Shown here: in pieces, positions 1 through 47,861 of the stretch | Layout of the letters: each line of letters starts with the position of its first letter | Position numbering within the stretch: the first letter of the stretch is position 1 | The notes under the pieces: model-generated | Databases searched by the model: none | Told to the model about the DNA's origin: nothing | What the model saw: the letters and a program-made list of their open reading frames with translations, nothing else | Program-made: the position numbers and the translations under genes | Virus record (IMG/VR): IMGVR_UViG_3300025276_000052 | Span: 1 to 47,861 of that record | Reading direction: 5' to 3' (one strand) | Source: a virus | Length of the DNA stretch: 47,861 bases

Positions 1-513
1 AGACCCTGCATTTGTAATATATCCTTCATCATTAGTCCATTGACTATTAGAACCGGATTTATTAGTAAACGTCTGAGTATTGTCTGCAGTCGTAGTACCT
101 GTATTCTTAGTATAACCTTCATCATTTGCCCATTGGGAGTTTGAACCACTCTTATTGGTAAATGTTTGAGTATTAGTTGCAGTTGTAGTACCTGTATTAG
201 TTGTATACTTTGCTCCGTTCGTTAATTGACTATTGCTTGTTATACTATTAGTAAACGTAATAGTTTCACTTGCTGCTTGATTTAATGTAAAATCACCTCC
301 TCCTGAAAGACCTGTACCTGCTGCTAAAGTTATAGTAGCGTTACTTACAGTTGGCAAAGAGCCGGATGTAATATATCCGGCTCCGTTCGTCAACTCATTA
401 TTATTTGTCGGTATTGTAGCATTTGAAAATGCTAATGTACCTAGCTCTTGCCCCTCTATAGAAATCGAACCATCTACATTTAGTGGGCTTAAGTATTGAA
501 TAAAATCTGCCAT
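1..513 (-). CDS. tail fibre protein, N-terminal part (cut by window edge)
   Basis: The frame is open from an ATG to the left window edge, giving 171 residues of a longer protein. It is rich in Thr, Ser, Asn and Gly. It begins with a short anchoring segment (MADFIQYLSPLNVDG) and moves into 'ELTNGAGYI' and 'QLTNGAKYT' units, which are typical of trimeric phage fibre shafts. Near the edge two copies of a unit of about 30 residues follow each other; each contains TQTFTNKSGSNSQW and then NDEGY. This points to a repetitive beta shaft. It is the last gene of the fibre block seen here and lies 27 bases downstream of another fibre gene. The role in host binding is inferred from composition and context; the receptor-binding tip is not in the window. 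Confidence 0.75.
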   Translation of the reverse strand, partial: MADFIQYLSPLNVDGSISIEGQELGTLAFSNATIPTNNNELTNGAGYITSGSLPTVSNATITLAAGTGLSGGGDFTLNQAASETITFTNSITSNSQLTNGAKYTTNTGTTTATNTQTFTNKSGSNSQWANDEGYTKNTGTTTADNTQTFTNKSGSNSQWTNDEGYITNAGS

Positions 514-540
514 TCTATAGTTTATGTTTTATAAAACTTA

Positions 541-2382
541 TTATGCTCCTATTTTCTGCATCATATATGTTAATGCTCCATCTCCTGCAGCTACTCTTGT
601 TTTAAAAGTAATTGTTTTGACATCTGTTCTTTCTACATTAACCATAACTGTTGCTCCGGTTGCAGTTTCATAAACTTGAACCATTACATTCTTAGTTCCA
701 AAATCATGTGCTACTTCTGTAGTTGCATCAACTCCAAATGTTCCTGTCTGCTCTCTAGTAGTTGCTGCTACACAAGATTCAACTTCTGCACAGAAACTTG
801 TTACTTGACTTGCAGTAATTGCAATGTCAACATCTGCTGCTCCTGTTACAATACCTTTAGCATCTACAGTTACTTGTGCAACCTTAGCTGCACTTCCGTA
901 TGTTGCTGCAGTTGCTCCTGAAGCTGCAAGGCTTACTGCTCCTGCGCTTACTGAAAGTCCACCTGCTGCAGGGAAGTTTGCAATACCTTGAATAGTTGCA
1001 GTTGCAACATCAATGTTCTTGTTAATCTCTGTCCAATTTGCTGCACTTGTAGGATTATCTTGATTAGCAATAATTAAATCACCAACTTCTAAAACAGGAC
1101 TCCAAAATCCTTCAGGGTCTCCTGAACCTGCTACTGTTACTGCATAAGTAAATCCTTTAAGAACTGCTACTCCTGTTGGTGCTGCAGTTGTTGCATCATA
1201 TGCTCCTTGGAAGATTAATGCTCCTGAACCTGCAAATGTTGTATCTACATAATTCTTAGTAGCTCCTTCTTGAGCTGCAGTTGGGTCAACTACATTACTA
1301 ATTTTTTGTGTACCCATATCAAAAGCTACCGTAGGAGCTTTTAATAAATTTACATCAATATCTTTAAGTGCTACTTTTCCTGTTGTAAAAGCTTTTTCGC
1401 CATCACCACCCCAAGCACCTACAAGAAAATCTTCTTTTGTTGGAGCACCTGCGTAATCATCTACAGAGGTTGCATTAAATGCAATATCAACTGCACCTTT
1501 AGACTCACCTACTACAGTAGTAATTCCTTTAGCACCTTTTAGTGTTAAAGTGTCTCCATTACTTATATCAAAAGCAGTACCTGAATCTGCGCCTGCTTTG
1601 AAAGAACTCATTGTTCCTGCTGCATTACTTGATGTTGCAGTTACTACACTTCCTGTTCTAGAGAATGTAATTCCTCCTGAACCTACAAAGTCAACTACCG
1701 CACCTGAAGCAATATTTACTCCTGCTCCTGCTTCTGATTGTACTTTTAAAGCCCAACCTGAATATCCTGCCGGTACTGATGCCCAACTGCCATCTCCTCT
1801 TAAGAAATTAACATTGTCTGCTGCTGCCGGTGCAGGTACTGCTCCTTTTAATCCTGCATCTGTTCCATCTGCTCCTGTGAAAGCATTAATCGCAATAACC
1901 GGTGTAGCTCCACCTGTTGAAGTTATTGGTAATGTTCCTGATACATCTGTAACTGTTCCTCCACCTACTGCAGTTGCAATTTGTCCAACTGTAACAGTCT
2001 GCATTTTAGAATTTCCTTCTCCATCGGTAAAATTAACAAGTAATTCATTTGTTGTAACTAAGGTTAAAGATTTCCCGTCATTAGGATTTGCTAAAATTAA
2101 GTTACTAGCTCCATCAGCAACAGGCTTAATTGTTGTTGTTGTGCCTGAAGTTACTGCAGAAATACCCGTAGTACCTGTAATAGTTTCAATACTACCACTA
2201 CCATCAAGAGTTACGAAAGTAGAACCATTATAATAATTAAGACTCTTTGAGCCTGAATCATAATAAAACTGACCTTCTCCTAATATTGCAGCTCCTGTTG
2301 GTGCTCCATCTAGTACTTGTGCAAGTACGTTCGTAATCTGTGAACCTGATAAATTAAGGTTATCTAAAATTTTTATTGCCAT
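541..2382 (-). CDS. tail fibre / receptor-binding-like structural protein
   Basis: This 613-residue protein is dominated by Ala, Thr, Gly, Val and Ser with no membrane segment or signal peptide, as in phage fibres. The N-terminus (MAIKILDNLNLSGSQITNVL) followed by 'GQFYYDSGSKSLNYYNG' is a pattern seen in fibres of marine phages, where a predicted object is attached to the tail. The middle has a 'DMGTQKISNVVDPTAAQEG' and 'ATKNYVD' shaft unit like those in T4 short-tail-fibre-type proteins. The C-terminal 70 residues form a separate, less repetitive domain, probably the tip. The gene has its own A-rich leader and sits between two other fibre-like genes. The fibre assignment is by composition and shaft motifs; which sugar or protein it binds cannot be told. 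Confidence 0.75.
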   Translation of the reverse strand: MAIKILDNLNLSGSQITNVLAQVLDGAPTGAAILGEGQFYYDSGSKSLNYYNGSTFVTLDGSGSIETITGTTGISAVTSGTTTTIKPVADGASNLILANPNDGKSLTLVTTNELLVNFTDGEGNSKMQTVTVGQIATAVGGGTVTDVSGTLPITSTGGATPVIAINAFTGADGTDAGLKGAVPAPAAADNVNFLRGDGSWASVPAGYSGWALKVQSEAGAGVNIASGAVVDFVGSGGITFSRTGSVVTATSSNAAGTMSSFKAGADSGTAFDISNGDTLTLKGAKGITTVVGESKGAVDIAFNATSVDDYAGAPTKEDFLVGAWGGDGEKAFTTGKVALKDIDVNLLKAPTVAFDMGTQKISNVVDPTAAQEGATKNYVDTTFAGSGALIFQGAYDATTAAPTGVAVLKGFTYAVTVAGSGDPEGFWSPVLEVGDLIIANQDNPTSAANWTEINKNIDVATATIQGIANFPAAGGLSVSAGAVSLAASGATAATYGSAAKVAQVTVDAKGIVTGAADVDIAITASQVTSFCAEVESCVAATTREQTGTFGVDATTEVAHDFGTKNVMVQVYETATGATVMVNVERTDVKTITFKTRVAAGDGALTYMMQKIGA

Positions 2383-2400
2383 GATATTGTTTTTTTTTGT

Positions 2401-3141
2401 TTAATTTAAAAATGCTTTGCCCGAAAAAGGGTTGTTAAATGTTACTGTTATTTGACTATTACTATTATAAACTACATTACCGATTACAGTCTGTTCTGCT
2501 GAATCGACTATGGTAACAGAAGCAAACTTATTTAAACTGTGGTCTATTACCCACGTTGCTGCTGCCGTGCCTTGAGTAAAAACTTCTGTCTTGTCTCCGG
2601 ACGCAGCATTTACATCATATTGTAACAAAGATATGAAATAATCTTTAGTGTTTTCTAAAGTTCCATTCCCTGTTACATACGTTAAACCTATATCGTAAAA
2701 AAGATTATCGTCAACTTGTTCTACTGCGGTATTCCACAAATAGATTCCAAATATACTTACATCACTTACGTTAGATATTAAAACATAAGAACCTATTAAA
2801 GGATTCTTATAAAAATTTGAAATATTTAGTGAAGCTCCCTGACTAGCATACTTTAATGAATTAATACTAAAAACTAATTTAGAAACAGAACTAAAAGTTT
2901 TAGGTGCTGCCTCATCAACGTCTAAGCTAATTGAAGCTTTCATTCTATTTGCATCTGTAGCACTTGCTTGATACTTAAACCTTAAGGTTTGTGAATCTAT
3001 AGCTGCTGAAGTGTTAAGCCAATTGCTTACACTTTCTAATGAAAAATTTACCGTCTTTTTTTTATTTGTACTATCCGAGCCAATCCATTTATCTGCAGGA
3101 GCTAAATTGGTGTCTAAAGGATATGTGGATATTCTAGCCAT
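2401..3141 (-). CDS. fibre-like structural protein
   Basis: This 246-residue protein begins MARISTYPLDTNLAPADKWIGSD, an opening seen in many marine-phage tail proteins ('...D..L...DKW.GSD...N.T.NFSL..V..WL'). The middle is Ser/Asn-rich beta-like sequence. The last 50 residues (WVIDHSLNKFASVTIVDS and following) resemble the small C-terminal domain that ends many phage tail fibres. It is the first gene of the fibre block and has a promoter-like element directly upstream. The block then continues leftward into two longer fibres. It may be a short fibre or an adaptor for the longer ones. The assignment as virion protein is moderately secure; the exact role is unknown. Confidence 0.65.
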   Translation of the reverse strand: MARISTYPLDTNLAPADKWIGSDSTNKKKTVNFSLESVSNWLNTSAAIDSQTLRFKYQASATDANRMKASISLDVDEAAPKTFSSVSKLVFSINSLKYASQGASLNISNFYKNPLIGSYVLISNVSDVSIFGIYLWNTAVEQVDDNLFYDIGLTYVTGNGTLENTKDYFISLLQYDVNAASGDKTEVFTQGTAAATWVIDHSLNKFASVTIVDSAEQTVIGNVVYNSNSQITVTFNNPFSGKAFLN

Positions 3142-3163
3142 TTATAATTGTTTTCGTATCATG

Positions 3164-3171
3164 CAAAGATA
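3164..3171 (-). promoter_or_regulatory. Bacteroidetes-type -7 element (TATCTTTG) inside a small inverted repeat
   Basis: The minus strand reads TATCTTTG 22 bases before the fibre gene start, matching the Bacteroidetes -7 consensus TAnnTTTG. It lies inside a perfect 6-bp inverted repeat (CGTATC at 3155 and GATACG at 3168). On the plus strand this repeat is followed by eight T residues, so it could also stop antisense transcription. No clear -33 element is seen. Confidence 0.5.
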
Positions 3172-3185
3172 CGTTTTTTTTAATA

Positions 3186-3578
3186 TTACTTTTTCTTGGA
3201 AAATGAATCCATCATCTTCTCCCCTGTTCGTCCTATTACATATCCTCCAATACCTAATTGAAGTAAATTCCAAAATTCATCTTCAAGTTCCGGAATAGGT
3301 AGTCCAAACAATGGAGCTACAAATTTTACGTAAATAACAATAAATCCAAAGGCTAACATAAGTATGGGTCTCCAACTTCTTTGTAGCCAATTACCTTTTG
3401 CTTCAGCTACAATAATTTCTGTTTGTAGTTGTTGAAGCTCAAGTTGTTTTTCTTTAAGAACTTTAAATACTTCGTTCTTTGCCTGTATACGTTCTTCTTC
3501 AGAAGTAAATAGTTTATCTATTACTGTTCCAATTTCACCTATAACTCCTTTACTAAACCAAGTTAGAATCTTGTTCAT
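3186..3578 (-). CDS. holin of the 3TM / GTA-holin type
   Basis: This 130-residue protein has a charged, amphipathic N-terminal half (residues 20-60, Glu/Lys/Gln-rich) and a long hydrophobic stretch around residues 72-93 preceded by GNWLQRSWRP. A second weak membrane segment (LLQLGIGGYVIGRTGEK) follows. The 'NWLQRSWRP' motif before the membrane helix and 'GYVIGRTGEK' near the end fit the 3TM holin family first described for gene-transfer agents. The gene overlaps the downstream end of the endolysin gene by 26 bases, the classic lysis-cassette arrangement. The predicted role is to permeabilise the inner membrane at the end of infection so the amidase can reach the cell wall. Confidence 0.8.
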   Translation of the reverse strand: MNKILTWFSKGVIGEIGTVIDKLFTSEEERIQAKNEVFKVLKEKQLELQQLQTEIIVAEAKGNWLQRSWRPILMLAFGFIVIYVKFVAPLFGLPIPELEDEFWNLLQLGIGGYVIGRTGEKMMDSFSKKK

Positions 3579-3996
3579 AATAATTACTTATCCATTTATA
3601 TTCTTCTGTGGCATTATAACTTGGACATGCCTTTGCAGAAAACTCATTGTGTCCGTATACAATTGAGTCACAATGTTGTGATTTCAATAGTAATAACAAA
3701 CTACTTAAACTTTCTTTTTGCTTTTCGGTTCTTGTATCTTTAGGTGTTTTACCATCTAACTCTACTCCACCTATATAGCATATCCCAATACTTTTTTTAT
3801 TGTGACCACGAGTATGAGCACCTGACATTTTAACATCACGCCCTTCTTTTATTGTTCCGTCTAAAGAAATGACATAATGATATCCTATGTCTCTCCATCC
3901 TCTCTTTAAATGCCAATCTCGAATTGTATCTACGCTAATATCTTGACCTTCTCTTGTGGCTGAACAATGAACTATTAGTTTATTTATTGTTCTCAC
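3553..3996 (-). CDS. endolysin, T7-lysozyme-like N-acetylmuramoyl-L-alanine amidase
   Basis: This 147-residue protein is an Amidase_2/PGRP-fold enzyme that cuts the amide bond between muramic acid and the peptide stem. It keeps every active-site residue of T7 lysozyme at the same spacing: zinc ligands His10, His116 and Cys124, plus Tyr39 and Lys122 (T7: His17, His122, Cys130, Tyr46, Lys128). Motifs are LIVHCSAT, DIGYHY, GICYIGG and GHNEFSAKACPSYN. Its length is close to T7 lysozyme (151). It has no signal peptide, so it depends on the holin encoded immediately downstream, with which it overlaps. It also overlaps the small membrane protein gene upstream. Whether it also regulates an RNA polymerase, as T7 lysozyme does, cannot be judged; no phage RNA polymerase is seen in the window. 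Confidence 0.93.
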   Translation of the reverse strand: MRTINKLIVHCSATREGQDISVDTIRDWHLKRGWRDIGYHYVISLDGTIKEGRDVKMSGAHTRGHNKKSIGICYIGGVELDGKTPKDTRTEKQKESLSSLLLLLKSQHCDSIVYGHNEFSAKACPSYNATEEYKWISNYYEQDSNLV

Positions 3997-4153
3997 GTCT
4001 TTTTTTGTCCATTAAATACCAACGTTGTGCGGTATATCCAATAGTTAAAACAAGAAGAAGAATCTTTAGAACGTTGTCAACATGGGTAAATGATATTGTA
4101 AACGCAGATGCGTTTAGTAAATAGAGTTTTATATCTGTCATATCGATTTTCAT
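3980..4153 (-). CDS. small membrane protein of the lysis cassette
   Basis: A 57-residue frame starts at an ATG and ends in TAA inside the endolysin start region, overlapping it by 17 bases. The product begins MKIDMTDIKLYLLNASAFTI, has one clear membrane helix (VLKILLLVLTIGYTAQRWYL) and ends with a positively charged tail (KKRRENNK). The short N-terminal amphipathic part followed by 'VLKILLL...GYT' is common among small proteins next to endolysins in Bacteroidetes phages. It may be a second holin, an antiholin or a pinholin. The direct coupling to holin and amidase supports a lysis role; the exact function is inference. Confidence 0.65.
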   Translation of the reverse strand: MKIDMTDIKLYLLNASAFTISFTHVDNVLKILLLVLTIGYTAQRWYLMDKKRRENNK

Positions 4154-4154
4154 C

Positions 4155-4925
4155 TTACCAAATTGCTATGCAATTATTTCTAGCTGCTTCAGTTGTGCCT
4201 GTTGAATATAATTGCACTACTTGAACCGGTAAGCATTCTCCGAGCTTTACGTTAGTAAATGTTACATCATTTCCTGCAGAGGTTTTAACCCTTACACTTA
4301 CTGCTCCTGTGGCAGAACTACCCACATATAATAAACATGCTTCAGTTGATGTAATCGTTCCTAATTCAGCATTAGGATTTGTGAAAATTTTATATGAATC
4401 ATTTGCAAGAGCTGCAGTTCCAAAAATGTCTGCATCTAACATCATTAATTTGTTATCTCTAACTGAAGTTATACTTGCCGCAGTTAATGCAGTAGTATTA
4501 TATACGATGTCTCCTGCAGTAACTCCTCCTGCTTTGTCAAATCCGTCAACAAATAATCCATCCTCATCTGAAAGTGCAAATGGACGAACAATTGAGTAAT
4601 TAGGAAGTCCTGTTGCAAATACATTAGCAGTTAATCCTAATCCGGCAGGCCCTGTTCCGGTTATAGTTGCAACTGTATCAGGGTTAGCAGTAGTGTTAAA
4701 TGCTAAGTCATTAACTAAAACAGGTAATGGTGATGTGTTTGATTGAAAATTTACGCCTGAATTATCTAAAAGTTGGTCAGTTCCTAAACTTGATACTGTT
4801 CCTGATATTAAAGGACTTGCAGTTCCTAATAAAGTATAGACTACTCCTGAAGGAATTGGTAATGAATCACTTGCAATAACTTGCAAAGCTACTCCGGTAT
4901 TAATGGAATTTTTTGGGTAAGGCAT
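4155..4925 (-). CDS. probable virion protein, beta-rich
   Basis: This 256-residue protein (MPYPKNSINTGVALQVIA...) is made of Gly, Thr, Ala, Val, Asn and Ser with few charged residues and no membrane helix or signal peptide. This is typical of decoration or tail proteins built of beta sandwiches. The sequence reads as two halves: an N-terminal half with 'LPIPSGVVYTLLG' and a C-terminal half with 'VSVRVKTSAGNDVTFTNVKLGE', which looks like an immunoglobulin-like or jelly-roll fold. It follows the lysis and micro-gene region in the leftward block. No family name is recognised with certainty. A head-decoration or tail-fibre accessory role is a guess from composition and location. Confidence 0.5.
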   Translation of the reverse strand: MPYPKNSINTGVALQVIASDSLPIPSGVVYTLLGTASPLISGTVSSLGTDQLLDNSGVNFQSNTSPLPVLVNDLAFNTTANPDTVATITGTGPAGLGLTANVFATGLPNYSIVRPFALSDEDGLFVDGFDKAGGVTAGDIVYNTTALTAASITSVRDNKLMMLDADIFGTAALANDSYKIFTNPNAELGTITSTEACLLYVGSSATGAVSVRVKTSAGNDVTFTNVKLGECLPVQVVQLYSTGTTEAARNNCIAIW

Positions 4926-4952
4926 TTTCTTTTTTTTTGAGGTTAAAACTCG

Positions 4953-5111
4953 TTATTTATTATTATAAGGAACTGCCTTATTAAGGACTTCCTTTCTTTT
5001 GTTACACCCACAAGGTGTACCTGTTACTTTAGAGATGGCTTCAACTACCGTTTTAATTCCGGTAGCAGTTGTAATTTTTTCAATTGTATCTCCTAAACCT
5101 TTAGATTTCAT
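4953..5111 (-). CDS. small phage protein with a CGC motif (52 residues)
   Basis: The frame starts at an ATG and reads MKSKGLGDTIEKITTATGIK, then a second helix (TVVEAISKVTG) and a C-terminal 'TPCGCNKRKEVLNK'. The pattern 'KGLGDTIEKIT..TGIK..V......CGC.KRKE.LN' is familiar from small proteins of many marine phages, usually near lysis or tail genes. I know no proven function. The paired cysteines could bind metal or form a disulfide. It is part of a leftward run of tiny genes and has the same coding strand and base composition as its neighbours. Confidence 0.7.
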   Translation of the reverse strand: MKSKGLGDTIEKITTATGIKTVVEAISKVTGTPCGCNKRKEVLNKAVPYNNK

Positions 5112-5121
5112 TAAATTAAAT

Positions 5122-5268
5122 TTATTTTACTTTTTTACACTCACATATTTTATTAGGACAATCATTAACCCTAAACATTAACATAAGCATTATCTTATTC
5201 CACCTGCATTTTACTGCATGATTAAAAGAAACAATTTTCTCTCCTAACCAAATCAATCCTTTACCCAT
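5122..5268 (-). CDS. small Cys-containing protein (48 residues)
   Basis: The frame begins MGKGLIWLGEKIVSFNHAVK and ends DCPNKICECKKVK. The first ATG base overlaps the stop of the upstream micro-gene (TAATG-type coupling), which supports both as real genes. Three cysteines near the C-terminus, with Lys between, suggest a metal site or redox-sensitive end. The middle (KIMLMLMFRV) is hydrophobic but too short and charged at its edges for a confident membrane helix. No function is recognised. Confidence 0.55.
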   Translation of the reverse strand: MGKGLIWLGEKIVSFNHAVKCRWNKIMLMLMFRVNDCPNKICECKKVK

Positions 5269-5447
5269 TAATAATGAGTCTTGATATTGTTGTTGTGATA
5301 AGGCATTGACTTATCTGCTGAGTATTTTCTTTTACCCATTGATTTGCTCATTCCTTCAGACTCATTTCTACGAGACTTTAATGATTGAGACTTTTTTCCA
5401 TTACGAGAGCCTAAGCTATCGTCTAAACGTGAATTGTATCCTTGCAT
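5268..5447 (-). CDS. small Ser/Lys/Arg-rich protein (59 residues)
   Basis: The frame begins MQGYNSRLDDSLGSRNGKKS and continues with KSRRNESEGMSKSMGKRKYS. The 'MQGYN.RLD.SLG.R.G' opening with 'RR.ESEGM.K..G..KYS' occurs in small proteins of unknown function in many aquatic phages. It is strongly basic and predicted to be flexible. It is translationally coupled to the downstream gene by a one-base stop/start overlap and lies 12 bases after the neighbouring basic protein gene. A nucleic-acid-binding or virion-packaged role is possible but not shown. Confidence 0.65.
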   Translation of the reverse strand: MQGYNSRLDDSLGSRNGKKSQSLKSRRNESEGMSKSMGKRKYSADKSMPYHNNNIKTHY

Positions 5448-5459
5448 AATTTCTAATTT

Positions 5460-5714
5460 TTATTTATTACTTTTTTTTCCGCTACACTTCCATCTCTTAC
5501 GAGATAAATTATTAGGAGTATTAGGGTCGTTTTGTTTTTTCTTTGACAACCTTCTTTTTATTCCTAAACTTCTTGCACAATAGCTATCACCTTTAGATGT
5601 ACCGGGCTTAACTCTTGGCCCTCCTCCTTTAGCTTTACCTGCTTGTCCATAGCTAACTTTTTTACCTGTTGAGGTAACTTTGACTTTCGCCTTACCCTTT
5701 CTTGGTGTAGCCAT
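5460..5714 (-). CDS. basic phage protein with 'GDSYCARS' motif (84 residues)
   Basis: This Lys/Arg-rich protein has a low-complexity N-terminus (TPRKGKAKVKVTSTGKK) and a conserved core: PRVKPGTSKGDSYCARS, then LGIKRRL, then DPNTPNNLSRKRWKCSG. That core is shared by small proteins from many phages and some giant viruses. I believe it is classed as a domain of unknown function (DUF6321-like), but I cannot verify the number. The two conserved cysteines and Asn/Pro-rich loop suggest a folded mini-domain on a basic tail. It belongs to the tiny-gene train between the lysis cassette and groES. Confidence 0.7.
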   Translation of the reverse strand: MATPRKGKAKVKVTSTGKKVSYGQAGKAKGGGPRVKPGTSKGDSYCARSLGIKRRLSKKKQNDPNTPNNLSRKRWKCSGKKSNK

Positions 5715-5717
5715 TCT

Positions 5718-5837
5718 TTACTTTTTAGTATGAGAGTAACCTTTTTTCTTTAAAGATAAATGGTCTTTCATAGTCTTAGCTACTTTTTTAATTCCTGTTT
5801 TACTGTACATGTTATGTACTTTAAATTTTGTAGCCAT
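5718..5837 (-). CDS. tiny basic protein (39 residues)
   Basis: The frame reads MATKFKVHNMYSKTGIKKVA and then KTMKDHLSLKKKGYSHTKK. Eleven lysines in 39 residues make it strongly basic. Its ATG overlaps the stop of the upstream gene by one base (TAATG), and it sits three bases from the next gene, so it is embedded in a coupled operon. This coupling is the main evidence that it is real. Function is unknown; small basic proteins like this could bind DNA or the phage head interior. Confidence 0.6.
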   Translation of the reverse strand: MATKFKVHNMYSKTGIKKVAKTMKDHLSLKKKGYSHTKK

Positions 5838-5962
5838 TACTTTTTCTTTATTGTTTTAACTTTTCCGTTTGTAGTTCTAGCATATGTATGAGTCTTTGTT
5901 TCTCTTATAAGAGTACCCGAATATGTTTTCCCTCCATACTTCCAACTTACTTTCTTAGCCAT
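5837..5962 (-). CDS. tiny basic protein (41 residues)
   Basis: The frame reads MAKKVSWKYGGKTYSGTLIR and ends with TTNGKVKTIKKK. Alternating hydrophobic and polar residues with 'WKYGGKTYSGTLI' look like a small beta barrel or SH3-like hairpin, and the tail is lysine-rich. The ATG overlaps the stop of the upstream gene and its own stop overlaps the next ATG, so it is coupled on both sides. No family is recognised. Confidence 0.6.
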   Translation of the reverse strand: MAKKVSWKYGGKTYSGTLIRETKTHTYARTTNGKVKTIKKK

Positions 5963-6111
5963 TAATAGTTACCTGTTTTTGTGTGTCCACAAGTTTTGTA
6001 AACGCTATTAGCGATTTGTTTGTTAGATGGTAATCCAAATTTCTCAGGCTTACCTCCCATGCTTTTGCTTGCTTCTGTAAAATACGGTTTTAATTTTCCA
6101 CTTTTTTCCAT
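5962..6111 (-). CDS. small protein with 'CGHTKTGNY' end (49 residues)
   Basis: The frame reads MEKSGKLKPYFTEASKSMGG, then KPEKFGLPSNKQIANSVYKT and CGHTKTGNY. It is hydrophilic and moderately basic. Translational coupling (TAATG) to the downstream gene and a two-base gap to the upstream gene support it. The 'SMGGKPEKFGLPS' segment looks conserved in similar phage micro-proteins, although this is from memory. Function is unknown. Confidence 0.6.
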   Translation of the reverse strand: MEKSGKLKPYFTEASKSMGGKPEKFGLPSNKQIANSVYKTCGHTKTGNY

Positions 6112-6112
6112 G

Positions 6113-6412
6113 TTATGCGTATCGAGTTTTAGTTGGTTTGGTATTATTTGTTCTTCGTTTTCTTCTAGACCTTTTTATTTTTGTCTTGCTTGCTAGTGTC
6201 TTAAGGCCTGTTCCACCTACGTTCGCAGGTGCAGGAGCGTTGTTGGTCGAAGGTTTGCTTAACTTGCGTTCCTTCATTCTTGCTGCTTTAGCTGCTTTCA
6301 GTCTTTCTAACGCTGACTTTGCATTGCCCTTTTCAAGCTCTTTTTTTCGAGCTGCTTGATTTGCGGCAATACACTTTTTCATTTCATCACCCTTTTTACC
6401 GGCACAATTCAT
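6113..6412 (-). CDS. Lys/Arg-rich protein, first gene of the micro-gene train (99 residues)
   Basis: The chosen start gives MNCAGKKGDEMKKCIAANQA. An upstream in-frame ATG exists seven codons earlier, but it would lie before the likely transcription start set by the promoter at 6431-6438, so the shorter form is preferred. Two cysteines sit in an N-terminal helical hairpin (C..KKGDEMKKCI). Then comes an Ala/Lys/Arg-rich helix of about 35 residues, a Pro/Ala linker and a C-terminal tail with many Arg/Lys (KIKRSRRKRRTNNTK). It looks like a histone-tail or protamine-like nucleic-acid binder. That role is inference from charge only. Confidence 0.65.
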   Translation of the reverse strand: MNCAGKKGDEMKKCIAANQAARKKELEKGNAKSALERLKAAKAARMKERKLSKPSTNNAPAPANVGGTGLKTLASKTKIKRSRRKRRTNNTKPTKTRYA

Positions 6413-6418
6413 AATTAA

Positions 6419-6438
6419 GTATCTTTGTTGCAAAGTTA
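6419..6438. promoter_or_regulatory. overlapping divergent promoter pair (TATCTTTG / TAACTTTG)
   Basis: The plus strand has TATCTTTG (6419-6426) and the minus strand has TAACTTTG (6438-6431), both matching the Bacteroidetes -7 consensus TAnnTTTG. They are separated by four bases and form an imperfect inverted repeat. The plus element points to the regulator gene at 6453 and the minus element points to the micro-gene train. Only one RNA polymerase could occupy them at a time. No clear -33 boxes are seen, so this is a proposal. Confidence 0.5.
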
Positions 6439-6452
6439 CTAAATTAAATCTT

Positions 6453-6905
6453 ATGTTTATTCCACGTAAAGAACCTCCATCAAACTACTTAAAATATTGG
6501 AGAGTCGTTAGATATTTTATTCAAGCTAAGTATAAACTAACAACTGCAGAACTCGAGATGATGTTGTTCTTGTATGATGAAGATTACTTTAGTAAAGACA
6601 AGTTTAAAGAATTTGATGAACTATTGTCTTGGGATGTAAATAGGTTTGATAAACTTTTACAAAATGGTTGGATAAGCGTCTTCCGTAAACGTTCAGGAAA
6701 AACCAAGGGATTGTACGAAGTGTCGTACAAAGGAAGACGTATGTTGAGTACGATGTATAAAAAATTAAACGGAGAGGAAATACCTGAGTCCCCCTCCGTC
6801 AATCCTATATTTTTAAAAAATGTTTCTTACACCGACAAGGTGTATCGCAATATGATTATTGAAATGAATCTGTTTATAAGACAACAACGACATCTTGCTC
6901 CTTGA
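6453..6905 (+). CDS. winged-helix (MarR-like) DNA-binding regulator
   Basis: This 150-residue protein has a winged-helix pattern at residues 20-100. A helix (YFIQAKYKLTTAELEMMLFL) is followed by YDEDYFSKDKFKEF, a recognition-helix region (SWDVNRFDKLLQNGWISVFR) and a basic wing (KRSGKTKGLYEVSYKGRRML). This is the layout of MarR/PadR-type regulators. It is the only rightward gene within the leftward block. Its end overlaps the end of groES by 32 bases, tail to tail. It starts next to a divergent promoter pair, so it may control the micro-gene/lysis region or itself. The target is unknown. Confidence 0.65.
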   Translation: MFIPRKEPPSNYLKYWRVVRYFIQAKYKLTTAELEMMLFLYDEDYFSKDKFKEFDELLSWDVNRFDKLLQNGWISVFRKRSGKTKGLYEVSYKGRRMLSTMYKKLNGEEIPESPSVNPIFLKNVSYTDKVYRNMIIEMNLFIRQQRHLAP

Positions 6906-7131
6906 TAATAGTAAATGTATTATCACCCAATAACATTGTATGTCCTGCTCTTGAATCATAATAGATATCGTCATCCTGCTCAATAACAGTTACATCTGTT
7001 CCGGGGAAAATTACCATACCTTTCTTATATCTTAATTGATTTACTTCGTCTGCTCCTAAAAGCAATCCCGAACCTGTTTCAATTTCTTCTACTACTTCTT
7101 TGATTAAAATGTATTTACCTATTGGTTTCAT
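6874..7131 (-). CDS. groES: GroES-like co-chaperonin
   Basis: This 85-residue Cpn10-family protein forms the lid of the GroEL folding chamber. The N-terminal strand (KPIGKYILIKEVVEEIETGS) is typical. GSGLLL corresponds to the mobile loop that contacts GroEL through a hydrophobic tripeptide. The rest (YKKGMVIFPG, IYYDSRAGH, FTIIKEQDVVVVL) follows the GroES barrel. It is about 10 residues shorter than bacterial GroES. It is the last gene of the groEL operon, coupled by ATGA overlap to a small zinc-ribbon-like gene. Phage co-chaperonins such as T4 gp31 are needed to fold capsid proteins, and that is the likely role here. Confidence 0.9.
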   Translation of the reverse strand: MKPIGKYILIKEVVEEIETGSGLLLGADEVNQLRYKKGMVIFPGTDVTVIEQDDDIYYDSRAGHTMLLGDNTFTIIKEQDVVVVL

Positions 7132-7268
7132 ATTTTCGTATAAATTATTATTGTATCAACTAAACATTCATTATTAGTGCAAGTGTAGTTAGATACGATG
7201 CCCTCTTCAGAGTCGTCATCGCCGCCCCAAATTATTTCTTCCGCACAAACATTACAATGAATTTTCAT
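7128..7268 (-). CDS. mini zinc-ribbon-like protein between groEL and groES (46 residues)
   Basis: The frame reads MKIHCNVCAEEIIWGGDDDS, then EEGIVSNYTCTNNECLVDTI and ends IIYTKI. Cys pairs C-x2-C and C-x4-C, separated by about 21 residues, make a small zinc-ribbon or rubredoxin-like knuckle. It overlaps groES by an ATGA junction and overlaps the upstream 28-codon gene by four bases, so it is firmly inside the chaperonin operon. Function is unknown; a co-translated accessory of the chaperonin is a speculation. Confidence 0.65.
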   Translation of the reverse strand: MKIHCNVCAEEIIWGGDDDSEEGIVSNYTCTNNECLVDTIIIYTKI

Positions 7269-7351
7269 TCCTCTTCTTTATAGACTTGGAATAGCACAAC
7301 AAAAAACACAAATAAACATATGAATCCCGTATACACCAAATCTCCTATCAT
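7265..7351 (-). CDS. 28-residue single-span membrane peptide
   Basis: The frame starts at the ATG that overlaps the groEL stop (TAATG) and ends at an ATGA overlap with the next gene. The product is MIGDLVYTGFICLFVFFVVL plus FQVYKEEE, one membrane helix of about 18 residues with an acidic C-terminal tail. Overlap with both neighbours is the main evidence. It could be a small membrane regulator or a translational coupler whose peptide is unimportant. Confidence 0.5.
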   Translation of the reverse strand: MIGDLVYTGFICLFVFFVVLFQVYKEEE

Positions 7352-8946
7352 TAGTCTTTATCTTCGTATGTACGTGCCATTGTTATAATAGCGTTAGTAG
7401 ATAATATTGTTACGGCAACTGATACTGCATTTTGCAATGCTTCTTTAGTTACTTTCAAAGGGTCTATTACTCCCATTAGATACATGTCTCCCCAAACTCC
7501 TGACTTAACGTTTAAACCATAACTCGCATTATCGGCATTCATTTCGTTGAGTTTCTTTTTGTCTAGTCCTGCGTTTTCCCAAATTTGATAAAGAGGTGAA
7601 CGAAGAGCGTTAGCTAACATCATGCCTGCAACACTATCGTCTTGCTTTAAGGATTCTTTATATAGAGCAACTCCTCCTCCGGGAAGTATACCTTCTTCTA
7701 ATGCTGAACGTACTGCACATACTGCATCGTCTACTCTATCGTATTTTTCTTTTTGTTCTAAGTCTGTTTTACCACCAACATAGATTACTCCGATACCACC
7801 TGTCAAAGATGCTATACGTGATAAGATAAATTCTTTATCATGTTTAACTACTGATAGCTTGTGAGCACCCCATAACTGAGAAACTCTTTCACTAACCATT
7901 GCATCTAATGTGTCGTTCTCTTTAGTTTCTTTTAATATAATAGTAGAGTCTCTACCTACAATAACCTTGCTTGCAAAACCTAAATCATCAAAGCTCATGT
8001 GACTTAAGTCATCACCTGTCTTTTCAGAAAAATAAGTTGCACCTACTGAGATTGCAATGTCATTCATTAACTCATGCTGCTTGTATCCAAATTGTGGAGG
8101 TGTAATGTTACAGACCTTAATGTCACGTTTCATTACGTTTGCTGCTAGTGTATTAATAACTGTACCTGTAACAGGAGCAATGATAAGCAGTTTCTTTCCC
8201 TCTGAGATAATTGGTTTCAGTATGTTCTCAATTTGGAGTACGTTGCTTATCTCTGCATCCGAGACTAATATGTGAGTGTCTTCAAAGACACACTCGTCTT
8301 TCTTGTGGTCGTTTATAAAAAGATTAGATGTGTAGCCTCTGTCAATCTTTAGTCCTGTGGTAGTCTCAAAGAATGTTTCAGACGTTTGGGAACGGTCAAC
8401 AGTCACGATACCATTTTTACCAATATCAGCATACACCTTTGAGATTATGTTTCCAATCTCTATATCATTGTTTGATGCTATAGTAGCAACGTGTTTCAAT
8501 TTTGTTTTTGTAACTGCTTTAGAACTTTTCTTTAAAGAGGTAACAATTGCTTTGGTCTTCTCTACGATTTCACGTAAGACCTCAGTCTTGTTTACGCCAT
8601 CGGTAATACGACTCATACCTTCTTTTACTAAAGACTCTGTAAGAACAATCGCCGTTGTAGTTCCATCACCTGCTGCGGTAGCCGTTCTATCGGCTGCTTC
8701 CTTCATCATCTGAACCGCAAGGTTCTCTACAGGGTCTATCAATGAAACTGCTTTAGCAACAGTAACTCCATCTTTAGTAACAGTAATTCCGTGTGTGTGG
8801 TTTGGCGACTCTATTAGCACGGTCTGCCCGGAAGGGCCTAACGTTGACTTAACTGCCGAAGCAATTGTGCTAATTCCTTTAGCTAATTTGTCTCGACCTT
8901 CTTGGTCAAACTTTAAATTTTTTGGAGTATATCCTATTTCAGTCAT
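7351..8946 (-). CDS. groEL: GroEL-like chaperonin, phage type
   Basis: This 531-residue Cpn60 protein folds substrate proteins in an ATP-driven double ring. Signature motifs are STLGPSGQTVLIES (residues 34-47), KDGVTVAKAV (58-67), the ATP-site AAGDGTTTA (91-99; Asp94 equals E. coli Asp87) and GILPGGGVAL. Apical-domain spacing is normal. The C-terminus ends ARTYEDKD and lacks the flexible GGM-repeat tail of bacterial GroEL, which usually improves folding inside the cage. It starts an operon with two micro-genes and groES, an order reversed from the usual groES-groEL. A -7 element lies 21 bases upstream, and the leader has the AAATCAAATCAA-like motif shared with other genes here. It contains one copy of the 16-bp palindrome, encoding VFEDT in a normally aligned part of the apical domain. 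Confidence 0.96.
   Translation of the reverse strand: MTEIGYTPKNLKFDQEGRDKLAKGISTIASAVKSTLGPSGQTVLIESPNHTHGITVTKDGVTVAKAVSLIDPVENLAVQMMKEAADRTATAAGDGTTTAIVLTESLVKEGMSRITDGVNKTEVLREIVEKTKAIVTSLKKSSKAVTKTKLKHVATIASNNDIEIGNIISKVYADIGKNGIVTVDRSQTSETFFETTTGLKIDRGYTSNLFINDHKKDECVFEDTHILVSDAEISNVLQIENILKPIISEGKKLLIIAPVTGTVINTLAANVMKRDIKVCNITPPQFGYKQHELMNDIAISVGATYFSEKTGDDLSHMSFDDLGFASKVIVGRDSTIILKETKENDTLDAMVSERVSQLWGAHKLSVVKHDKEFILSRIASLTGGIGVIYVGGKTDLEQKEKYDRVDDAVCAVRSALEEGILPGGGVALYKESLKQDDSVAGMMLANALRSPLYQIWENAGLDKKKLNEMNADNASYGLNVKSGVWGDMYLMGVIDPLKVTKEALQNAVSVAVTILSTNAIITMARTYEDKD
8276..8291 (-). repeat. dispersed palindrome copy 1 (inside groEL)
   Basis: Plus strand reads GTGTCTTCAAAGACAC, so the TG-centred form is on the minus strand. 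Arms of seven bases are perfect. It lies inside the groEL apical domain and encodes VFEDT without a length change, so it is not an insertion. Confidence 0.85.
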
Positions 8947-8966
8947 AATTGATTTGATTTATGAGT

Positions 8967-8974
8967 CAAAGATA
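8967..8974 (-). promoter_or_regulatory. -7 element of the groEL operon (TATCTTTG)
   Basis: The minus strand carries TATCTTTG 20 bases before the groEL ATG, followed by an A-rich leader ending AAATCAAATCAATT. This matches TAnnTTTG. TTG trinucleotides lie upstream, but none at the usual -33 spacing. Confidence 0.55.
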
Positions 8975-9218
8975 CAATAATATAGAACAATAAAACTAGG
9001 AAAACGCCTATAAATATAGGTTTGTTTAAGTATAGTCTAAATGTCAGTATGTCTTTTTGTGGTTTCCCTATAGGGCTAGTAGTATTATAGGTATAATTAT
9101 AATTTACTTATAGAACATTTAAGCTTTAATATTAGCATTATCGACAACTACTTAGAAATCAGTTAGTTATAAAACTCTTTACGTCACAATTCGACATTAA
9201 AACGACACAACAAGGCAC
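8975..9218. other. non-coding region with short palindromes
   Basis: I see no plausible gene here. It has CCTATA-AA-TATAGG near 9008, a perfect CCCTATAGGG (9066-9075) and TATAATTATA (9092-9101). It also has a segment near 9031-9060 sharing GTCTAAAT with the two extended promoters but lacking a clean -7 box. The string ATAATTTACTTATAGAA near 9098 recurs, with one base less, near 9848. It lies at the turning point between leftward and rightward transcription and is likely regulatory. Confidence 0.5.
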
Positions 9219-9248
9219 AAAAAAAGGGAGGGTAATCACTCCCTCCCT
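9219..9248 (-). terminator. strong intrinsic terminator (leftward)
   Basis: Perfect GGGAGGG / CCCTCCC stem with an 8-base loop, followed on the minus strand by seven T residues. It lies 25 bases after the stop of the 61-residue leftward gene and isolates that gene from the groEL operon. Confidence 0.9.
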
Positions 9249-9273
9249 AAAATCAATCATACTAATCAATCAA

Positions 9274-9459
9274 CTATCTGTAAAATCCTTTACGACCTTC
9301 TGCTAACTCTATACCGTCAGCAATCATATTGACTTTCTCTACTTTTTTCATCGCCTGCTTTATATTTGCAGCCTGTTGTATGCCCGTCATCCCCATAGGT
9401 CTGTCGTTTATAAGCCTACCATTCTTAATAGTAAGACCTCCTGTGTTTTTATACTTCAT
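9274..9459 (-). CDS. small protein of unknown function in the control region (61 residues)
   Basis: The product begins MKYKNTGGLTIKNGRLINDR, then PMGMTGIQQAANIKQAMKKV, EKVNMIADGIELAEGRKGFYR. It is basic, with a predicted helix in the second half (GIQQAANIKQAMKKVEKVNM). It stands alone between its own TATATTTG -7 element and a strong terminator, so it is a single-gene transcription unit. Lone, highly expressed small genes at a phage control region are often regulators or host-takeover proteins, but nothing in the sequence proves that. No homologous family is recognised. Confidence 0.6.
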   Translation of the reverse strand: MKYKNTGGLTIKNGRLINDRPMGMTGIQQAANIKQAMKKVEKVNMIADGIELAEGRKGFYR

Positions 9460-9472
9460 GATTTCTTTTTTA

Positions 9473-9480
9473 CAAATATA
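9473..9480 (-). promoter_or_regulatory. -7 element (TATATTTG) of the 61-residue gene
   Basis: The minus strand reads TATATTTG 13 bases before the ATG, matching TAnnTTTG. A T-rich tract lies just upstream. The -33 element is not obvious. Confidence 0.5.
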
Positions 9481-9976
9481 CGAAAAAAATATTATCAGTT
9501 ATATGTAGTGTTTTGGTTCTATACCGTCACACGCCGCACCTCCGCCTCAGGGAAGTCAGTTTTTTTGTCAAACTTTTTTCGATTTCCAAAATTTTTTCCC
9601 TCTTTTTTTGGCGTTTTTATGTAGGCCCTGCCCCTGCTATGACTAGGCCCTGCCCCTCTGCGCTCGAGCCCCTGCCCATGCACCTTCTTGCCCCTGCATC
9701 TCTGCCCGCTTGAGCCCCTGCTCCCGCCATTGCCCCGAGACATGTCGAGTAGTGTCCTTGAAGACACAAGGAGGAACTCCTTAGCCCTTTGGCCATGTGT
9801 TTTATACCTAAACAAATCTTGGGGAATAGAGCGGCGCATTTCAGCCCATATAATTACTTATAGAATTAGACAATTATTAAACTAAAATTGCCTATATTTA
9901 CACTGTAGGGAATAGGTAAACGACCAAATCTCTCATAACAGTCTGATAATCAGACACATAACTAAAATCTAGTAAT
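9481..9976. other. control region with C-rich iterated island; candidate replication origin
   Basis: This stretch of about 500 bases has no convincing gene. Bases 9621-9740 form a GC-rich, strongly C-over-G island in AT-rich DNA. It holds a 14-base direct repeat TAGGCCCTGCCCCT (9622 and 9644, period 22), GAGCCCCTGC twice (9666 and 9712) and TGCCCCTGC (9689). The minus strand is therefore rich in G runs that could form quadruplexes. A palindrome copy (9752), the hairpin AAGGAG-GAA-CTCCTT (9768-9782), an AT-rich stretch (9845-9900) and a perfect inverted repeat GTCTGAT-A-ATCAGAC (9941-9955) follow. Iterons next to an AT-rich stretch at a divergent point suggest an origin or master control region; this is inference. 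A 106-codon minus-strand frame exists but looks spurious. Confidence 0.55.
9752..9767 (+). repeat. dispersed palindrome copy 2 (control region)
   Basis: Reads GTGTCCTTGAAGACAC, one substitution (C for T) from the consensus; the same variant occurs at 47389. It is intergenic, just after the C-rich island. Confidence 0.8.
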
Positions 9977-10618
9977 ATGAACCAAGAATTATTATCAATC
10001 GAATCGGCATTCCTTAGACTGCCACAAGTACAGGAGTCATTAAACATGGCCGACATCAAACGAGCAAATCGTAATGTGCAGAATGCTCAGAAGAAAAAAT
10101 TTGAGCACACAATCACAATGTCCAAGCTAGTATGCAATGCAGTAACATTTTTTGAATCAAGTGCAGGCATCGAATTATTTGCAGAGGAAGGTATCCAATG
10201 GACAAAAGCAGAATTAGGTTTAAAAGTATTCGGATGGCAGAAGAGTTTTTTCTACAAAGTAGTTAAGGTAGGAATGCTAGACGATAGAATTGTAGATGCA
10301 TTCAAAGTAAAATGTGAGGAGAATTCTGACATTAGAAGAAGTGTAGCTGAGTTGATAAAATTTGCATCAACAATAGATTTATCTACAATAGAACATGACA
10401 TCGATGCAACAGACGAAGACATTGCAGATGCAGAGCAAGAAGCTATAGAGTCAACAGAAGTTGAATCAGAAGAATCAGTAGCTACAATATTCACTCTAGC
10501 TTACAAATCTGATAACGGAAACGTTGCAGTAAGAATCAATGAGAACAATGAAGTAACTACAAGAAACGATAGAGAAGCGATTATGTCAGCTATCGAATTC
10601 CTAACTAATTTAATCTAA
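9977..10618 (+). CDS. first gene of the rightward module, unknown function (213 residues)
   Basis: The N-terminal 125 residues are mostly helical and basic (MADIKRANRNVQNAQKKKFE; KAELGLKVFGWQKSFFYKVV). The segment 'WTKAELGLKVFGWQKSFFYK' resembles a helix-turn-helix region. Residues 130-165 are an acidic linker (ATDEDIADAEQEAIESTEVE). The C-terminal 45 residues look like a small beta domain (TLAYKSDNGNVAVRINENNE). It is the leading gene of the early module, right after the candidate origin and a perfect inverted repeat, so a DNA-binding or regulatory role is possible. No family is recognised with confidence. Confidence 0.6.
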   Translation: MNQELLSIESAFLRLPQVQESLNMADIKRANRNVQNAQKKKFEHTITMSKLVCNAVTFFESSAGIELFAEEGIQWTKAELGLKVFGWQKSFFYKVVKVGMLDDRIVDAFKVKCEENSDIRRSVAELIKFASTIDLSTIEHDIDATDEDIADAEQEAIESTEVESEESVATIFTLAYKSDNGNVAVRINENNEVTTRNDREAIMSAIEFLTNLI

Positions 10619-10629
10619 ACCAATTTCAA

Positions 10630-10959
10630 ATGAAAAATCAAGAACTAATTTTCAGTAACAGTAGCAGATTCGATGACATCAAAGAAATCTTCATGCAAGA
10701 TGATATAGACGAGATTCTAGTTACACAAGACATTCCTGCATTCAATCTAAAAGAGGAAGATGCAAATGCAGATGTTGTAGAAGATTTCAATTGGATATCT
10801 GTAGTTGATTTCGGAATGAAGAACATTGTTTGCGAAGCATTTTACCAAGTTGAGACAGTAGCTTATGACAAGGTAACCGCAGTAATTATTCGTTATAACG
10901 ATACAGACTGCGAGACATTCATCAACAAAAATTTTCGCTTAACTAACATAATTTATTAA
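10630..10959 (+). CDS. acidic protein of unknown function (109 residues)
   Basis: This acidic protein (MKNQELIFSNSSRFDDIKEI...) carries a Glu/Asp-rich middle (LKEEDANADVVEDF) and a C-terminal beta-like part. Its gene starts 11 bases after the previous stop, so they are co-transcribed. A copy of the dispersed palindrome begins right after its stop codon. No motif or family is recognised. Small acidic early phage proteins often inhibit host enzymes, but there is no direct evidence here. Confidence 0.55.
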   Translation: MKNQELIFSNSSRFDDIKEIFMQDDIDEILVTQDIPAFNLKEEDANADVVEDFNWISVVDFGMKNIVCEAFYQVETVAYDKVTAVIIRYNDTDCETFINKNFRLTNIIY

Positions 10960-10961
10960 TA

Positions 10962-10977
10962 GTGTCTTTGAAGACAC
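10962..10977 (+). repeat. dispersed palindrome copy 3 (before amidoligase gene)
   Basis: Perfect GTGTCTTTGAAGACAC, flanked by A and T to make the full 18-base form. It occupies the gap between two genes and ends 20 bases before the amidoligase ATG. Confidence 0.9.
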
Positions 10978-10997
10978 TAAACCAAAACCACCACGAT

Positions 10998-11936
10998 ATG
11001 ACTAAACAAGGAATAGAATACAAAACAGAAGGAAACAGAACAAGAGGAATTGTTCAAGGTTATCACTCTACCAAATACCTAGGATTCATTGACCACAGTA
11101 AAGGTGCTAAGAATTCTGACATCGCTCAGCTACCTAAGAGAGACAGAGCCAACATCACTAATGTTGCAGGAGATTGGGAATCAAAATTTACCATTGGAAT
11201 GGAAGTTGAGAAGGCTAGACTGCACAGAGCATCTGTGAAAGAGCATGCATTATTCGCAGGATTTGAAAAAGATTCTTCCTGCGGTTATGAAGCGATTACA
11301 CATATCTTACCATTACTTGGCGCAAGCACATGGAGAACAAAAGTATTTTCCATGATGCACGATGCAGAGAAAATCATTGACGAGCAATGGTCACAATCTA
11401 ATTATAAATGTGGAGGCCATATCACAATGGCTTGTGAAGGAATGGATGGTGAAGAGATTCGCAAAGCAGTACGTAAAAACATGGGAATCTTTTATGCTCT
11501 ATTCAGAAAACGTTTATCAAACGGTTACTGCAAGCATAATATTTTAATGGAAACTAGAACAGGAGGAATGTCTAGATACCAAGCAGTATTAGTTAAATCT
11601 AGCACAATAGAATTCAGACTGATATCAAAATTTCAAACTGTTAAGCAGATGATGAGACGATACGAACTATGCTACGAGTTGATGAATTTCTCTATCAACA
11701 ATCCTAACGGAAGCCATGGTGCTTTCCTTAAGAAAATCACACCAATCATTGTATCGATGTATGAAGGTGACATGTCTAAAGTTGCGTACATCTTAGACTT
11801 AGCAAAGCACATGAGAAAGTACTTGACTACAGGAAAGGTAAACAGACAGGTAATTAACTTTATTGACCCTGCTCGTAATATGAATGCGACAGACTGTTAC
11901 GACAGAGAGTTACTGAGAAACGGATACCGAGCATAG
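10998..11936 (+). CDS. Amidoligase_2-type ATP-dependent carboxylate-amine ligase
   Basis: The ATG start is preferred over an in-frame GTG twelve codons upstream, because that GTG lies inside the palindrome. The 312-residue product shows the glutamine-synthetase-like amidoligase pattern: GMEVEKARL (67-75, metal-binding Glu69/Glu71), DSSCGYEAI (92-100, the 'DgS..gyElvs' site), KCGGHITM (137-144, the 'CGgHvHv' motif) and TIEFRLIS (193-200, the 'tiEfR' motif). The family uses ATP to form amide or peptide bonds with a free carboxylate. A second gene 1.6 kb downstream encodes a fused glutamine amidotransferase and gamma-glutamylcyclotransferase, the partners predicted for amidoligase systems. The substrate is unknown. 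A hammerhead ribozyme follows 33 bases after the stop. Confidence 0.8.
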   Translation: MTKQGIEYKTEGNRTRGIVQGYHSTKYLGFIDHSKGAKNSDIAQLPKRDRANITNVAGDWESKFTIGMEVEKARLHRASVKEHALFAGFEKDSSCGYEAITHILPLLGASTWRTKVFSMMHDAEKIIDEQWSQSNYKCGGHITMACEGMDGEEIRKAVRKNMGIFYALFRKRLSNGYCKHNILMETRTGGMSRYQAVLVKSSTIEFRLISKFQTVKQMMRRYELCYELMNFSINNPNGSHGAFLKKITPIIVSMYEGDMSKVAYILDLAKHMRKYLTTGKVNRQVINFIDPARNMNATDCYDRELLRNGYRA

Positions 11937-11969
11937 CATCCGAAAATCCTAAGCAAGATTTAAAACTGC

Positions 11970-12024
11970 TTTCTGTATCTAGGTGTGTACCTAGGCTGAC
12001 GATTCCAAAAGGATGAAACAGAAA
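11970..12024 (+). ncRNA. type III hammerhead ribozyme 1
   Basis: All core elements are present: CUGACGA (11996-12002), GAAA (12015-12018), stem III UUUCUGU/ACAGAAA (11970-11976 with 12018-12024, 7 bp), and stem I UCUAGG/CCUAGG with loop UGUGUA. Stem II is UCC/GGA closed by AAAA, with a U-U mismatch next to the core. The cleavage triplet is GUA, so cutting is expected after 11977. The stem I sequence differs from the second copy (14653) while pairing is kept. It lies between the amidoligase gene and a membrane-protein gene. Cleavage activity is inferred from structure. Confidence 0.85.
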
Positions 12025-12041
12025 CCTTAAAACTATTACCA

Positions 12042-12275
12042 ATGAAAAAAGACCCGTATAACTTATTATTTACGATTATCGGAAAGACTATAATGGTCTG
12101 TGTTTGTTTATTCATCTATTCATCTGTGGCTAGACTATGCTACACGATAGCAGTTGATGACGTTAATACTTTTGCACAAGGATTTTTCTTCCTCGTCTTT
12201 ATAACATTCGTCTCAGCACTAACTTATGTATCAGCAGTATTAATGTTCACCGAATTATTTAAAACCAAAAACTAA
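12042..12275 (+). CDS. small two-span inner-membrane protein (77 residues)
   Basis: Two hydrophobic helices are visible: residues 9-30 (TIIGKTIMVCVCLFIYSS and onward) and residues 44-66 (AQGFFFLVFITFVSALTYVS). Short charged ends (MKKDPYN; ELFKTKN) suggest both termini are cytoplasmic. It begins 17 bases after hammerhead ribozyme 1, so after self-cleavage its mRNA would start with a 64-base ribozyme-derived leader. No family is recognised. It is followed within two bases by a lipoprotein gene, so this pair may act at the host envelope, for example in superinfection exclusion; that is speculation. Confidence 0.6.
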   Translation: MKKDPYNLLFTIIGKTIMVCVCLFIYSSVARLCYTIAVDDVNTFAQGFFFLVFITFVSALTYVSAVLMFTELFKTKN

Positions 12276-12277
12276 TC

Positions 12278-12409
12278 ATGAAAAAATCATTCAAAGTATT
12301 CAGTAGATTAATGGCCATATCATTCGCCATAGTAATACTAATAAACCTAATGTCTTGCGGAAGTACTAGACAATGCAAGAAGCTACCTGCCTATGGTTGG
12401 TACAAATAG
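12278..12409 (+). CDS. small lipoprotein (43 residues)
   Basis: The product is MKKSFKVFSRLMAISFAIVI, then LINLMSCGSTRQCKKLPAYG and WYK. It has a lysine-rich start, a hydrophobic signal segment and the lipobox LMSC, so signal peptidase II would leave a lipid-modified 17-residue peptide (CGSTRQCKKLPAYGWYK). The short mature part with a second cysteine is typical of Bacteroidetes micro-lipoproteins. It starts two bases after the membrane-protein stop and overlaps the next gene by 17 bases. A role at the outer membrane, such as blocking re-infection, is inferred only. Confidence 0.7.
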   Translation: MKKSFKVFSRLMAISFAIVILINLMSCGSTRQCKKLPAYGWYK

Positions 12410-12689
12410 GCTGAAATCCGAGATACTCAGCTATCAAGTGATAGGAGAAAGTGTCTTAGGAGTCATTTATGAAGGCCGATTTTCGGCCAAAACAGTAATA
12501 ATCACTAAAATCAATCAAATCACCATGGAAAGACAGAATTACTATAACGTTAGATATTTGGGAAAACTGATAAAAGTTATCCCTGCATATTCTAAATGGC
12601 AGGCAATCGACAAATTGTATTCAGAAAAGATTCAAGCGAATCCTATGATGGATAGAAAATTATTAACCGCAGTAAAAACTAAAAATTAA
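12393..12689 (+). CDS. unknown protein (98 residues)
   Basis: The frame begins inside the end of the lipoprotein gene (MVGTNRLKSEILSYQVIGES), giving a 17-base overlap. An internal ATG at residue 45 is a possible alternative start but would remove a beta-rich region (VIGESVLGVIYEGRFSAKTV). The C-terminal half is basic and probably helical (KWQAIDKLYSEKIQANPMMD). No known domain is recognised. The next gene begins two bases after its stop, so it is part of the same operon. Confidence 0.55.
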   Translation: MVGTNRLKSEILSYQVIGESVLGVIYEGRFSAKTVIITKINQITMERQNYYNVRYLGKLIKVIPAYSKWQAIDKLYSEKIQANPMMDRKLLTAVKTKN

Positions 12690-12690
12690 G

Positions 12691-12948
12691 ATGGGAACAG
12701 AATTTACATGGACTGAAATCAAAGTAGAACGTTACGCACAATACTACTGTAACAACGAGAAATGGTTTAGCTACAATGGAACAGAGAAATCTCAGAAGAG
12801 GTTGTATGATTTCAAGCAAGCCTATACGGAAGAGGTTGCGAATACACGAGCCGAAAACGTAACGAAAGCATTAGATATCCTAAAAAGGGAAGGATACCAA
12901 GTGTCTAAATTAATTGAAATTGTTCCCGAAAAATTATTAAATAAATAG
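12691..12948 (+). CDS. unknown protein (85 residues)
   Basis: The hydrophilic protein begins MGTEFTWTEIKVERYAQYYC and has many Lys, Glu and Tyr residues, with a long predicted helix in the middle (LYDFKQAYTEEVANTRAENV). It is tightly packed between neighbours (one and two bases of spacing). No motif or family is recognised. The coding signal is good (consistent third-position AT use, no internal stop), so the gene is likely real. Confidence 0.5.
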   Translation: MGTEFTWTEIKVERYAQYYCNNEKWFSYNGTEKSQKRLYDFKQAYTEEVANTRAENVTKALDILKREGYQVSKLIEIVPEKLLNK

Positions 12949-12950
12949 AT

Positions 12951-13202
12951 ATGAAACTAGAAACTGTAAAAATTAAAATCTGTACCGATAGTCTAGATCA
13001 ATACCACATCGACTGTCCAAATTGTGACATGTGGGAATCGTTAGGCATTGATGACCCAAGACACATGCTGAATGCATTACCACTCATTGAATGGGTTGAA
13101 GAAGGTGAGGGCGCAGAAGTTAGCATTCATGAATGTTCTGAATGTGAGGCACGCTTTAATGTTCAATGGGATTATACTAATATAAAAGATGAACACATAT
13201 GA
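12951..13202 (+). CDS. zinc-ribbon protein (83 residues)
   Basis: Two CxxC knuckles, CPNC (near residue 22) and CSEC (near residue 62), frame an acidic central part (LIEWVEEGEGAEVSIHE). This is a typical small zinc ribbon of about 40 residues between knuckles. The gene overlaps the next one, which also encodes a cysteine-rich acidic protein, by four bases (ATGA). Such small phage zinc ribbons may bind nucleic acid or host proteins. No specific function can be assigned. Confidence 0.6.
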   Translation: MKLETVKIKICTDSLDQYHIDCPNCDMWESLGIDDPRHMLNALPLIEWVEEGEGAEVSIHECSECEARFNVQWDYTNIKDEHI

Positions 13203-13450
13203 ATTATGACAATTGGAAGTTAGCATCACCTGATGAATATTATCAGGTAAGTAGATGTTGTGGCGCAGAAGTTGAAGACCCAACAGAGGAAGAACTCGAA
13301 GAGGACTTTGAGCATGAATACAAGTGTGTAGAATGCAACGAAGGTTGCGAAGTACAAGACTTAGATGAATACCAACAAGACAGGCACGAATCTTATTTAG
13401 AAGACTGTGCCGATGACGAAAGACATGAAAGAAACCTAGGTAGCGACTAG
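13199..13450 (+). CDS. acidic zinc-ribbon protein (83 residues)
   Basis: It contains 'SRCCGAEVEDP' near residue 18 and 'YKCVECNEGCE' near residue 42, a CCGAE...CxxC zinc-ribbon pattern seen in many small phage proteins. The remainder is strongly acidic (TEEELEEDFEHEY; DRHESYLEDCADDERHERN). It is coupled to the previous zinc-ribbon gene by ATGA overlap. Its stop codon directly abuts the extended promoter at 13450, so it ends a transcription unit. Function unknown; DNA mimicry or protein-protein binding would fit the charge. Confidence 0.6.
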   Translation: MNYDNWKLASPDEYYQVSRCCGAEVEDPTEEELEEDFEHEYKCVECNEGCEVQDLDEYQQDRHESYLEDCADDERHERNLGSD

Positions 13451-13478
13451 GTTATGTCTAAATTTTGTTGTATCTTTG
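13450..13478 (+). promoter_or_regulatory. phage promoter with extended box, copy 1
   Basis: GGTTATGTCTAAATTT is followed after five bases by TATCTTTG (13471-13478), a Bacteroidetes -7 element. The same box with the same 21-base spacing to TATATTTG is found at 15091. The following leader holds a palindrome copy and ends in AAATCAAATCAAATT just before the amidotransferase ATG. Confidence 0.7.
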
Positions 13479-13498
13479 TATAAATCAATCAGAGGTCT

Positions 13499-13514
13499 GT
13501 GTCTTCAAAGACAC
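13499..13514 (-). repeat. dispersed palindrome copy 4 (leader of amidotransferase gene)
   Basis: Plus strand reads GTGTCTTCAAAGACAC, perfect arms, CA centre. It sits in the 5' leader about 20 bases after the -7 element and 22 bases before the ATG, so it would be transcribed as a hairpin. Confidence 0.9.
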
Positions 13515-13536
13515 TCCTCACAAATCAAATCAAATT

Positions 13537-14619
13537 ATGTGTGTTATTATCATTAAACAAAAAGGTAATGTGATGTCAAGGGAAATCGCCAGGACATCAT
13601 CAAAAATTAATCCTCACGGATTAGGAATCGTATGGCTAGATACTTTCGAGGTCAGCTATCACAAATCAAAAGAGTACAAATTACTATTGACAGAGAGACC
13701 ATTCATTGCTCACTTTAGGTACGCAACTGTAGGTAAGGTAGGACTGTCAAACACTCACCCATTTACATGCGGGAACAACAAGGACGAACTGCTAATGCAG
13801 AACGGAACTATCAAGGGCATCGGAACAGATGCAATGTGCGATAGTAAAGTATTAGCTATCTCACTTGGAAACATTAAGAGGCAGGATTGGAAGACAGAAC
13901 TAGAGCAATACGACTCAAGGTTTTGTACCATTAACCTTAGGACTAGGTCATTCCAAATTTACAATCGTAATCTATATACTTATAGAGATGGTGTTTGGTA
14001 TTCTAAAACAAATGTATTGCAGGACAATTTGGTTGCGGTGTACGGAACTCTTAAGAAAGGGTTCAGCAACTACCATGCATATCTTACGAACTCAAAGCAC
14101 TTAGGTAGCGGAGTAACAAAACAGAAATATCCATTGGTTGTTAACGGGTTACCTTACTTACTACCACAAGTAGGAGTAGGTCACAACGTAAAGGTTGATG
14201 TCTTCAAAGTAAGCGACTTAACTTTTAAGAAGTTAGATAGCTTAGAAGGTCATCCAAGATGGTACAAGCGAGAAGAAATAGAAATCAATATGGATGGCAA
14301 ACCAAACCTTACTTGTTGGGTTTACTTTAATCCTATAGAGGTTGATGAGAAAACAGAATTTGTTCAGTCTTTTGAGTACACTAAATTTCAACTCCAACAA
14401 ACGGCAGGAGATGTGCAAGATGATTTCGCATCTGAATCTGAAGACCCAAATCAATACCAATATGATATTGATTGGAATGATAATGAATTTCCAACGAATG
14501 AAACTCCGACATGTATAGATTGCTTTGGCGATGTAGAGCATGATGGGTTTAGCAATTATTACTGTTCCTCTTGTGGTGGGTGGTTCAAGGAAGACGAGGT
14601 CTTGAAATATCAAGAGTAG
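13537..14619 (+). CDS. fused class II glutamine amidotransferase / gamma-glutamylcyclotransferase with zinc ribbon
   Basis: The ATG is chosen because it places the catalytic Cys at position 2 (MCVIII), as class II (Ntn) amidotransferases require after Met removal. Residues 1-155 are the glutaminase-like domain, with HFRYAT (59-64), NTHPF (72-76) and MQNGT (88-92). Residues 165-280 are a gamma-glutamylcyclotransferase (GGCT/AIG2-like) domain with VAVYGTLKKG (166-175), a glycine-rich loop and the catalytic-type Glu237 in LDSLEGHP. An acidic linker leads to a C-terminal zinc ribbon (C326, C329, C343, C346). The first domain would release ammonia or transfer a glutamyl group; the second would cleave gamma-glutamyl amides to 5-oxoproline. 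It likely works with the Amidoligase_2 protein encoded upstream. It has its own promoter, and a palindrome and a hammerhead ribozyme follow. Confidence 0.85.
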   Translation: MCVIIIKQKGNVMSREIARTSSKINPHGLGIVWLDTFEVSYHKSKEYKLLLTERPFIAHFRYATVGKVGLSNTHPFTCGNNKDELLMQNGTIKGIGTDAMCDSKVLAISLGNIKRQDWKTELEQYDSRFCTINLRTRSFQIYNRNLYTYRDGVWYSKTNVLQDNLVAVYGTLKKGFSNYHAYLTNSKHLGSGVTKQKYPLVVNGLPYLLPQVGVGHNVKVDVFKVSDLTFKKLDSLEGHPRWYKREEIEINMDGKPNLTCWVYFNPIEVDEKTEFVQSFEYTKFQLQQTAGDVQDDFASESEDPNQYQYDIDWNDNEFPTNETPTCIDCFGDVEHDGFSNYYCSSCGGWFKEDEVLKYQE

Positions 14620-14631
14620 TCTTAAAGGGTA

Positions 14632-14647
14632 GTGTCTTCAAAGACAC
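14632..14647 (-). repeat. dispersed palindrome copy 5 (after amidotransferase gene)
   Basis: Perfect GTGTCTTCAAAGACAC on the plus strand, flanked so that pairing extends to a stem of about 12 bases (GGgTAGTGTCTT with AAGACACTAtCC, one G-U pair). It lies 12 bases after the stop and directly before hammerhead ribozyme 2. Confidence 0.9.
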
Positions 14648-14652
14648 TATCC

Positions 14653-14703
14653 TCCGTATCAAGATGTTTGTCTTGGCTGATGATTCCATAAGGATGAAAC
14701 GGA
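14653..14703 (+). ncRNA. type III hammerhead ribozyme 2
   Basis: The core CUGAUGA (14677-14683) and GAAA (14696-14699) are intact. Stem III is UCCGU/ACGGA (5 bp), stem I is UCAAGA/UCUUGG with loop UGUUUG, and stem II is UCC/GGA with loop AUAA and a U-U mismatch next to the core. The cleavage triplet GUA predicts cutting after 14658. Compared with copy 1 at 11970, stem I and stem III differ in sequence but keep pairing, which is covariation. The stop-to-cut distance (39 versus 41 bases) and cut-to-start distance (62 versus 64 bases) are almost the same in both copies. Confidence 0.85.
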
Positions 14704-14720
14704 AACTAAATACTTTTATA

Positions 14721-14843
14721 ATGTTAGAAAAAATTATAGCAAACCTAGAGCGAACAATAAAAAATGGAGGTAAGCTAGAGGTTATTACTGTATTAAAAAG
14801 AAAACTAAAAGAACTAAAAAAAAATCGAAAACATGAACTATAG
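14721..14843 (+). CDS. small basic helical protein (40 residues)
   Basis: The frame reads MLEKIIANLERTIKNGGKLE, then VITVLKRKLKELKKNRKHEL. It is a lysine-rich helical hairpin with heptad-like leucines. The ATG at this position is chosen because upstream in-frame codons run through the ribozyme and palindrome. It begins 17 bases after ribozyme 2 and overlaps the next gene by 11 bases. Function unknown; short amphipathic helices like this often dimerise. Confidence 0.55.
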   Translation: MLEKIIANLERTIKNGGKLEVITVLKRKLKELKKNRKHEL

Positions 14844-15087
14844 CGAAATACAAAAACTAAAAAAATCAGAGTTAAGAGAATTACTAGCAGTTGCTAATAT
14901 TAAGTTAGCTACATTAGAGAGAGCGAACGCCACATTATTAGCTGATGTCCCTGCTCCTCTTGTCGTTCAATTCCATAATCAGATAACGGAGATGGGTTTC
15001 AAGACATCAACCGCAGTAGAGTCTTGGAAAGACACAGACAAAAAATTAATTGACGGTTATTGGTACGTAAAGATATCAGACTTATAA
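14833..15087 (+). CDS. unknown protein (84 residues)
   Basis: The N-terminal 40 residues form a predicted coiled coil (LKKSELRELLAVANIKLATL), followed by a Pro turn (ADVPAPL) and a small alpha/beta tail ending DGYWYVKISDL. It overlaps the preceding basic helical protein gene by 11 bases, so the two are translated together and could form a complex. The second extended promoter begins four bases after its stop. No family is recognised. Confidence 0.5.
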   Translation: MNYSEIQKLKKSELRELLAVANIKLATLERANATLLADVPAPLVVQFHNQITEMGFKTSTAVESWKDTDKKLIDGYWYVKISDL

Positions 15088-15090
15088 ATA

Positions 15091-15119
15091 GGTTATGTCT
15101 AAATTTAGTATTATATTTG
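15091..15119 (+). promoter_or_regulatory. phage promoter with extended box, copy 2
   Basis: GGTTATGTCTAAATTT followed after five bases by TATATTTG (15112-15119), matching copy 1 at 13450 in sequence and spacing. The leader continues with AATCAATCAA and AAATCAAATCAA before the ATG at 15147. Confidence 0.7.
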
Positions 15120-15146
15120 TTTAATCAATCAACAAAATCAAATCAA

Positions 15147-15392
15147 ATGGCAGAATTAATTATGAGCGAAGGCACGGTAGTGCCTAACGCAGACGTAAGC
15201 ACCTTAAAGAAGATGCAAAAGTTAGTACAAGGATACATAGAATTTGTATACCTAGCTGATGGAAAAATACTTGTAGTAAACGAAGACGGAAGAGGGAATC
15301 CCTTCTTCAGACTTAATGTTAAGGCCTCAGAAATTGCAGGACAAGACATTGTAGGAGATGCAATTCTCATGGAGAAACACGAAATAAACTAA
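15147..15392 (+). CDS. DUF3846-like protein (81 residues)
   Basis: The ATG behind the AAATCAAATCAA leader is used; the upstream in-frame part is promoter DNA. The product shows the DUF3846 pattern: 'LKKMQKLVQGYIEFVYLADG', then 'KILVVNEDGRGNPFFRLN' and a final 'IVGDAILME'. The family is common in phages and plasmids and its function is not known. It is the first gene of the second extended-promoter unit, followed within two bases by the next gene. Confidence 0.7.
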   Translation: MAELIMSEGTVVPNADVSTLKKMQKLVQGYIEFVYLADGKILVVNEDGRGNPFFRLNVKASEIAGQDIVGDAILMEKHEIN

Positions 15393-15394
15393 CC

Positions 15395-15748
15395 ATGAGA
15401 AATACGATACTAGAAGAAATCAGCAAACAAAAATTTACCACGAAAGATGGTAAGTATATCCAACGACTTCAACAGATGTTGGACTTACCTGAATACTGCG
15501 TCAAGCATTTTCAAGACACAGGTTCAATCACTCCTATTCCCGCATTCCTTTTACAATACACGGATACAATACTTCATCCTAAATGCACCAATGTTGTGAC
15601 ATACATAGGAGGTCATTACATTCAAATGCTAAGCGATGGAAAGTATTTTATCAATCAACACGCTGCAGGGAACATCTTATACAGGAGAGGTAGATATTCA
15701 AAATATTTACATAAACTAGAATTAATCATATTTAATAATATAACATGA
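15395..15748 (+). CDS. unknown protein (117 residues)
   Basis: The product (MRNTILEEISKQKFTTKDGK...) has an N-terminal helical part, a middle with 'LPEYCVKHFQDTGSITPIPA' and a Tyr-rich end (NILYRRGRYSKYLHKLELII). It overlaps the next gene by four bases (ATGA coupling), so it belongs to the same operon. No recognised domain. The codon pattern is like that of neighbouring genes. Confidence 0.5.
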   Translation: MRNTILEEISKQKFTTKDGKYIQRLQQMLDLPEYCVKHFQDTGSITPIPAFLLQYTDTILHPKCTNVVTYIGGHYIQMLSDGKYFINQHAAGNILYRRGRYSKYLHKLELIIFNNIT

Positions 15749-16107
15749 GTAAAGAAAGAATCGAAGCAGTAACAGACGAGGTTTGTGAAATGCTATTAGA
15801 AAAGAATGATGCGTATGGTAACTCAGCACTTGAGCCAATAAACGTATTTAGTAAGGGTAATGCAACGCAATCATTGTGTGCAAGAATAGATGACAAGTTA
15901 GCTAGAATTCAGAATGTCGGGCTAACATCAGAAACAGAAGATACTTTGTTTGACTTAGCAGGCTATTTAATATTACTTATTGTCGCACTCAAAGACGAAG
16001 AAGAGAAATCGGAAGATGAGATTAATCACTCAGATAGTTATTACTTCCACAAAAATCAATCATCAACAATCAGACAAAACAACTATGAAAAACCTTTCGG
16101 AAAATAA
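15745..16107 (+). CDS. DUF1599 / Nmad1-like protein
   Basis: This 120-residue protein carries 'LLEKNDAYGNSALEPINVFS', 'ARIDDKLARIQN' and 'EDTLFDLAGYLILLIVALKD'. This is the DUF1599 pattern, a MazG-like all-alpha family in which acidic residues bind magnesium (here ExxxD near residue 20 and ExxxxD near residue 67). The family has been called nucleotide-modification-associated domain 1 and is often found in phages. It may hydrolyse or sense non-canonical nucleotides. The C-terminal 25 residues are unrelated and overlap the next gene. The enzyme activity is inferred from the family, not shown. Confidence 0.7.
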   Translation: MSKERIEAVTDEVCEMLLEKNDAYGNSALEPINVFSKGNATQSLCARIDDKLARIQNVGLTSETEDTLFDLAGYLILLIVALKDEEEKSEDEINHSDSYYFHKNQSSTIRQNNYEKPFGK

Positions 16108-16252
16108 AGACACGGTGTCGTATCCAATTAGACACGATAGTGTGTCTTCAAAGACACAACCGAACATTGTTAGCACGCTAACAAAATTATTTGAATCATT
16201 CGGCGAGATATATAAAGCTGACTTTAACCCCTTAAACAAAGAAACAAAATGA
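16085..16252 (+). CDS. small unknown protein containing the palindrome (55 residues)
   Basis: The frame reads MKNLSENKDTVSYPIRHDSV, then SSKTQPNIVSTLTKLFESFG and EIYKADFNPLNKETK. The ATG is chosen because upstream in-frame sequence overlaps the DUF1599 gene deeply. It ends with an ATGA overlap to the DnaA-like gene. One palindrome copy lies inside and encodes VSSKT. The second half looks helical. The gene may exist partly as a carrier of the palindrome; its protein has no known relatives that I recognise. Confidence 0.5.
   Translation: MKNLSENKDTVSYPIRHDSVSSKTQPNIVSTLTKLFESFGEIYKADFNPLNKETK
16142..16157 (-). repeat. dispersed palindrome copy 6 (inside a small gene)
   Basis: Plus strand reads GTGTCTTCAAAGACAC; arms are perfect. 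It is in frame within the 55-residue gene, in a different reading phase from the copies in groEL and the helicase. Confidence 0.85.
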
Positions 16253-16551
16253 AATTAGATGTATTTAATAACTATGTAGCAGAGGTCTGTAACCGATTTG
16301 CCATAGATGAGGAAACCTTATTTGTTAAATCAAAACGAAGAGATATAGTAGATGCAAGACACTTACTATATTACTTATGTTACACAAGACCAATGCGAAT
16401 TGTATACATCCAAGAGTACATGGCTGACAGAGGGTACACTATAAACCATTCATCAGTAATTCACGGAATCTCTATTGTTGATGGCAAGCTTGACACAGAT
16501 AATGATTACGTAGAAACGGTTAAAGACATTCAAAAATGCAGTATACTTTAG
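16249..16551 (+). CDS. DnaA domain IV-like DNA-binding protein A (100 residues)
   Basis: The protein is little more than a DnaA C-terminal (domain IV) helical fold. The segments 'FVKSKRRDIVDARHLLYYLC', 'YIQEYMADRGYTINHSSVIH' and 'GISIVDGKL' match 'v..R.r.iv.aR..a.yL......s...IG...grdHsTVihai'. The 'NHSSVIHG' part corresponds to the DnaA-box-recognition helix (DHTTVLHA). The AAA+ ATPase part of DnaA is absent. A second gene with the same domain lies at 23372. It could bind DnaA-box-like sites in the phage or host origin; that is inference. Confidence 0.75.
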   Translation: MKLDVFNNYVAEVCNRFAIDEETLFVKSKRRDIVDARHLLYYLCYTRPMRIVYIQEYMADRGYTINHSSVIHGISIVDGKLDTDNDYVETVKDIQKCSIL

Positions 16552-16946
16552 AAGATATATTCCAACAAGCAGTAGAGGATAATTACTCAGTCGAACTAAA
16601 CGGTAGAGGATATGAGGCAAGGCTTGTTTACGGAATTAAAATCGTAAGAGATAAAGAAACAGAAGACGTTGTTATCTACAATACCGCAGTAAACGGAAGC
16701 TATTATCACGAACTCCCAACCGAGAAAATTAAATTATTTACTGAAAACTCTTGGAGGTACGGAGTATATATATTATCTTTGTCTAACTATCGCTCAAAAC
16801 TAGATATGATTGAGCATCGTATTAAGACAGAAATCAACGGCAGGAAATCCGAAAAACAAATCACAGGTCTCAAGTCGCATCGAGAAAGAATCCTCGGTAA
16901 ATACACAGAAGTAAATCAGAAGTTAAATCAATTAAATCAATTCTAA
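16536..16946 (+). CDS. unknown protein (136 residues)
   Basis: The N-terminal 75 residues look alpha/beta (QAVEDNYSVELNGRGYEARL...). The last 60 residues form a basic coiled coil (KLDMIEHRIKTEINGRKSEK; HRERILGKYTEVNQKLNQLN). It overlaps the DnaA-like gene by 16 bases, so both are translated together. A TATCTTTG sequence inside the gene could start transcription of the following recombination genes. No family is recognised. Confidence 0.5.
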   Translation: MQYTLEDIFQQAVEDNYSVELNGRGYEARLVYGIKIVRDKETEDVVIYNTAVNGSYYHELPTEKIKLFTENSWRYGVYILSLSNYRSKLDMIEHRIKTEINGRKSEKQITGLKSHRERILGKYTEVNQKLNQLNQF

Positions 16947-16958
16947 ATCAAATCAACT

Positions 16959-17594
16959 ATGACTAAATCAAAACAAACTACGTTTGAAAAGCTATCAGCT
17001 ATTAACGTGAACTCCAAAGTGGAGAAGAAAAACAACCTTACTTATTTATCTTGGGCTTGGGCTTGGAGCGAAGTAAAAAAGGCATGCCCCGATGCAACCT
17101 ATCAAATGGGAGAAACTACATACGATGAAGCGTTAGGCTTCATGTGTAATTCTTCTGTAACAATTGAAGGCGAAACATTAGCGATGTGGCTACCCGTAAT
17201 GAACGGTTCAAACAAGGCTATGAAGAAAGTCTCATACATTCATAAAACAACTTACAAGGAAATAGAGATACAAGCTGCTACATCTTTTGACATCAACAAA
17301 ACAATGATGAGATGTTTGGTTAAGAACTTAGCTATGTTCGGCCTTGGTATATACATCTATGCAGGAGAGGACATGCCTGAATCAGATGAGCCCGCTATGG
17401 TTACTACTCCCGAGCCTCCAAAAAGAAGAAAACCTTTAAAGGAAAACGACAAGAATTGGAAGGTAATAATGGCATGGTGTGAAGAGAACAAGAAGTTAGG
17501 TGCTATGCCACTACTTACAAAAGTACAAGACAGAGGTTATATTGTTTCAGCAGTAGTTAAAAGTGCAATAAACGCTATTGTTGATGCTAAGTAA
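16959..17594 (+). CDS. DUF1071 single-strand annealing protein
   Basis: This 211-residue protein has the DUF1071 signature: 'LTYLSWAWAWSEVKKACPDA' near residue 27, 'CNSSVTIEGETLAMWLPVMN' and 'FDINKTMMRCLVKNLAMFGL' near residue 107, followed by 'GIYIYAGED'. DUF1071 proteins are phage recombinases that anneal single strands (Rad52/RecT-type function). The C-terminal 60 residues are a separate basic helical tail. The next gene, one base away, encodes a PD-(D/E)XK exonuclease, the standard RecE/RecT-like pairing. An SSB-like protein follows. The role would be recombination, repair and concatemer formation during replication. Confidence 0.85.
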   Translation: MTKSKQTTFEKLSAINVNSKVEKKNNLTYLSWAWAWSEVKKACPDATYQMGETTYDEALGFMCNSSVTIEGETLAMWLPVMNGSNKAMKKVSYIHKTTYKEIEIQAATSFDINKTMMRCLVKNLAMFGLGIYIYAGEDMPESDEPAMVTTPEPPKRRKPLKENDKNWKVIMAWCEENKKLGAMPLLTKVQDRGYIVSAVVKSAINAIVDAK

Positions 17595-17595
17595 T

Positions 17596-18327
17596 ATGGA
17601 TAGCATATTAGAAAAGCTAAGAGACGACAAGGAATATTATGGAGCATTTGGTAAAACCTATATGTCTAACTCAGACATAGGTACTTTACTTTCTAATCCT
17701 ACAGAATATGGCGTTAGCTTACCCGACAACACTAACTTTGCCAAAGGCAGATACTTTCATCAACTAATACTTGAGCCATCTAAAGCTAAGGATGTAGTCT
17801 TTGTAGAATCCTCATCGAGGAATACTAAAATATACAAGGACTATATTGCAGAGGCAGAATTAGAATTTGCATTACTAGAAAAGGAAGGCGAAGAGATTCG
17901 AGGTCTTGTTACCAAAATGATGAGTAACCTAGATATGTATGAGATGATAAGAAACTCAGACAATGAATATGAAGTACCTGCCGTGGGAGAAATCAAAGGC
18001 AGGATGTGGAAAGGCAAAGCAGACATAGTAGGTTCTTCAATGCTTTATGATATCAAAACTACATCCAAGATTGCAGACTTTAAGTGGTCAGCAAGCCGTT
18101 ATAATTATGATTCTCAAAGCTATATTTATCAAAAATTATTTGGGAAGCCTCTTATTTTCTTGGTAATAGATAAGCCAACAGGCATGATGGGTGTTTACAG
18201 ACCAACAGAAGAGTTTCTAAAAAGAGGAGAAGCTAAAGTAGAGAAGGCTATTGAGGTGTATGATAATTTCTTCGGAGATAATCCAACAGAAGATATAAGC
18301 TCATTTTACTATGATGAATTTCTTTAA
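17596..18327 (+). CDS. PD-(D/E)XK exonuclease (RecE/YqaJ-like)
   Basis: The ATG one base after the upstream stop is chosen. This 243-residue nuclease contains 'GRYFHQLILEP' (His55), 'YEVPAVGEIKGRMWKGKADI' with Asp143, the core 'YDIKTTSK' (Asp152, Lys154) and 'YDSQSYIYQK' (Gln174). This is the order of motifs in lambda-exonuclease/RecE-like enzymes, which resect double-stranded ends to give single-strand tails for the annealing protein. The C-terminal part is helical. It is the middle gene of a recombination trio and is followed by a palindrome copy. Confidence 0.85.
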   Translation: MDSILEKLRDDKEYYGAFGKTYMSNSDIGTLLSNPTEYGVSLPDNTNFAKGRYFHQLILEPSKAKDVVFVESSSRNTKIYKDYIAEAELEFALLEKEGEEIRGLVTKMMSNLDMYEMIRNSDNEYEVPAVGEIKGRMWKGKADIVGSSMLYDIKTTSKIADFKWSASRYNYDSQSYIYQKLFGKPLIFLVIDKPTGMMGVYRPTEEFLKRGEAKVEKAIEVYDNFFGDNPTEDISSFYYDEFL

Positions 18328-18334
18328 ACCCATA

Positions 18335-18350
18335 GTGTCTTTGAAGACAC
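18335..18350 (+). repeat. dispersed palindrome copy 7 (after exonuclease gene)
   Basis: Perfect GTGTCTTTGAAGACAC in the full 18-base form, starting eight bases after the exonuclease stop codon. No T-run follows, so it is not a standard terminator. Confidence 0.9.
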
Positions 18351-18376
18351 TATTAACTAAAAACAAAAGGCGTGTG

Positions 18377-18478
18377 ATGTGGTTGGAAGCTCCAATGGAC
18401 TGCAAAACACGTAAGGAGAAAGATAATCTAATCCTAAATACAATCAACATATTGGAGCAAAACGTAAAAATCAATTAA
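18377..18478 (+). CDS. possible micro-gene (33 residues)
   Basis: A short frame reads MWLEAPMDCKTRKEKDNLIL, then NTINILEQNVKIN and ends two bases before the SSB-like gene. It fills the gap between the palindrome and that gene, and its DNA holds a TTGGA-AGC-TCCAA hairpin. Position and close spacing favour translation, but the peptide has no known relative and the segment could be just a leader for the SSB-like gene. Confidence 0.35.
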   Translation: MWLEAPMDCKTRKEKDNLILNTINILEQNVKIN

Positions 18479-18480
18479 TT

Positions 18481-18750
18481 ATGCAACAAGACGAAAAAAT
18501 TTTCGCAGATGGATTCTCTTTTAAGAGAAGAGAAGGTGCTCCCGAGTTTGTTATCGGAAGACAATCAATCAAGGTAGATGAAGCAGTAGCTTTTCTAAAG
18601 GCCAACGTAAAGAACGGATGGGTCAATCTTGATATCAAACAATCAAAAAAGGGAACTTACTATTGTGAGTTAGATACATGGGAAGCAAAGCCTCAAGCAA
18701 CTGCTAAACCACAAGCGGCAGAGCCTGAAACAGGTGACGTACCATTCTAA
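18481..18750 (+). CDS. SSB-like single-stranded DNA-binding protein
   Basis: This 89-residue protein has a beta-strand pattern (IFADGFSFKRREGAPEFVIG; GWVNLDIKQSKKGTYYCELD) of the small OB-like protein that often accompanies recombinases in Bacteroidetes phages. It then has an Ala/Pro/Gln linker and the end ETGDVPF. That end mimics the SSB C-terminal tip (DDDIPF), which docks helicases, exonucleases and recombinases. It sits after the annealing protein and exonuclease genes and before the primase-helicase gene. A plus-strand terminator follows 20 bases after the stop. The binding activity is inferred. Confidence 0.7.
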   Translation: MQQDEKIFADGFSFKRREGAPEFVIGRQSIKVDEAVAFLKANVKNGWVNLDIKQSKKGTYYCELDTWEAKPQATAKPQAAEPETGDVPF

Positions 18751-18768
18751 TCCTTTTACAATAAAAAC

Positions 18769-18800
18769 GAGGGGAGGACTAACTATCTTCCCCTTTTTTT
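18769..18800 (+). terminator. intrinsic terminator after the recombination genes
   Basis: Stem GGGGAGGA / TCTTCCCC (one G-U pair) with a 7-base loop, followed by seven T residues. It ends the transcription unit that includes the SSB-like gene. The 170 bases from here to the primase gene hold no other gene. Confidence 0.85.
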
Positions 18801-18969
18801 ATCTAATAAAGTGTGTCGAATAAACCAATATTAAATCCCTTACTACCACAATGACTATAAAACATAAATATTACTTCTTACATATTACGTAAAAATAATA
18901 GACATTAACGACACCTATACTGAAAATCAATCACTTACAAATCTATAATCAACATAAATCGACAAAAAA

Positions 18970-21393
18970 ATGACATATAACGTCACAATCTTCAAAAACA
19001 TTAAAGAGACTGAAGCACCGTTTCATAGAGAACTATCTTACATACTAAAGAGAATAAAGGATGGAGCAACAAAAGACTTAGTAAAGAAAATACGAATTGA
19101 AACTAATAAGACAGAGAGGAACGAACTAAAGAAAAACCTACCTGCTATTTGTTTTAGCGGAATGTTCAACAAACGAAATGATTCTTCGCTAATGGAACAT
19201 AGTGGAATCATATGTTTGGACTTCGATGGATATCCAAAGAAGAAACTTCTACTAGAACATAAGGCAACTTTAACAAGGAGCAAATATGTTTACTCTGTAT
19301 TTATATCACCATCGGGTAATGGACTTAAGGTTTTAGTTAAAGTACCAACTGATGTAGACAATCATAAGAACTATTTTAATTCATTAGACAGACACTTCGA
19401 TTCTGAATACTTCGACAAGATGTGCAGTAATGTATCTCGAGTTTGTTATGAATCATATGACCCTTTACTTCACGTAAATGAAGGTTCATTGTTATGGGAT
19501 AAAATAGAAGAGCCTGAATATGTTGAGGTAAATCAAACAACTGATGCTCCAAGTATACCAATCACGGATGAGAATAAAGTAGTAGAGATATTAGTAAAGT
19601 GGTGGGTAAAGAAATATCCAATGGTTGAAGGACAAAGAAATCAAAACGTATTTGTTTTAGCTATGGCCTTTAATGACTATGGTATTAATAAATCATTAGC
19701 AGGATATGTTCTTAACCAATACATAACTGCGGACTTCACGCAGTCAGAGATTAATAGAACTATAGATTCGGCGTATGCAAATACATCAAACTTTGGTACT
19801 AAGTATTATGAGGATGAAGACAGAATCAATCAGATTAAGATTAAGCTAAAACGTGGCGTATCAAAAAAAGAAATCCGCTATCAACTGCAGGAGTCAAATG
19901 TTGATAGCGAGACAATAGATTCGGTTCTTGATAGAGTCGAGAAAGAAAACTCCATAGCTGATTTTTGGACTAAGACAGATAAAGGTGTTATCAAAATAGT
20001 ACACGTTTTGTTTAAGCAATTCCTTGAGGACAATGGATACTATAAGTTTTGTCCCGAAGGAGGGAAGAGTTACCTGTTTGTTTGTGTTACAAATAATTTA
20101 ATATCACATACATCAGAGAAAGAAATAAAGGATTTTATACTAGGACACTTAATTGAGTTAGATGACTTAAGTATATACAACTACTTCGCTGACAACGTAA
20201 GGTACTTTAGAGAGGAATTCCTGACACTTCTAGGAACAATTGACATCTACTTCATCGCAGACACAAAAGAGGCCTCTTACCTGTACTATCAGAACTGTGC
20301 AGTTAAGATTACTAAGAGTGGAATAGAGTCTATTGATTACATAGACTTAGGAGGTTATGTTTGGAAAGACCATGTTATAAATAGAAAGTTTACCGAGTGT
20401 GAGATGGTTAGTGATTACAGGACTTTTATATCAAGAGTATGCGGAGATGATGAGGCGAGAGTAAGAACAATGGAATCAACTATTGGCTTTATGATGCATG
20501 GATATAAAAACCTAAGCTACTGCCCTGCAGTAATACTTAATGATGAAATCATATCAGACAATCCCGAAGGAGGAACAGGCAAAGGTGTTTTTATGAATGC
20601 ATTGTCTCAGATGAAAAAAGTAGTAATCATAGATGGTAAGCAGTTTGCTTTCGAGAAATCATTTCCTTATCAAACGGTATCAGCAGATTCACAAATATTA
20701 GTATTTGATGATGTGAAGAAACACTTTGACTTCGAACGATTGTTTTCAGTAGTGACCGAAGGTCTTACCTTGGAAAAGAAGAATAAAGATGCAATCTCTA
20801 TTCCGTTTGCAAAGTCTCCAAAGATTGCCATTACAACTAATTATGCTATCAAAGGTTCGGGTAATTCATTTGCTCGTAGAAAGTGGGAGGTAGAACTATT
20901 TCAACACTACAATAAAAACCATACTCCTCTTGACGAGTTTGGTAAACACTTTTTTGCAGATTGGAACGAAGAGGATTGGTGCGGTTTTGACAACTACATG
21001 ATTAACTGTTTACGAACTTACTTAGGCACAGGACTTATTAAAGGAAAGTTTGTCAACTTAAAAATAAGACAACTCTCAGCAGAAACATCTCACGACTTCA
21101 TCGAGTGGTGTGGATTGGTTCAAGGTCATTCAGCAAATACTTCATTAGAAATTAATGCAAAAGTAATGAAGCAAGACTTATACTTCGACTTCATCGGAGA
21201 GTATCCCGATTATGGGCCGAAAGCTAAAATGACTATCAGTAGAACAAGATTCTATAAGTGGTTAATTAGTTATGCTTTATTCACTACAGGTCAGCAACCC
21301 GAAGAAGGAAGAGACCCAACAGGAAGATGGTTAAGAATTAAACCAAGAGTATTGCCAACACAATCAGAAATGTTTGATGCAAATGGAAACTGA
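18970..21393 (+). CDS. primase-helicase (VirE/BT4734-type primase domain plus SF3-like helicase)
   Basis: This 807-residue protein is the core replication enzyme. The N-terminal domain (about 45-165) matches the BT4734/VirE-N family: 'HSGIICLDFDGYPKKK' (metal-binding Asp84/Asp86), 'SPSGNGLKVLVKVP' and 'SRVCYESYDP'. A helical primase-C-like segment (about 195-275) follows. The helicase part has a Walker A NPEGGTGKGVF (531-541), a Walker B-like ILVFDD, and 'KIAITTNYAIKGSGNSFARR' with an arginine-finger region, as in SF3-type phage helicases (DUF5906-like). It would lay primers and unwind the fork. No DNA polymerase gene is in the window. It overlaps the next gene by about 17 bases. Confidence 0.85.
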   Translation: MTYNVTIFKNIKETEAPFHRELSYILKRIKDGATKDLVKKIRIETNKTERNELKKNLPAICFSGMFNKRNDSSLMEHSGIICLDFDGYPKKKLLLEHKATLTRSKYVYSVFISPSGNGLKVLVKVPTDVDNHKNYFNSLDRHFDSEYFDKMCSNVSRVCYESYDPLLHVNEGSLLWDKIEEPEYVEVNQTTDAPSIPITDENKVVEILVKWWVKKYPMVEGQRNQNVFVLAMAFNDYGINKSLAGYVLNQYITADFTQSEINRTIDSAYANTSNFGTKYYEDEDRINQIKIKLKRGVSKKEIRYQLQESNVDSETIDSVLDRVEKENSIADFWTKTDKGVIKIVHVLFKQFLEDNGYYKFCPEGGKSYLFVCVTNNLISHTSEKEIKDFILGHLIELDDLSIYNYFADNVRYFREEFLTLLGTIDIYFIADTKEASYLYYQNCAVKITKSGIESIDYIDLGGYVWKDHVINRKFTECEMVSDYRTFISRVCGDDEARVRTMESTIGFMMHGYKNLSYCPAVILNDEIISDNPEGGTGKGVFMNALSQMKKVVIIDGKQFAFEKSFPYQTVSADSQILVFDDVKKHFDFERLFSVVTEGLTLEKKNKDAISIPFAKSPKIAITTNYAIKGSGNSFARRKWEVELFQHYNKNHTPLDEFGKHFFADWNEEDWCGFDNYMINCLRTYLGTGLIKGKFVNLKIRQLSAETSHDFIEWCGLVQGHSANTSLEINAKVMKQDLYFDFIGEYPDYGPKAKMTISRTRFYKWLISYALFTTGQQPEEGRDPTGRWLRIKPRVLPTQSEMFDANGN

Positions 21394-22846
21394 TGTAATA
21401 GAAAGACGACTAGGCTTTTCAAATGAGATGATGTACAATCAATGCTCTTTGTTAGCAAACATCGTTAATAAAACTGAAGAGGTAAAAGTCGGTAGAGGAA
21501 AGAGTGCTAAGGTTATTCATAAACTGAAATACACCACCGACAAAGCATCTCTAGATAGAATAAACAGAAGCGTTGAACATTATAAGAATCTAATGGAATC
21601 TAAAAAATCAAAAATAAAACTAAGAGAATACCAAAAACAAATAAGTAGAGATGCTTGCTTAAAACTATACACAAATGGATTTGTATATCTTGCTATGGAG
21701 GTAAGGACAGGCAAGACCCTAACAAGTTTAAGTATGGGTGTGCTTACAGGATGTAAGAACTTATTGTTTATTACAAAGAAAAAAGCTATCAGTAGCATTG
21801 AATCAGATTATGATTTACTAGCTCCTGACTATGAGATAACAGTAATAAATTACGAGAGTATACACAAATTACCCGAGTCGGGTAATTATGATATGATAAT
21901 TCTTGACGAAGCGCATGGCATGGGAGCATTTCCTAAACCAAGCAAAAGAGCTAAGCAGGTAAAAGAATTGATTGTAAAAAACAAATCATATGTTGTTTTA
22001 CTTTCGGGAACTCCAACTCCCGAGTCTTATAGTCAAATGTATCATCAAGTATATGGAATCCCTAAAAATCCTTTTACTTCATTCAAAAACTTTTACAGGT
22101 TCTGTGATGAATATGTTAACGTTACTGACAGAAAGATAAATGGCTTAATGATTAGAGACTACTCTAAAGGTCTAGATAAAATTGTAGAAGCCATGAAGCC
22201 ACATACGATTAGCTATTCTCAGAAAGAAGCAGGGTTTAAAGTAAATACTCGGGAGCACACATTGTATGTTCCTATGAGTGAACTAACATATAAACTAACA
22301 TCAACATTAAAAAGAGATTTAGTTATAGAGGGAAAAGAAGAAACCATATTAGCAGATACTCCTGTTAAATTAATGATGAAGCTACATCAAATGTTTTCGG
22401 GAACTGTTAAATTTGAGTCAGGCAACTCTACTATACTAGACTTATCTAAGGCTGAATATATTTATGACAACTTTGGAGACGCAAAAGTTGGAATATTTTA
22501 TAAGTTTAAAGAAGAACTTAAAGCTCTCATGCAGGTTTATGGAAAAGAAAACTTAACCACAGAGCTTAGTGTCTTTGAAGACACAAATAAAAGCATAGCC
22601 TTACAGATAGTTTCGGGCCGGGAAGGAATTTCTTTACGCAAAGCTGAAGCATTAGTTTACTACAATATAGATTTTAGTGCTACAAGCTATTGGCAATCAA
22701 GAGATAGAATGACAACTAAAGATAGATTAGAAAGTGATGTGTATTGGATATTTTCAGAGAAGGGAATAGAAAAACAAATCTATGCTGCCGTAAGTAAGAA
22801 GAAGGACTACACAGTCAGACACTTTAAAAGAGATTTATTATCTTAG
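21377..22846 (+). CDS. SF2 (SNF2/DEAD-like) DNA helicase
   Basis: An ATG inside the end of the primase gene is chosen over a TTG one codon earlier. The 489-residue protein has an SF2 motor. Motif I is MEVRTGKTLTS (107-117), a Walker A with Arg-Thr before GKT. Motif II is DEAH (177-180), motif III is LLSGTPTPES, and motif VI is WQSRDRM (439-445, Gln and two Arg). The N-terminal 70 residues are basic (SKKSKIKLREYQKQ) and include a Q-motif-like 'LREYQ'. Proteins like this are common next to VRR-NUC nucleases in phages. It probably remodels forks or joint molecules. One palindrome copy lies within it, encoding VFEDT. Confidence 0.85.
   Translation: MQMETDVIERRLGFSNEMMYNQCSLLANIVNKTEEVKVGRGKSAKVIHKLKYTTDKASLDRINRSVEHYKNLMESKKSKIKLREYQKQISRDACLKLYTNGFVYLAMEVRTGKTLTSLSMGVLTGCKNLLFITKKKAISSIESDYDLLAPDYEITVINYESIHKLPESGNYDMIILDEAHGMGAFPKPSKRAKQVKELIVKNKSYVVLLSGTPTPESYSQMYHQVYGIPKNPFTSFKNFYRFCDEYVNVTDRKINGLMIRDYSKGLDKIVEAMKPHTISYSQKEAGFKVNTREHTLYVPMSELTYKLTSTLKRDLVIEGKEETILADTPVKLMMKLHQMFSGTVKFESGNSTILDLSKAEYIYDNFGDAKVGIFYKFKEELKALMQVYGKENLTTELSVFEDTNKSIALQIVSGREGISLRKAEALVYYNIDFSATSYWQSRDRMTTKDRLESDVYWIFSEKGIEKQIYAAVSKKKDYTVRHFKRDLLS
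22569..22584 (+). repeat. dispersed palindrome copy 8 (inside helicase gene)
   Basis: Perfect GTGTCTTTGAAGACAC, in frame as VFEDT within the C-terminal helicase lobe. Confidence 0.85.
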
Positions 22847-22850
22847 CTGA

Positions 22851-23093
22851 ATGGCAACAGAGCAACAGATACAGAGTAAAAGAATCAAACAATTAGAAGA
22901 AAAAGGTTACTATGTTCTTAAATTAATCTCTACCAATAAAAATGGAATCCCTGATATTTTAGCTATACCGCCTGACTCAAATGTATTGTTTAGTGAGGTT
23001 AAAACACCCAAGGGCAGGCTTTCAAAACTGCAGGAATATAGATTAAAAGAGCTAGAAACTTATGGATTCAAAACAGAAGTATATCGAGGATAG
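22851..23093 (+). CDS. VRR-NUC domain nuclease
   Basis: This 80-residue protein is a stand-alone VRR-NUC domain, a PD-(D/E)XK nuclease type related to Holliday-junction resolvases. Catalytic residues are Asp35 (NGIPDIL), Glu49 and Lys51 (FSEVKTPKGR), with Gln61 (KLQ). It starts four bases after the helicase stop, and phage VRR-NUC genes are often beside SF2 helicases, so they probably act together on branched DNA. The next gene overlaps it by 32 bases. Confidence 0.85.
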   Translation: MATEQQIQSKRIKQLEEKGYYVLKLISTNKNGIPDILAIPPDSNVLFSEVKTPKGRLSKLQEYRLKELETYGFKTEVYRG

Positions 23094-23433
23094 TAGATTC
23101 GAAGTAGAGGATTGGTTTGCAGAGAAGATGGCTCGTTTAGAACATGAAACACAAAACGAAATCATTTACTCTATCGCTACGCATATTCATTTCTTTCCTA
23201 AAGAAGAAGGATGGACTCAAGAAATTTACGGGGTAGTAAAAGAAGTAAATTTATTTTACGCTCTTGAATACCTAAACGAAAAAGGAAGTATACCTATCGT
23301 TTGTGATATACATTTTGTAGATTCAGATGAGTACTTAGACGCAATATTACAAAAGAAAACAATCGAGACATATGAAATCAAGAATACCCGCCCTACCAAA
23401 AGAAGTAAATTTAATTATAAAATTAACGAATGA
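23062..23433 (+). CDS. unknown acidic protein (123 residues)
   Basis: The product (MDSKQKYIEDSRFEVEDWFA...) is acidic and looks helical in its first half (FAEKMARLEHETQNEIIYSI), with a more mixed second half (NEKGSIPIVCDIHFVDSDEY) and a basic end (RPTKRSKFNYKINE). It overlaps the VRR-NUC gene at its start and the DnaA-like gene at its end, by 32 and 62 bases. Such long overlaps show strong packing of the replication operon. No domain is recognised. Confidence 0.5.
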   Translation: MDSKQKYIEDSRFEVEDWFAEKMARLEHETQNEIIYSIATHIHFFPKEEGWTQEIYGVVKEVNLFYALEYLNEKGSIPIVCDIHFVDSDEYLDAILQKKTIETYEIKNTRPTKRSKFNYKINE

Positions 23434-23908
23434 AGTTTATAAATGCAACTTACAAGATTCAGGCAGACAAAGAAATAATGTAAACGCAAGAATGACATGC
23501 TCTTATGTTCTTAGACAAAGAGGATATGTTCTTTCACAGATAGGAGGCTTTTTAAATAAAGACCACGCAACCATTCTTCATTACTTAAAAAATGTAGATT
23601 GGTATTTAAAGACAGATAAGATTTTTCTTTCTTGCTTTCAAAGAATAACCGAAGAATTCAATAATGACTTTAATCCTGTACACGCTATGGCGTTAGAGGA
23701 ATTAAAAAAAGAAGTTTTTTCTTTGAGAACCGAATTAAAAGAATTAAATTTGGAAGTAGCAGGACTAAAACTCGCTCTATCTGAGACTAATAAATCTAAT
23801 GGTCGTGTTGAAGTTCTTGTTGATATGGTTAAACAAAGAACGAGATTAGGAACAGAACGAGAAATAGAAGGCAAATTGCACAGATGGTACAATGGAGTAT
23901 ACAATTAA
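23372..23908 (+). CDS. DnaA domain IV-like DNA-binding protein B with coiled coil (178 residues)
   Basis: Residues 10-80 carry a DnaA domain IV pattern: 'LIIKLTNEVYKC', 'RQRNNVNARMTCSYVLRQRG', 'VLSQIGGFLNKDHATILHYL'. 'NKDHATILHYLKNV' corresponds to the DnaA-box-recognition helix DHTTVLHAVRKI. Residues 105-150 form a leucine-rich coiled coil (LRTELKELNLEVAGLKLALS), which suggests dimerisation. The end is basic. The AAA+ part is missing. It differs from the smaller DnaA-like protein at 16249 in the added coiled coil. A possible role is phage origin recognition or interference with host DnaA. The overlaps with both neighbours support the chosen start. Confidence 0.75.
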   Translation: MKSRIPALPKEVNLIIKLTNEVYKCNLQDSGRQRNNVNARMTCSYVLRQRGYVLSQIGGFLNKDHATILHYLKNVDWYLKTDKIFLSCFQRITEEFNNDFNPVHAMALEELKKEVFSLRTELKELNLEVAGLKLALSETNKSNGRVEVLVDMVKQRTRLGTEREIEGKLHRWYNGVYN

Positions 23909-24128
23909 AGATGTAGAAAAAATTACTGAGTTTAAGACTTGGACTGTAAAGCAGAAAACAGATGCTTTACTTTATATTGATTGCAATCAGTATTGTAACC
24001 TAGGCAAAGAATCTTCTAAGACAGAAAAAGAATTAGTTAAAAAACAATCTAAAAAAATATATACCTTAATTAAAAGAGTAGACCATGCAATGGGAGAGCT
24101 TTTTTTACAGTCTATAGACAAGAGGTAA
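23892..24128 (+). CDS. unknown basic protein (78 residues)
   Basis: The product starts MEYTIKDVEKITEFKTWTVK and is lysine-rich throughout (KESSKTEKELVKKQSKKIYT), with mainly helical character. The opening 'TIKDVEKITEFKTWTVKQKT' looks a little like a MerR/excisionase-type helix-turn-helix ('Yti.evA...g.s..TvrrW'), but the match is weak. It overlaps the DnaA-like gene by 17 bases and is followed within six bases by another small gene. Confidence 0.5.
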   Translation: MEYTIKDVEKITEFKTWTVKQKTDALLYIDCNQYCNLGKESSKTEKELVKKQSKKIYTLIKRVDHAMGELFLQSIDKR

Positions 24129-24133
24129 AGAAC

Positions 24134-24328
24134 ATGCAAAAATCACCATCAGCTTATGATAAGGAACGACTAACTCACATCAACCTTCTGATGGATAACA
24201 TCCACGACTGCACCGCCGAGATTTACGAATCGCTAGTAGACCGAGAGTTTAACAATCTAAAACTTGTAATACCAAATCTAATATCGCAGTTAAAAGAAAT
24301 ACAAAGCTCGATAGAAGATGATATTTAA
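24134..24328 (+). CDS. unknown small helical protein (64 residues)
   Basis: The product (MQKSPSAYDKERLTHINLLM...) is predicted to be a two-helix bundle with an acidic end (LKEIQSSIEDDI). It overlaps the phosphoesterase gene by 11 bases, so the two are translated together. No motif is recognised. Confidence 0.5.
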   Translation: MQKSPSAYDKERLTHINLLMDNIHDCTAEIYESLVDREFNNLKLVIPNLISQLKEIQSSIEDDI

Positions 24329-25046
24329 AAAAAAACAAGAAATTAGACCAAGGATTAGAGACAATAAAAGGGTAGCATACGAAAACATTACATCAGAGGA
24401 GCGAAGAATACTTATCATAGGAGATATTCACGCTCCTTTTACGTTAGAAGGTTATCTTGAGCATTGCAAAGAAACGTATGCAAAATTCAATTGCAATCAG
24501 ACAATTTTTATAGGAGACATTTTGGATAATCACGCTTTTTCATATCATGAGGCAGACCCGAACGGTTATTCTGCAGGCACAGAGCTTGAGATTGCTATAA
24601 AAATGATTAAAGAATGGTACGATTGTTTCCCCGATGCAGATGTAATAATTGGGAATCACGATAGAATGGCATCGAGAAAAGCAATGTCAGGAGGAGTGCC
24701 ATCTGAATGGATTAAGTCTTATAATGATGTTTTAAAAACCCCTAAGTGGAATTGGACAGAGAGAATTGTTTACGATAACGTTCAATTTGTTCACGGAGAA
24801 GGAGGTACTGCAAGAACTAAATCAAAGAATGATATGATGAGTACTTGTCAAGGCCATATTCATACGCAGGCTTACGTTGAGTGGTCAGTTGGCAGAAATT
24901 TCCGTGTATTCGGAATGCAATGCGGCTGCGGAGTTGACTCTAAAAGTTATGCGGCTGCCTATGCAAAGAACTTTAAAAAGCAAGCAATTGGCTGCGGAGT
25001 TATAATAGGAGGACATACTGCGATAAACTCTTTAATGAATCTATAG
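24318..25046 (+). CDS. calcineurin-like metallophosphoesterase
   Basis: This 242-residue enzyme has the two-metal phosphoesterase signature: GDIHAPF (35-41), GDILDNH (66-72), GNHDR (112-116), then VHGEGG (around 157) and GHIHTQ. The spacing matches Mre11/YfcE-type metallophosphatases. It could act as a DNA nuclease, a nucleotide phosphatase or a protein phosphatase; the closeness to replication and nuclease genes favours DNA or nucleotide substrates. It is coupled to the preceding small gene by an 11-base overlap, and the following lipoprotein starts directly after its stop. Confidence 0.88.
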   Translation: MIFKKKQEIRPRIRDNKRVAYENITSEERRILIIGDIHAPFTLEGYLEHCKETYAKFNCNQTIFIGDILDNHAFSYHEADPNGYSAGTELEIAIKMIKEWYDCFPDADVIIGNHDRMASRKAMSGGVPSEWIKSYNDVLKTPKWNWTERIVYDNVQFVHGEGGTARTKSKNDMMSTCQGHIHTQAYVEWSVGRNFRVFGMQCGCGVDSKSYAAAYAKNFKKQAIGCGVIIGGHTAINSLMNL

Positions 25047-25148
25047 ATGAATCGTAAGGTTGTAATCATATTGATTTGCCTTTTATTATTAAACAGTTGT
25101 GGCCCTTTTAAAAAAATACCTAAAGATTCGCCAAAATACGCACAATGA
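25047..25148 (+). CDS. micro-lipoprotein (33 residues)
   Basis: The frame reads MNRKVVIILICLLLLNSCGP, then FKKIPKDSPKYAQ. A charged start, a 12-residue hydrophobic core and the lipobox LNSC are all present, so a lipid-anchored peptide of about 16 residues is expected. Its ATG directly follows the phosphoesterase stop and its TGA overlaps the next ATG (ATGA). Together with the 12278 gene it makes two tiny lipoproteins in the early module. Function is unknown. Confidence 0.7.
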   Translation: MNRKVVIILICLLLLNSCGPFKKIPKDSPKYAQ

Positions 25149-25555
25149 GATTTGAATCAGAGGTAGACTTGTCACGAGAACAAAAGGCTATAAAAACATT
25201 TGTAAATACATTTCAAGGCTCGTTTAAAAAACTAGACCCTAATGATATAGACTTTAGAGTGTTTGATAAAAACGGAGATATGATTGCTTATGCCGAAGTT
25301 AAAGGTCGTCTTAAGAAATATAAAGATGCCTTTCCTTTGCCCGTAGCAGCAAGAAAACTTGTTAAACTAGCGGACAAAAGACTTAACCCTGTTATGATAT
25401 GGGCTTGTGACGATGGTATTGTATATGCAAAAGTAAATCAGATAAGCGGTACAATAAGATGGGGAGGCAGGCTTCCACGTAAAGGTTCTTACAATGACCA
25501 AGAACTAATGATATATTTTAACAGTACAAGTAGTTTTAAATATATTTCCTACTGA
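25145..25555 (+). CDS. PD-(D/E)XK nuclease-like protein
   Basis: This 136-residue protein has 'DIDFRVFDKNGDMIAYAEVK' (Asp36, Glu51, Lys53), a typical D...ExK nuclease core. It also has a conserved 'RKLVKLADKRLNPVMIWACD' helix-strand unit that in similar phage proteins completes the fold, and 'GTIRWGGR' near the end. It may be a resolvase or a debranching nuclease. It is the last rightward gene; its stop codon overlaps, tail to tail, the stop of the giant leftward gene, leaving no space for a terminator between the two modules. Confidence 0.7.
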   Translation: MRFESEVDLSREQKAIKTFVNTFQGSFKKLDPNDIDFRVFDKNGDMIAYAEVKGRLKKYKDAFPLPVAARKLVKLADKRLNPVMIWACDDGIVYAKVNQISGTIRWGGRLPRKGSYNDQELMIYFNSTSSFKYISY

Positions 25556-28500
25556 CCACCATATATACTTTTCATTAACTCTTTATTCATTTGTTCCATT
25601 TGATAATTAACATCTGTAGTCTTATCAATTTTAGGATACATTGTTTTGTATAACTCAGGGAACAGTTTCTTTACATCCGATTTATTCATACCCTTATTAA
25701 CAGGTTTTTTCATCATATATCCCGGTCTGTAAGACTTGGTTATACCCATTAAGTCATAAATATTTTCGTCTGAAAAATCTCCACCAAAAGTTTTAAATAA
25801 AGCAACAGGAGCAGTTGTTTGAACACCCGCAGCTAATTCCAATACAGGAACTATTACTTTAGCAACAGATGCCTCACCTTTCTGAGCCTCTACAATACCT
25901 TTACTTACTCTTCTAAAAACATTTGTAAACGGATTCACACCTTCACTAACAGGTCTACCTTTGTTACTTAAAGGTGTGTCTGCATTATTTAGAGCTTCTT
26001 CAATTGCAGCTCCTATTAAAGGTATTTGATAAACTAACGAAAGGCCTGTTGCAGCTAATTTAACTTGTCTCCAAGCTTCATCTCTTTCTTCGTCATTACC
26101 TCTTAGTATAGCTCCTGAATATGATGCCATGGTAAACATAGCATTGGCAGCCGACCAAGACAAAGCTAAAGCTCTAACGTCTTTTGTAAGAGGAACTTTC
26201 TTTTGAGCAACTTGCGAGTATATATTATTAGATGAACTCATTACTTTATTCATAAGTAAAAATATTGTACTTCCAAACATTGTAAAGAACCTACTACCTG
26301 TGTCCGTACCCTGTTGAACTCCAACTTTCTCAGAAGCTCTTCTTGTTTGTTGTGTTGAGTTATATTCGTTAAACTTTTCAAGAGCTAAAGCTGCATTCAT
26401 TCCGTTTTTAATATTTCTATTGTAAGCTGCTTTATAACCAAGTACACCTAAAATATCTCCTGCAACAGTATTAAATCCTGCTGCCGTATCAAAACCACGA
26501 ACACCTTTACCTAATTTATCTTTTCTGTTTTTATATTTAGGAGCGTTTCTTCTTCCACCTGATTCTAATCCAAACGTATCTCCTTCTAAACCTCTAACTA
26601 AACGATTCTTAAAAGTACCTGACATTGCTTTAGCTTCTCTTATTTGTTTTGGAAGAGTTGCTAAAACCGCAGCATAATCTAACGCCATTCCTACCATATC
26701 TATTGCAAGGTCTACTCCCGGAATTATTGTCGTCTTTCTTCCTAAGTAACTATACTCTTCAAAAGCTTGTATAAATGAAGATGCTTGCTTAACTACTTGA
26801 ATAGGTTTAAATGATAATGCATAATTTACAAATCTACCTTGCAACCAACTTGTAGCATCTGCATCCATTTTAGGGCCTGCAGTAGGATTAATCATATAAG
26901 ATAGACTACGAGAGAAAAGTTTGTCAGTTGCAGTTTCTCTTAAAAGAGTATTAATTGCAGGGGATTTTAATACAGTATTCATTTGTTTTACTGTAAGAGC
27001 ATAAGCTTTATACCTTTCCATTGCTTGAATGTGGTCTTCAACTACTTCTGAAAAATCAAAACCTAGAGCTATATTCCCTGTAACATCTGTTCTGTCTTTA
27101 AGAGAAGGAGCAAACTCTGCAGAAAATACTTTAGCAAAGTCTCCGCTCAACATATCAGCAGCCGTAACTGTACCGCTTAAAGTCATAGTAGGAAAATAGT
27201 TCTCTACTTTTCTTAAACCAATATCGTTTGCTTGTATGTATACTTCATTTACACTTTCAAAATAAAAGTTACTAAAGTAATCCATTACCATGTCAGACAT
27301 AATCATATTGTCTTCCCCTACAAACTCTTCTAATTGTTGCATCTTAGCCGGTGTGAATCCCTGTGCTCTTAGCTTATCTCTTTGGATTTTGTTTTTCTCT
27401 AATGAAAGAAGTCTTAAAGCCTTGTCTTTAGTTATGGCTTTCTCATCATATGTATTGTCTGTCTTTGAATTTCTTACATTAAGAATACTTATTGTGTCTT
27501 CACCCAAAGAATACTTCCAATCTTTCCAAGTCTTAAAGCCAAGCTTCTCAGCCATAGCATTTATTTTGTCCTCTTGAACAAAAACTCCTGTGTAATATCT
27601 TTCGTCCGCTCTGTTTATACCTTTATAAACATAGTCTTGAAACATGTTACCTCTAGTTCCTCTGTCTAATACATTTGCTAATGTTCCAAAATGAACACTT
27701 GTATTACGTAAGTATTTTTTTAAACCTGTTGGCTCATACTTTTGGTCGGCTGCAAATTCTGATAAGAATTCTGTAATCCCTTTAAATAAACCTTTATCGG
27801 ATAGTGATTTTCTTATACTTGCTTTTGCGTTTTGTAGTTCATTACCTTCTAAAAGCTTTCCGTTTTCACCAAACAGTTCAGGAAAGTCTCTTTCAATCTG
27901 AGCATCAAACTCTGCTACAATTTTCTCAGTTTCAGCTCTTCTTAATGCTCTTCTGTTATTTAATCTAGCTATAGATTCTTTTGCAGTAGCCTTGGTGTCT
28001 GCTAAAACTTGCTCTACTTGATAGTAATCCATTGCTGCTATGTCAGCATAAGTATCATATGCTAATTGCTTGTCCAACAAAAATCTTTCTTCAGAAGATA
28101 TTTTCTCCTTGTTCGCTAACTTTTGATTTATTACATCTATTTGGTCAGCGTTAATGCTTTTATCAAAAGCAGTTAATCCATCTATATCATTAGCAATAAC
28201 CATATCTAAAACTTGCTTAGAATAAACAAAATACCTTTGTCCATAAGCATCTACTCCTTTGCCACGTATCTTACCACTTTCAGTTTTTTTGAATTGAGCT
28301 TTCTTTTTAACAGTAGCTAATAAGTCTTTAATCATATTGGTTCTTATAGTCTCTCTTATAGTAACTATATCTTCCATTAACAATAAAGCTTTTCCTTTAA
28401 AGTTTTTTTGATTTGTAGAGTTAATTGTTCTTAGTAATTTATCTACTTGACCTTTTGTGTATTTGGTATTCTTAGGTAAAAGTTTTCTAACTATATTTCT

Positions 28501-31500
28501 TAATCGTTTTTGAGCGTCAATAAGATTATCAGCACCAATCTTTTGTTGTTTAAGATTGTTTCTAATTTCAGCGATTTCTTTACTAACTGTTGTGTTTGCT
28601 CTAGTACCTAATACTCTATCAAAACCTACACGTAATTCTTGCTGAGTAACTTCTGCTTGAACCTTATAGATTGAACTTTCCAATAATAAGTCTTGTGCTT
28701 TTTGTCTTACCTCAGCTAACGTTCTTTTTCTAGGATTTGGAATTGCTTTGCCTGTTTCACTATCAAGAAGCACACCATCACTTTCTACTGTTGTGTTTGC
28801 GTAATCATTTACTTTGTCTTTTAACTCGTTAAACAAAGCTCTTCCAACATTTACACCACCTTCAACATTAGTAAATTCTAAAGGCATTTCAAGAAACGCA
28901 TCAATATGAACTTTCATAGCAGTATTAATTGCTTTAGCAGGAAATTTTCTATTCTTTAAAACAACTCTAATTGAAGCATCACTAAACCCATTCAGCCTGC
29001 CCTGTTCTATAATACCCTGCATTGATTGACCACTACTGAAAGCGGCTTCGGGATTTTTCATCTGAATCAACTGAGCATCAGTCATCTTTAATTTCTTTCC
29101 TGCAAAGATGTCTGCGAGTGCAGTACCTAGGAATTCATCTAAAGAGAGGGCTTGAATCTGTGCAGGAGTTAGGTCATTAGATAGACTAAATTGTTCTTTA
29201 ATTGATTTCCAAATACCAAGCAACCATTCCTGAAACTTAGACCTTAAAGATGCATCTGCAATACTTTGGCCCTTATTACCAATAAGAATTGCCATGGCTT
29301 CATTGGTAGCTTTTTTAATGTCACCGTTGAATATTACTAACTGTCTAGCAAACTCTGCGTCTTGCTGCACAAGCTCTGCTCCTTTATTATAAATAGCAGT
29401 TCCTTTTTTAGTAGTCTGTAAGTAGTCTGTCCATACGTGCCCCATCTCGTGGATAGCAGTATTAAATAATTGAGAATCTGAATTATGTGTTTGTGGATTT
29501 ATATAAATATCTCCATCAACTGTAACACCATAAATTACTTCGTTCCCTTTTAGGTATACTTTAACTCCGGGAGATTGTATTACATTTTGAAAGGTAGCTG
29601 CATCAGTAGATATAGCGACACTTGGAAAAGACACATTTAAAAAGTTTATTAGTTTTGTTGAGTTCTCAATGTTACCTTCTGTTACTGCACCTATAAATTC
29701 TAATCCGGGAAGTCCGTTCTGAACACCAACCGTTTCAGTTAGTATAGTTCCTACACTTGATGGTTTTAATTGACCTTCTTCTAAAGTCTCTTGTCCTTTT
29801 TTCTTTTTACTATTTTCTACTTGTTTAGGAGTAAATGTTTTTCCTTTAGCTTCATCTTTAGTAAGACCAACTATCGCATTATTAAATGCGGTAGGGAATG
29901 CATCTTGAATAGGAATCGACTCTTCTAAAACTCCAATGTTTCTTCCCCTAACTCCCCAATCATAATTGGGATGGTTAGTTTTAATTACCTCCGGATTTAA
30001 CACATCAATACCTTGAATTGCAACCACACTTCTTTGTGGTACATTTTTCATTTGTGGGTCAGTAATTAAATCAGTAATTTCAGAAAGAGACAGTAATGTT
30101 CTACTTTCAGCAGGCATGTTTTCTAATAAGATAGAAGGTACTAAAGAATTTGGTTTACCTGCATTAGTTGTTTCTCCTGCTCTGTTAGGAGAACCAAACG
30201 CTATAGTCTCTAACAATACTCTACGTGAGGGTAATGTTAATGTTTTTAAAATTTTAGCATCTAAAAGTTGTTCAATGCTTTCAACGCTTTGAGCCTTACT
30301 AAGCAACTCTTGTTTTTGTTTAATTGTTTTACTATACGCCTTAGATGTTAATTCAGAAAGTTTAGCTCCCTTTAGACCTATACCTGTTTCTACTGCAGCT
30401 TCTAGCTTAGCTATATCAATTGTAGTTTGTTCTATAAACGCCTCTAAAGCTTTTACTTTATTTTCCTTAGGTATCTTGGTAAGATTATCAGCTAAAACTC
30501 TAAACGTTGCTTCGTTAGATAGCAAAGAACCTTCACCCATTTTTACAACAGTTAAAGGAACTAATCCGTTGTGTTCAGGATTTTCCTTCCACCACTTCTT
30601 AAATAAAGGAATGTTTGCCATATAAACTTCCTCTGCTTTAATAAGCATATCATTGGCTTCTTTTTCTGTAGTGTTAGCCCATGCTGCTCCTTCGTTTCCT
30701 TCTGTTTCAGTAAATCCTAAACCACCTTTTAAATCAACAATAACATTTCCTGTTTCAGGATTTGTAATATTACCTGTAGTAAGTTGGTCTGATATAGTAA
30801 ATACTGTAGGAATACCATTTATAATCTGTAAAGAAGCCGTTGTAACCGGACGGTTTGTTCTGCTGCCTAACTCTTTACCGTCTATAGGAACTCTTTTACC
30901 TGAGTTTACAACAGTTTTTTCGTTACCCGACACCATTGCATCCATTCTATTTAATTCTAGCTCTTCAGCTTCAATCTGAATGTCATTATCAATGTTACCG
31001 TCTAAGCCTTCTTTCATTCTGAAATCAACTTTAGGCCCGTCATTAAGTGAGTTTTCTAAATCACTAACTTCCTCGTTTAATACTTTTGACTCTGACTTAA
31101 GTTTTTTTGATATACCTTTTATTTGTTTTTTTATTTCAGATATATTTTCTTTTACTTCAACAATATTATCTTTAGCCGCTTGTTTTAATTCTTCAATAGC
31201 ATCTGCCTTCTCTTGCTTAGGCATTTTCTTTTTCCTAGTCTCTGCTATATCAGTTTTAAGTTCTTGTCTTATGCTAAGGATTTCGTTTTGTTGGTCTTCA
31301 ATCTCTCCTTCAAAACTTGCAACCTCTTCCTCTAAAGGATTTATTTCTAATCCTGACTCTAACGAGTTCTGCCCGTCATCTTGGACGTTGGCTTCTTCGT
31401 TAGTTTCTTCGGCAAACTCGTTCTCGAGGAGTACTCGTTCTCCCACCTCTGTGCTATTTTCGGTTTGTTTTGGTGCATCCACCTTCTTTGTGCTTGACTT

Positions 31501-34500
31501 ACGAATGGCATCTTCTTCTTTTTTAGTGGTTATTAATTCATTCAACTCTAATGCAACTGCAGCATCATTGAATACGCTTATGTCTGTACTTTCAATTTCT
31601 TTTTGTGATAATGATTTTATCCTTTTAAGAAACTCTTCTTTATTATATCTCTTTCTGATACTTCTACCAAATCGATTCTTTTCTGATATTGTATATCTAG
31701 GCACTTCTACTCTTACATCTGTGTCTGACGTTTGTCTTCCTGAAAAAGTTTTAAACTGAAGATTTGTTTGCTTATCTACGCTTCTTAGTGTCTTTGAAGA
31801 CACTATCTCTGCTAACTCGTTTTTAATCCCTTTGATTGTTTCGCTAAAAATCTCTCTTGAATTAGTTGTTTCTGAAAGTTTTTCTTTAGCAGCTAACAAA
31901 GCCATCGTTCTATTTTCTAAAGCAGGGTTATTGCTAAAATCAAACTTGCCTATAGTTACTCCGTTTGTTTCAAGTAAAGTTCTTGCATCTTTTCTAAGAC
32001 CAATGTTTTGATTTATTCTTTGAGCAGACTCAGGGCTAATCTGTCCTAGTTCAAGCATACCTTGAGTCCAATCCGCAATCTTCTTACCTGAGTAATTTGA
32101 TTCAGCCATATAAGCTATGTCTTCAAACTGCTCTGCTATAGTTATGTTGTTTACATTTCTTCCATCCATGTACATGTTCATAGCTGCAAAAGGAGCACTC
32201 ATCCCTACACCACCTATAATTTCATCCATGACCTCAGCCATGCTTTCTTCTTGACCTGCAACTTTTTGTGCTAGGTATTCTCCTAGTCCTTCAGAAATTG
32301 GGTCAAGCGTAGCAACACTTGCTAATCCTGCTGCAACTCTTGTAGTCCTAGTTCCTAAAGCTCCTACTTTAAATAATCTACCTGCTAAACCGAATGATAT
32401 TCTATCAACAACACCTATCGTTAAACCACGAGCTAGTCCTATTCGTTTAGCTTCTGCCCATACTTCAGGGTCTTTAATTGCGTTAACTAATTCATCAGCA
32501 TCTTGAGGCTTGTAACCTTGATTAGATACTGCTTCATAAAAAGAATTTGTATATTCTAAAGCAACCATCGTAGTAGCAACTCCATTTTTTAATCCATCAA
32601 TACCACCTGCTATAAGTCCTGCTCCTGTTGTAGCAAAACCTAGAGGCCCTGCGGAAAAACCTGTTGCTCCCATAGTACCACCTACTGCAGCCTCTGCAGT
32701 TACTGCTGCTCCTACAATTTTTAAACCATATGGTAACATTTGACTAATTGATTGAGCAGCCATACTCATTGCTATTTCAACAGGGTCATCATAAAAAGCA
32801 TCCATTCTCTCAGAGTAACTAAGAGCACCATGGTATCTACTTAAAGCTCTTCCTGTTGGTTTACTTTGTTGTATATTTTTTTGATTTACAATATACTCTG
32901 CAGCTTCTCGTATTGATAAGTCATCTTCCATATCAACAATACCCATGGACATTGCTAATATTTTTTGATTTGCTTTTCCGTTTGCCCAACCTCCACTCCA
33001 AGAACTTGAGAATGAAGCCCAATTATCAACAAAAGTTTTACGTGCGTTTCTATCAACCTTGGCATCAAGATAAGTCTTAGCTACTTCAAATTTTTGTGCA
33101 GCATCTGCTTTCCCAAACTCAACCTCAGCATTTCTAACCAATAAGTCGTTTATTCTTATTTCTTCTGCAGAAGTCTTTGGTTTATAGTTTTGTAGTTTTT
33201 CTCTACTTACTCCAAACTCTGACAACGTAACTTCGTTAAGAGCAGTTGCTTCTTGCTTGTATACATAGTTAGATTCCGCAGCAATTTTTATTTTACCTTT
33301 TAATTGTTTTTCAATTACTAAATCAAAATCTTCTCTTACTCTTCTAAAGTCAGTATCATTTACTGTTTCTCTTAGTTCTTCAGCTTGTAGATTAAGCTTC
33401 TCAGTATACTCTAAAATATCTTGTCTTCTTCTTCCGTTTACATATAGAGCACTATATTTTTCTGCATTTTCTTTACTTAAATCTTCTTCTCTAAAAGGCA
33501 TTTCCTCTGTACCAAAACCACCTTCATCATTGAATACACCTGCGGTTTTTGCAAGGTCATAACGTTGACCTTCAATAAACCTTAGTTCATCCATTATATC
33601 TTCATAAGCATCTAACTCAGTTTTGTAAGTGGTATAATCAAGTCCTCGTTCTGCATAAAATGCTTTAGCTTCCCCGTCTACAGTACTTATGTTTTTCCAA
33701 GAACCTTCTGCAAATTCTTGTGCTGCTTCTTCTGTGTCAAAATTAAATACCTCACCTCTTTTTTTGGCTTCTTCATAAGCTTCCATTCCGCTTTTTTCCA
33801 TCCACCATCTTGGGTCACTACCATATGTTTCTCCTTTTGGAAAAAGGGTAGGGTAAACCACTTCTTTACCGTCAATATTTGCTGATTCTAATAATACAGT
33901 AGATTCTGTTCCGTCTGCATTAATACGAGCAGTTCTTCGAATATTTGCTATTTTAATAGCATTATCAATTACATCTTGTTCTTCGTCTGATGTTTGTTGA
34001 TTTTGAGGACGAGCATAATTTGAAACAAAGTTTTTTAATTTTGAAGCCTGTTCTTGAGTAACAGATTCTAAACGACCTTTACCTCCTAAGATTATTGTTT
34101 CTCTTTCTACTGAGCCCGGAGCAATAACCTCTAATTTGTTTGCCCCTGCAGCTCTAAAGATAAAACCATAGCTACCGTACATTGATGTAAAGTAATCTAC
34201 TGCATCTGTTTCAGATTGAGATATAGTTTGTGAAGTTGTGTTTTCTAATGCGTTTACAAAGTCTTCAGTTTTAAGTAATTCGGCTAAATTTGCTTTGCCT
34301 ATTTCTTTTTCAGCAGCCAATGTTGCAGCCTCATCTGCTTGTAACTGTAAGTTAGCGGGTTCGTTTGCTTTAGTTTCTTGTAAGGTTAATTTAAAGTCAG
34401 CAGCCCCTTGATTATTAGCTTCGTCTATTGCTTCCTGTGTAGGATACATGCCTCCTTGTCTTCTGTCATAAGGAGACTCATAATCCGATTCGCCTATATT

Positions 34501-34842
34501 AGTAGGTACGTATTCAGGTTCTTCACGATTCGCAAAAGCTTCAGGGTCAAATATTGGAATTTGTTCTTGATTAGTCTCTGCTTGCTCCGAAGAACCATTT
34601 GCCAAGTTTAATTCCGAATTTTCTTTTTTTTTTACTTCTTCGTTAGCAAGTTGTTGTTCAGCCCAAGCAGATTCAAATGTTGCGAAATCTGTTTCTGTGC
34701 TTAAAACTCTAGCTTCTTGTGCTTGTTTGTGCATAAAAAGTTTTTGCTCTTCAGTTGATTGCGCAAATTCCTCAAACGAAGTCTGAGTACTTAGTATTCT
34801 ACCTGCAATAAAACTGTCGTAAAGAGCCTGTAACTTATCCAT
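25549..34842 (-). CDS. giant polyvalent virion protein (3097 residues)
   Basis: This is the largest gene. Near the N-terminus the unit 'RILSTQTSFEEFA' recurs as 'RVLSTETDFATFE', and later 'VYPTLFPKG' and 'EEAAQEFAEGSWK' fit large internal virion proteins of marine podoviruses. A Gly/Ala-rich hydrophobic region near residues 700-900 (GAAVTAEAAVGGTMGATGF and on) may insert into membrane. A coiled coil (about 1180-1280) follows. A HEMGH motif (His1798-His1802) with a downstream helix suggests a zinc metallopeptidase of the HExxH type. Near the C-terminus lie further hydrophobic segments (FTMASYSGAILRGND; VYQIPLIGAAIEEALN). Such polyvalent proteins are thought to be injected with the DNA to counter host defence or open the envelope. 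It carries one palindrome copy. No lysozyme or RNA polymerase motif was found. Confidence 0.7.
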   Translation of the reverse strand: MDKLQALYDSFIAGRILSTQTSFEEFAQSTEEQKLFMHKQAQEARVLSTETDFATFESAWAEQQLANEEVKKKENSELNLANGSSEQAETNQEQIPIFDPEAFANREEPEYVPTNIGESDYESPYDRRQGGMYPTQEAIDEANNQGAADFKLTLQETKANEPANLQLQADEAATLAAEKEIGKANLAELLKTEDFVNALENTTSQTISQSETDAVDYFTSMYGSYGFIFRAAGANKLEVIAPGSVERETIILGGKGRLESVTQEQASKLKNFVSNYARPQNQQTSDEEQDVIDNAIKIANIRRTARINADGTESTVLLESANIDGKEVVYPTLFPKGETYGSDPRWWMEKSGMEAYEEAKKRGEVFNFDTEEAAQEFAEGSWKNISTVDGEAKAFYAERGLDYTTYKTELDAYEDIMDELRFIEGQRYDLAKTAGVFNDEGGFGTEEMPFREEDLSKENAEKYSALYVNGRRRQDILEYTEKLNLQAEELRETVNDTDFRRVREDFDLVIEKQLKGKIKIAAESNYVYKQEATALNEVTLSEFGVSREKLQNYKPKTSAEEIRINDLLVRNAEVEFGKADAAQKFEVAKTYLDAKVDRNARKTFVDNWASFSSSWSGGWANGKANQKILAMSMGIVDMEDDLSIREAAEYIVNQKNIQQSKPTGRALSRYHGALSYSERMDAFYDDPVEIAMSMAAQSISQMLPYGLKIVGAAVTAEAAVGGTMGATGFSAGPLGFATTGAGLIAGGIDGLKNGVATTMVALEYTNSFYEAVSNQGYKPQDADELVNAIKDPEVWAEAKRIGLARGLTIGVVDRISFGLAGRLFKVGALGTRTTRVAAGLASVATLDPISEGLGEYLAQKVAGQEESMAEVMDEIIGGVGMSAPFAAMNMYMDGRNVNNITIAEQFEDIAYMAESNYSGKKIADWTQGMLELGQISPESAQRINQNIGLRKDARTLLETNGVTIGKFDFSNNPALENRTMALLAAKEKLSETTNSREIFSETIKGIKNELAEIVSSKTLRSVDKQTNLQFKTFSGRQTSDTDVRVEVPRYTISEKNRFGRSIRKRYNKEEFLKRIKSLSQKEIESTDISVFNDAAVALELNELITTKKEEDAIRKSSTKKVDAPKQTENSTEVGERVLLENEFAEETNEEANVQDDGQNSLESGLEINPLEEEVASFEGEIEDQQNEILSIRQELKTDIAETRKKKMPKQEKADAIEELKQAAKDNIVEVKENISEIKKQIKGISKKLKSESKVLNEEVSDLENSLNDGPKVDFRMKEGLDGNIDNDIQIEAEELELNRMDAMVSGNEKTVVNSGKRVPIDGKELGSRTNRPVTTASLQIINGIPTVFTISDQLTTGNITNPETGNVIVDLKGGLGFTETEGNEGAAWANTTEKEANDMLIKAEEVYMANIPLFKKWWKENPEHNGLVPLTVVKMGEGSLLSNEATFRVLADNLTKIPKENKVKALEAFIEQTTIDIAKLEAAVETGIGLKGAKLSELTSKAYSKTIKQKQELLSKAQSVESIEQLLDAKILKTLTLPSRRVLLETIAFGSPNRAGETTNAGKPNSLVPSILLENMPAESRTLLSLSEITDLITDPQMKNVPQRSVVAIQGIDVLNPEVIKTNHPNYDWGVRGRNIGVLEESIPIQDAFPTAFNNAIVGLTKDEAKGKTFTPKQVENSKKKKGQETLEEGQLKPSSVGTILTETVGVQNGLPGLEFIGAVTEGNIENSTKLINFLNVSFPSVAISTDAATFQNVIQSPGVKVYLKGNEVIYGVTVDGDIYINPQTHNSDSQLFNTAIHEMGHVWTDYLQTTKKGTAIYNKGAELVQQDAEFARQLVIFNGDIKKATNEAMAILIGNKGQSIADASLRSKFQEWLLGIWKSIKEQFSLSNDLTPAQIQALSLDEFLGTALADIFAGKKLKMTDAQLIQMKNPEAAFSSGQSMQGIIEQGRLNGFSDASIRVVLKNRKFPAKAINTAMKVHIDAFLEMPLEFTNVEGGVNVGRALFNELKDKVNDYANTTVESDGVLLDSETGKAIPNPRKRTLAEVRQKAQDLLLESSIYKVQAEVTQQELRVGFDRVLGTRANTTVSKEIAEIRNNLKQQKIGADNLIDAQKRLRNIVRKLLPKNTKYTKGQVDKLLRTINSTNQKNFKGKALLLMEDIVTIRETIRTNMIKDLLATVKKKAQFKKTESGKIRGKGVDAYGQRYFVYSKQVLDMVIANDIDGLTAFDKSINADQIDVINQKLANKEKISSEERFLLDKQLAYDTYADIAAMDYYQVEQVLADTKATAKESIARLNNRRALRRAETEKIVAEFDAQIERDFPELFGENGKLLEGNELQNAKASIRKSLSDKGLFKGITEFLSEFAADQKYEPTGLKKYLRNTSVHFGTLANVLDRGTRGNMFQDYVYKGINRADERYYTGVFVQEDKINAMAEKLGFKTWKDWKYSLGEDTISILNVRNSKTDNTYDEKAITKDKALRLLSLEKNKIQRDKLRAQGFTPAKMQQLEEFVGEDNMIMSDMVMDYFSNFYFESVNEVYIQANDIGLRKVENYFPTMTLSGTVTAADMLSGDFAKVFSAEFAPSLKDRTDVTGNIALGFDFSEVVEDHIQAMERYKAYALTVKQMNTVLKSPAINTLLRETATDKLFSRSLSYMINPTAGPKMDADATSWLQGRFVNYALSFKPIQVVKQASSFIQAFEEYSYLGRKTTIIPGVDLAIDMVGMALDYAAVLATLPKQIREAKAMSGTFKNRLVRGLEGDTFGLESGGRRNAPKYKNRKDKLGKGVRGFDTAAGFNTVAGDILGVLGYKAAYNRNIKNGMNAALALEKFNEYNSTQQTRRASEKVGVQQGTDTGSRFFTMFGSTIFLLMNKVMSSSNNIYSQVAQKKVPLTKDVRALALSWSAANAMFTMASYSGAILRGNDEERDEAWRQVKLAATGLSLVYQIPLIGAAIEEALNNADTPLSNKGRPVSEGVNPFTNVFRRVSKGIVEAQKGEASVAKVIVPVLELAAGVQTTAPVALFKTFGGDFSDENIYDLMGITKSYRPGYMMKKPVNKGMNKSDVKKLFPELYKTMYPKIDKTTDVNYQMEQMNKELMKSIYGGQ
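31788..31803 (+). repeat. dispersed palindrome copy 9 (inside the giant virion gene)
   Basis: Perfect GTGTCTTTGAAGACAC with full A/T flanks. On the coding (minus) strand it encodes VSSKT near residue 1014. Confidence 0.85.
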
Positions 34843-34850
34843 ATTGTCTA

Positions 34851-36827
34851 TTAATTTATTGGATTACCAAAAGCATCCACATTAAGTTTTTTGTTAGTCT
34901 CTTGTCTCTTACTTGTTCTTTTAACTTCTTTTGAAGTTCCTTTACCTACAAGGAAAAATCCTAATCCTGATGTTTTAATATCTTCTTTTGTTGCTAGACT
35001 CCAAGAAGCTCGCTTAATATCATCTAATCCTTTTATTATTTGTGCACTAATCTCGTCTTCAGTTCCCTCCATATTAATTCTAGCAATTTCAACATTACCG
35101 TCTTTAACAGTAACTATATCACTACCTGCTTTTGCAGTACCAACTACAAGTTTGTTTCCTCCCGGAATTGATTTTAAAGCAGATTTAATTGCAGTTTCTG
35201 TTAAGGTTTCATCAAAGTTATTCTCATCATCTTTTACAAATGAATCAACACTTATGAATTTATCCATTTCTCTTAAGAATGTATCTTCTTGTGTTTCATC
35301 TATTTTTTGATTACTTGCTCCAAATCCTTTTGATTCAGCATTAAAACTTCTTTGAGGATTAGTTGAACTTGATTTCAATAAAGTATCTATATTATCAATT
35401 TTCTTTGTAGCAAAGAAATTGGCTGCTCCTGTAACCCAAGCATCTTGTGTCAATCCTGTGTTTGTGTTATCCGCAAAATCTAACTCTTCAGGTTGTCTAC
35501 CATCTGTATATGTAATAATTACAGACTTAGCGTTTCTGTCAATGGTATCTATTGCAGGATTAGAACTTCTTAAGAAATCTATCGCTTCATCTACCTCAGC
35601 AGCATTACCATAATAAAGCTTAGCAACATTAGAAAGAGATGACTTTTCACCACCTACTTTATTAGCGTTGTTTGTGTCATTTGTAGTAGGAGATTTGTAA
35701 TCATTAACTGATACTGCTTTTTTCTCTCTATTAACTTTGTTTCTAATAGCCGTACGCATATAAGCATATACCTCATCCTCTTGTTGTTTGGAGTTAGGGT
35801 TTATGCTCTCATCAAAAACAGGCACAACTGTACCTCCTTCTCTGCTCATTAGTATTAAACTCTTATCTTTTTTTGCTTCTTCTACATCAAAAGTAAAACT
35901 GTATTCTTTATTGTCTTTGTCAGCTACTACAAAATCAGTAAGTACAGATGAGATGTTATATCCATTTCCTGAGAGCTGACCTTTAATCCAATCGTTCTCA
36001 GCCGAAAGATATAAGTTTGCAACTTCACCTTCTTCTGTTGTTAGGCCTAAGTTTTCCATGTCGCTTTTAGAAAGCTTTTTTGAAAACGGGTCTATAGATG
36101 TAATTAACTGACCTGCAGAAGTTCTACCACCTGTTACTTTAGCAATTTCTGTCCACGCTCCTGTAGCTTCTACCCATTTTGAAGTAGCTGCCTCAACATT
36201 GTATTTATCAAAAGTACCTGTTATTTGACCACGCAATGCACTTACTGCAACTAAATCATTAGGGTTTGAAGATATTGTGGTTAATCCTGTGTCTTTATTT
36301 TTTTCTCTGTAACCTGCACTAACTTTTCCTGTTTGTGGATTAATGACTAATTCACTTCTATTAAAATTTGCAAATCCTTCAGCATTCTCCATAAGCCACA
36401 CTTCCATTTTCTGAGAAGCGGTAGCAGGGTCTTGGCTTTTAAACCTTTCCATTTTAGTAGCGTACTGTGCTTGATAGTCTTCAATTAAATTAAAAGCATT
36501 TTCAGTTCCGTCAAGTAAATTTTGACGCATTTGAGTATATTCATATTGGTCTATACCTCCTGCTCTTAATAACTTATCTTGTACAAGAGTAACTTCTCTT
36601 GCATTATCAGCATAGGCAATACCCCAATTTCTAATAGTATCACTTTCTCCTTGAGGAATGACATCTAAAGTTTTTTGAAATTGTCTTGTGGCTTCATTAA
36701 TAGCACCCTTCTTGTCAATCCTTGTTTGTATTTCATCTTGAACTACGTCAGATAACTGTGTTGTTACCTCAGCCCAATTTATTGCTGCCTGAGGGTCTCT
36801 CGGTTGATATTTATAGTATGTTGCCAT
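34851..36827 (-). CDS. probable internal virion protein (658 residues)
   Basis: The product begins MATYYKYQPRDPQAAINWAE and is hydrophilic and mostly helical for its first 150 residues, with no membrane segment. The sequence has a series of alpha/beta segments and a basic end (GTSKEVKRTSKRQETNKKLN). It lies between the giant virion protein gene and the Ala-rich protein gene with spacing of 8 and 0 bases. This is the position of internal virion or core proteins in podoviruses. No enzymatic motif is seen. The assignment is by position and composition. Confidence 0.6.
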   Translation of the reverse strand: MATYYKYQPRDPQAAINWAEVTTQLSDVVQDEIQTRIDKKGAINEATRQFQKTLDVIPQGESDTIRNWGIAYADNAREVTLVQDKLLRAGGIDQYEYTQMRQNLLDGTENAFNLIEDYQAQYATKMERFKSQDPATASQKMEVWLMENAEGFANFNRSELVINPQTGKVSAGYREKNKDTGLTTISSNPNDLVAVSALRGQITGTFDKYNVEAATSKWVEATGAWTEIAKVTGGRTSAGQLITSIDPFSKKLSKSDMENLGLTTEEGEVANLYLSAENDWIKGQLSGNGYNISSVLTDFVVADKDNKEYSFTFDVEEAKKDKSLILMSREGGTVVPVFDESINPNSKQQEDEVYAYMRTAIRNKVNREKKAVSVNDYKSPTTNDTNNANKVGGEKSSLSNVAKLYYGNAAEVDEAIDFLRSSNPAIDTIDRNAKSVIITYTDGRQPEELDFADNTNTGLTQDAWVTGAANFFATKKIDNIDTLLKSSSTNPQRSFNAESKGFGASNQKIDETQEDTFLREMDKFISVDSFVKDDENNFDETLTETAIKSALKSIPGGNKLVVGTAKAGSDIVTVKDGNVEIARINMEGTEDEISAQIIKGLDDIKRASWSLATKEDIKTSGLGFFLVGKGTSKEVKRTSKRQETNKKLNVDAFGNPIN

Positions 36828-37697
36828 TTATAGTCTTACATTTTTTAGATAGTCAAATGGGTCTTGAAAAGTTTTTGGTGCATAATTTCTAGACAAAGGA
36901 TTGCCCAATTGGTCTATTGCTTGTTGAAAATCAAATTTTGCTTTTTTCTCAATTGGATTAAGAACAGGAGCTACGGGAGCAACTACGCCACCTGCCCCAA
37001 CTACAGGAGCTGCGCCGGCTTTCCCTTTGGTCTCTGCTTCTAATTTAGCTGCTTCTTCTGCGGCTTTAATTTGAGCTTGTTTGTCCAATGCGGCTTGTTC
37101 AATCTCTGCATCCTCAATAGCTTGTTTGTCTTTAGAGTATAAAGCAAAAGCATTTATACCATCTGCTACTGCACCGATAGTGTTATTAAGTCCTTGTGTA
37201 TTTTGTATTGCTGCTCTATTTTCAAAAGCTGCTGCAGCTTGCTGAGCACCTGCGACCTCTTGTAAGTCCATACCAACACTTATATCTCTAAGTCTTGAAT
37301 CTTCTTCTGCTTTCTGTGCTTCAAGGTCGAATAAATCTTTATTCATTTCATCACGAATCTGACCTTGACCTTCTTGTTGTTGTGCTAATACTCTTCCTGC
37401 GGTAGCCGCTCCTCCTCTTTCGCTTTCAACACCTGCTTCTAATGCCTGTGCTCCTGCTGATAGCATTGCTTCTCTTTGTCTTTCGTAAGGTTCTTTGTTT
37501 ATTGATAAAGCATCTGCGAAATTAACTTCAAGCTTTCTTCGTGCTTCCTCCATTTTTTTGTCAGCATCTCTTTCTGCTGCTTCTGCCGCACTTCTTGCTC
37601 GGTTTGCCGCAGTAAATGACATGATTGCTCCTGTTCCTTTTGCAGCAACACCAACTCCTGCAGAAATTAATAATGCCGTACCTGTTGCAATTCCCAT
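36828..37697 (-). CDS. Ala-rich internal virion protein (289 residues)
   Basis: The N-terminus has a hydrophobic Gly/Ala segment (MGIATGTALLISAGVGVAAK) followed by a very long Ala/Glu/Lys coiled coil (about 35-130: ARSAAEAAERDADKKMEEAR and on). A second coiled coil follows (EQAALDKQAQIKAAEEAAKL) and an Ala/Val/Pro linker (AAPVVGAGGVVAPVAP). This is the layout of small internal core proteins (T7 gp14-like), which make a channel across the outer membrane during ejection. The match is by pattern, not by sequence identity. Confidence 0.6.
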   Translation of the reverse strand: MGIATGTALLISAGVGVAAKGTGAIMSFTAANRARSAAEAAERDADKKMEEARRKLEVNFADALSINKEPYERQREAMLSAGAQALEAGVESERGGAATAGRVLAQQQEGQGQIRDEMNKDLFDLEAQKAEEDSRLRDISVGMDLQEVAGAQQAAAAFENRAAIQNTQGLNNTIGAVADGINAFALYSKDKQAIEDAEIEQAALDKQAQIKAAEEAAKLEAETKGKAGAAPVVGAGGVVAPVAPVLNPIEKKAKFDFQQAIDQLGNPLSRNYAPKTFQDPFDYLKNVRL

Positions 37698-37698
37698 A

Positions 37699-38109
37699 TT
37701 ATAATAGTTTTATCATCTCTTTATTGTAGCTATCTCCCTGTGCATACCCTTGCTTTTCATATGTCTCAATTAAGCTATTGCTTTTAATTAAAGCATATGC
37801 ATATTTTGCTCCTGTAGACTTTGCTGCTTCTGTTAATCTTTCAATTAACAAGCCCATAGCTTCCTTTCGCTGAGGTTTTTTTCTGTATGTTTTACTTGAT
37901 ATAATCCAATCAATCCAAGCTACTTTTGAATTGGTATTGTAAATATATCCGGCACATATTGGAATATCATCATCAAAAATAATAATACCTCCTGTTCCAT
38001 TTTCAGGAAGAAAGTCTTTTAATGGAGCATCCCATCCCCAATCTTGCCACCACCCTAATAATATATTGTCATAATTATCGTCAGTAATCTGCTTTATATT
38101 AAATTTCAT
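37699..38109 (-). CDS. GNAT-like acetyltransferase
   Basis: This 136-residue protein follows the GNAT fold: an N-terminal strand-helix (IKQITDDNYDNILLGWWQDW), a beta hairpin (GGIIIFDDDIPICAGYIY) and strand 4 (AWIDWIISSK). The acetyl-CoA-binding helix region follows (YRKKPQRKEAMGLLIERL, in place of the usual Q/RxxGxG/A loop), and then a final strand-helix (YAYALIKSNSLIETYEKQGY). The missing classical loop makes activity uncertain. Small GNAT-like genes are common beside internal virion genes in marine podoviruses. It may modify a virion or host protein. Confidence 0.7.
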   Translation of the reverse strand: MKFNIKQITDDNYDNILLGWWQDWGWDAPLKDFLPENGTGGIIIFDDDIPICAGYIYNTNSKVAWIDWIISSKTYRKKPQRKEAMGLLIERLTEAAKSTGAKYAYALIKSNSLIETYEKQGYAQGDSYNKEMIKLL

Positions 38110-38116
38110 TTACTAG

Positions 38117-38124
38117 CAAAGATA
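38117..38124 (-). promoter_or_regulatory. -7-like element (TATCTTTG) before the GNAT-like gene
   Basis: The minus strand reads TATCTTTG eight bases upstream of the GNAT-like ATG, matching TAnnTTTG. A very short leader would result. It lies in the 21-base gap after the preceding gene. Confidence 0.4.
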
Positions 38125-38130
38125 GTAAAT

Positions 38131-38910
38131 TTATGGGTAGCTTTTCATTACTTCAGACTCTACCGTAAAAAGGTTTATAGGGATTGTGTCTACATTTGTA
38201 ATTGTGAAGACACCGTAGTGTCCTAATATACCGTGCGATTCTGCTACTGCATTTTTAATGTATAAGAAAAAAGCATCTTGAATTGGTATCGCTACTGCAG
38301 GTGCTGCAATATTTATCACTATATTATTTACGCCATTTGGCAAATCAATATTTATTGATGTTATTGTTCCTGCTAACTGAGGAGCGGTATATGGTGGCAA
38401 TGCAAAATAAAGCGCATCTCCAACTGACATTATTGTAGACAAATCTGTAGACAAATCAAAAGAAACTATTGTTCCCCCTGTAACTGACTCACTTCGTCCA
38501 ATACCATTTAAAGAACGTAAAACGTATTCACTAGCTTGTGCAGGAATAGTTCCTGCGTTTCTTACAAAAGCATAAAAACTTCCTTCTTTTTCTTCATAAT
38601 AAGATGCTTCAACAAAACCTCCTACTTGTATATCACTAGCAAGCGTAATAGACCATCTTGAATCTCCCTCTAAATTAATTGTTTTAAAAATTTTATTTTC
38701 AAGAGGATTATCATTAAAAACAGATGTAACAGTACTATTGTATTGAACACCGTAGAAGTTGTTTCGTGTTTCGTTTGTGTTATGACGGTAAAGGTTACCC
38801 CCGTTAAATGAATAGAAGTAGTTATTCATACCTATCATGTAATCAGGGTCATAAGAATAGAATGAAGGCCATCCATTTACTCCTTCGTCATATACTAAAG
38901 TGTTTGCCAT
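38131..38910 (-). CDS. virion structural protein (259 residues)
   Basis: The protein begins MANTLVYDEGVNGWPSFYSY, then 'DPDYMIGMNNYFYSFNGGNL' and 'LENKIFKTINLEGDSRWSI'. This is the pattern 'W.SF.SY.Pd.mi.mn..fyS...G.ly.H' that I know from virion proteins of marine phages. The rest is beta-rich with Ile/Val/Thr strands. It lies in the tail/structural operon downstream of the stabilisation protein. The exact position in the virion is unknown. Confidence 0.65.
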   Translation of the reverse strand: MANTLVYDEGVNGWPSFYSYDPDYMIGMNNYFYSFNGGNLYRHNTNETRNNFYGVQYNSTVTSVFNDNPLENKIFKTINLEGDSRWSITLASDIQVGGFVEASYYEEKEGSFYAFVRNAGTIPAQASEYVLRSLNGIGRSESVTGGTIVSFDLSTDLSTIMSVGDALYFALPPYTAPQLAGTITSINIDLPNGVNNIVINIAAPAVAIPIQDAFFLYIKNAVAESHGILGHYGVFTITNVDTIPINLFTVESEVMKSYP

Positions 38911-38913
38911 TAT

Positions 38914-39141
38914 TTATTTTTTAATATTATTTCCATTTTGTTTCCAATCTATCCAAAAACCTACCGCAACCATTAAGTGTAAAAATATAGATAAACCATA
39001 TTCATACATATTATGCCATGTTGCAAAATGTAAGTGTACATGGCCTATCACCCAAAACGGTATAGCCATTTGTTGACTGTACCATATTAAAAAGAATATT
39101 ACAAATCTTTTTATTCCGCACAATGTACTATATCTCCGCAT
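38914..39141 (-). CDS. small membrane protein (75 residues)
   Basis: Two hydrophobic stretches (RFVIFFLIWYSQQMAIPFWV; IFLHLMVAVGFWIDW) and a lysine-rich end (KQNGNNIKK) suggest two membrane helices. It overlaps the upstream gene by 31 bases. An internal Met at residue 25 could be a second start, giving a one-helix form. The holin is elsewhere, so this may be a second lysis or entry protein. Real, but function unknown. Confidence 0.45.
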   Translation of the reverse strand: MRRYSTLCGIKRFVIFFLIWYSQQMAIPFWVIGHVHLHFATWHNMYEYGLSIFLHLMVAVGFWIDWKQNGNNIKK

Positions 39142-40226
39142 TCATAAACTATTCCGTTAGTCGCAGTTGCATCAGGTGTTGCTCCTGAATTTAATTGTTG
39201 AATTGTTCCACAATAAGTTGCTCCTACTCCCGGTGTTCCTACTTGAAATTGAATAACATCTCCAATTACATTATTGAATGTATTTGCAACTGTGTAATCT
39301 AAAGCACTTGTACAATCTCTAAGTTGAGCAGTATCACAGTTTGCTATTTCTTCTATAATACCATTAGTTACTTTAATATATTTTGCACTATCTATTCCAT
39401 AATAACCATTGGCTGCTTCTAACACTCCATTTGTGTCTTGAAATACGAAATCATGCAATGCAGGAACTCCTGCAGTACCTGTTACAGGCATATTATAAAG
39501 AAGTGAGTCTCTAACTTTTGCACAAGCTCCTCCTGATTCTGCATTATCAACAGTTGTGGTATTAAAGCTTATTAACTTTTGAGGACAGTCTACAGTAACA
39601 TTCCATCCTGTAGTTGGGCAAGGCCCAATCATTTCTAGACTTATAACACTTGGAGTTGCAGCAGGCTTTGGTATAGCCATTGTACAAATCCCCGGAGAAG
39701 TTGCAGTTAATGCAAGTTGACCGGATATTATATTTCTACTATCTGTAGCTCCACTATCTACAAAAGCTCCTCCTACATAAGTATTAATAGGAACATTTGA
39801 AATAAGTTTTGGTAAGCCACAATTTGAAGTAGTAGCACCTACGTAAGTTGGAGTTCCGTTTTTTAATCCTTGTAAATAACCATAAATCTCAGAACTAAGT
39901 TTATTATTAACTACACTATTATAAGTTGCCTTTATACCATCAGGTATTCCTGAAGGCACAAAACGAATTCTAACTGCTCCTGTATCAGAACCAAGATTTA
40001 CATCAAGACGAAAAATACCTGTTCCTCCTGCTGCTGAAACACTTGTTCCACAAGCAGTTGAACAACTATCACATATTTGTTCTGCTAATAATACACCATT
40101 TAATTGTTGTCTGCTTATAACTGAATCTGAATAAAATTGGTCAGGTGCAAGTGTCGTTAATGCAATATCTGCATAAACTGAAGTAGAGTTATTTAATGTT
40201 AATCCGTCTAAATAAAATGTTGCCAT
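39111..40226 (-). CDS. virion protein, Cys-containing, beta-rich (371 residues)
   Basis: The Met at MATFYLDGLTLNNSTSVYAD is chosen. It follows an AAATCAAATT-type leader and avoids overlap with the stabilisation gene, which the 14-codon-longer frame would cause. 'DQFYSDS' and 'LLAEQICDSCSTACG' near the N-terminus match a short module found in many marine-phage structural proteins ('DGyYsDg...R......lp...C.sC'). The rest is Gly/Thr/Ser-rich beta sequence with several cysteines (CAKVRDSLLY; CDTAQLRDCTSALDY). It could be a tail or fibre component assembled on the stabilisation protein encoded just upstream. Confidence 0.6.
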   Translation of the reverse strand: MATFYLDGLTLNNSTSVYADIALTTLAPDQFYSDSVISRQQLNGVLLAEQICDSCSTACGTSVSAAGGTGIFRLDVNLGSDTGAVRIRFVPSGIPDGIKATYNSVVNNKLSSEIYGYLQGLKNGTPTYVGATTSNCGLPKLISNVPINTYVGGAFVDSGATDSRNIISGQLALTATSPGICTMAIPKPAATPSVISLEMIGPCPTTGWNVTVDCPQKLISFNTTTVDNAESGGACAKVRDSLLYNMPVTGTAGVPALHDFVFQDTNGVLEAANGYYGIDSAKYIKVTNGIIEEIANCDTAQLRDCTSALDYTVANTFNNVIGDVIQFQVGTPGVGATYCGTIQQLNSGATPDATATNGIVYECGDIVHCAE

Positions 40227-40240
40227 AATTTGATTTATTT

Positions 40241-43200
40241 TTAAGTTGGTTGTGATACACAACAACAAGCGTTAATTGCATTTGAACCAACACATAAGTC
40301 TATTCCTGTACTACTTCTATAATCCCAAATTAGATATAACTTGCTACCTGTACTAGGCATTCTAAAAGATGCCGTATAAGCAGTATTACCATTTGTTGGG
40401 GTTACAATAGGTGTTACAAGTGTTGAAGCCGTTACCAATGAATTTATATCAGCAGCATTATTACCATAAGCAGTATCGGTTCTTAAGAATCTAAATGAAT
40501 CTTCTTTTACTAAGAAATCATAATCATCAAATCCAACTTTGTTTGATAGCATTGTTATTAAAGCATTGTCGGCAGGAATTACTCCTCCTCCTTGGAATCC
40601 TTTAATTTCTTTAAATAAAGATACAATTGGTGAAGCACCTGTTAAGAATTCTACACTTTCCGTATGTAACGGAGAAATAAATGTTCCATCTGACCATCTA
40701 TATTCATCTGTAATAAACTTACCTCCGTCATTGTTGGAGTTTAAGTGAATTAGATTTATTGTAATTTCTTTAGAATCCGGACACTCATACGTTAATTCAA
40801 TTGTTCCCGTTCCTAGAGTTTCTAATACTACATCAACAGTATCAACATTAACTTGGTTTTTATTAAATGTTAACACTCCATTTGCAACTACGCTTCCTGT
40901 TGTAAAAGTTTGTGCATTATATGTAGCTGATACAATAATAGGATTGCCTTCTGCTGAAAGAAATGAGTAACGTAAATCAACCTCTCCAACAAGAGCACCT
41001 AGGCTAACACAGAACTCATATCTATTACTTCCTAGCGATGTATAGGTCTGTGTAATACCACAACTTATACAAGGTATAGGATTAGGTGTTTTAATATTAT
41101 TATTGCTTAAAACGTACTCATTCATGTAAGGGTCAAACCCTCCTAGTTTTTGAGTTTCAAAAGAAGACGTAAATAAATCTCTAAAATATCCTCTTAATCC
41201 AACTTTTGATACTACTACTAATTGTTCGCTTTTAGCACTTGTTCCTTTTAACAATATTACTGCACCTCTTTTGGCATCAGTAAAATATTTAGAATCACCA
41301 TATAGTGCAAAACTTTCAGGATTTGAACTAATACCATATTCTTCAATTCTTGCTATCTGAGTTCCTAAAACTAAAGGAACTGTAGTTAATAAATTTCCTG
41401 CACCTGCATCAGAAAGTAAATTCTTTCCTGACAAGACATAAGATATTTTATCTTCCTGCAAAACAAGAACATCTGTCTCTCTTGCAAAAAGTTTTTGAAT
41501 AGGCCCAAACGATGCTTCTAATGCTTTAAAATTTAGCAAGCCTCCGTTAAACTCATTTAATTTATTAACGTTTGATTCTTCATTATAGATACCACTATAA
41601 GTAATATCTGAAAATCTTTCTGCTTGTTGGAACTCTGTACCTTGAGTTGTAAGTGCTCGATTACCTAACACTAATGGTCTTCCTGTAATAGAATCTTGTA
41701 TTTTAAAACTTTCTACACCATTCCCAAAAGCAAAACAATTAAAGAAATCTGTTTTAATTATTGCAGGAGTATTAGTTGCTATAACTTGATTTTGTGTATT
41801 ACCTGTATGTTGACCTAAAGCATCTATAGGAAATGAATCTGAAGACTCATACCATAAATCAGGTTCTGCATCTTGTGCATTTGATTCAAAAACAATTGCA
41901 GTTACTGACCTTATAACAGTAATATTAACCTCTAAACGAGTTGCTTTTCTGTCGTTACCACCATACCCTTTAGTTGACCTTACTTGAAAGAAAGTACGTT
42001 GTTGAGGAGTTCCGGGAGAAGTTGTACCAACATAACAAGAAATTCTATTAACCTCACAACTTAAAAAGCCGGGAGTAGTTTGATAATTTGGGCCTGTAAC
42101 ACCTTCAACGTTTGTTTCTTGGCTTTCCAATGCAGCTCCTATATTATCTCCCTCAAACCATTCTTTAAAATTGTTATATAATGATGAGGAAGTAAATGTT
42201 GCATCAACTTCCCAACGTTTTGCAGGAACGCCTCCTTTACCTTTTCTTCTGTTTTTAATAACCATTGTTATACGAGTACCTTGTGGTATTGTATAATCTA
42301 TAAATTGTCCGGGAATTGCAACGTTTTCTACATCAACAGGATAACTTATTGCTCGACATCCACCATTATTCGGCCCTACTACTTTTTCTCCATAAGCAAT
42401 TACAGGATAGTCTCCAAGCTGAGTATTAAAATTATTTGCTTGAATTTTCATATAAGTTCCTGCGGGAACTAATAAAGTTTCATCTGCAGAGCCAACAGGA
42501 GGAGGGTCTAAAAATTCTCGTGGTTGTGCTTTTTTCTCTAAAACAGTTGTTCTAGTACATCTTTGTCTAGGGCCATTCGTATCTGTTTTAACAAACAACT
42601 CATCACCTTCTTCTATTTTTTGAGAATTCTGTCCGTCAACTAAAAAGAATGTTGCGCCTGATGATGGGTCTCTAAAAAAGAAATTTGAATATATTATATC
42701 ATATTCTGACTTATCAGGTTTAATACAAAACTTATATCTTTTAGCCCATGAAGGAGCTATTTGTTCCGTAGGAATGGTTACGCTTATAGTATTAACTGTA
42801 TCAGATAAAGAACAAGGAACGTGTTGTGTGTTATTAGCACTTACAAGAGCTGATGATGACCTGTTAAATTCATCCATATAAACAATAGCCACTTCATAAT
42901 CTCTATTGCTTTTTAAACTTTTAGGGTCTCCAATTTCTTGAAATGCTGATTGAGCAAGTCTTATGTCATAATATGCATAAACTGTTTGTGTAACATCTGC
43001 AGGAATTAAAGAGTCAACATACTGTACTGCAAGAAGTTGAAATGTAATTTTCTCTGAAGTAGGACTTGATATTATTTCAATAGGTTGGTTTACTGCACTA
43101 ATACCACTCTTAACTTTAAATAAATCATTTACGTCATTTTCAACTATACAATTAAATGCATCAGTAAACGTAGCTCCTTGACATGAATCTTGCACAGGCA

Positions 43201-44641
43201 AAATACCTGCAACTGAACCAACTCTGTCTATAAAATCTGTATTAATTGAAAGTGCATATGCACTTGTATAATCTTGTTGAAGTGTATAAATAAAATTAAC
43301 CTGAACGTCTGCCTGTTCTTCTGTTGGGAAAGGAGTTTGTCCGGTATAACTATTAAACTTAAAACTTATATCAATATCTATAACAGAACCTGCTTTTAAA
43401 ACAAGACCTGTTAAGTCAATTGAAAATTTAGCTTTAGAAGTTACATTACCATCAATTGTAAAATTAGCATCTAATGTTTCTGTTTCTATTGTTGAACTAC
43501 CTACTTGTTGAGAATCTAATTCAAGAAAATATAAGAATTGAGTAGGAGTTGAAACTCCTTCAGAATTTACTCTTGCTAAGTCATAACCTTCTGTGTAGTT
43601 CCCATACATAAGCCTATTCCCCATAAGGGTTTGAGCTTGAGCAATTTTAGGAACATTATCAAATAATCTTAATATTTCTCCTGAAGGTAATATTGTAAAA
43701 ATCTTACTATTACTAAATGTAAAAGTATAATCTGTATTGTCAGCGTACCCTAAGTCTTCTTTGTTTAATTTCTCTATAACTTTAATTACAGAACTATTCA
43801 TGTCCTTAAACAAAAGGTCTATCTCTGTAACAAGTGGCCCTCCTGAATTGTAAGTTACATCACACATGTTTGACGTGTTTAACATTCCTGCATTTAAAGC
43901 AGTAGCTAAATCATAATCAAATATGTTAGGAATAAAAGAAGGTTCACTAAACTGCGATGTTGCAGAATATTCACCATCTTCATATCTATATCTATATGCA
44001 AAACAAATAAATCTGTTTTGTAAAAAATTATCTTCTGTATTGGTAAATAATGGAACAATACTCGGAGAAGTTGTTGGTGGTTTTTTAATCACCTTAATTG
44101 ACTCCGCACTAAATCCATCTATATTCCCAACAGGATTCCCATAATTTTTTGTAATATTAAATTGTCTTGGAGGATTAATGTTGTCTGTAAAGAAAACTAA
44201 GTCTTCTATTTTGTCTACTCCTGTAATAAGAAATTTATTATCAAAGTCTAATGTGGTATTTACTCCACCTCCATCATTTATACTTATAATATGATAAGTA
44301 AGTAAATCAGTTATAGTATTGTATGACAATATCATATCTACTTTTCCTGTAATAGAAACTTCTACAGGTTCTGTATTAGATGTAATAAACCAATATACAG
44401 TTTCATTAGCACCATCCTCAAAAGCTCCAATACAACGAGCTCCTACTAAAAGAGTTCCTTCATATCTAATATCAGTAAGTTTGTCGTTTCCTTTTGTGTT
44501 CTCAACAACTCCTATTTCAGAACCTTCTGTAGAACCCATACGGATATTTAATGCATCAATGTACTCCCCGTTTGGCACGAGTCGTTCATCAACCATTTTG
44601 TTCATTTTACCCTGTATAAAATTTCTTGAAAGATTTGCCAT
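40241..44641 (-). CDS. tail stabilisation ('muzzle'-like) protein (1466 residues)
   Basis: The N-terminus 'MANLSRNFIQGKMNKMVDER' and then 'LVPNGEYIDALNIRMGSTEG' and 'EIGVVENTKGN' form the hallmark of the large tail-stabilisation (P22 gp10-like, 'muzzle' in crAss-like phages) family of marine and crAss-like podoviruses. The family is long and beta-rich, and this copy contains many 'YRYEDGEYSATSQFSEPSF'-type units. It attaches below the ring proteins and closes the short tail. Near the C-terminus a small Cys-rich end (NACCCVSQPT) stands out. It starts one base after the 308-residue connector gene, fitting a co-translated tail operon. The muzzle assignment is inference from pattern and position. 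Confidence 0.7.
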   Translation of the reverse strand: MANLSRNFIQGKMNKMVDERLVPNGEYIDALNIRMGSTEGSEIGVVENTKGNDKLTDIRYEGTLLVGARCIGAFEDGANETVYWFITSNTEPVEVSITGKVDMILSYNTITDLLTYHIISINDGGGVNTTLDFDNKFLITGVDKIEDLVFFTDNINPPRQFNITKNYGNPVGNIDGFSAESIKVIKKPPTTSPSIVPLFTNTEDNFLQNRFICFAYRYRYEDGEYSATSQFSEPSFIPNIFDYDLATALNAGMLNTSNMCDVTYNSGGPLVTEIDLLFKDMNSSVIKVIEKLNKEDLGYADNTDYTFTFSNSKIFTILPSGEILRLFDNVPKIAQAQTLMGNRLMYGNYTEGYDLARVNSEGVSTPTQFLYFLELDSQQVGSSTIETETLDANFTIDGNVTSKAKFSIDLTGLVLKAGSVIDIDISFKFNSYTGQTPFPTEEQADVQVNFIYTLQQDYTSAYALSINTDFIDRVGSVAGILPVQDSCQGATFTDAFNCIVENDVNDLFKVKSGISAVNQPIEIISSPTSEKITFQLLAVQYVDSLIPADVTQTVYAYYDIRLAQSAFQEIGDPKSLKSNRDYEVAIVYMDEFNRSSSALVSANNTQHVPCSLSDTVNTISVTIPTEQIAPSWAKRYKFCIKPDKSEYDIIYSNFFFRDPSSGATFFLVDGQNSQKIEEGDELFVKTDTNGPRQRCTRTTVLEKKAQPREFLDPPPVGSADETLLVPAGTYMKIQANNFNTQLGDYPVIAYGEKVVGPNNGGCRAISYPVDVENVAIPGQFIDYTIPQGTRITMVIKNRRKGKGGVPAKRWEVDATFTSSSLYNNFKEWFEGDNIGAALESQETNVEGVTGPNYQTTPGFLSCEVNRISCYVGTTSPGTPQQRTFFQVRSTKGYGGNDRKATRLEVNITVIRSVTAIVFESNAQDAEPDLWYESSDSFPIDALGQHTGNTQNQVIATNTPAIIKTDFFNCFAFGNGVESFKIQDSITGRPLVLGNRALTTQGTEFQQAERFSDITYSGIYNEESNVNKLNEFNGGLLNFKALEASFGPIQKLFARETDVLVLQEDKISYVLSGKNLLSDAGAGNLLTTVPLVLGTQIARIEEYGISSNPESFALYGDSKYFTDAKRGAVILLKGTSAKSEQLVVVSKVGLRGYFRDLFTSSFETQKLGGFDPYMNEYVLSNNNIKTPNPIPCISCGITQTYTSLGSNRYEFCVSLGALVGEVDLRYSFLSAEGNPIIVSATYNAQTFTTGSVVANGVLTFNKNQVNVDTVDVVLETLGTGTIELTYECPDSKEITINLIHLNSNNDGGKFITDEYRWSDGTFISPLHTESVEFLTGASPIVSLFKEIKGFQGGGVIPADNALITMLSNKVGFDDYDFLVKEDSFRFLRTDTAYGNNAADINSLVTASTLVTPIVTPTNGNTAYTASFRMPSTGSKLYLIWDYRSSTGIDLCVGSNAINACCCVSQPT

Positions 44642-44642
44642 A

Positions 44643-45569
44643 CTATTTTATCCATTTATCTTGCCCTCTTAGATTCTGTAATAATCTTCCGGGATGTATG
44701 TTGCTAATTCTAATTTTTGCGTTTCTTAGTAACGCAGTTTTACGCTTAAGCATACGCTTAACAATATATTCTTGAGTACCTACTTTAGAACCAAGTATGG
44801 CATACTCAACTGAAGCATATACATATTCTTCAAATAATTTGTTTACTGTAATTTTACTATCATCACCACCTTCCATACCGTCAGATATGTATTCAAGAAT
44901 CACTAAATTTTGACCTACACTTGAGCTAAAGTTTATTACTCCGGCTTTTCTATCTATAGTAAAAGTTGGATTAGCATTTGCAGTTTCAGTATTTAAACCA
45001 AACCTTGCTCCAATTCCATAATCAAAATACCAATTGCCATCAACGTTATATCCAAGTTGTCCGTCAAATTGACCACCATTCCCGTCTAAATATATACTTG
45101 GTTTAGTTCCTGAAATTCTATCAATATCGATAGTTGAATCTTCAGGTCTTAAAATATTACCTGCTTGGTCAAATAAGACTCTACCTGTTTGGTCTTGAAG
45201 ATATGCTTGAGCACTTTGAGCTTGAATGTTTTCACTTAATGGATATAATATACCATCTCTATACATAGATATCCTAACCCAATTTACATAATCAGGAGGA
45301 AAAACAAATCTAAGACTGTCATCAACTGATAGTTCTAGTATTTTTATTTCTTTAAATGCATCGTAGTTTAATTCCTGAACTGCTCTCTTAGCGTGAAACA
45401 ATATTTTAAATCGTTCTTCGTTATTTACAAGACTATGATTGCCTTGATACATTAACATAAAATTGTTAACTATGTCGTATAATGAGACATATTGATATGA
45501 GCCCCAATTAACATCTTCAGGTGGATTAACTCCATTGTCGTAGTACTGAAATTCTGATATATATGCCAT
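44643..45569 (-). CDS. head-tail connector / tail ring-like protein (308 residues)
   Basis: The protein begins MAYISEFQYYDNGVNPPEDV and has 'YQYVSLYDIVNNFMLMYQGN', then 'ERFKILFHAKRAVQELNYDA', 'ELSVDDSLRFVFPPDYVNWV' and 'RISMYRDGILYPL'. The helix-rich start followed by a 'LPPDYV...RI......G....' strand unit is typical of tail tubular or ring proteins that stack under the portal in P22- and crAss-like phages. It starts within one base of the 317-residue gene upstream and ends next to the muzzle-like gene. No enzyme motif. Ring function is inferred. Confidence 0.6.
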   Translation of the reverse strand: MAYISEFQYYDNGVNPPEDVNWGSYQYVSLYDIVNNFMLMYQGNHSLVNNEERFKILFHAKRAVQELNYDAFKEIKILELSVDDSLRFVFPPDYVNWVRISMYRDGILYPLSENIQAQSAQAYLQDQTGRVLFDQAGNILRPEDSTIDIDRISGTKPSIYLDGNGGQFDGQLGYNVDGNWYFDYGIGARFGLNTETANANPTFTIDRKAGVINFSSSVGQNLVILEYISDGMEGGDDSKITVNKLFEEYVYASVEYAILGSKVGTQEYIVKRMLKRKTALLRNAKIRISNIHPGRLLQNLRGQDKWIK

Positions 45570-46522
45570 TATGATTCTTCTTGGTTATCTTGGTTTTCTT
45601 CTGCTTGTGCAAATGAATAAACATCCGCTTCTCTAATCATAACTCCTGCGTATTGAAGTATTTTTAAAATCAATCCTACTTCATCATCAAGAGGTATTTC
45701 AAAGTCTTGATAATCACTACTACTTTGGTCAAAAACAGGAGTTCCGTTTACCAAAGTGATAAATGTCCATTTTGGTTCTAGAGGATACCTTAAGTATTGT
45801 GCTTTTACCTGACCTATATTACTTATAGTGTTTGGATAAGCAGTTAAGTTATTTGCTTCTTGTGTGTAAGAGGGAAACGTTAAATTTGGTGCAGTAAGTA
45901 ATGAATTGTTTAACATAGTTATTTTACTATGCGTAACTTTTTCTGCTTCTTCAAATTTACTTGTGCTAAGGTATATTGCGTAAGGTCTTCCAATCGCATT
46001 TAAATCATTTCGATTAGTTGTTATTGTTGTTGCATTATCTATAATAGTGACAAGAGCATATTGAACCCCTCCGTTTTCATACGCTATAACATCACCAACA
46101 CTTATACCAACAGTAAAGTCAGCAGTAGAATCTATAAGCTTGTTAGAACCTCCTGTTGTTGCAGTAGTGTTTCCACTCGCTAATAGCGTTTGGTATATTA
46201 TTGCTTTATTTAATAAGTAATAATCATCTCCTGTTGTTAATTGAGATGGAAGCGAATAAAGATTTCCAAGAATTTTTACTAATCCTTTTGTTTCTGAAAA
46301 TATTTCAATAGCTTCTTCTATACCTTTTCGTATATCTGCATACCCCGTTCCTGATTGACGAGCGTTTTCCTTGTTAATCTGATAGTTGTACTCATAAAAA
46401 TAATTTTCAAAGATGTCTAACTGTGCTTGCTTTGCAAATAAGTTAAAATCTGACGGAGATAAATATCCGTAATTGTTTTTATTTAGCACAGACAGAACTG
46501 TATTTCTTACTGTGTTTATCAT
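45569..46522 (-). CDS. head-tail connector-like protein (317 residues)
   Basis: The Met at MINTVRNTVLSVLNKNNYGY is chosen because the promoter-like element and terminator lie just upstream; the frame extends nine codons further, but those codons run into the promoter. The protein has 'YLSPSDFNLFAKQAQLDIFE' and 'NYFYEYNYQINKENARQSGT' near the N-terminus, a helix pattern found in connector and ring proteins of podoviruses. It ends at a one-base overlap with the next connector gene. The acidic tail (FAQAEENQDNQEES) is short. A portal-proximal ring is the likely role. Confidence 0.6.
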   Translation of the reverse strand: MINTVRNTVLSVLNKNNYGYLSPSDFNLFAKQAQLDIFENYFYEYNYQINKENARQSGTGYADIRKGIEEAIEIFSETKGLVKILGNLYSLPSQLTTGDDYYLLNKAIIYQTLLASGNTTATTGGSNKLIDSTADFTVGISVGDVIAYENGGVQYALVTIIDNATTITTNRNDLNAIGRPYAIYLSTSKFEEAEKVTHSKITMLNNSLLTAPNLTFPSYTQEANNLTAYPNTISNIGQVKAQYLRYPLEPKWTFITLVNGTPVFDQSSSDYQDFEIPLDDEVGLILKILQYAGVMIREADVYSFAQAEENQDNQEES

Positions 46523-46536
46523 TATAAACTTTTTTG

Positions 46537-46544
46537 TAAAGATA
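46537..46544 (-). promoter_or_regulatory. -7-like element (TATCTTTA) after a terminator
   Basis: The minus strand reads TTATCTTTAC, one base from TAnnTTTG, directly after the terminator that ends the upstream transcript and 14 bases before the connector-gene start. A terminator-promoter unit would separate capsid and tail expression. Confidence 0.45.
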
Positions 46545-46547
46545 AGC

Positions 46548-46577
46548 AAAAAAAAAGAGGGGCTTAAAATAGCCCCT
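46548..46577 (-). terminator. intrinsic terminator (leftward)
   Basis: Stem AGGGGCT / AGCCCCT with loop TAAAAT, followed on the minus strand by nine T residues after one C. It lies 28 bases after the stop of the 248-residue gene and just before the connector gene. Confidence 0.88.
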
Positions 46578-46605
46578 CCTTTGCTTAATTGAATTTATTG
46601 TTTAA

Positions 46606-47352
46606 TTACTTGAGTAGTTTTTCAAGCATTTTAAGCTCTTCAACACCTTCATCAGTTTGTAAATATGACGCTACAATAAACATAGGGTCTTCGTTGTAAG
46701 GTACTGTAAGCATTCGTGTTTTGTTACTTGTTGTGTTATACCACACTTCTTTTTTATTCTTTCTAAATGTCAATAATCCCTTATCAAAAAACAAGGCAAC
46801 ATTTGCTTGTAATTTTAACATTGGGTCTCCTAAAACATTTATAAAGTTTTGTGGTTCTCTTTTGGCATATACCAAAATATCACGTCTTAATTCTGCAGTT
46901 GAGGTTCTTGAAGTATCTATTCCAAAAAGAACTCTACTTACATTCTCAACCATATCTACACTTAAGTTTCTTGCTTCAATTAAAGCATCTACCTCAAGAT
47001 TAAGAGTATTTACTATTTCCGCAGCATCTGCTGCTTTATCCACCTCAACGAATCGTTTTCCGTTTAAAGGATGTAGTGACATGAATTTCTGTAATACTTG
47101 ATTTTCTTTTCCAACATTTAAAAACCCATCTTCAAAGATAACCGGTTCTAAAATTGCATTACCATCTTGTTCATCCTCGTAAGGACTTTTTTGGTTTTTG
47201 GCATAACGAAGTGCTCGGTTTTCACCTGTGTCTTCATCAAAATGCAATAGAGGAAATCTACGTGAGTTACGTGTTGGCAGCATAAAAGAAAGAGGAGCTG
47301 ATTCTCTTGTTAATTTGTATTGTCTTGCGACAAAAGTTATTTGTTTTTTCAT
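46606..47352 (-). CDS. protein following the capsid gene (248 residues)
   Basis: The protein begins MKKQITFVARQYKLTRESAP, with 'LSFMLPTRNSRRFPLLHFDE' next. The rest is mixed alpha/beta and hydrophilic ('GFLNVGKENQVLQKFMSLHP', 'LRRDILVYAKREPQNFINVL'), ending in a helical tail (VEELKMLEKLLK). Similar proteins directly after the major capsid gene are common in marine phages and are thought to be virion or capsid-assembly proteins. It lies between two terminators, so it forms its own short transcription unit. Function unproven. Confidence 0.6.
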   Translation of the reverse strand: MKKQITFVARQYKLTRESAPLSFMLPTRNSRRFPLLHFDEDTGENRALRYAKNQKSPYEDEQDGNAILEPVIFEDGFLNVGKENQVLQKFMSLHPLNGKRFVEVDKAADAAEIVNTLNLEVDALIEARNLSVDMVENVSRVLFGIDTSRTSTAELRRDILVYAKREPQNFINVLGDPMLKLQANVALFFDKGLLTFRKNKKEVWYNTTSNKTRMLTVPYNEDPMFIVASYLQTDEGVEELKMLEKLLK

Positions 47353-47375
47353 TTGATAAGATTTAAAATTTATGA

Positions 47376-47412
47376 TAAAAAAGGGATAGTGTCCTTGAAG
47401 ACACCATCCCTT
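47376..47412 (-). terminator. terminator after the capsid gene, built around a palindrome copy
   Basis: The minus strand folds AAGGGAT-x-GTGTC ... GACAC-x-ATCCCTT, a stem of about 12 pairs with one mismatch, followed by six T residues. The centre is palindrome copy 10. It lies 15 bases after the stop of the major capsid gene. Confidence 0.85.
47389..47404 (+). repeat. dispersed palindrome copy 10 (in capsid-gene terminator)
   Basis: Reads GTGTCCTTGAAGACAC, the same C variant as at 9752. It forms the upper stem of the terminator at 47376-47412. Confidence 0.85.
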
Positions 47413-47427
47413 ATAATATTAATCTTC

Positions 47428-47861
47428 TTATTCAGAGAATATGAAGAAGTTATTTGCACCTAATGTACATACTGCTCTTTCAGAAAGGAAATTTACTTCC
47501 ATTGCATCTAAACTAGAAGTCTGAGCACCGCCTGCAGAACCTGTAATCCAAGTTTTGTAACGTCTGTCCTCAGTTTCTGAAGCTCTGTATCTTACGTGTA
47601 AGAAAGGTCTCTTAGCATTTTTTCCTAAGACTTGGTCATAAACCGATGTAGAACCTGCAGGAACTAACAATCCATTTACTCTACCTGAACCTGCAACAGT
47701 AGAAAGTCCACCTCTCATTGTTGGGTCATTCAAATATTTCCAATCAGACTTGTAAAAGTCATAACCTCTTCTGAATCCTGTAAATCCTAAATTCAATGCC
47801 ATTGTATCGTCATTGTCAAAAAGACCAAAAGATGCAGAGTTAGAAGCACCACCTACAACAA
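47428..47861 (-). CDS. major capsid protein, C-terminal part (cut by window edge)
   Basis: The open frame runs past the right window edge without a stop, so the Met at 47802 is internal: upstream codons give 'SFGLFDNDDT' before 'MALNLGFTGFRRGYDFYKSD'. The sequence continues 'WKYLNDPTMRGG', 'VNGLLVPAGSTSVYDQVLG' and 'RPFLHVRYRASETEDRRYKT', ending 'NNFFIFSE'. The pattern fits the end of an HK97-fold capsid protein of crAss-like or marine podoviruses (P-domain and C-terminal strand). Its own strong terminator follows. The assignment rests on the family pattern and the position at the head of the tail operon. Confidence 0.7.
   Translation of the reverse strand, partial: VVGGASNSASFGLFDNDDTMALNLGFTGFRRGYDFYKSDWKYLNDPTMRGGLSTVAGSGRVNGLLVPAGSTSVYDQVLGKNAKRPFLHVRYRASETEDRRYKTWITGSAGGAQTSSLDAMEVNFLSERAVCTLGANNFFIFSE

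Follow-up and report, generated by a model that had tools for sequence, protein, structure and literature searches.

Several phages, for example lambda, P4 and T7, have replication origins within divergent control regions between their early and late genes. The locus described here resembles such origins in being single-copy and non-coding, in lying near promoters and in placing a T-rich element beside strand-asymmetric DNA, in a genome that encodes a primase-helicase and DnaA-domain proteins. It differs from them in that it has no conserved iterons and a fast-changing C-rich tract, and its own role as an origin is putative. As in ParB-parS, a 16-bp palindrome is present in several copies and a helix-turn-helix protein is encoded beside one of them; unlike in ParB-parS, no ParB domain was detected in this 213-aa protein and the copies are concentrated in the early operon. 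A G-block in the locus (a G-run, one base and a second G-run, in a control region) recalls conserved sequence block II of mitochondria, although the block is decayed in the genome studied here and there was no sign of transcription in the needed direction. The stoperators of mycobacteriophages are a dispersed phage operator system (PMC9283540). Like stoperators, the palindrome has many copies per phage genome, mostly in short intergenic gaps, together with a candidate phage DNA-binding protein; unlike them, it also occurs at conserved codons within genes, at the tips of terminators and in hammerheads or adjoining them, and the 213-aa protein has no Pfam or PDB relative.

We analysed a stretch of 47,861 nucleotides (hereafter, the window), positions 1 to 47,861 of the IMG/VR virus record IMGVR_UViG_3300025276_000052. 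A preliminary description had drawn attention to a C-rich island at 9621-9740 as a candidate origin or regulatory RNA. Comparison with related phages indicates that this stretch is a fast-changing spacer within one widely conserved DNA control region between the early and late gene blocks. The features of this region and the genes discussed with it are as follows, with the strand given where one was assigned.

9473-9480, minus strand: -7 box of the leftward promoter that serves the groEL/structural block, TATATTTG in leftward reading; consensus match, at the same place in aligned relatives
9497-9516: box AGATA..GTAGTGTTTGGG (in the window, AGTTATATGTAGTGTTTTGG), candidate late-activator site; from the alignment
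9603-9616: T element TTTTTTTGGCGTTT, closing the rigid module on the right; from the alignment, with fixed spacing
9617-9751: C-rich low-complexity tract, the island of the preliminary description; composition, repeats and positional homologues
9705-9736, minus strand: the only canonical G-quadruplex motif in the window; not kept in most relatives
9752-9767: palindrome GTGTCCTTGAAGACAC, which ends the tract; place conserved in aligned relatives
9893-9900, plus strand: -7 box (TATATTTA) of the rightward early promoter; TTTG-N19-TATATTTG in most of 23 aligned relatives
9977-10618, plus strand: 213-aa helix-turn-helix protein and putative palindrome binder; invariant KVFGWQKSFFYK-type core, AlphaFold model and co-variation
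16249-16551, plus strand: stand-alone DnaA domain IV protein, 100 aa; PF08299, E 3.5e-08
23372-23908, plus strand: second DnaA domain IV protein, 178 aa; PF08299, E 1.8e-07

In the alignment, the locus begins with the leftward -7 box, followed by the AGATA..GTAGTGTTTGGG box, ...GAAA.CGACTTTTTTTT, the G-block GGGGTGGGGG, the T element TTTTTTRGCNTTTT, the C-rich tract (97-218 nt), the palindrome, a purine block and the rightward promoter. The rigid core of the module consists of the G-block, 48 nt (a distance kept in most relatives) and the T element TTTTTTGGCGTTTT, with the tract directly after it; the G-block is decayed in the window and its nearest relatives. The -7 consensus of Bacteroidetes, described for Flavobacterium johnsoniae, is TAHHTTTG (PMC6847099), and both -7 boxes of the locus fit it. 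The leftward promoter has no -33 TTTG at the usual position, from which we infer that it needs an activator. The C-rich tract sits upstream of both divergent promoters and therefore within neither primary transcript, so it was treated as a DNA element and not as leader RNA. A 12-nt exact repeat (TCTATACCGTCA) is found at 9308-9319, in a 61-aa gene, and at 9518-9529, in the conserved left module. A 106-aa ORF on the minus strand (9519-9839) was judged spurious, as it has no Pfam or PHROGs match and crosses the hypervariable tract. In the named genome MW202828, the hypothetical ORFs UOF82531 and UOF82532 overlie the module and the low-complexity tract (42896-43295) and are probably not genes. 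A phage GroEL (531 aa) and a GroES-like protein are encoded at 6874-8946 of the window, with MW202828 as the closest named relative (58.7% identity).

The island had been described as strongly skewed toward C over G, built of iterated units and placed where leftward and rightward transcription part, and all three observations held. Positions 9623-9742 (120 nt) comprise 57 C, 25 G, 25 T and 13 A. Across 100 first-order Markov versions of the window, in which every 120-nt stretch was scanned, the largest C or G count averaged 39.2 (sd 1.9) and never exceeded 46; the runner-up among the real stretches had 41, and the tract is the strongest compositional outlier in the window. The repeat TAGGCCCTGCCCCT occurs at 9622 and 9644 with a period of 22, GAGCCCCTGC-type copies lie at 9661-9675, 9683-9697 and 9707-9721, and four of the five occurrences of GCCCCTGC in the window fall inside the tract (reversed control, 0). 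These repeats are not clean iterons, as the units are degenerate and their spacing runs from 22 to 24, and a search of viral contigs with TAGGCCCTGCCCCT gave scattered single matches only. Strand bias and gene direction both change at the tract.

Direct search of viral contigs found 29 relatives of the 213-aa gene and a profile found 61, and in most of them a C-rich stretch lies 300-420 nt before the gene. With further contigs added to these 61 loci by a pattern search, the module was found in more than 70 viral contigs; most contigs are metagenomic, and genes in the relatives were called with a simple script. The module behaves as a single-copy, conserved, non-coding cis element, found at one place in each record with an exact match, the sole exception being a duplicate at the contig end of G025. 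Among 50 distinct tracts, 35 were C-rich, 1 was G-rich and 14 were other (counts across relatives ignore kinship), and half of the tracts (25/50) fell within the lowest 5% of their own locus's 3-mer entropy. When the 39 distinct islands of the nearer clade were pooled, the base fractions were C 0.39, G 0.20, A 0.16 and T 0.25, with 32 islands clearly C-rich and 7 not clearly so. The polarity of the tract is conserved and its sequence is not: some relatives have ACGC, GT, CCTT or GGGGCTC repeats instead, and in others (L342, L348 and L286) it is replaced by AT-rich or hairpin-bearing sequence. Such replacements, and the unconserved sequence, are what would be expected if the tract were neutral low-complexity junk tolerated between two promoters; we find this very hard to credit, as its place, length range and C>G polarity are kept across distant phages. 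Both L283 and L286 have the island swapped for a non-C-rich segment, which in L286 contains a long perfect hairpin.

Three genomes (G046, G048 and G050) have the module and the tract without a detectable 213-aa relative and without the GTGTC palindrome, so module and tract together are the basic unit; no other over-represented palindrome was found in G046 or G050 either. To this unit, the clade with the 213-aa gene adds the dispersed palindrome at the right edge of the tract and a host-type early promoter. This layout recurs near 42.8-43.9 kb of the circular genome MW202828, whose G-block is likewise decayed and whose tract is of a C-rich/ACGC type. A nucleotide search of the region against named phages gave no match, and no description of the locus was found in the open-access literature searched. 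The suggestion that the island is a foreign segment of host origin was rejected, given that relatives carry the tract at the same position and that the neighbouring 213-aa gene was unmatched in 84,980 bacterial and archaeal genomes. A full module was also seen at 643-692 of L379, a contig binned in an Aliivibrio MAG that is probably a mis-binned phage contig.

Closely related sequences indicate that the tract is slippage-prone and hypervariable, with repeat units gained and lost within one population. The G025 contig extends past a full turn of the circle and includes the region twice; the two copies match over 230 nt apart from one CTCCTG unit in the tract. In the close pairs L269/L271 and L307/L308, there were 0 gap events in the module and 6 and 8, respectively, in the tract; in L273/L282, an example of more distant pairs, gaps occurred in module and tract alike. 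Of 73 contigs, 13 end at most 400 nt away on the tract side and none does so on the module side, a clustering of ends that would also be expected if the tract were a DNA end or packaging (pac/cos) site, with the variation and breaks reflecting real genome ends. We consider a packaging site improbable: MW202828 is annotated as circular, its terminase (29-31 kb) is distant from the module near 43 kb, and repeat variation within the population explains the breaks better. We read the breaks at the tract as assembly failure in a variable repeat, since most near-complete contigs break at other places and several contigs self-close with assembly-type overlaps of 75, 123 and 127 nt. At the end of another contig (L011, 1-180), an inverted start of the 213-aa gene is fused to the middle of the C-rich island, which could be a chimera produced in assembly or amplification, or else a fold-back intermediate.

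Our preferred reading, held tentatively and with slightly less than even confidence, is that positions 9473-9900 form the one divergent control locus of the phage and most likely hold its origin of replication. The tract is accordingly read as the strand-biased, slippage-prone flank of a putative origin set within the early/late promoter region. We base this reading on the single copy, the family-wide conservation, the T-rich element beside a strand-biased flank and the position at the divergence point of the map, and also on two conserved proteins, each a stand-alone DnaA domain IV, and the encoded primase-helicase. The earlier proposal of a candidate origin is compatible with these findings, given a conserved single-copy non-coding module at the lone divergence point; the C-rich repeats are not conserved in sequence, and for this reason are better regarded as flank or spacer than as initiator-binding iterons. 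A GC-skew test at 4-fold sites showed no break opposite the locus, and the coding-strand skew was if anything higher on the wrong side. There were no conserved iterons at the locus and no DnaA boxes common to the relatives; the boxes are fixed in spacing and not repeated, and the only conserved palindrome is the one also present at dispersed sites. Counting against an origin are the decay of the G-block here and in the closest relatives, the 7 islands of the nearer clade that are not clearly C-rich, and the fixed spacing between the module and the leftward -7 box, which fits a pure promoter element as well.

That spacing is central to a different account, in which the module does nothing more than activate the late leftward promoter from upstream: a phage activator binds boxes at fixed distances to serve a promoter that has a -7 and no -33, and the tract, itself inert, spaces or insulates the divergent promoters from each other. 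We regard this account as distinctly possible, though we lean away from it. The leftward -7 box and the T element lie a constant 140-141 nt apart in most relatives, the conserved boxes resemble activator sites, and each genome has one late block and one copy of the module; yet a promoter alone leaves unexplained the polarity and slippage of the tract, beyond -140, in many phages. A late-promoter control region is a close rival of an origin, and the two can coexist.

For an origin at this locus, an initiator would bind the module, the best guess being the conserved DnaA-domain-IV pair aided by the primase-helicase (18970-21393), and the T-rich element would be where the DNA opens. Once single, the G-poor, C-rich strand would remain free of structure; the G-rich strand would make synthesis pause, and slippage would add or remove repeat units. 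A dimer of the 213-aa protein on the palindrome may couple the locus to the dispersed sites, probably restraining or organising the early operon. This would provide a precise and testable origin and control locus for abundant uncultured podovirus-like phages with Bacteroidota-type promoters.

The two DnaA-domain-IV-like proteins had been recognized in the preliminary description as candidate binders of the island, and their identity was confirmed by Pfam (PF08299 in both). At least one DnaA domain IV protein was found in 23 of 24 related genomes, whichever palindrome was present. As they occur whatever the palindrome, these proteins do not explain the palindrome by the tract, and they are still candidate binders of the left module.

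The region did not behave as a regulatory RNA. Besides the position of the tract upstream of both promoters, an Rfam search of the region gave no match, its single-strand folding was unremarkable (z about -1.1), and alignment folding of the left module on both strands predicted 0 pairs and no covariation. The proposal that the G-rich complementary strand could form quadruplexes is matched in the window by the one canonical minus-strand motif at 9705-9736, and does not extend to the relatives, among which four G-runs were not conserved and the three-tetrad motif was present in just 6 of the 39 distinct islands. Together with the conserved C>G polarity, the motif could suggest a quadruplex or R-loop switch, by which a quadruplex or hybrid of the G-rich minus strand, or of its RNA, would prime replication or block transcription. 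Such a switch seems to us as unlikely as a packaging site, given how few islands have the motif and that no promoter was seen for leftward transcription of the tract.

The palindrome at the right edge of the tract (summarized as GTGTCYTYRARGACAC) has 10 perfect copies in the window, none with 1-2 mismatches and five with 3 mismatches; shuffles gave 5.1 matches at up to 3 mismatches, so the 3-mismatch copies are at chance level. It was present in all 28 records having the 213-aa gene, with 4-16 copies each (reversed pattern, 0), that is, in many exact copies per genome and beyond chance, as in a dispersed operator. In addition to the copy at the tract, those in the window are listed below.

8276-8291: in groEL, at gene offset 655; the offset is about 655 in nearly all relatives
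10962-10977: intergenic
13499-13514: intergenic
14632-14647: immediately before a hammerhead-like ribozyme
16142-16157: intergenic
18335-18350: further copy
22569-22584: in the SNF2-type helicase gene; other lineages have other palindromes at the same codons
31788-31803: within the gene of the 3097-aa virion protein
47389-47404: at the tip of a terminator-like hairpin

Intergenic copies are commonly about 30-45 nt ahead of start codons, and their flanks are more often paired, with the copies placed on stems (2.52 vs 1.87 +- 0.09 in permutations); under a loose rule, 24 of 162 intergenic sites are on terminator-like hairpins. Along the direction of transcription, the centre of the palindrome is biased to CA over TG (68:21, counts that ignore kinship). 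The palindrome was also considered as an RNA hairpin and rejected in favor of a DNA site, because the half-sites vary independently, the coding copies have no paired flanks and there is no centre bias at the island. The 3097-aa virion protein (25549-34842, minus strand) belongs to no PHROGs family and has sub-threshold Pfam matches only, including a weak metallopeptidase-like one; no domain supported it as an N4-type RNA polymerase with hairpin promoters.

The 213-aa protein, and not the DnaA-like pair, likely binds the palindrome. Its AlphaFold model (mean pLDDT 86) sets helices 77-85 and 89-99 as a helix-turn-helix, which contains the core KVFGWQKSFFYK, nearly invariant in the GTGTCYT clade and altered elsewhere. 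No Pfam domain was above the cut-off in 21 members of the family, and hence no ParB domain; the protein had no PDB match by sequence or fold, and a BFVD fold search returned four uncharacterised viral proteins. Genomes with distant relatives of the protein lack the window palindrome and have another of the same shape: GTCCGTNNNNACGGAC in G036 and G038, a TCCGTTAACGGA-type in G037, GTCTGTNNNNACAGAC (15 copies) in G054 and G055, and GTGTCGTTAACGACAC in MW202828, where all 14 copies are in the early operon. One set of codons in the SNF2-type helicase gene contains AGTGTCTTTGAAGACACA, AGTCCGTTTGAACGGACT or AGTCTGTTCCAACAGACT depending on the lineage, an in-frame swap seen across the window (22569-22584), G038, G051, G054 and G055 that changes the encoded peptide between SVFEDT, SPFERT and SLFQQT; G037 has no palindrome there. 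That palindrome and protein change together, and in place at the same helicase codons, is a strong comparative argument for recognition of the palindrome by the 213-aa protein and for the importance of site position. We propose GTGTCTTCAAAGACAC as the putative site of the 213-aa protein, and GTCCGTTCAAACGGAC and GTCTGTTCGAACAGAC as those of the G038 and G054 proteins.

Judging from these comparisons, the chances seem evenly balanced that a dedicated helix-turn-helix protein and a lineage-specific 16-bp palindrome form a genome-wide address system seeded at the origin-like locus, whose sites would be rewritten across the genome upon a change of specificity, including those at the helicase codons and at the hairpin tips of terminators and hammerheads. 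The phages also offer a natural set of protein-site pairs that apparently differ in specificity, with different palindromes at identical genome positions, which would allow asking how a DNA-binding protein and its many fixed sites co-change and what the dispersed sites are used for.

A candidate type III hammerhead was found on the plus strand in an early intergenic gap (14651-14705), right after a palindrome copy; its score (30.6 bits, E 4e-5) is below the Rfam gathering score of 48.5 (RF00008). One relative has a Hammerhead_3 above the gathering score (L243:7077-7132, RF00008, 49.2 bits), and the relatives have up to 5 hammerheads per genome, often with the palindrome adjacent or capping stem III.
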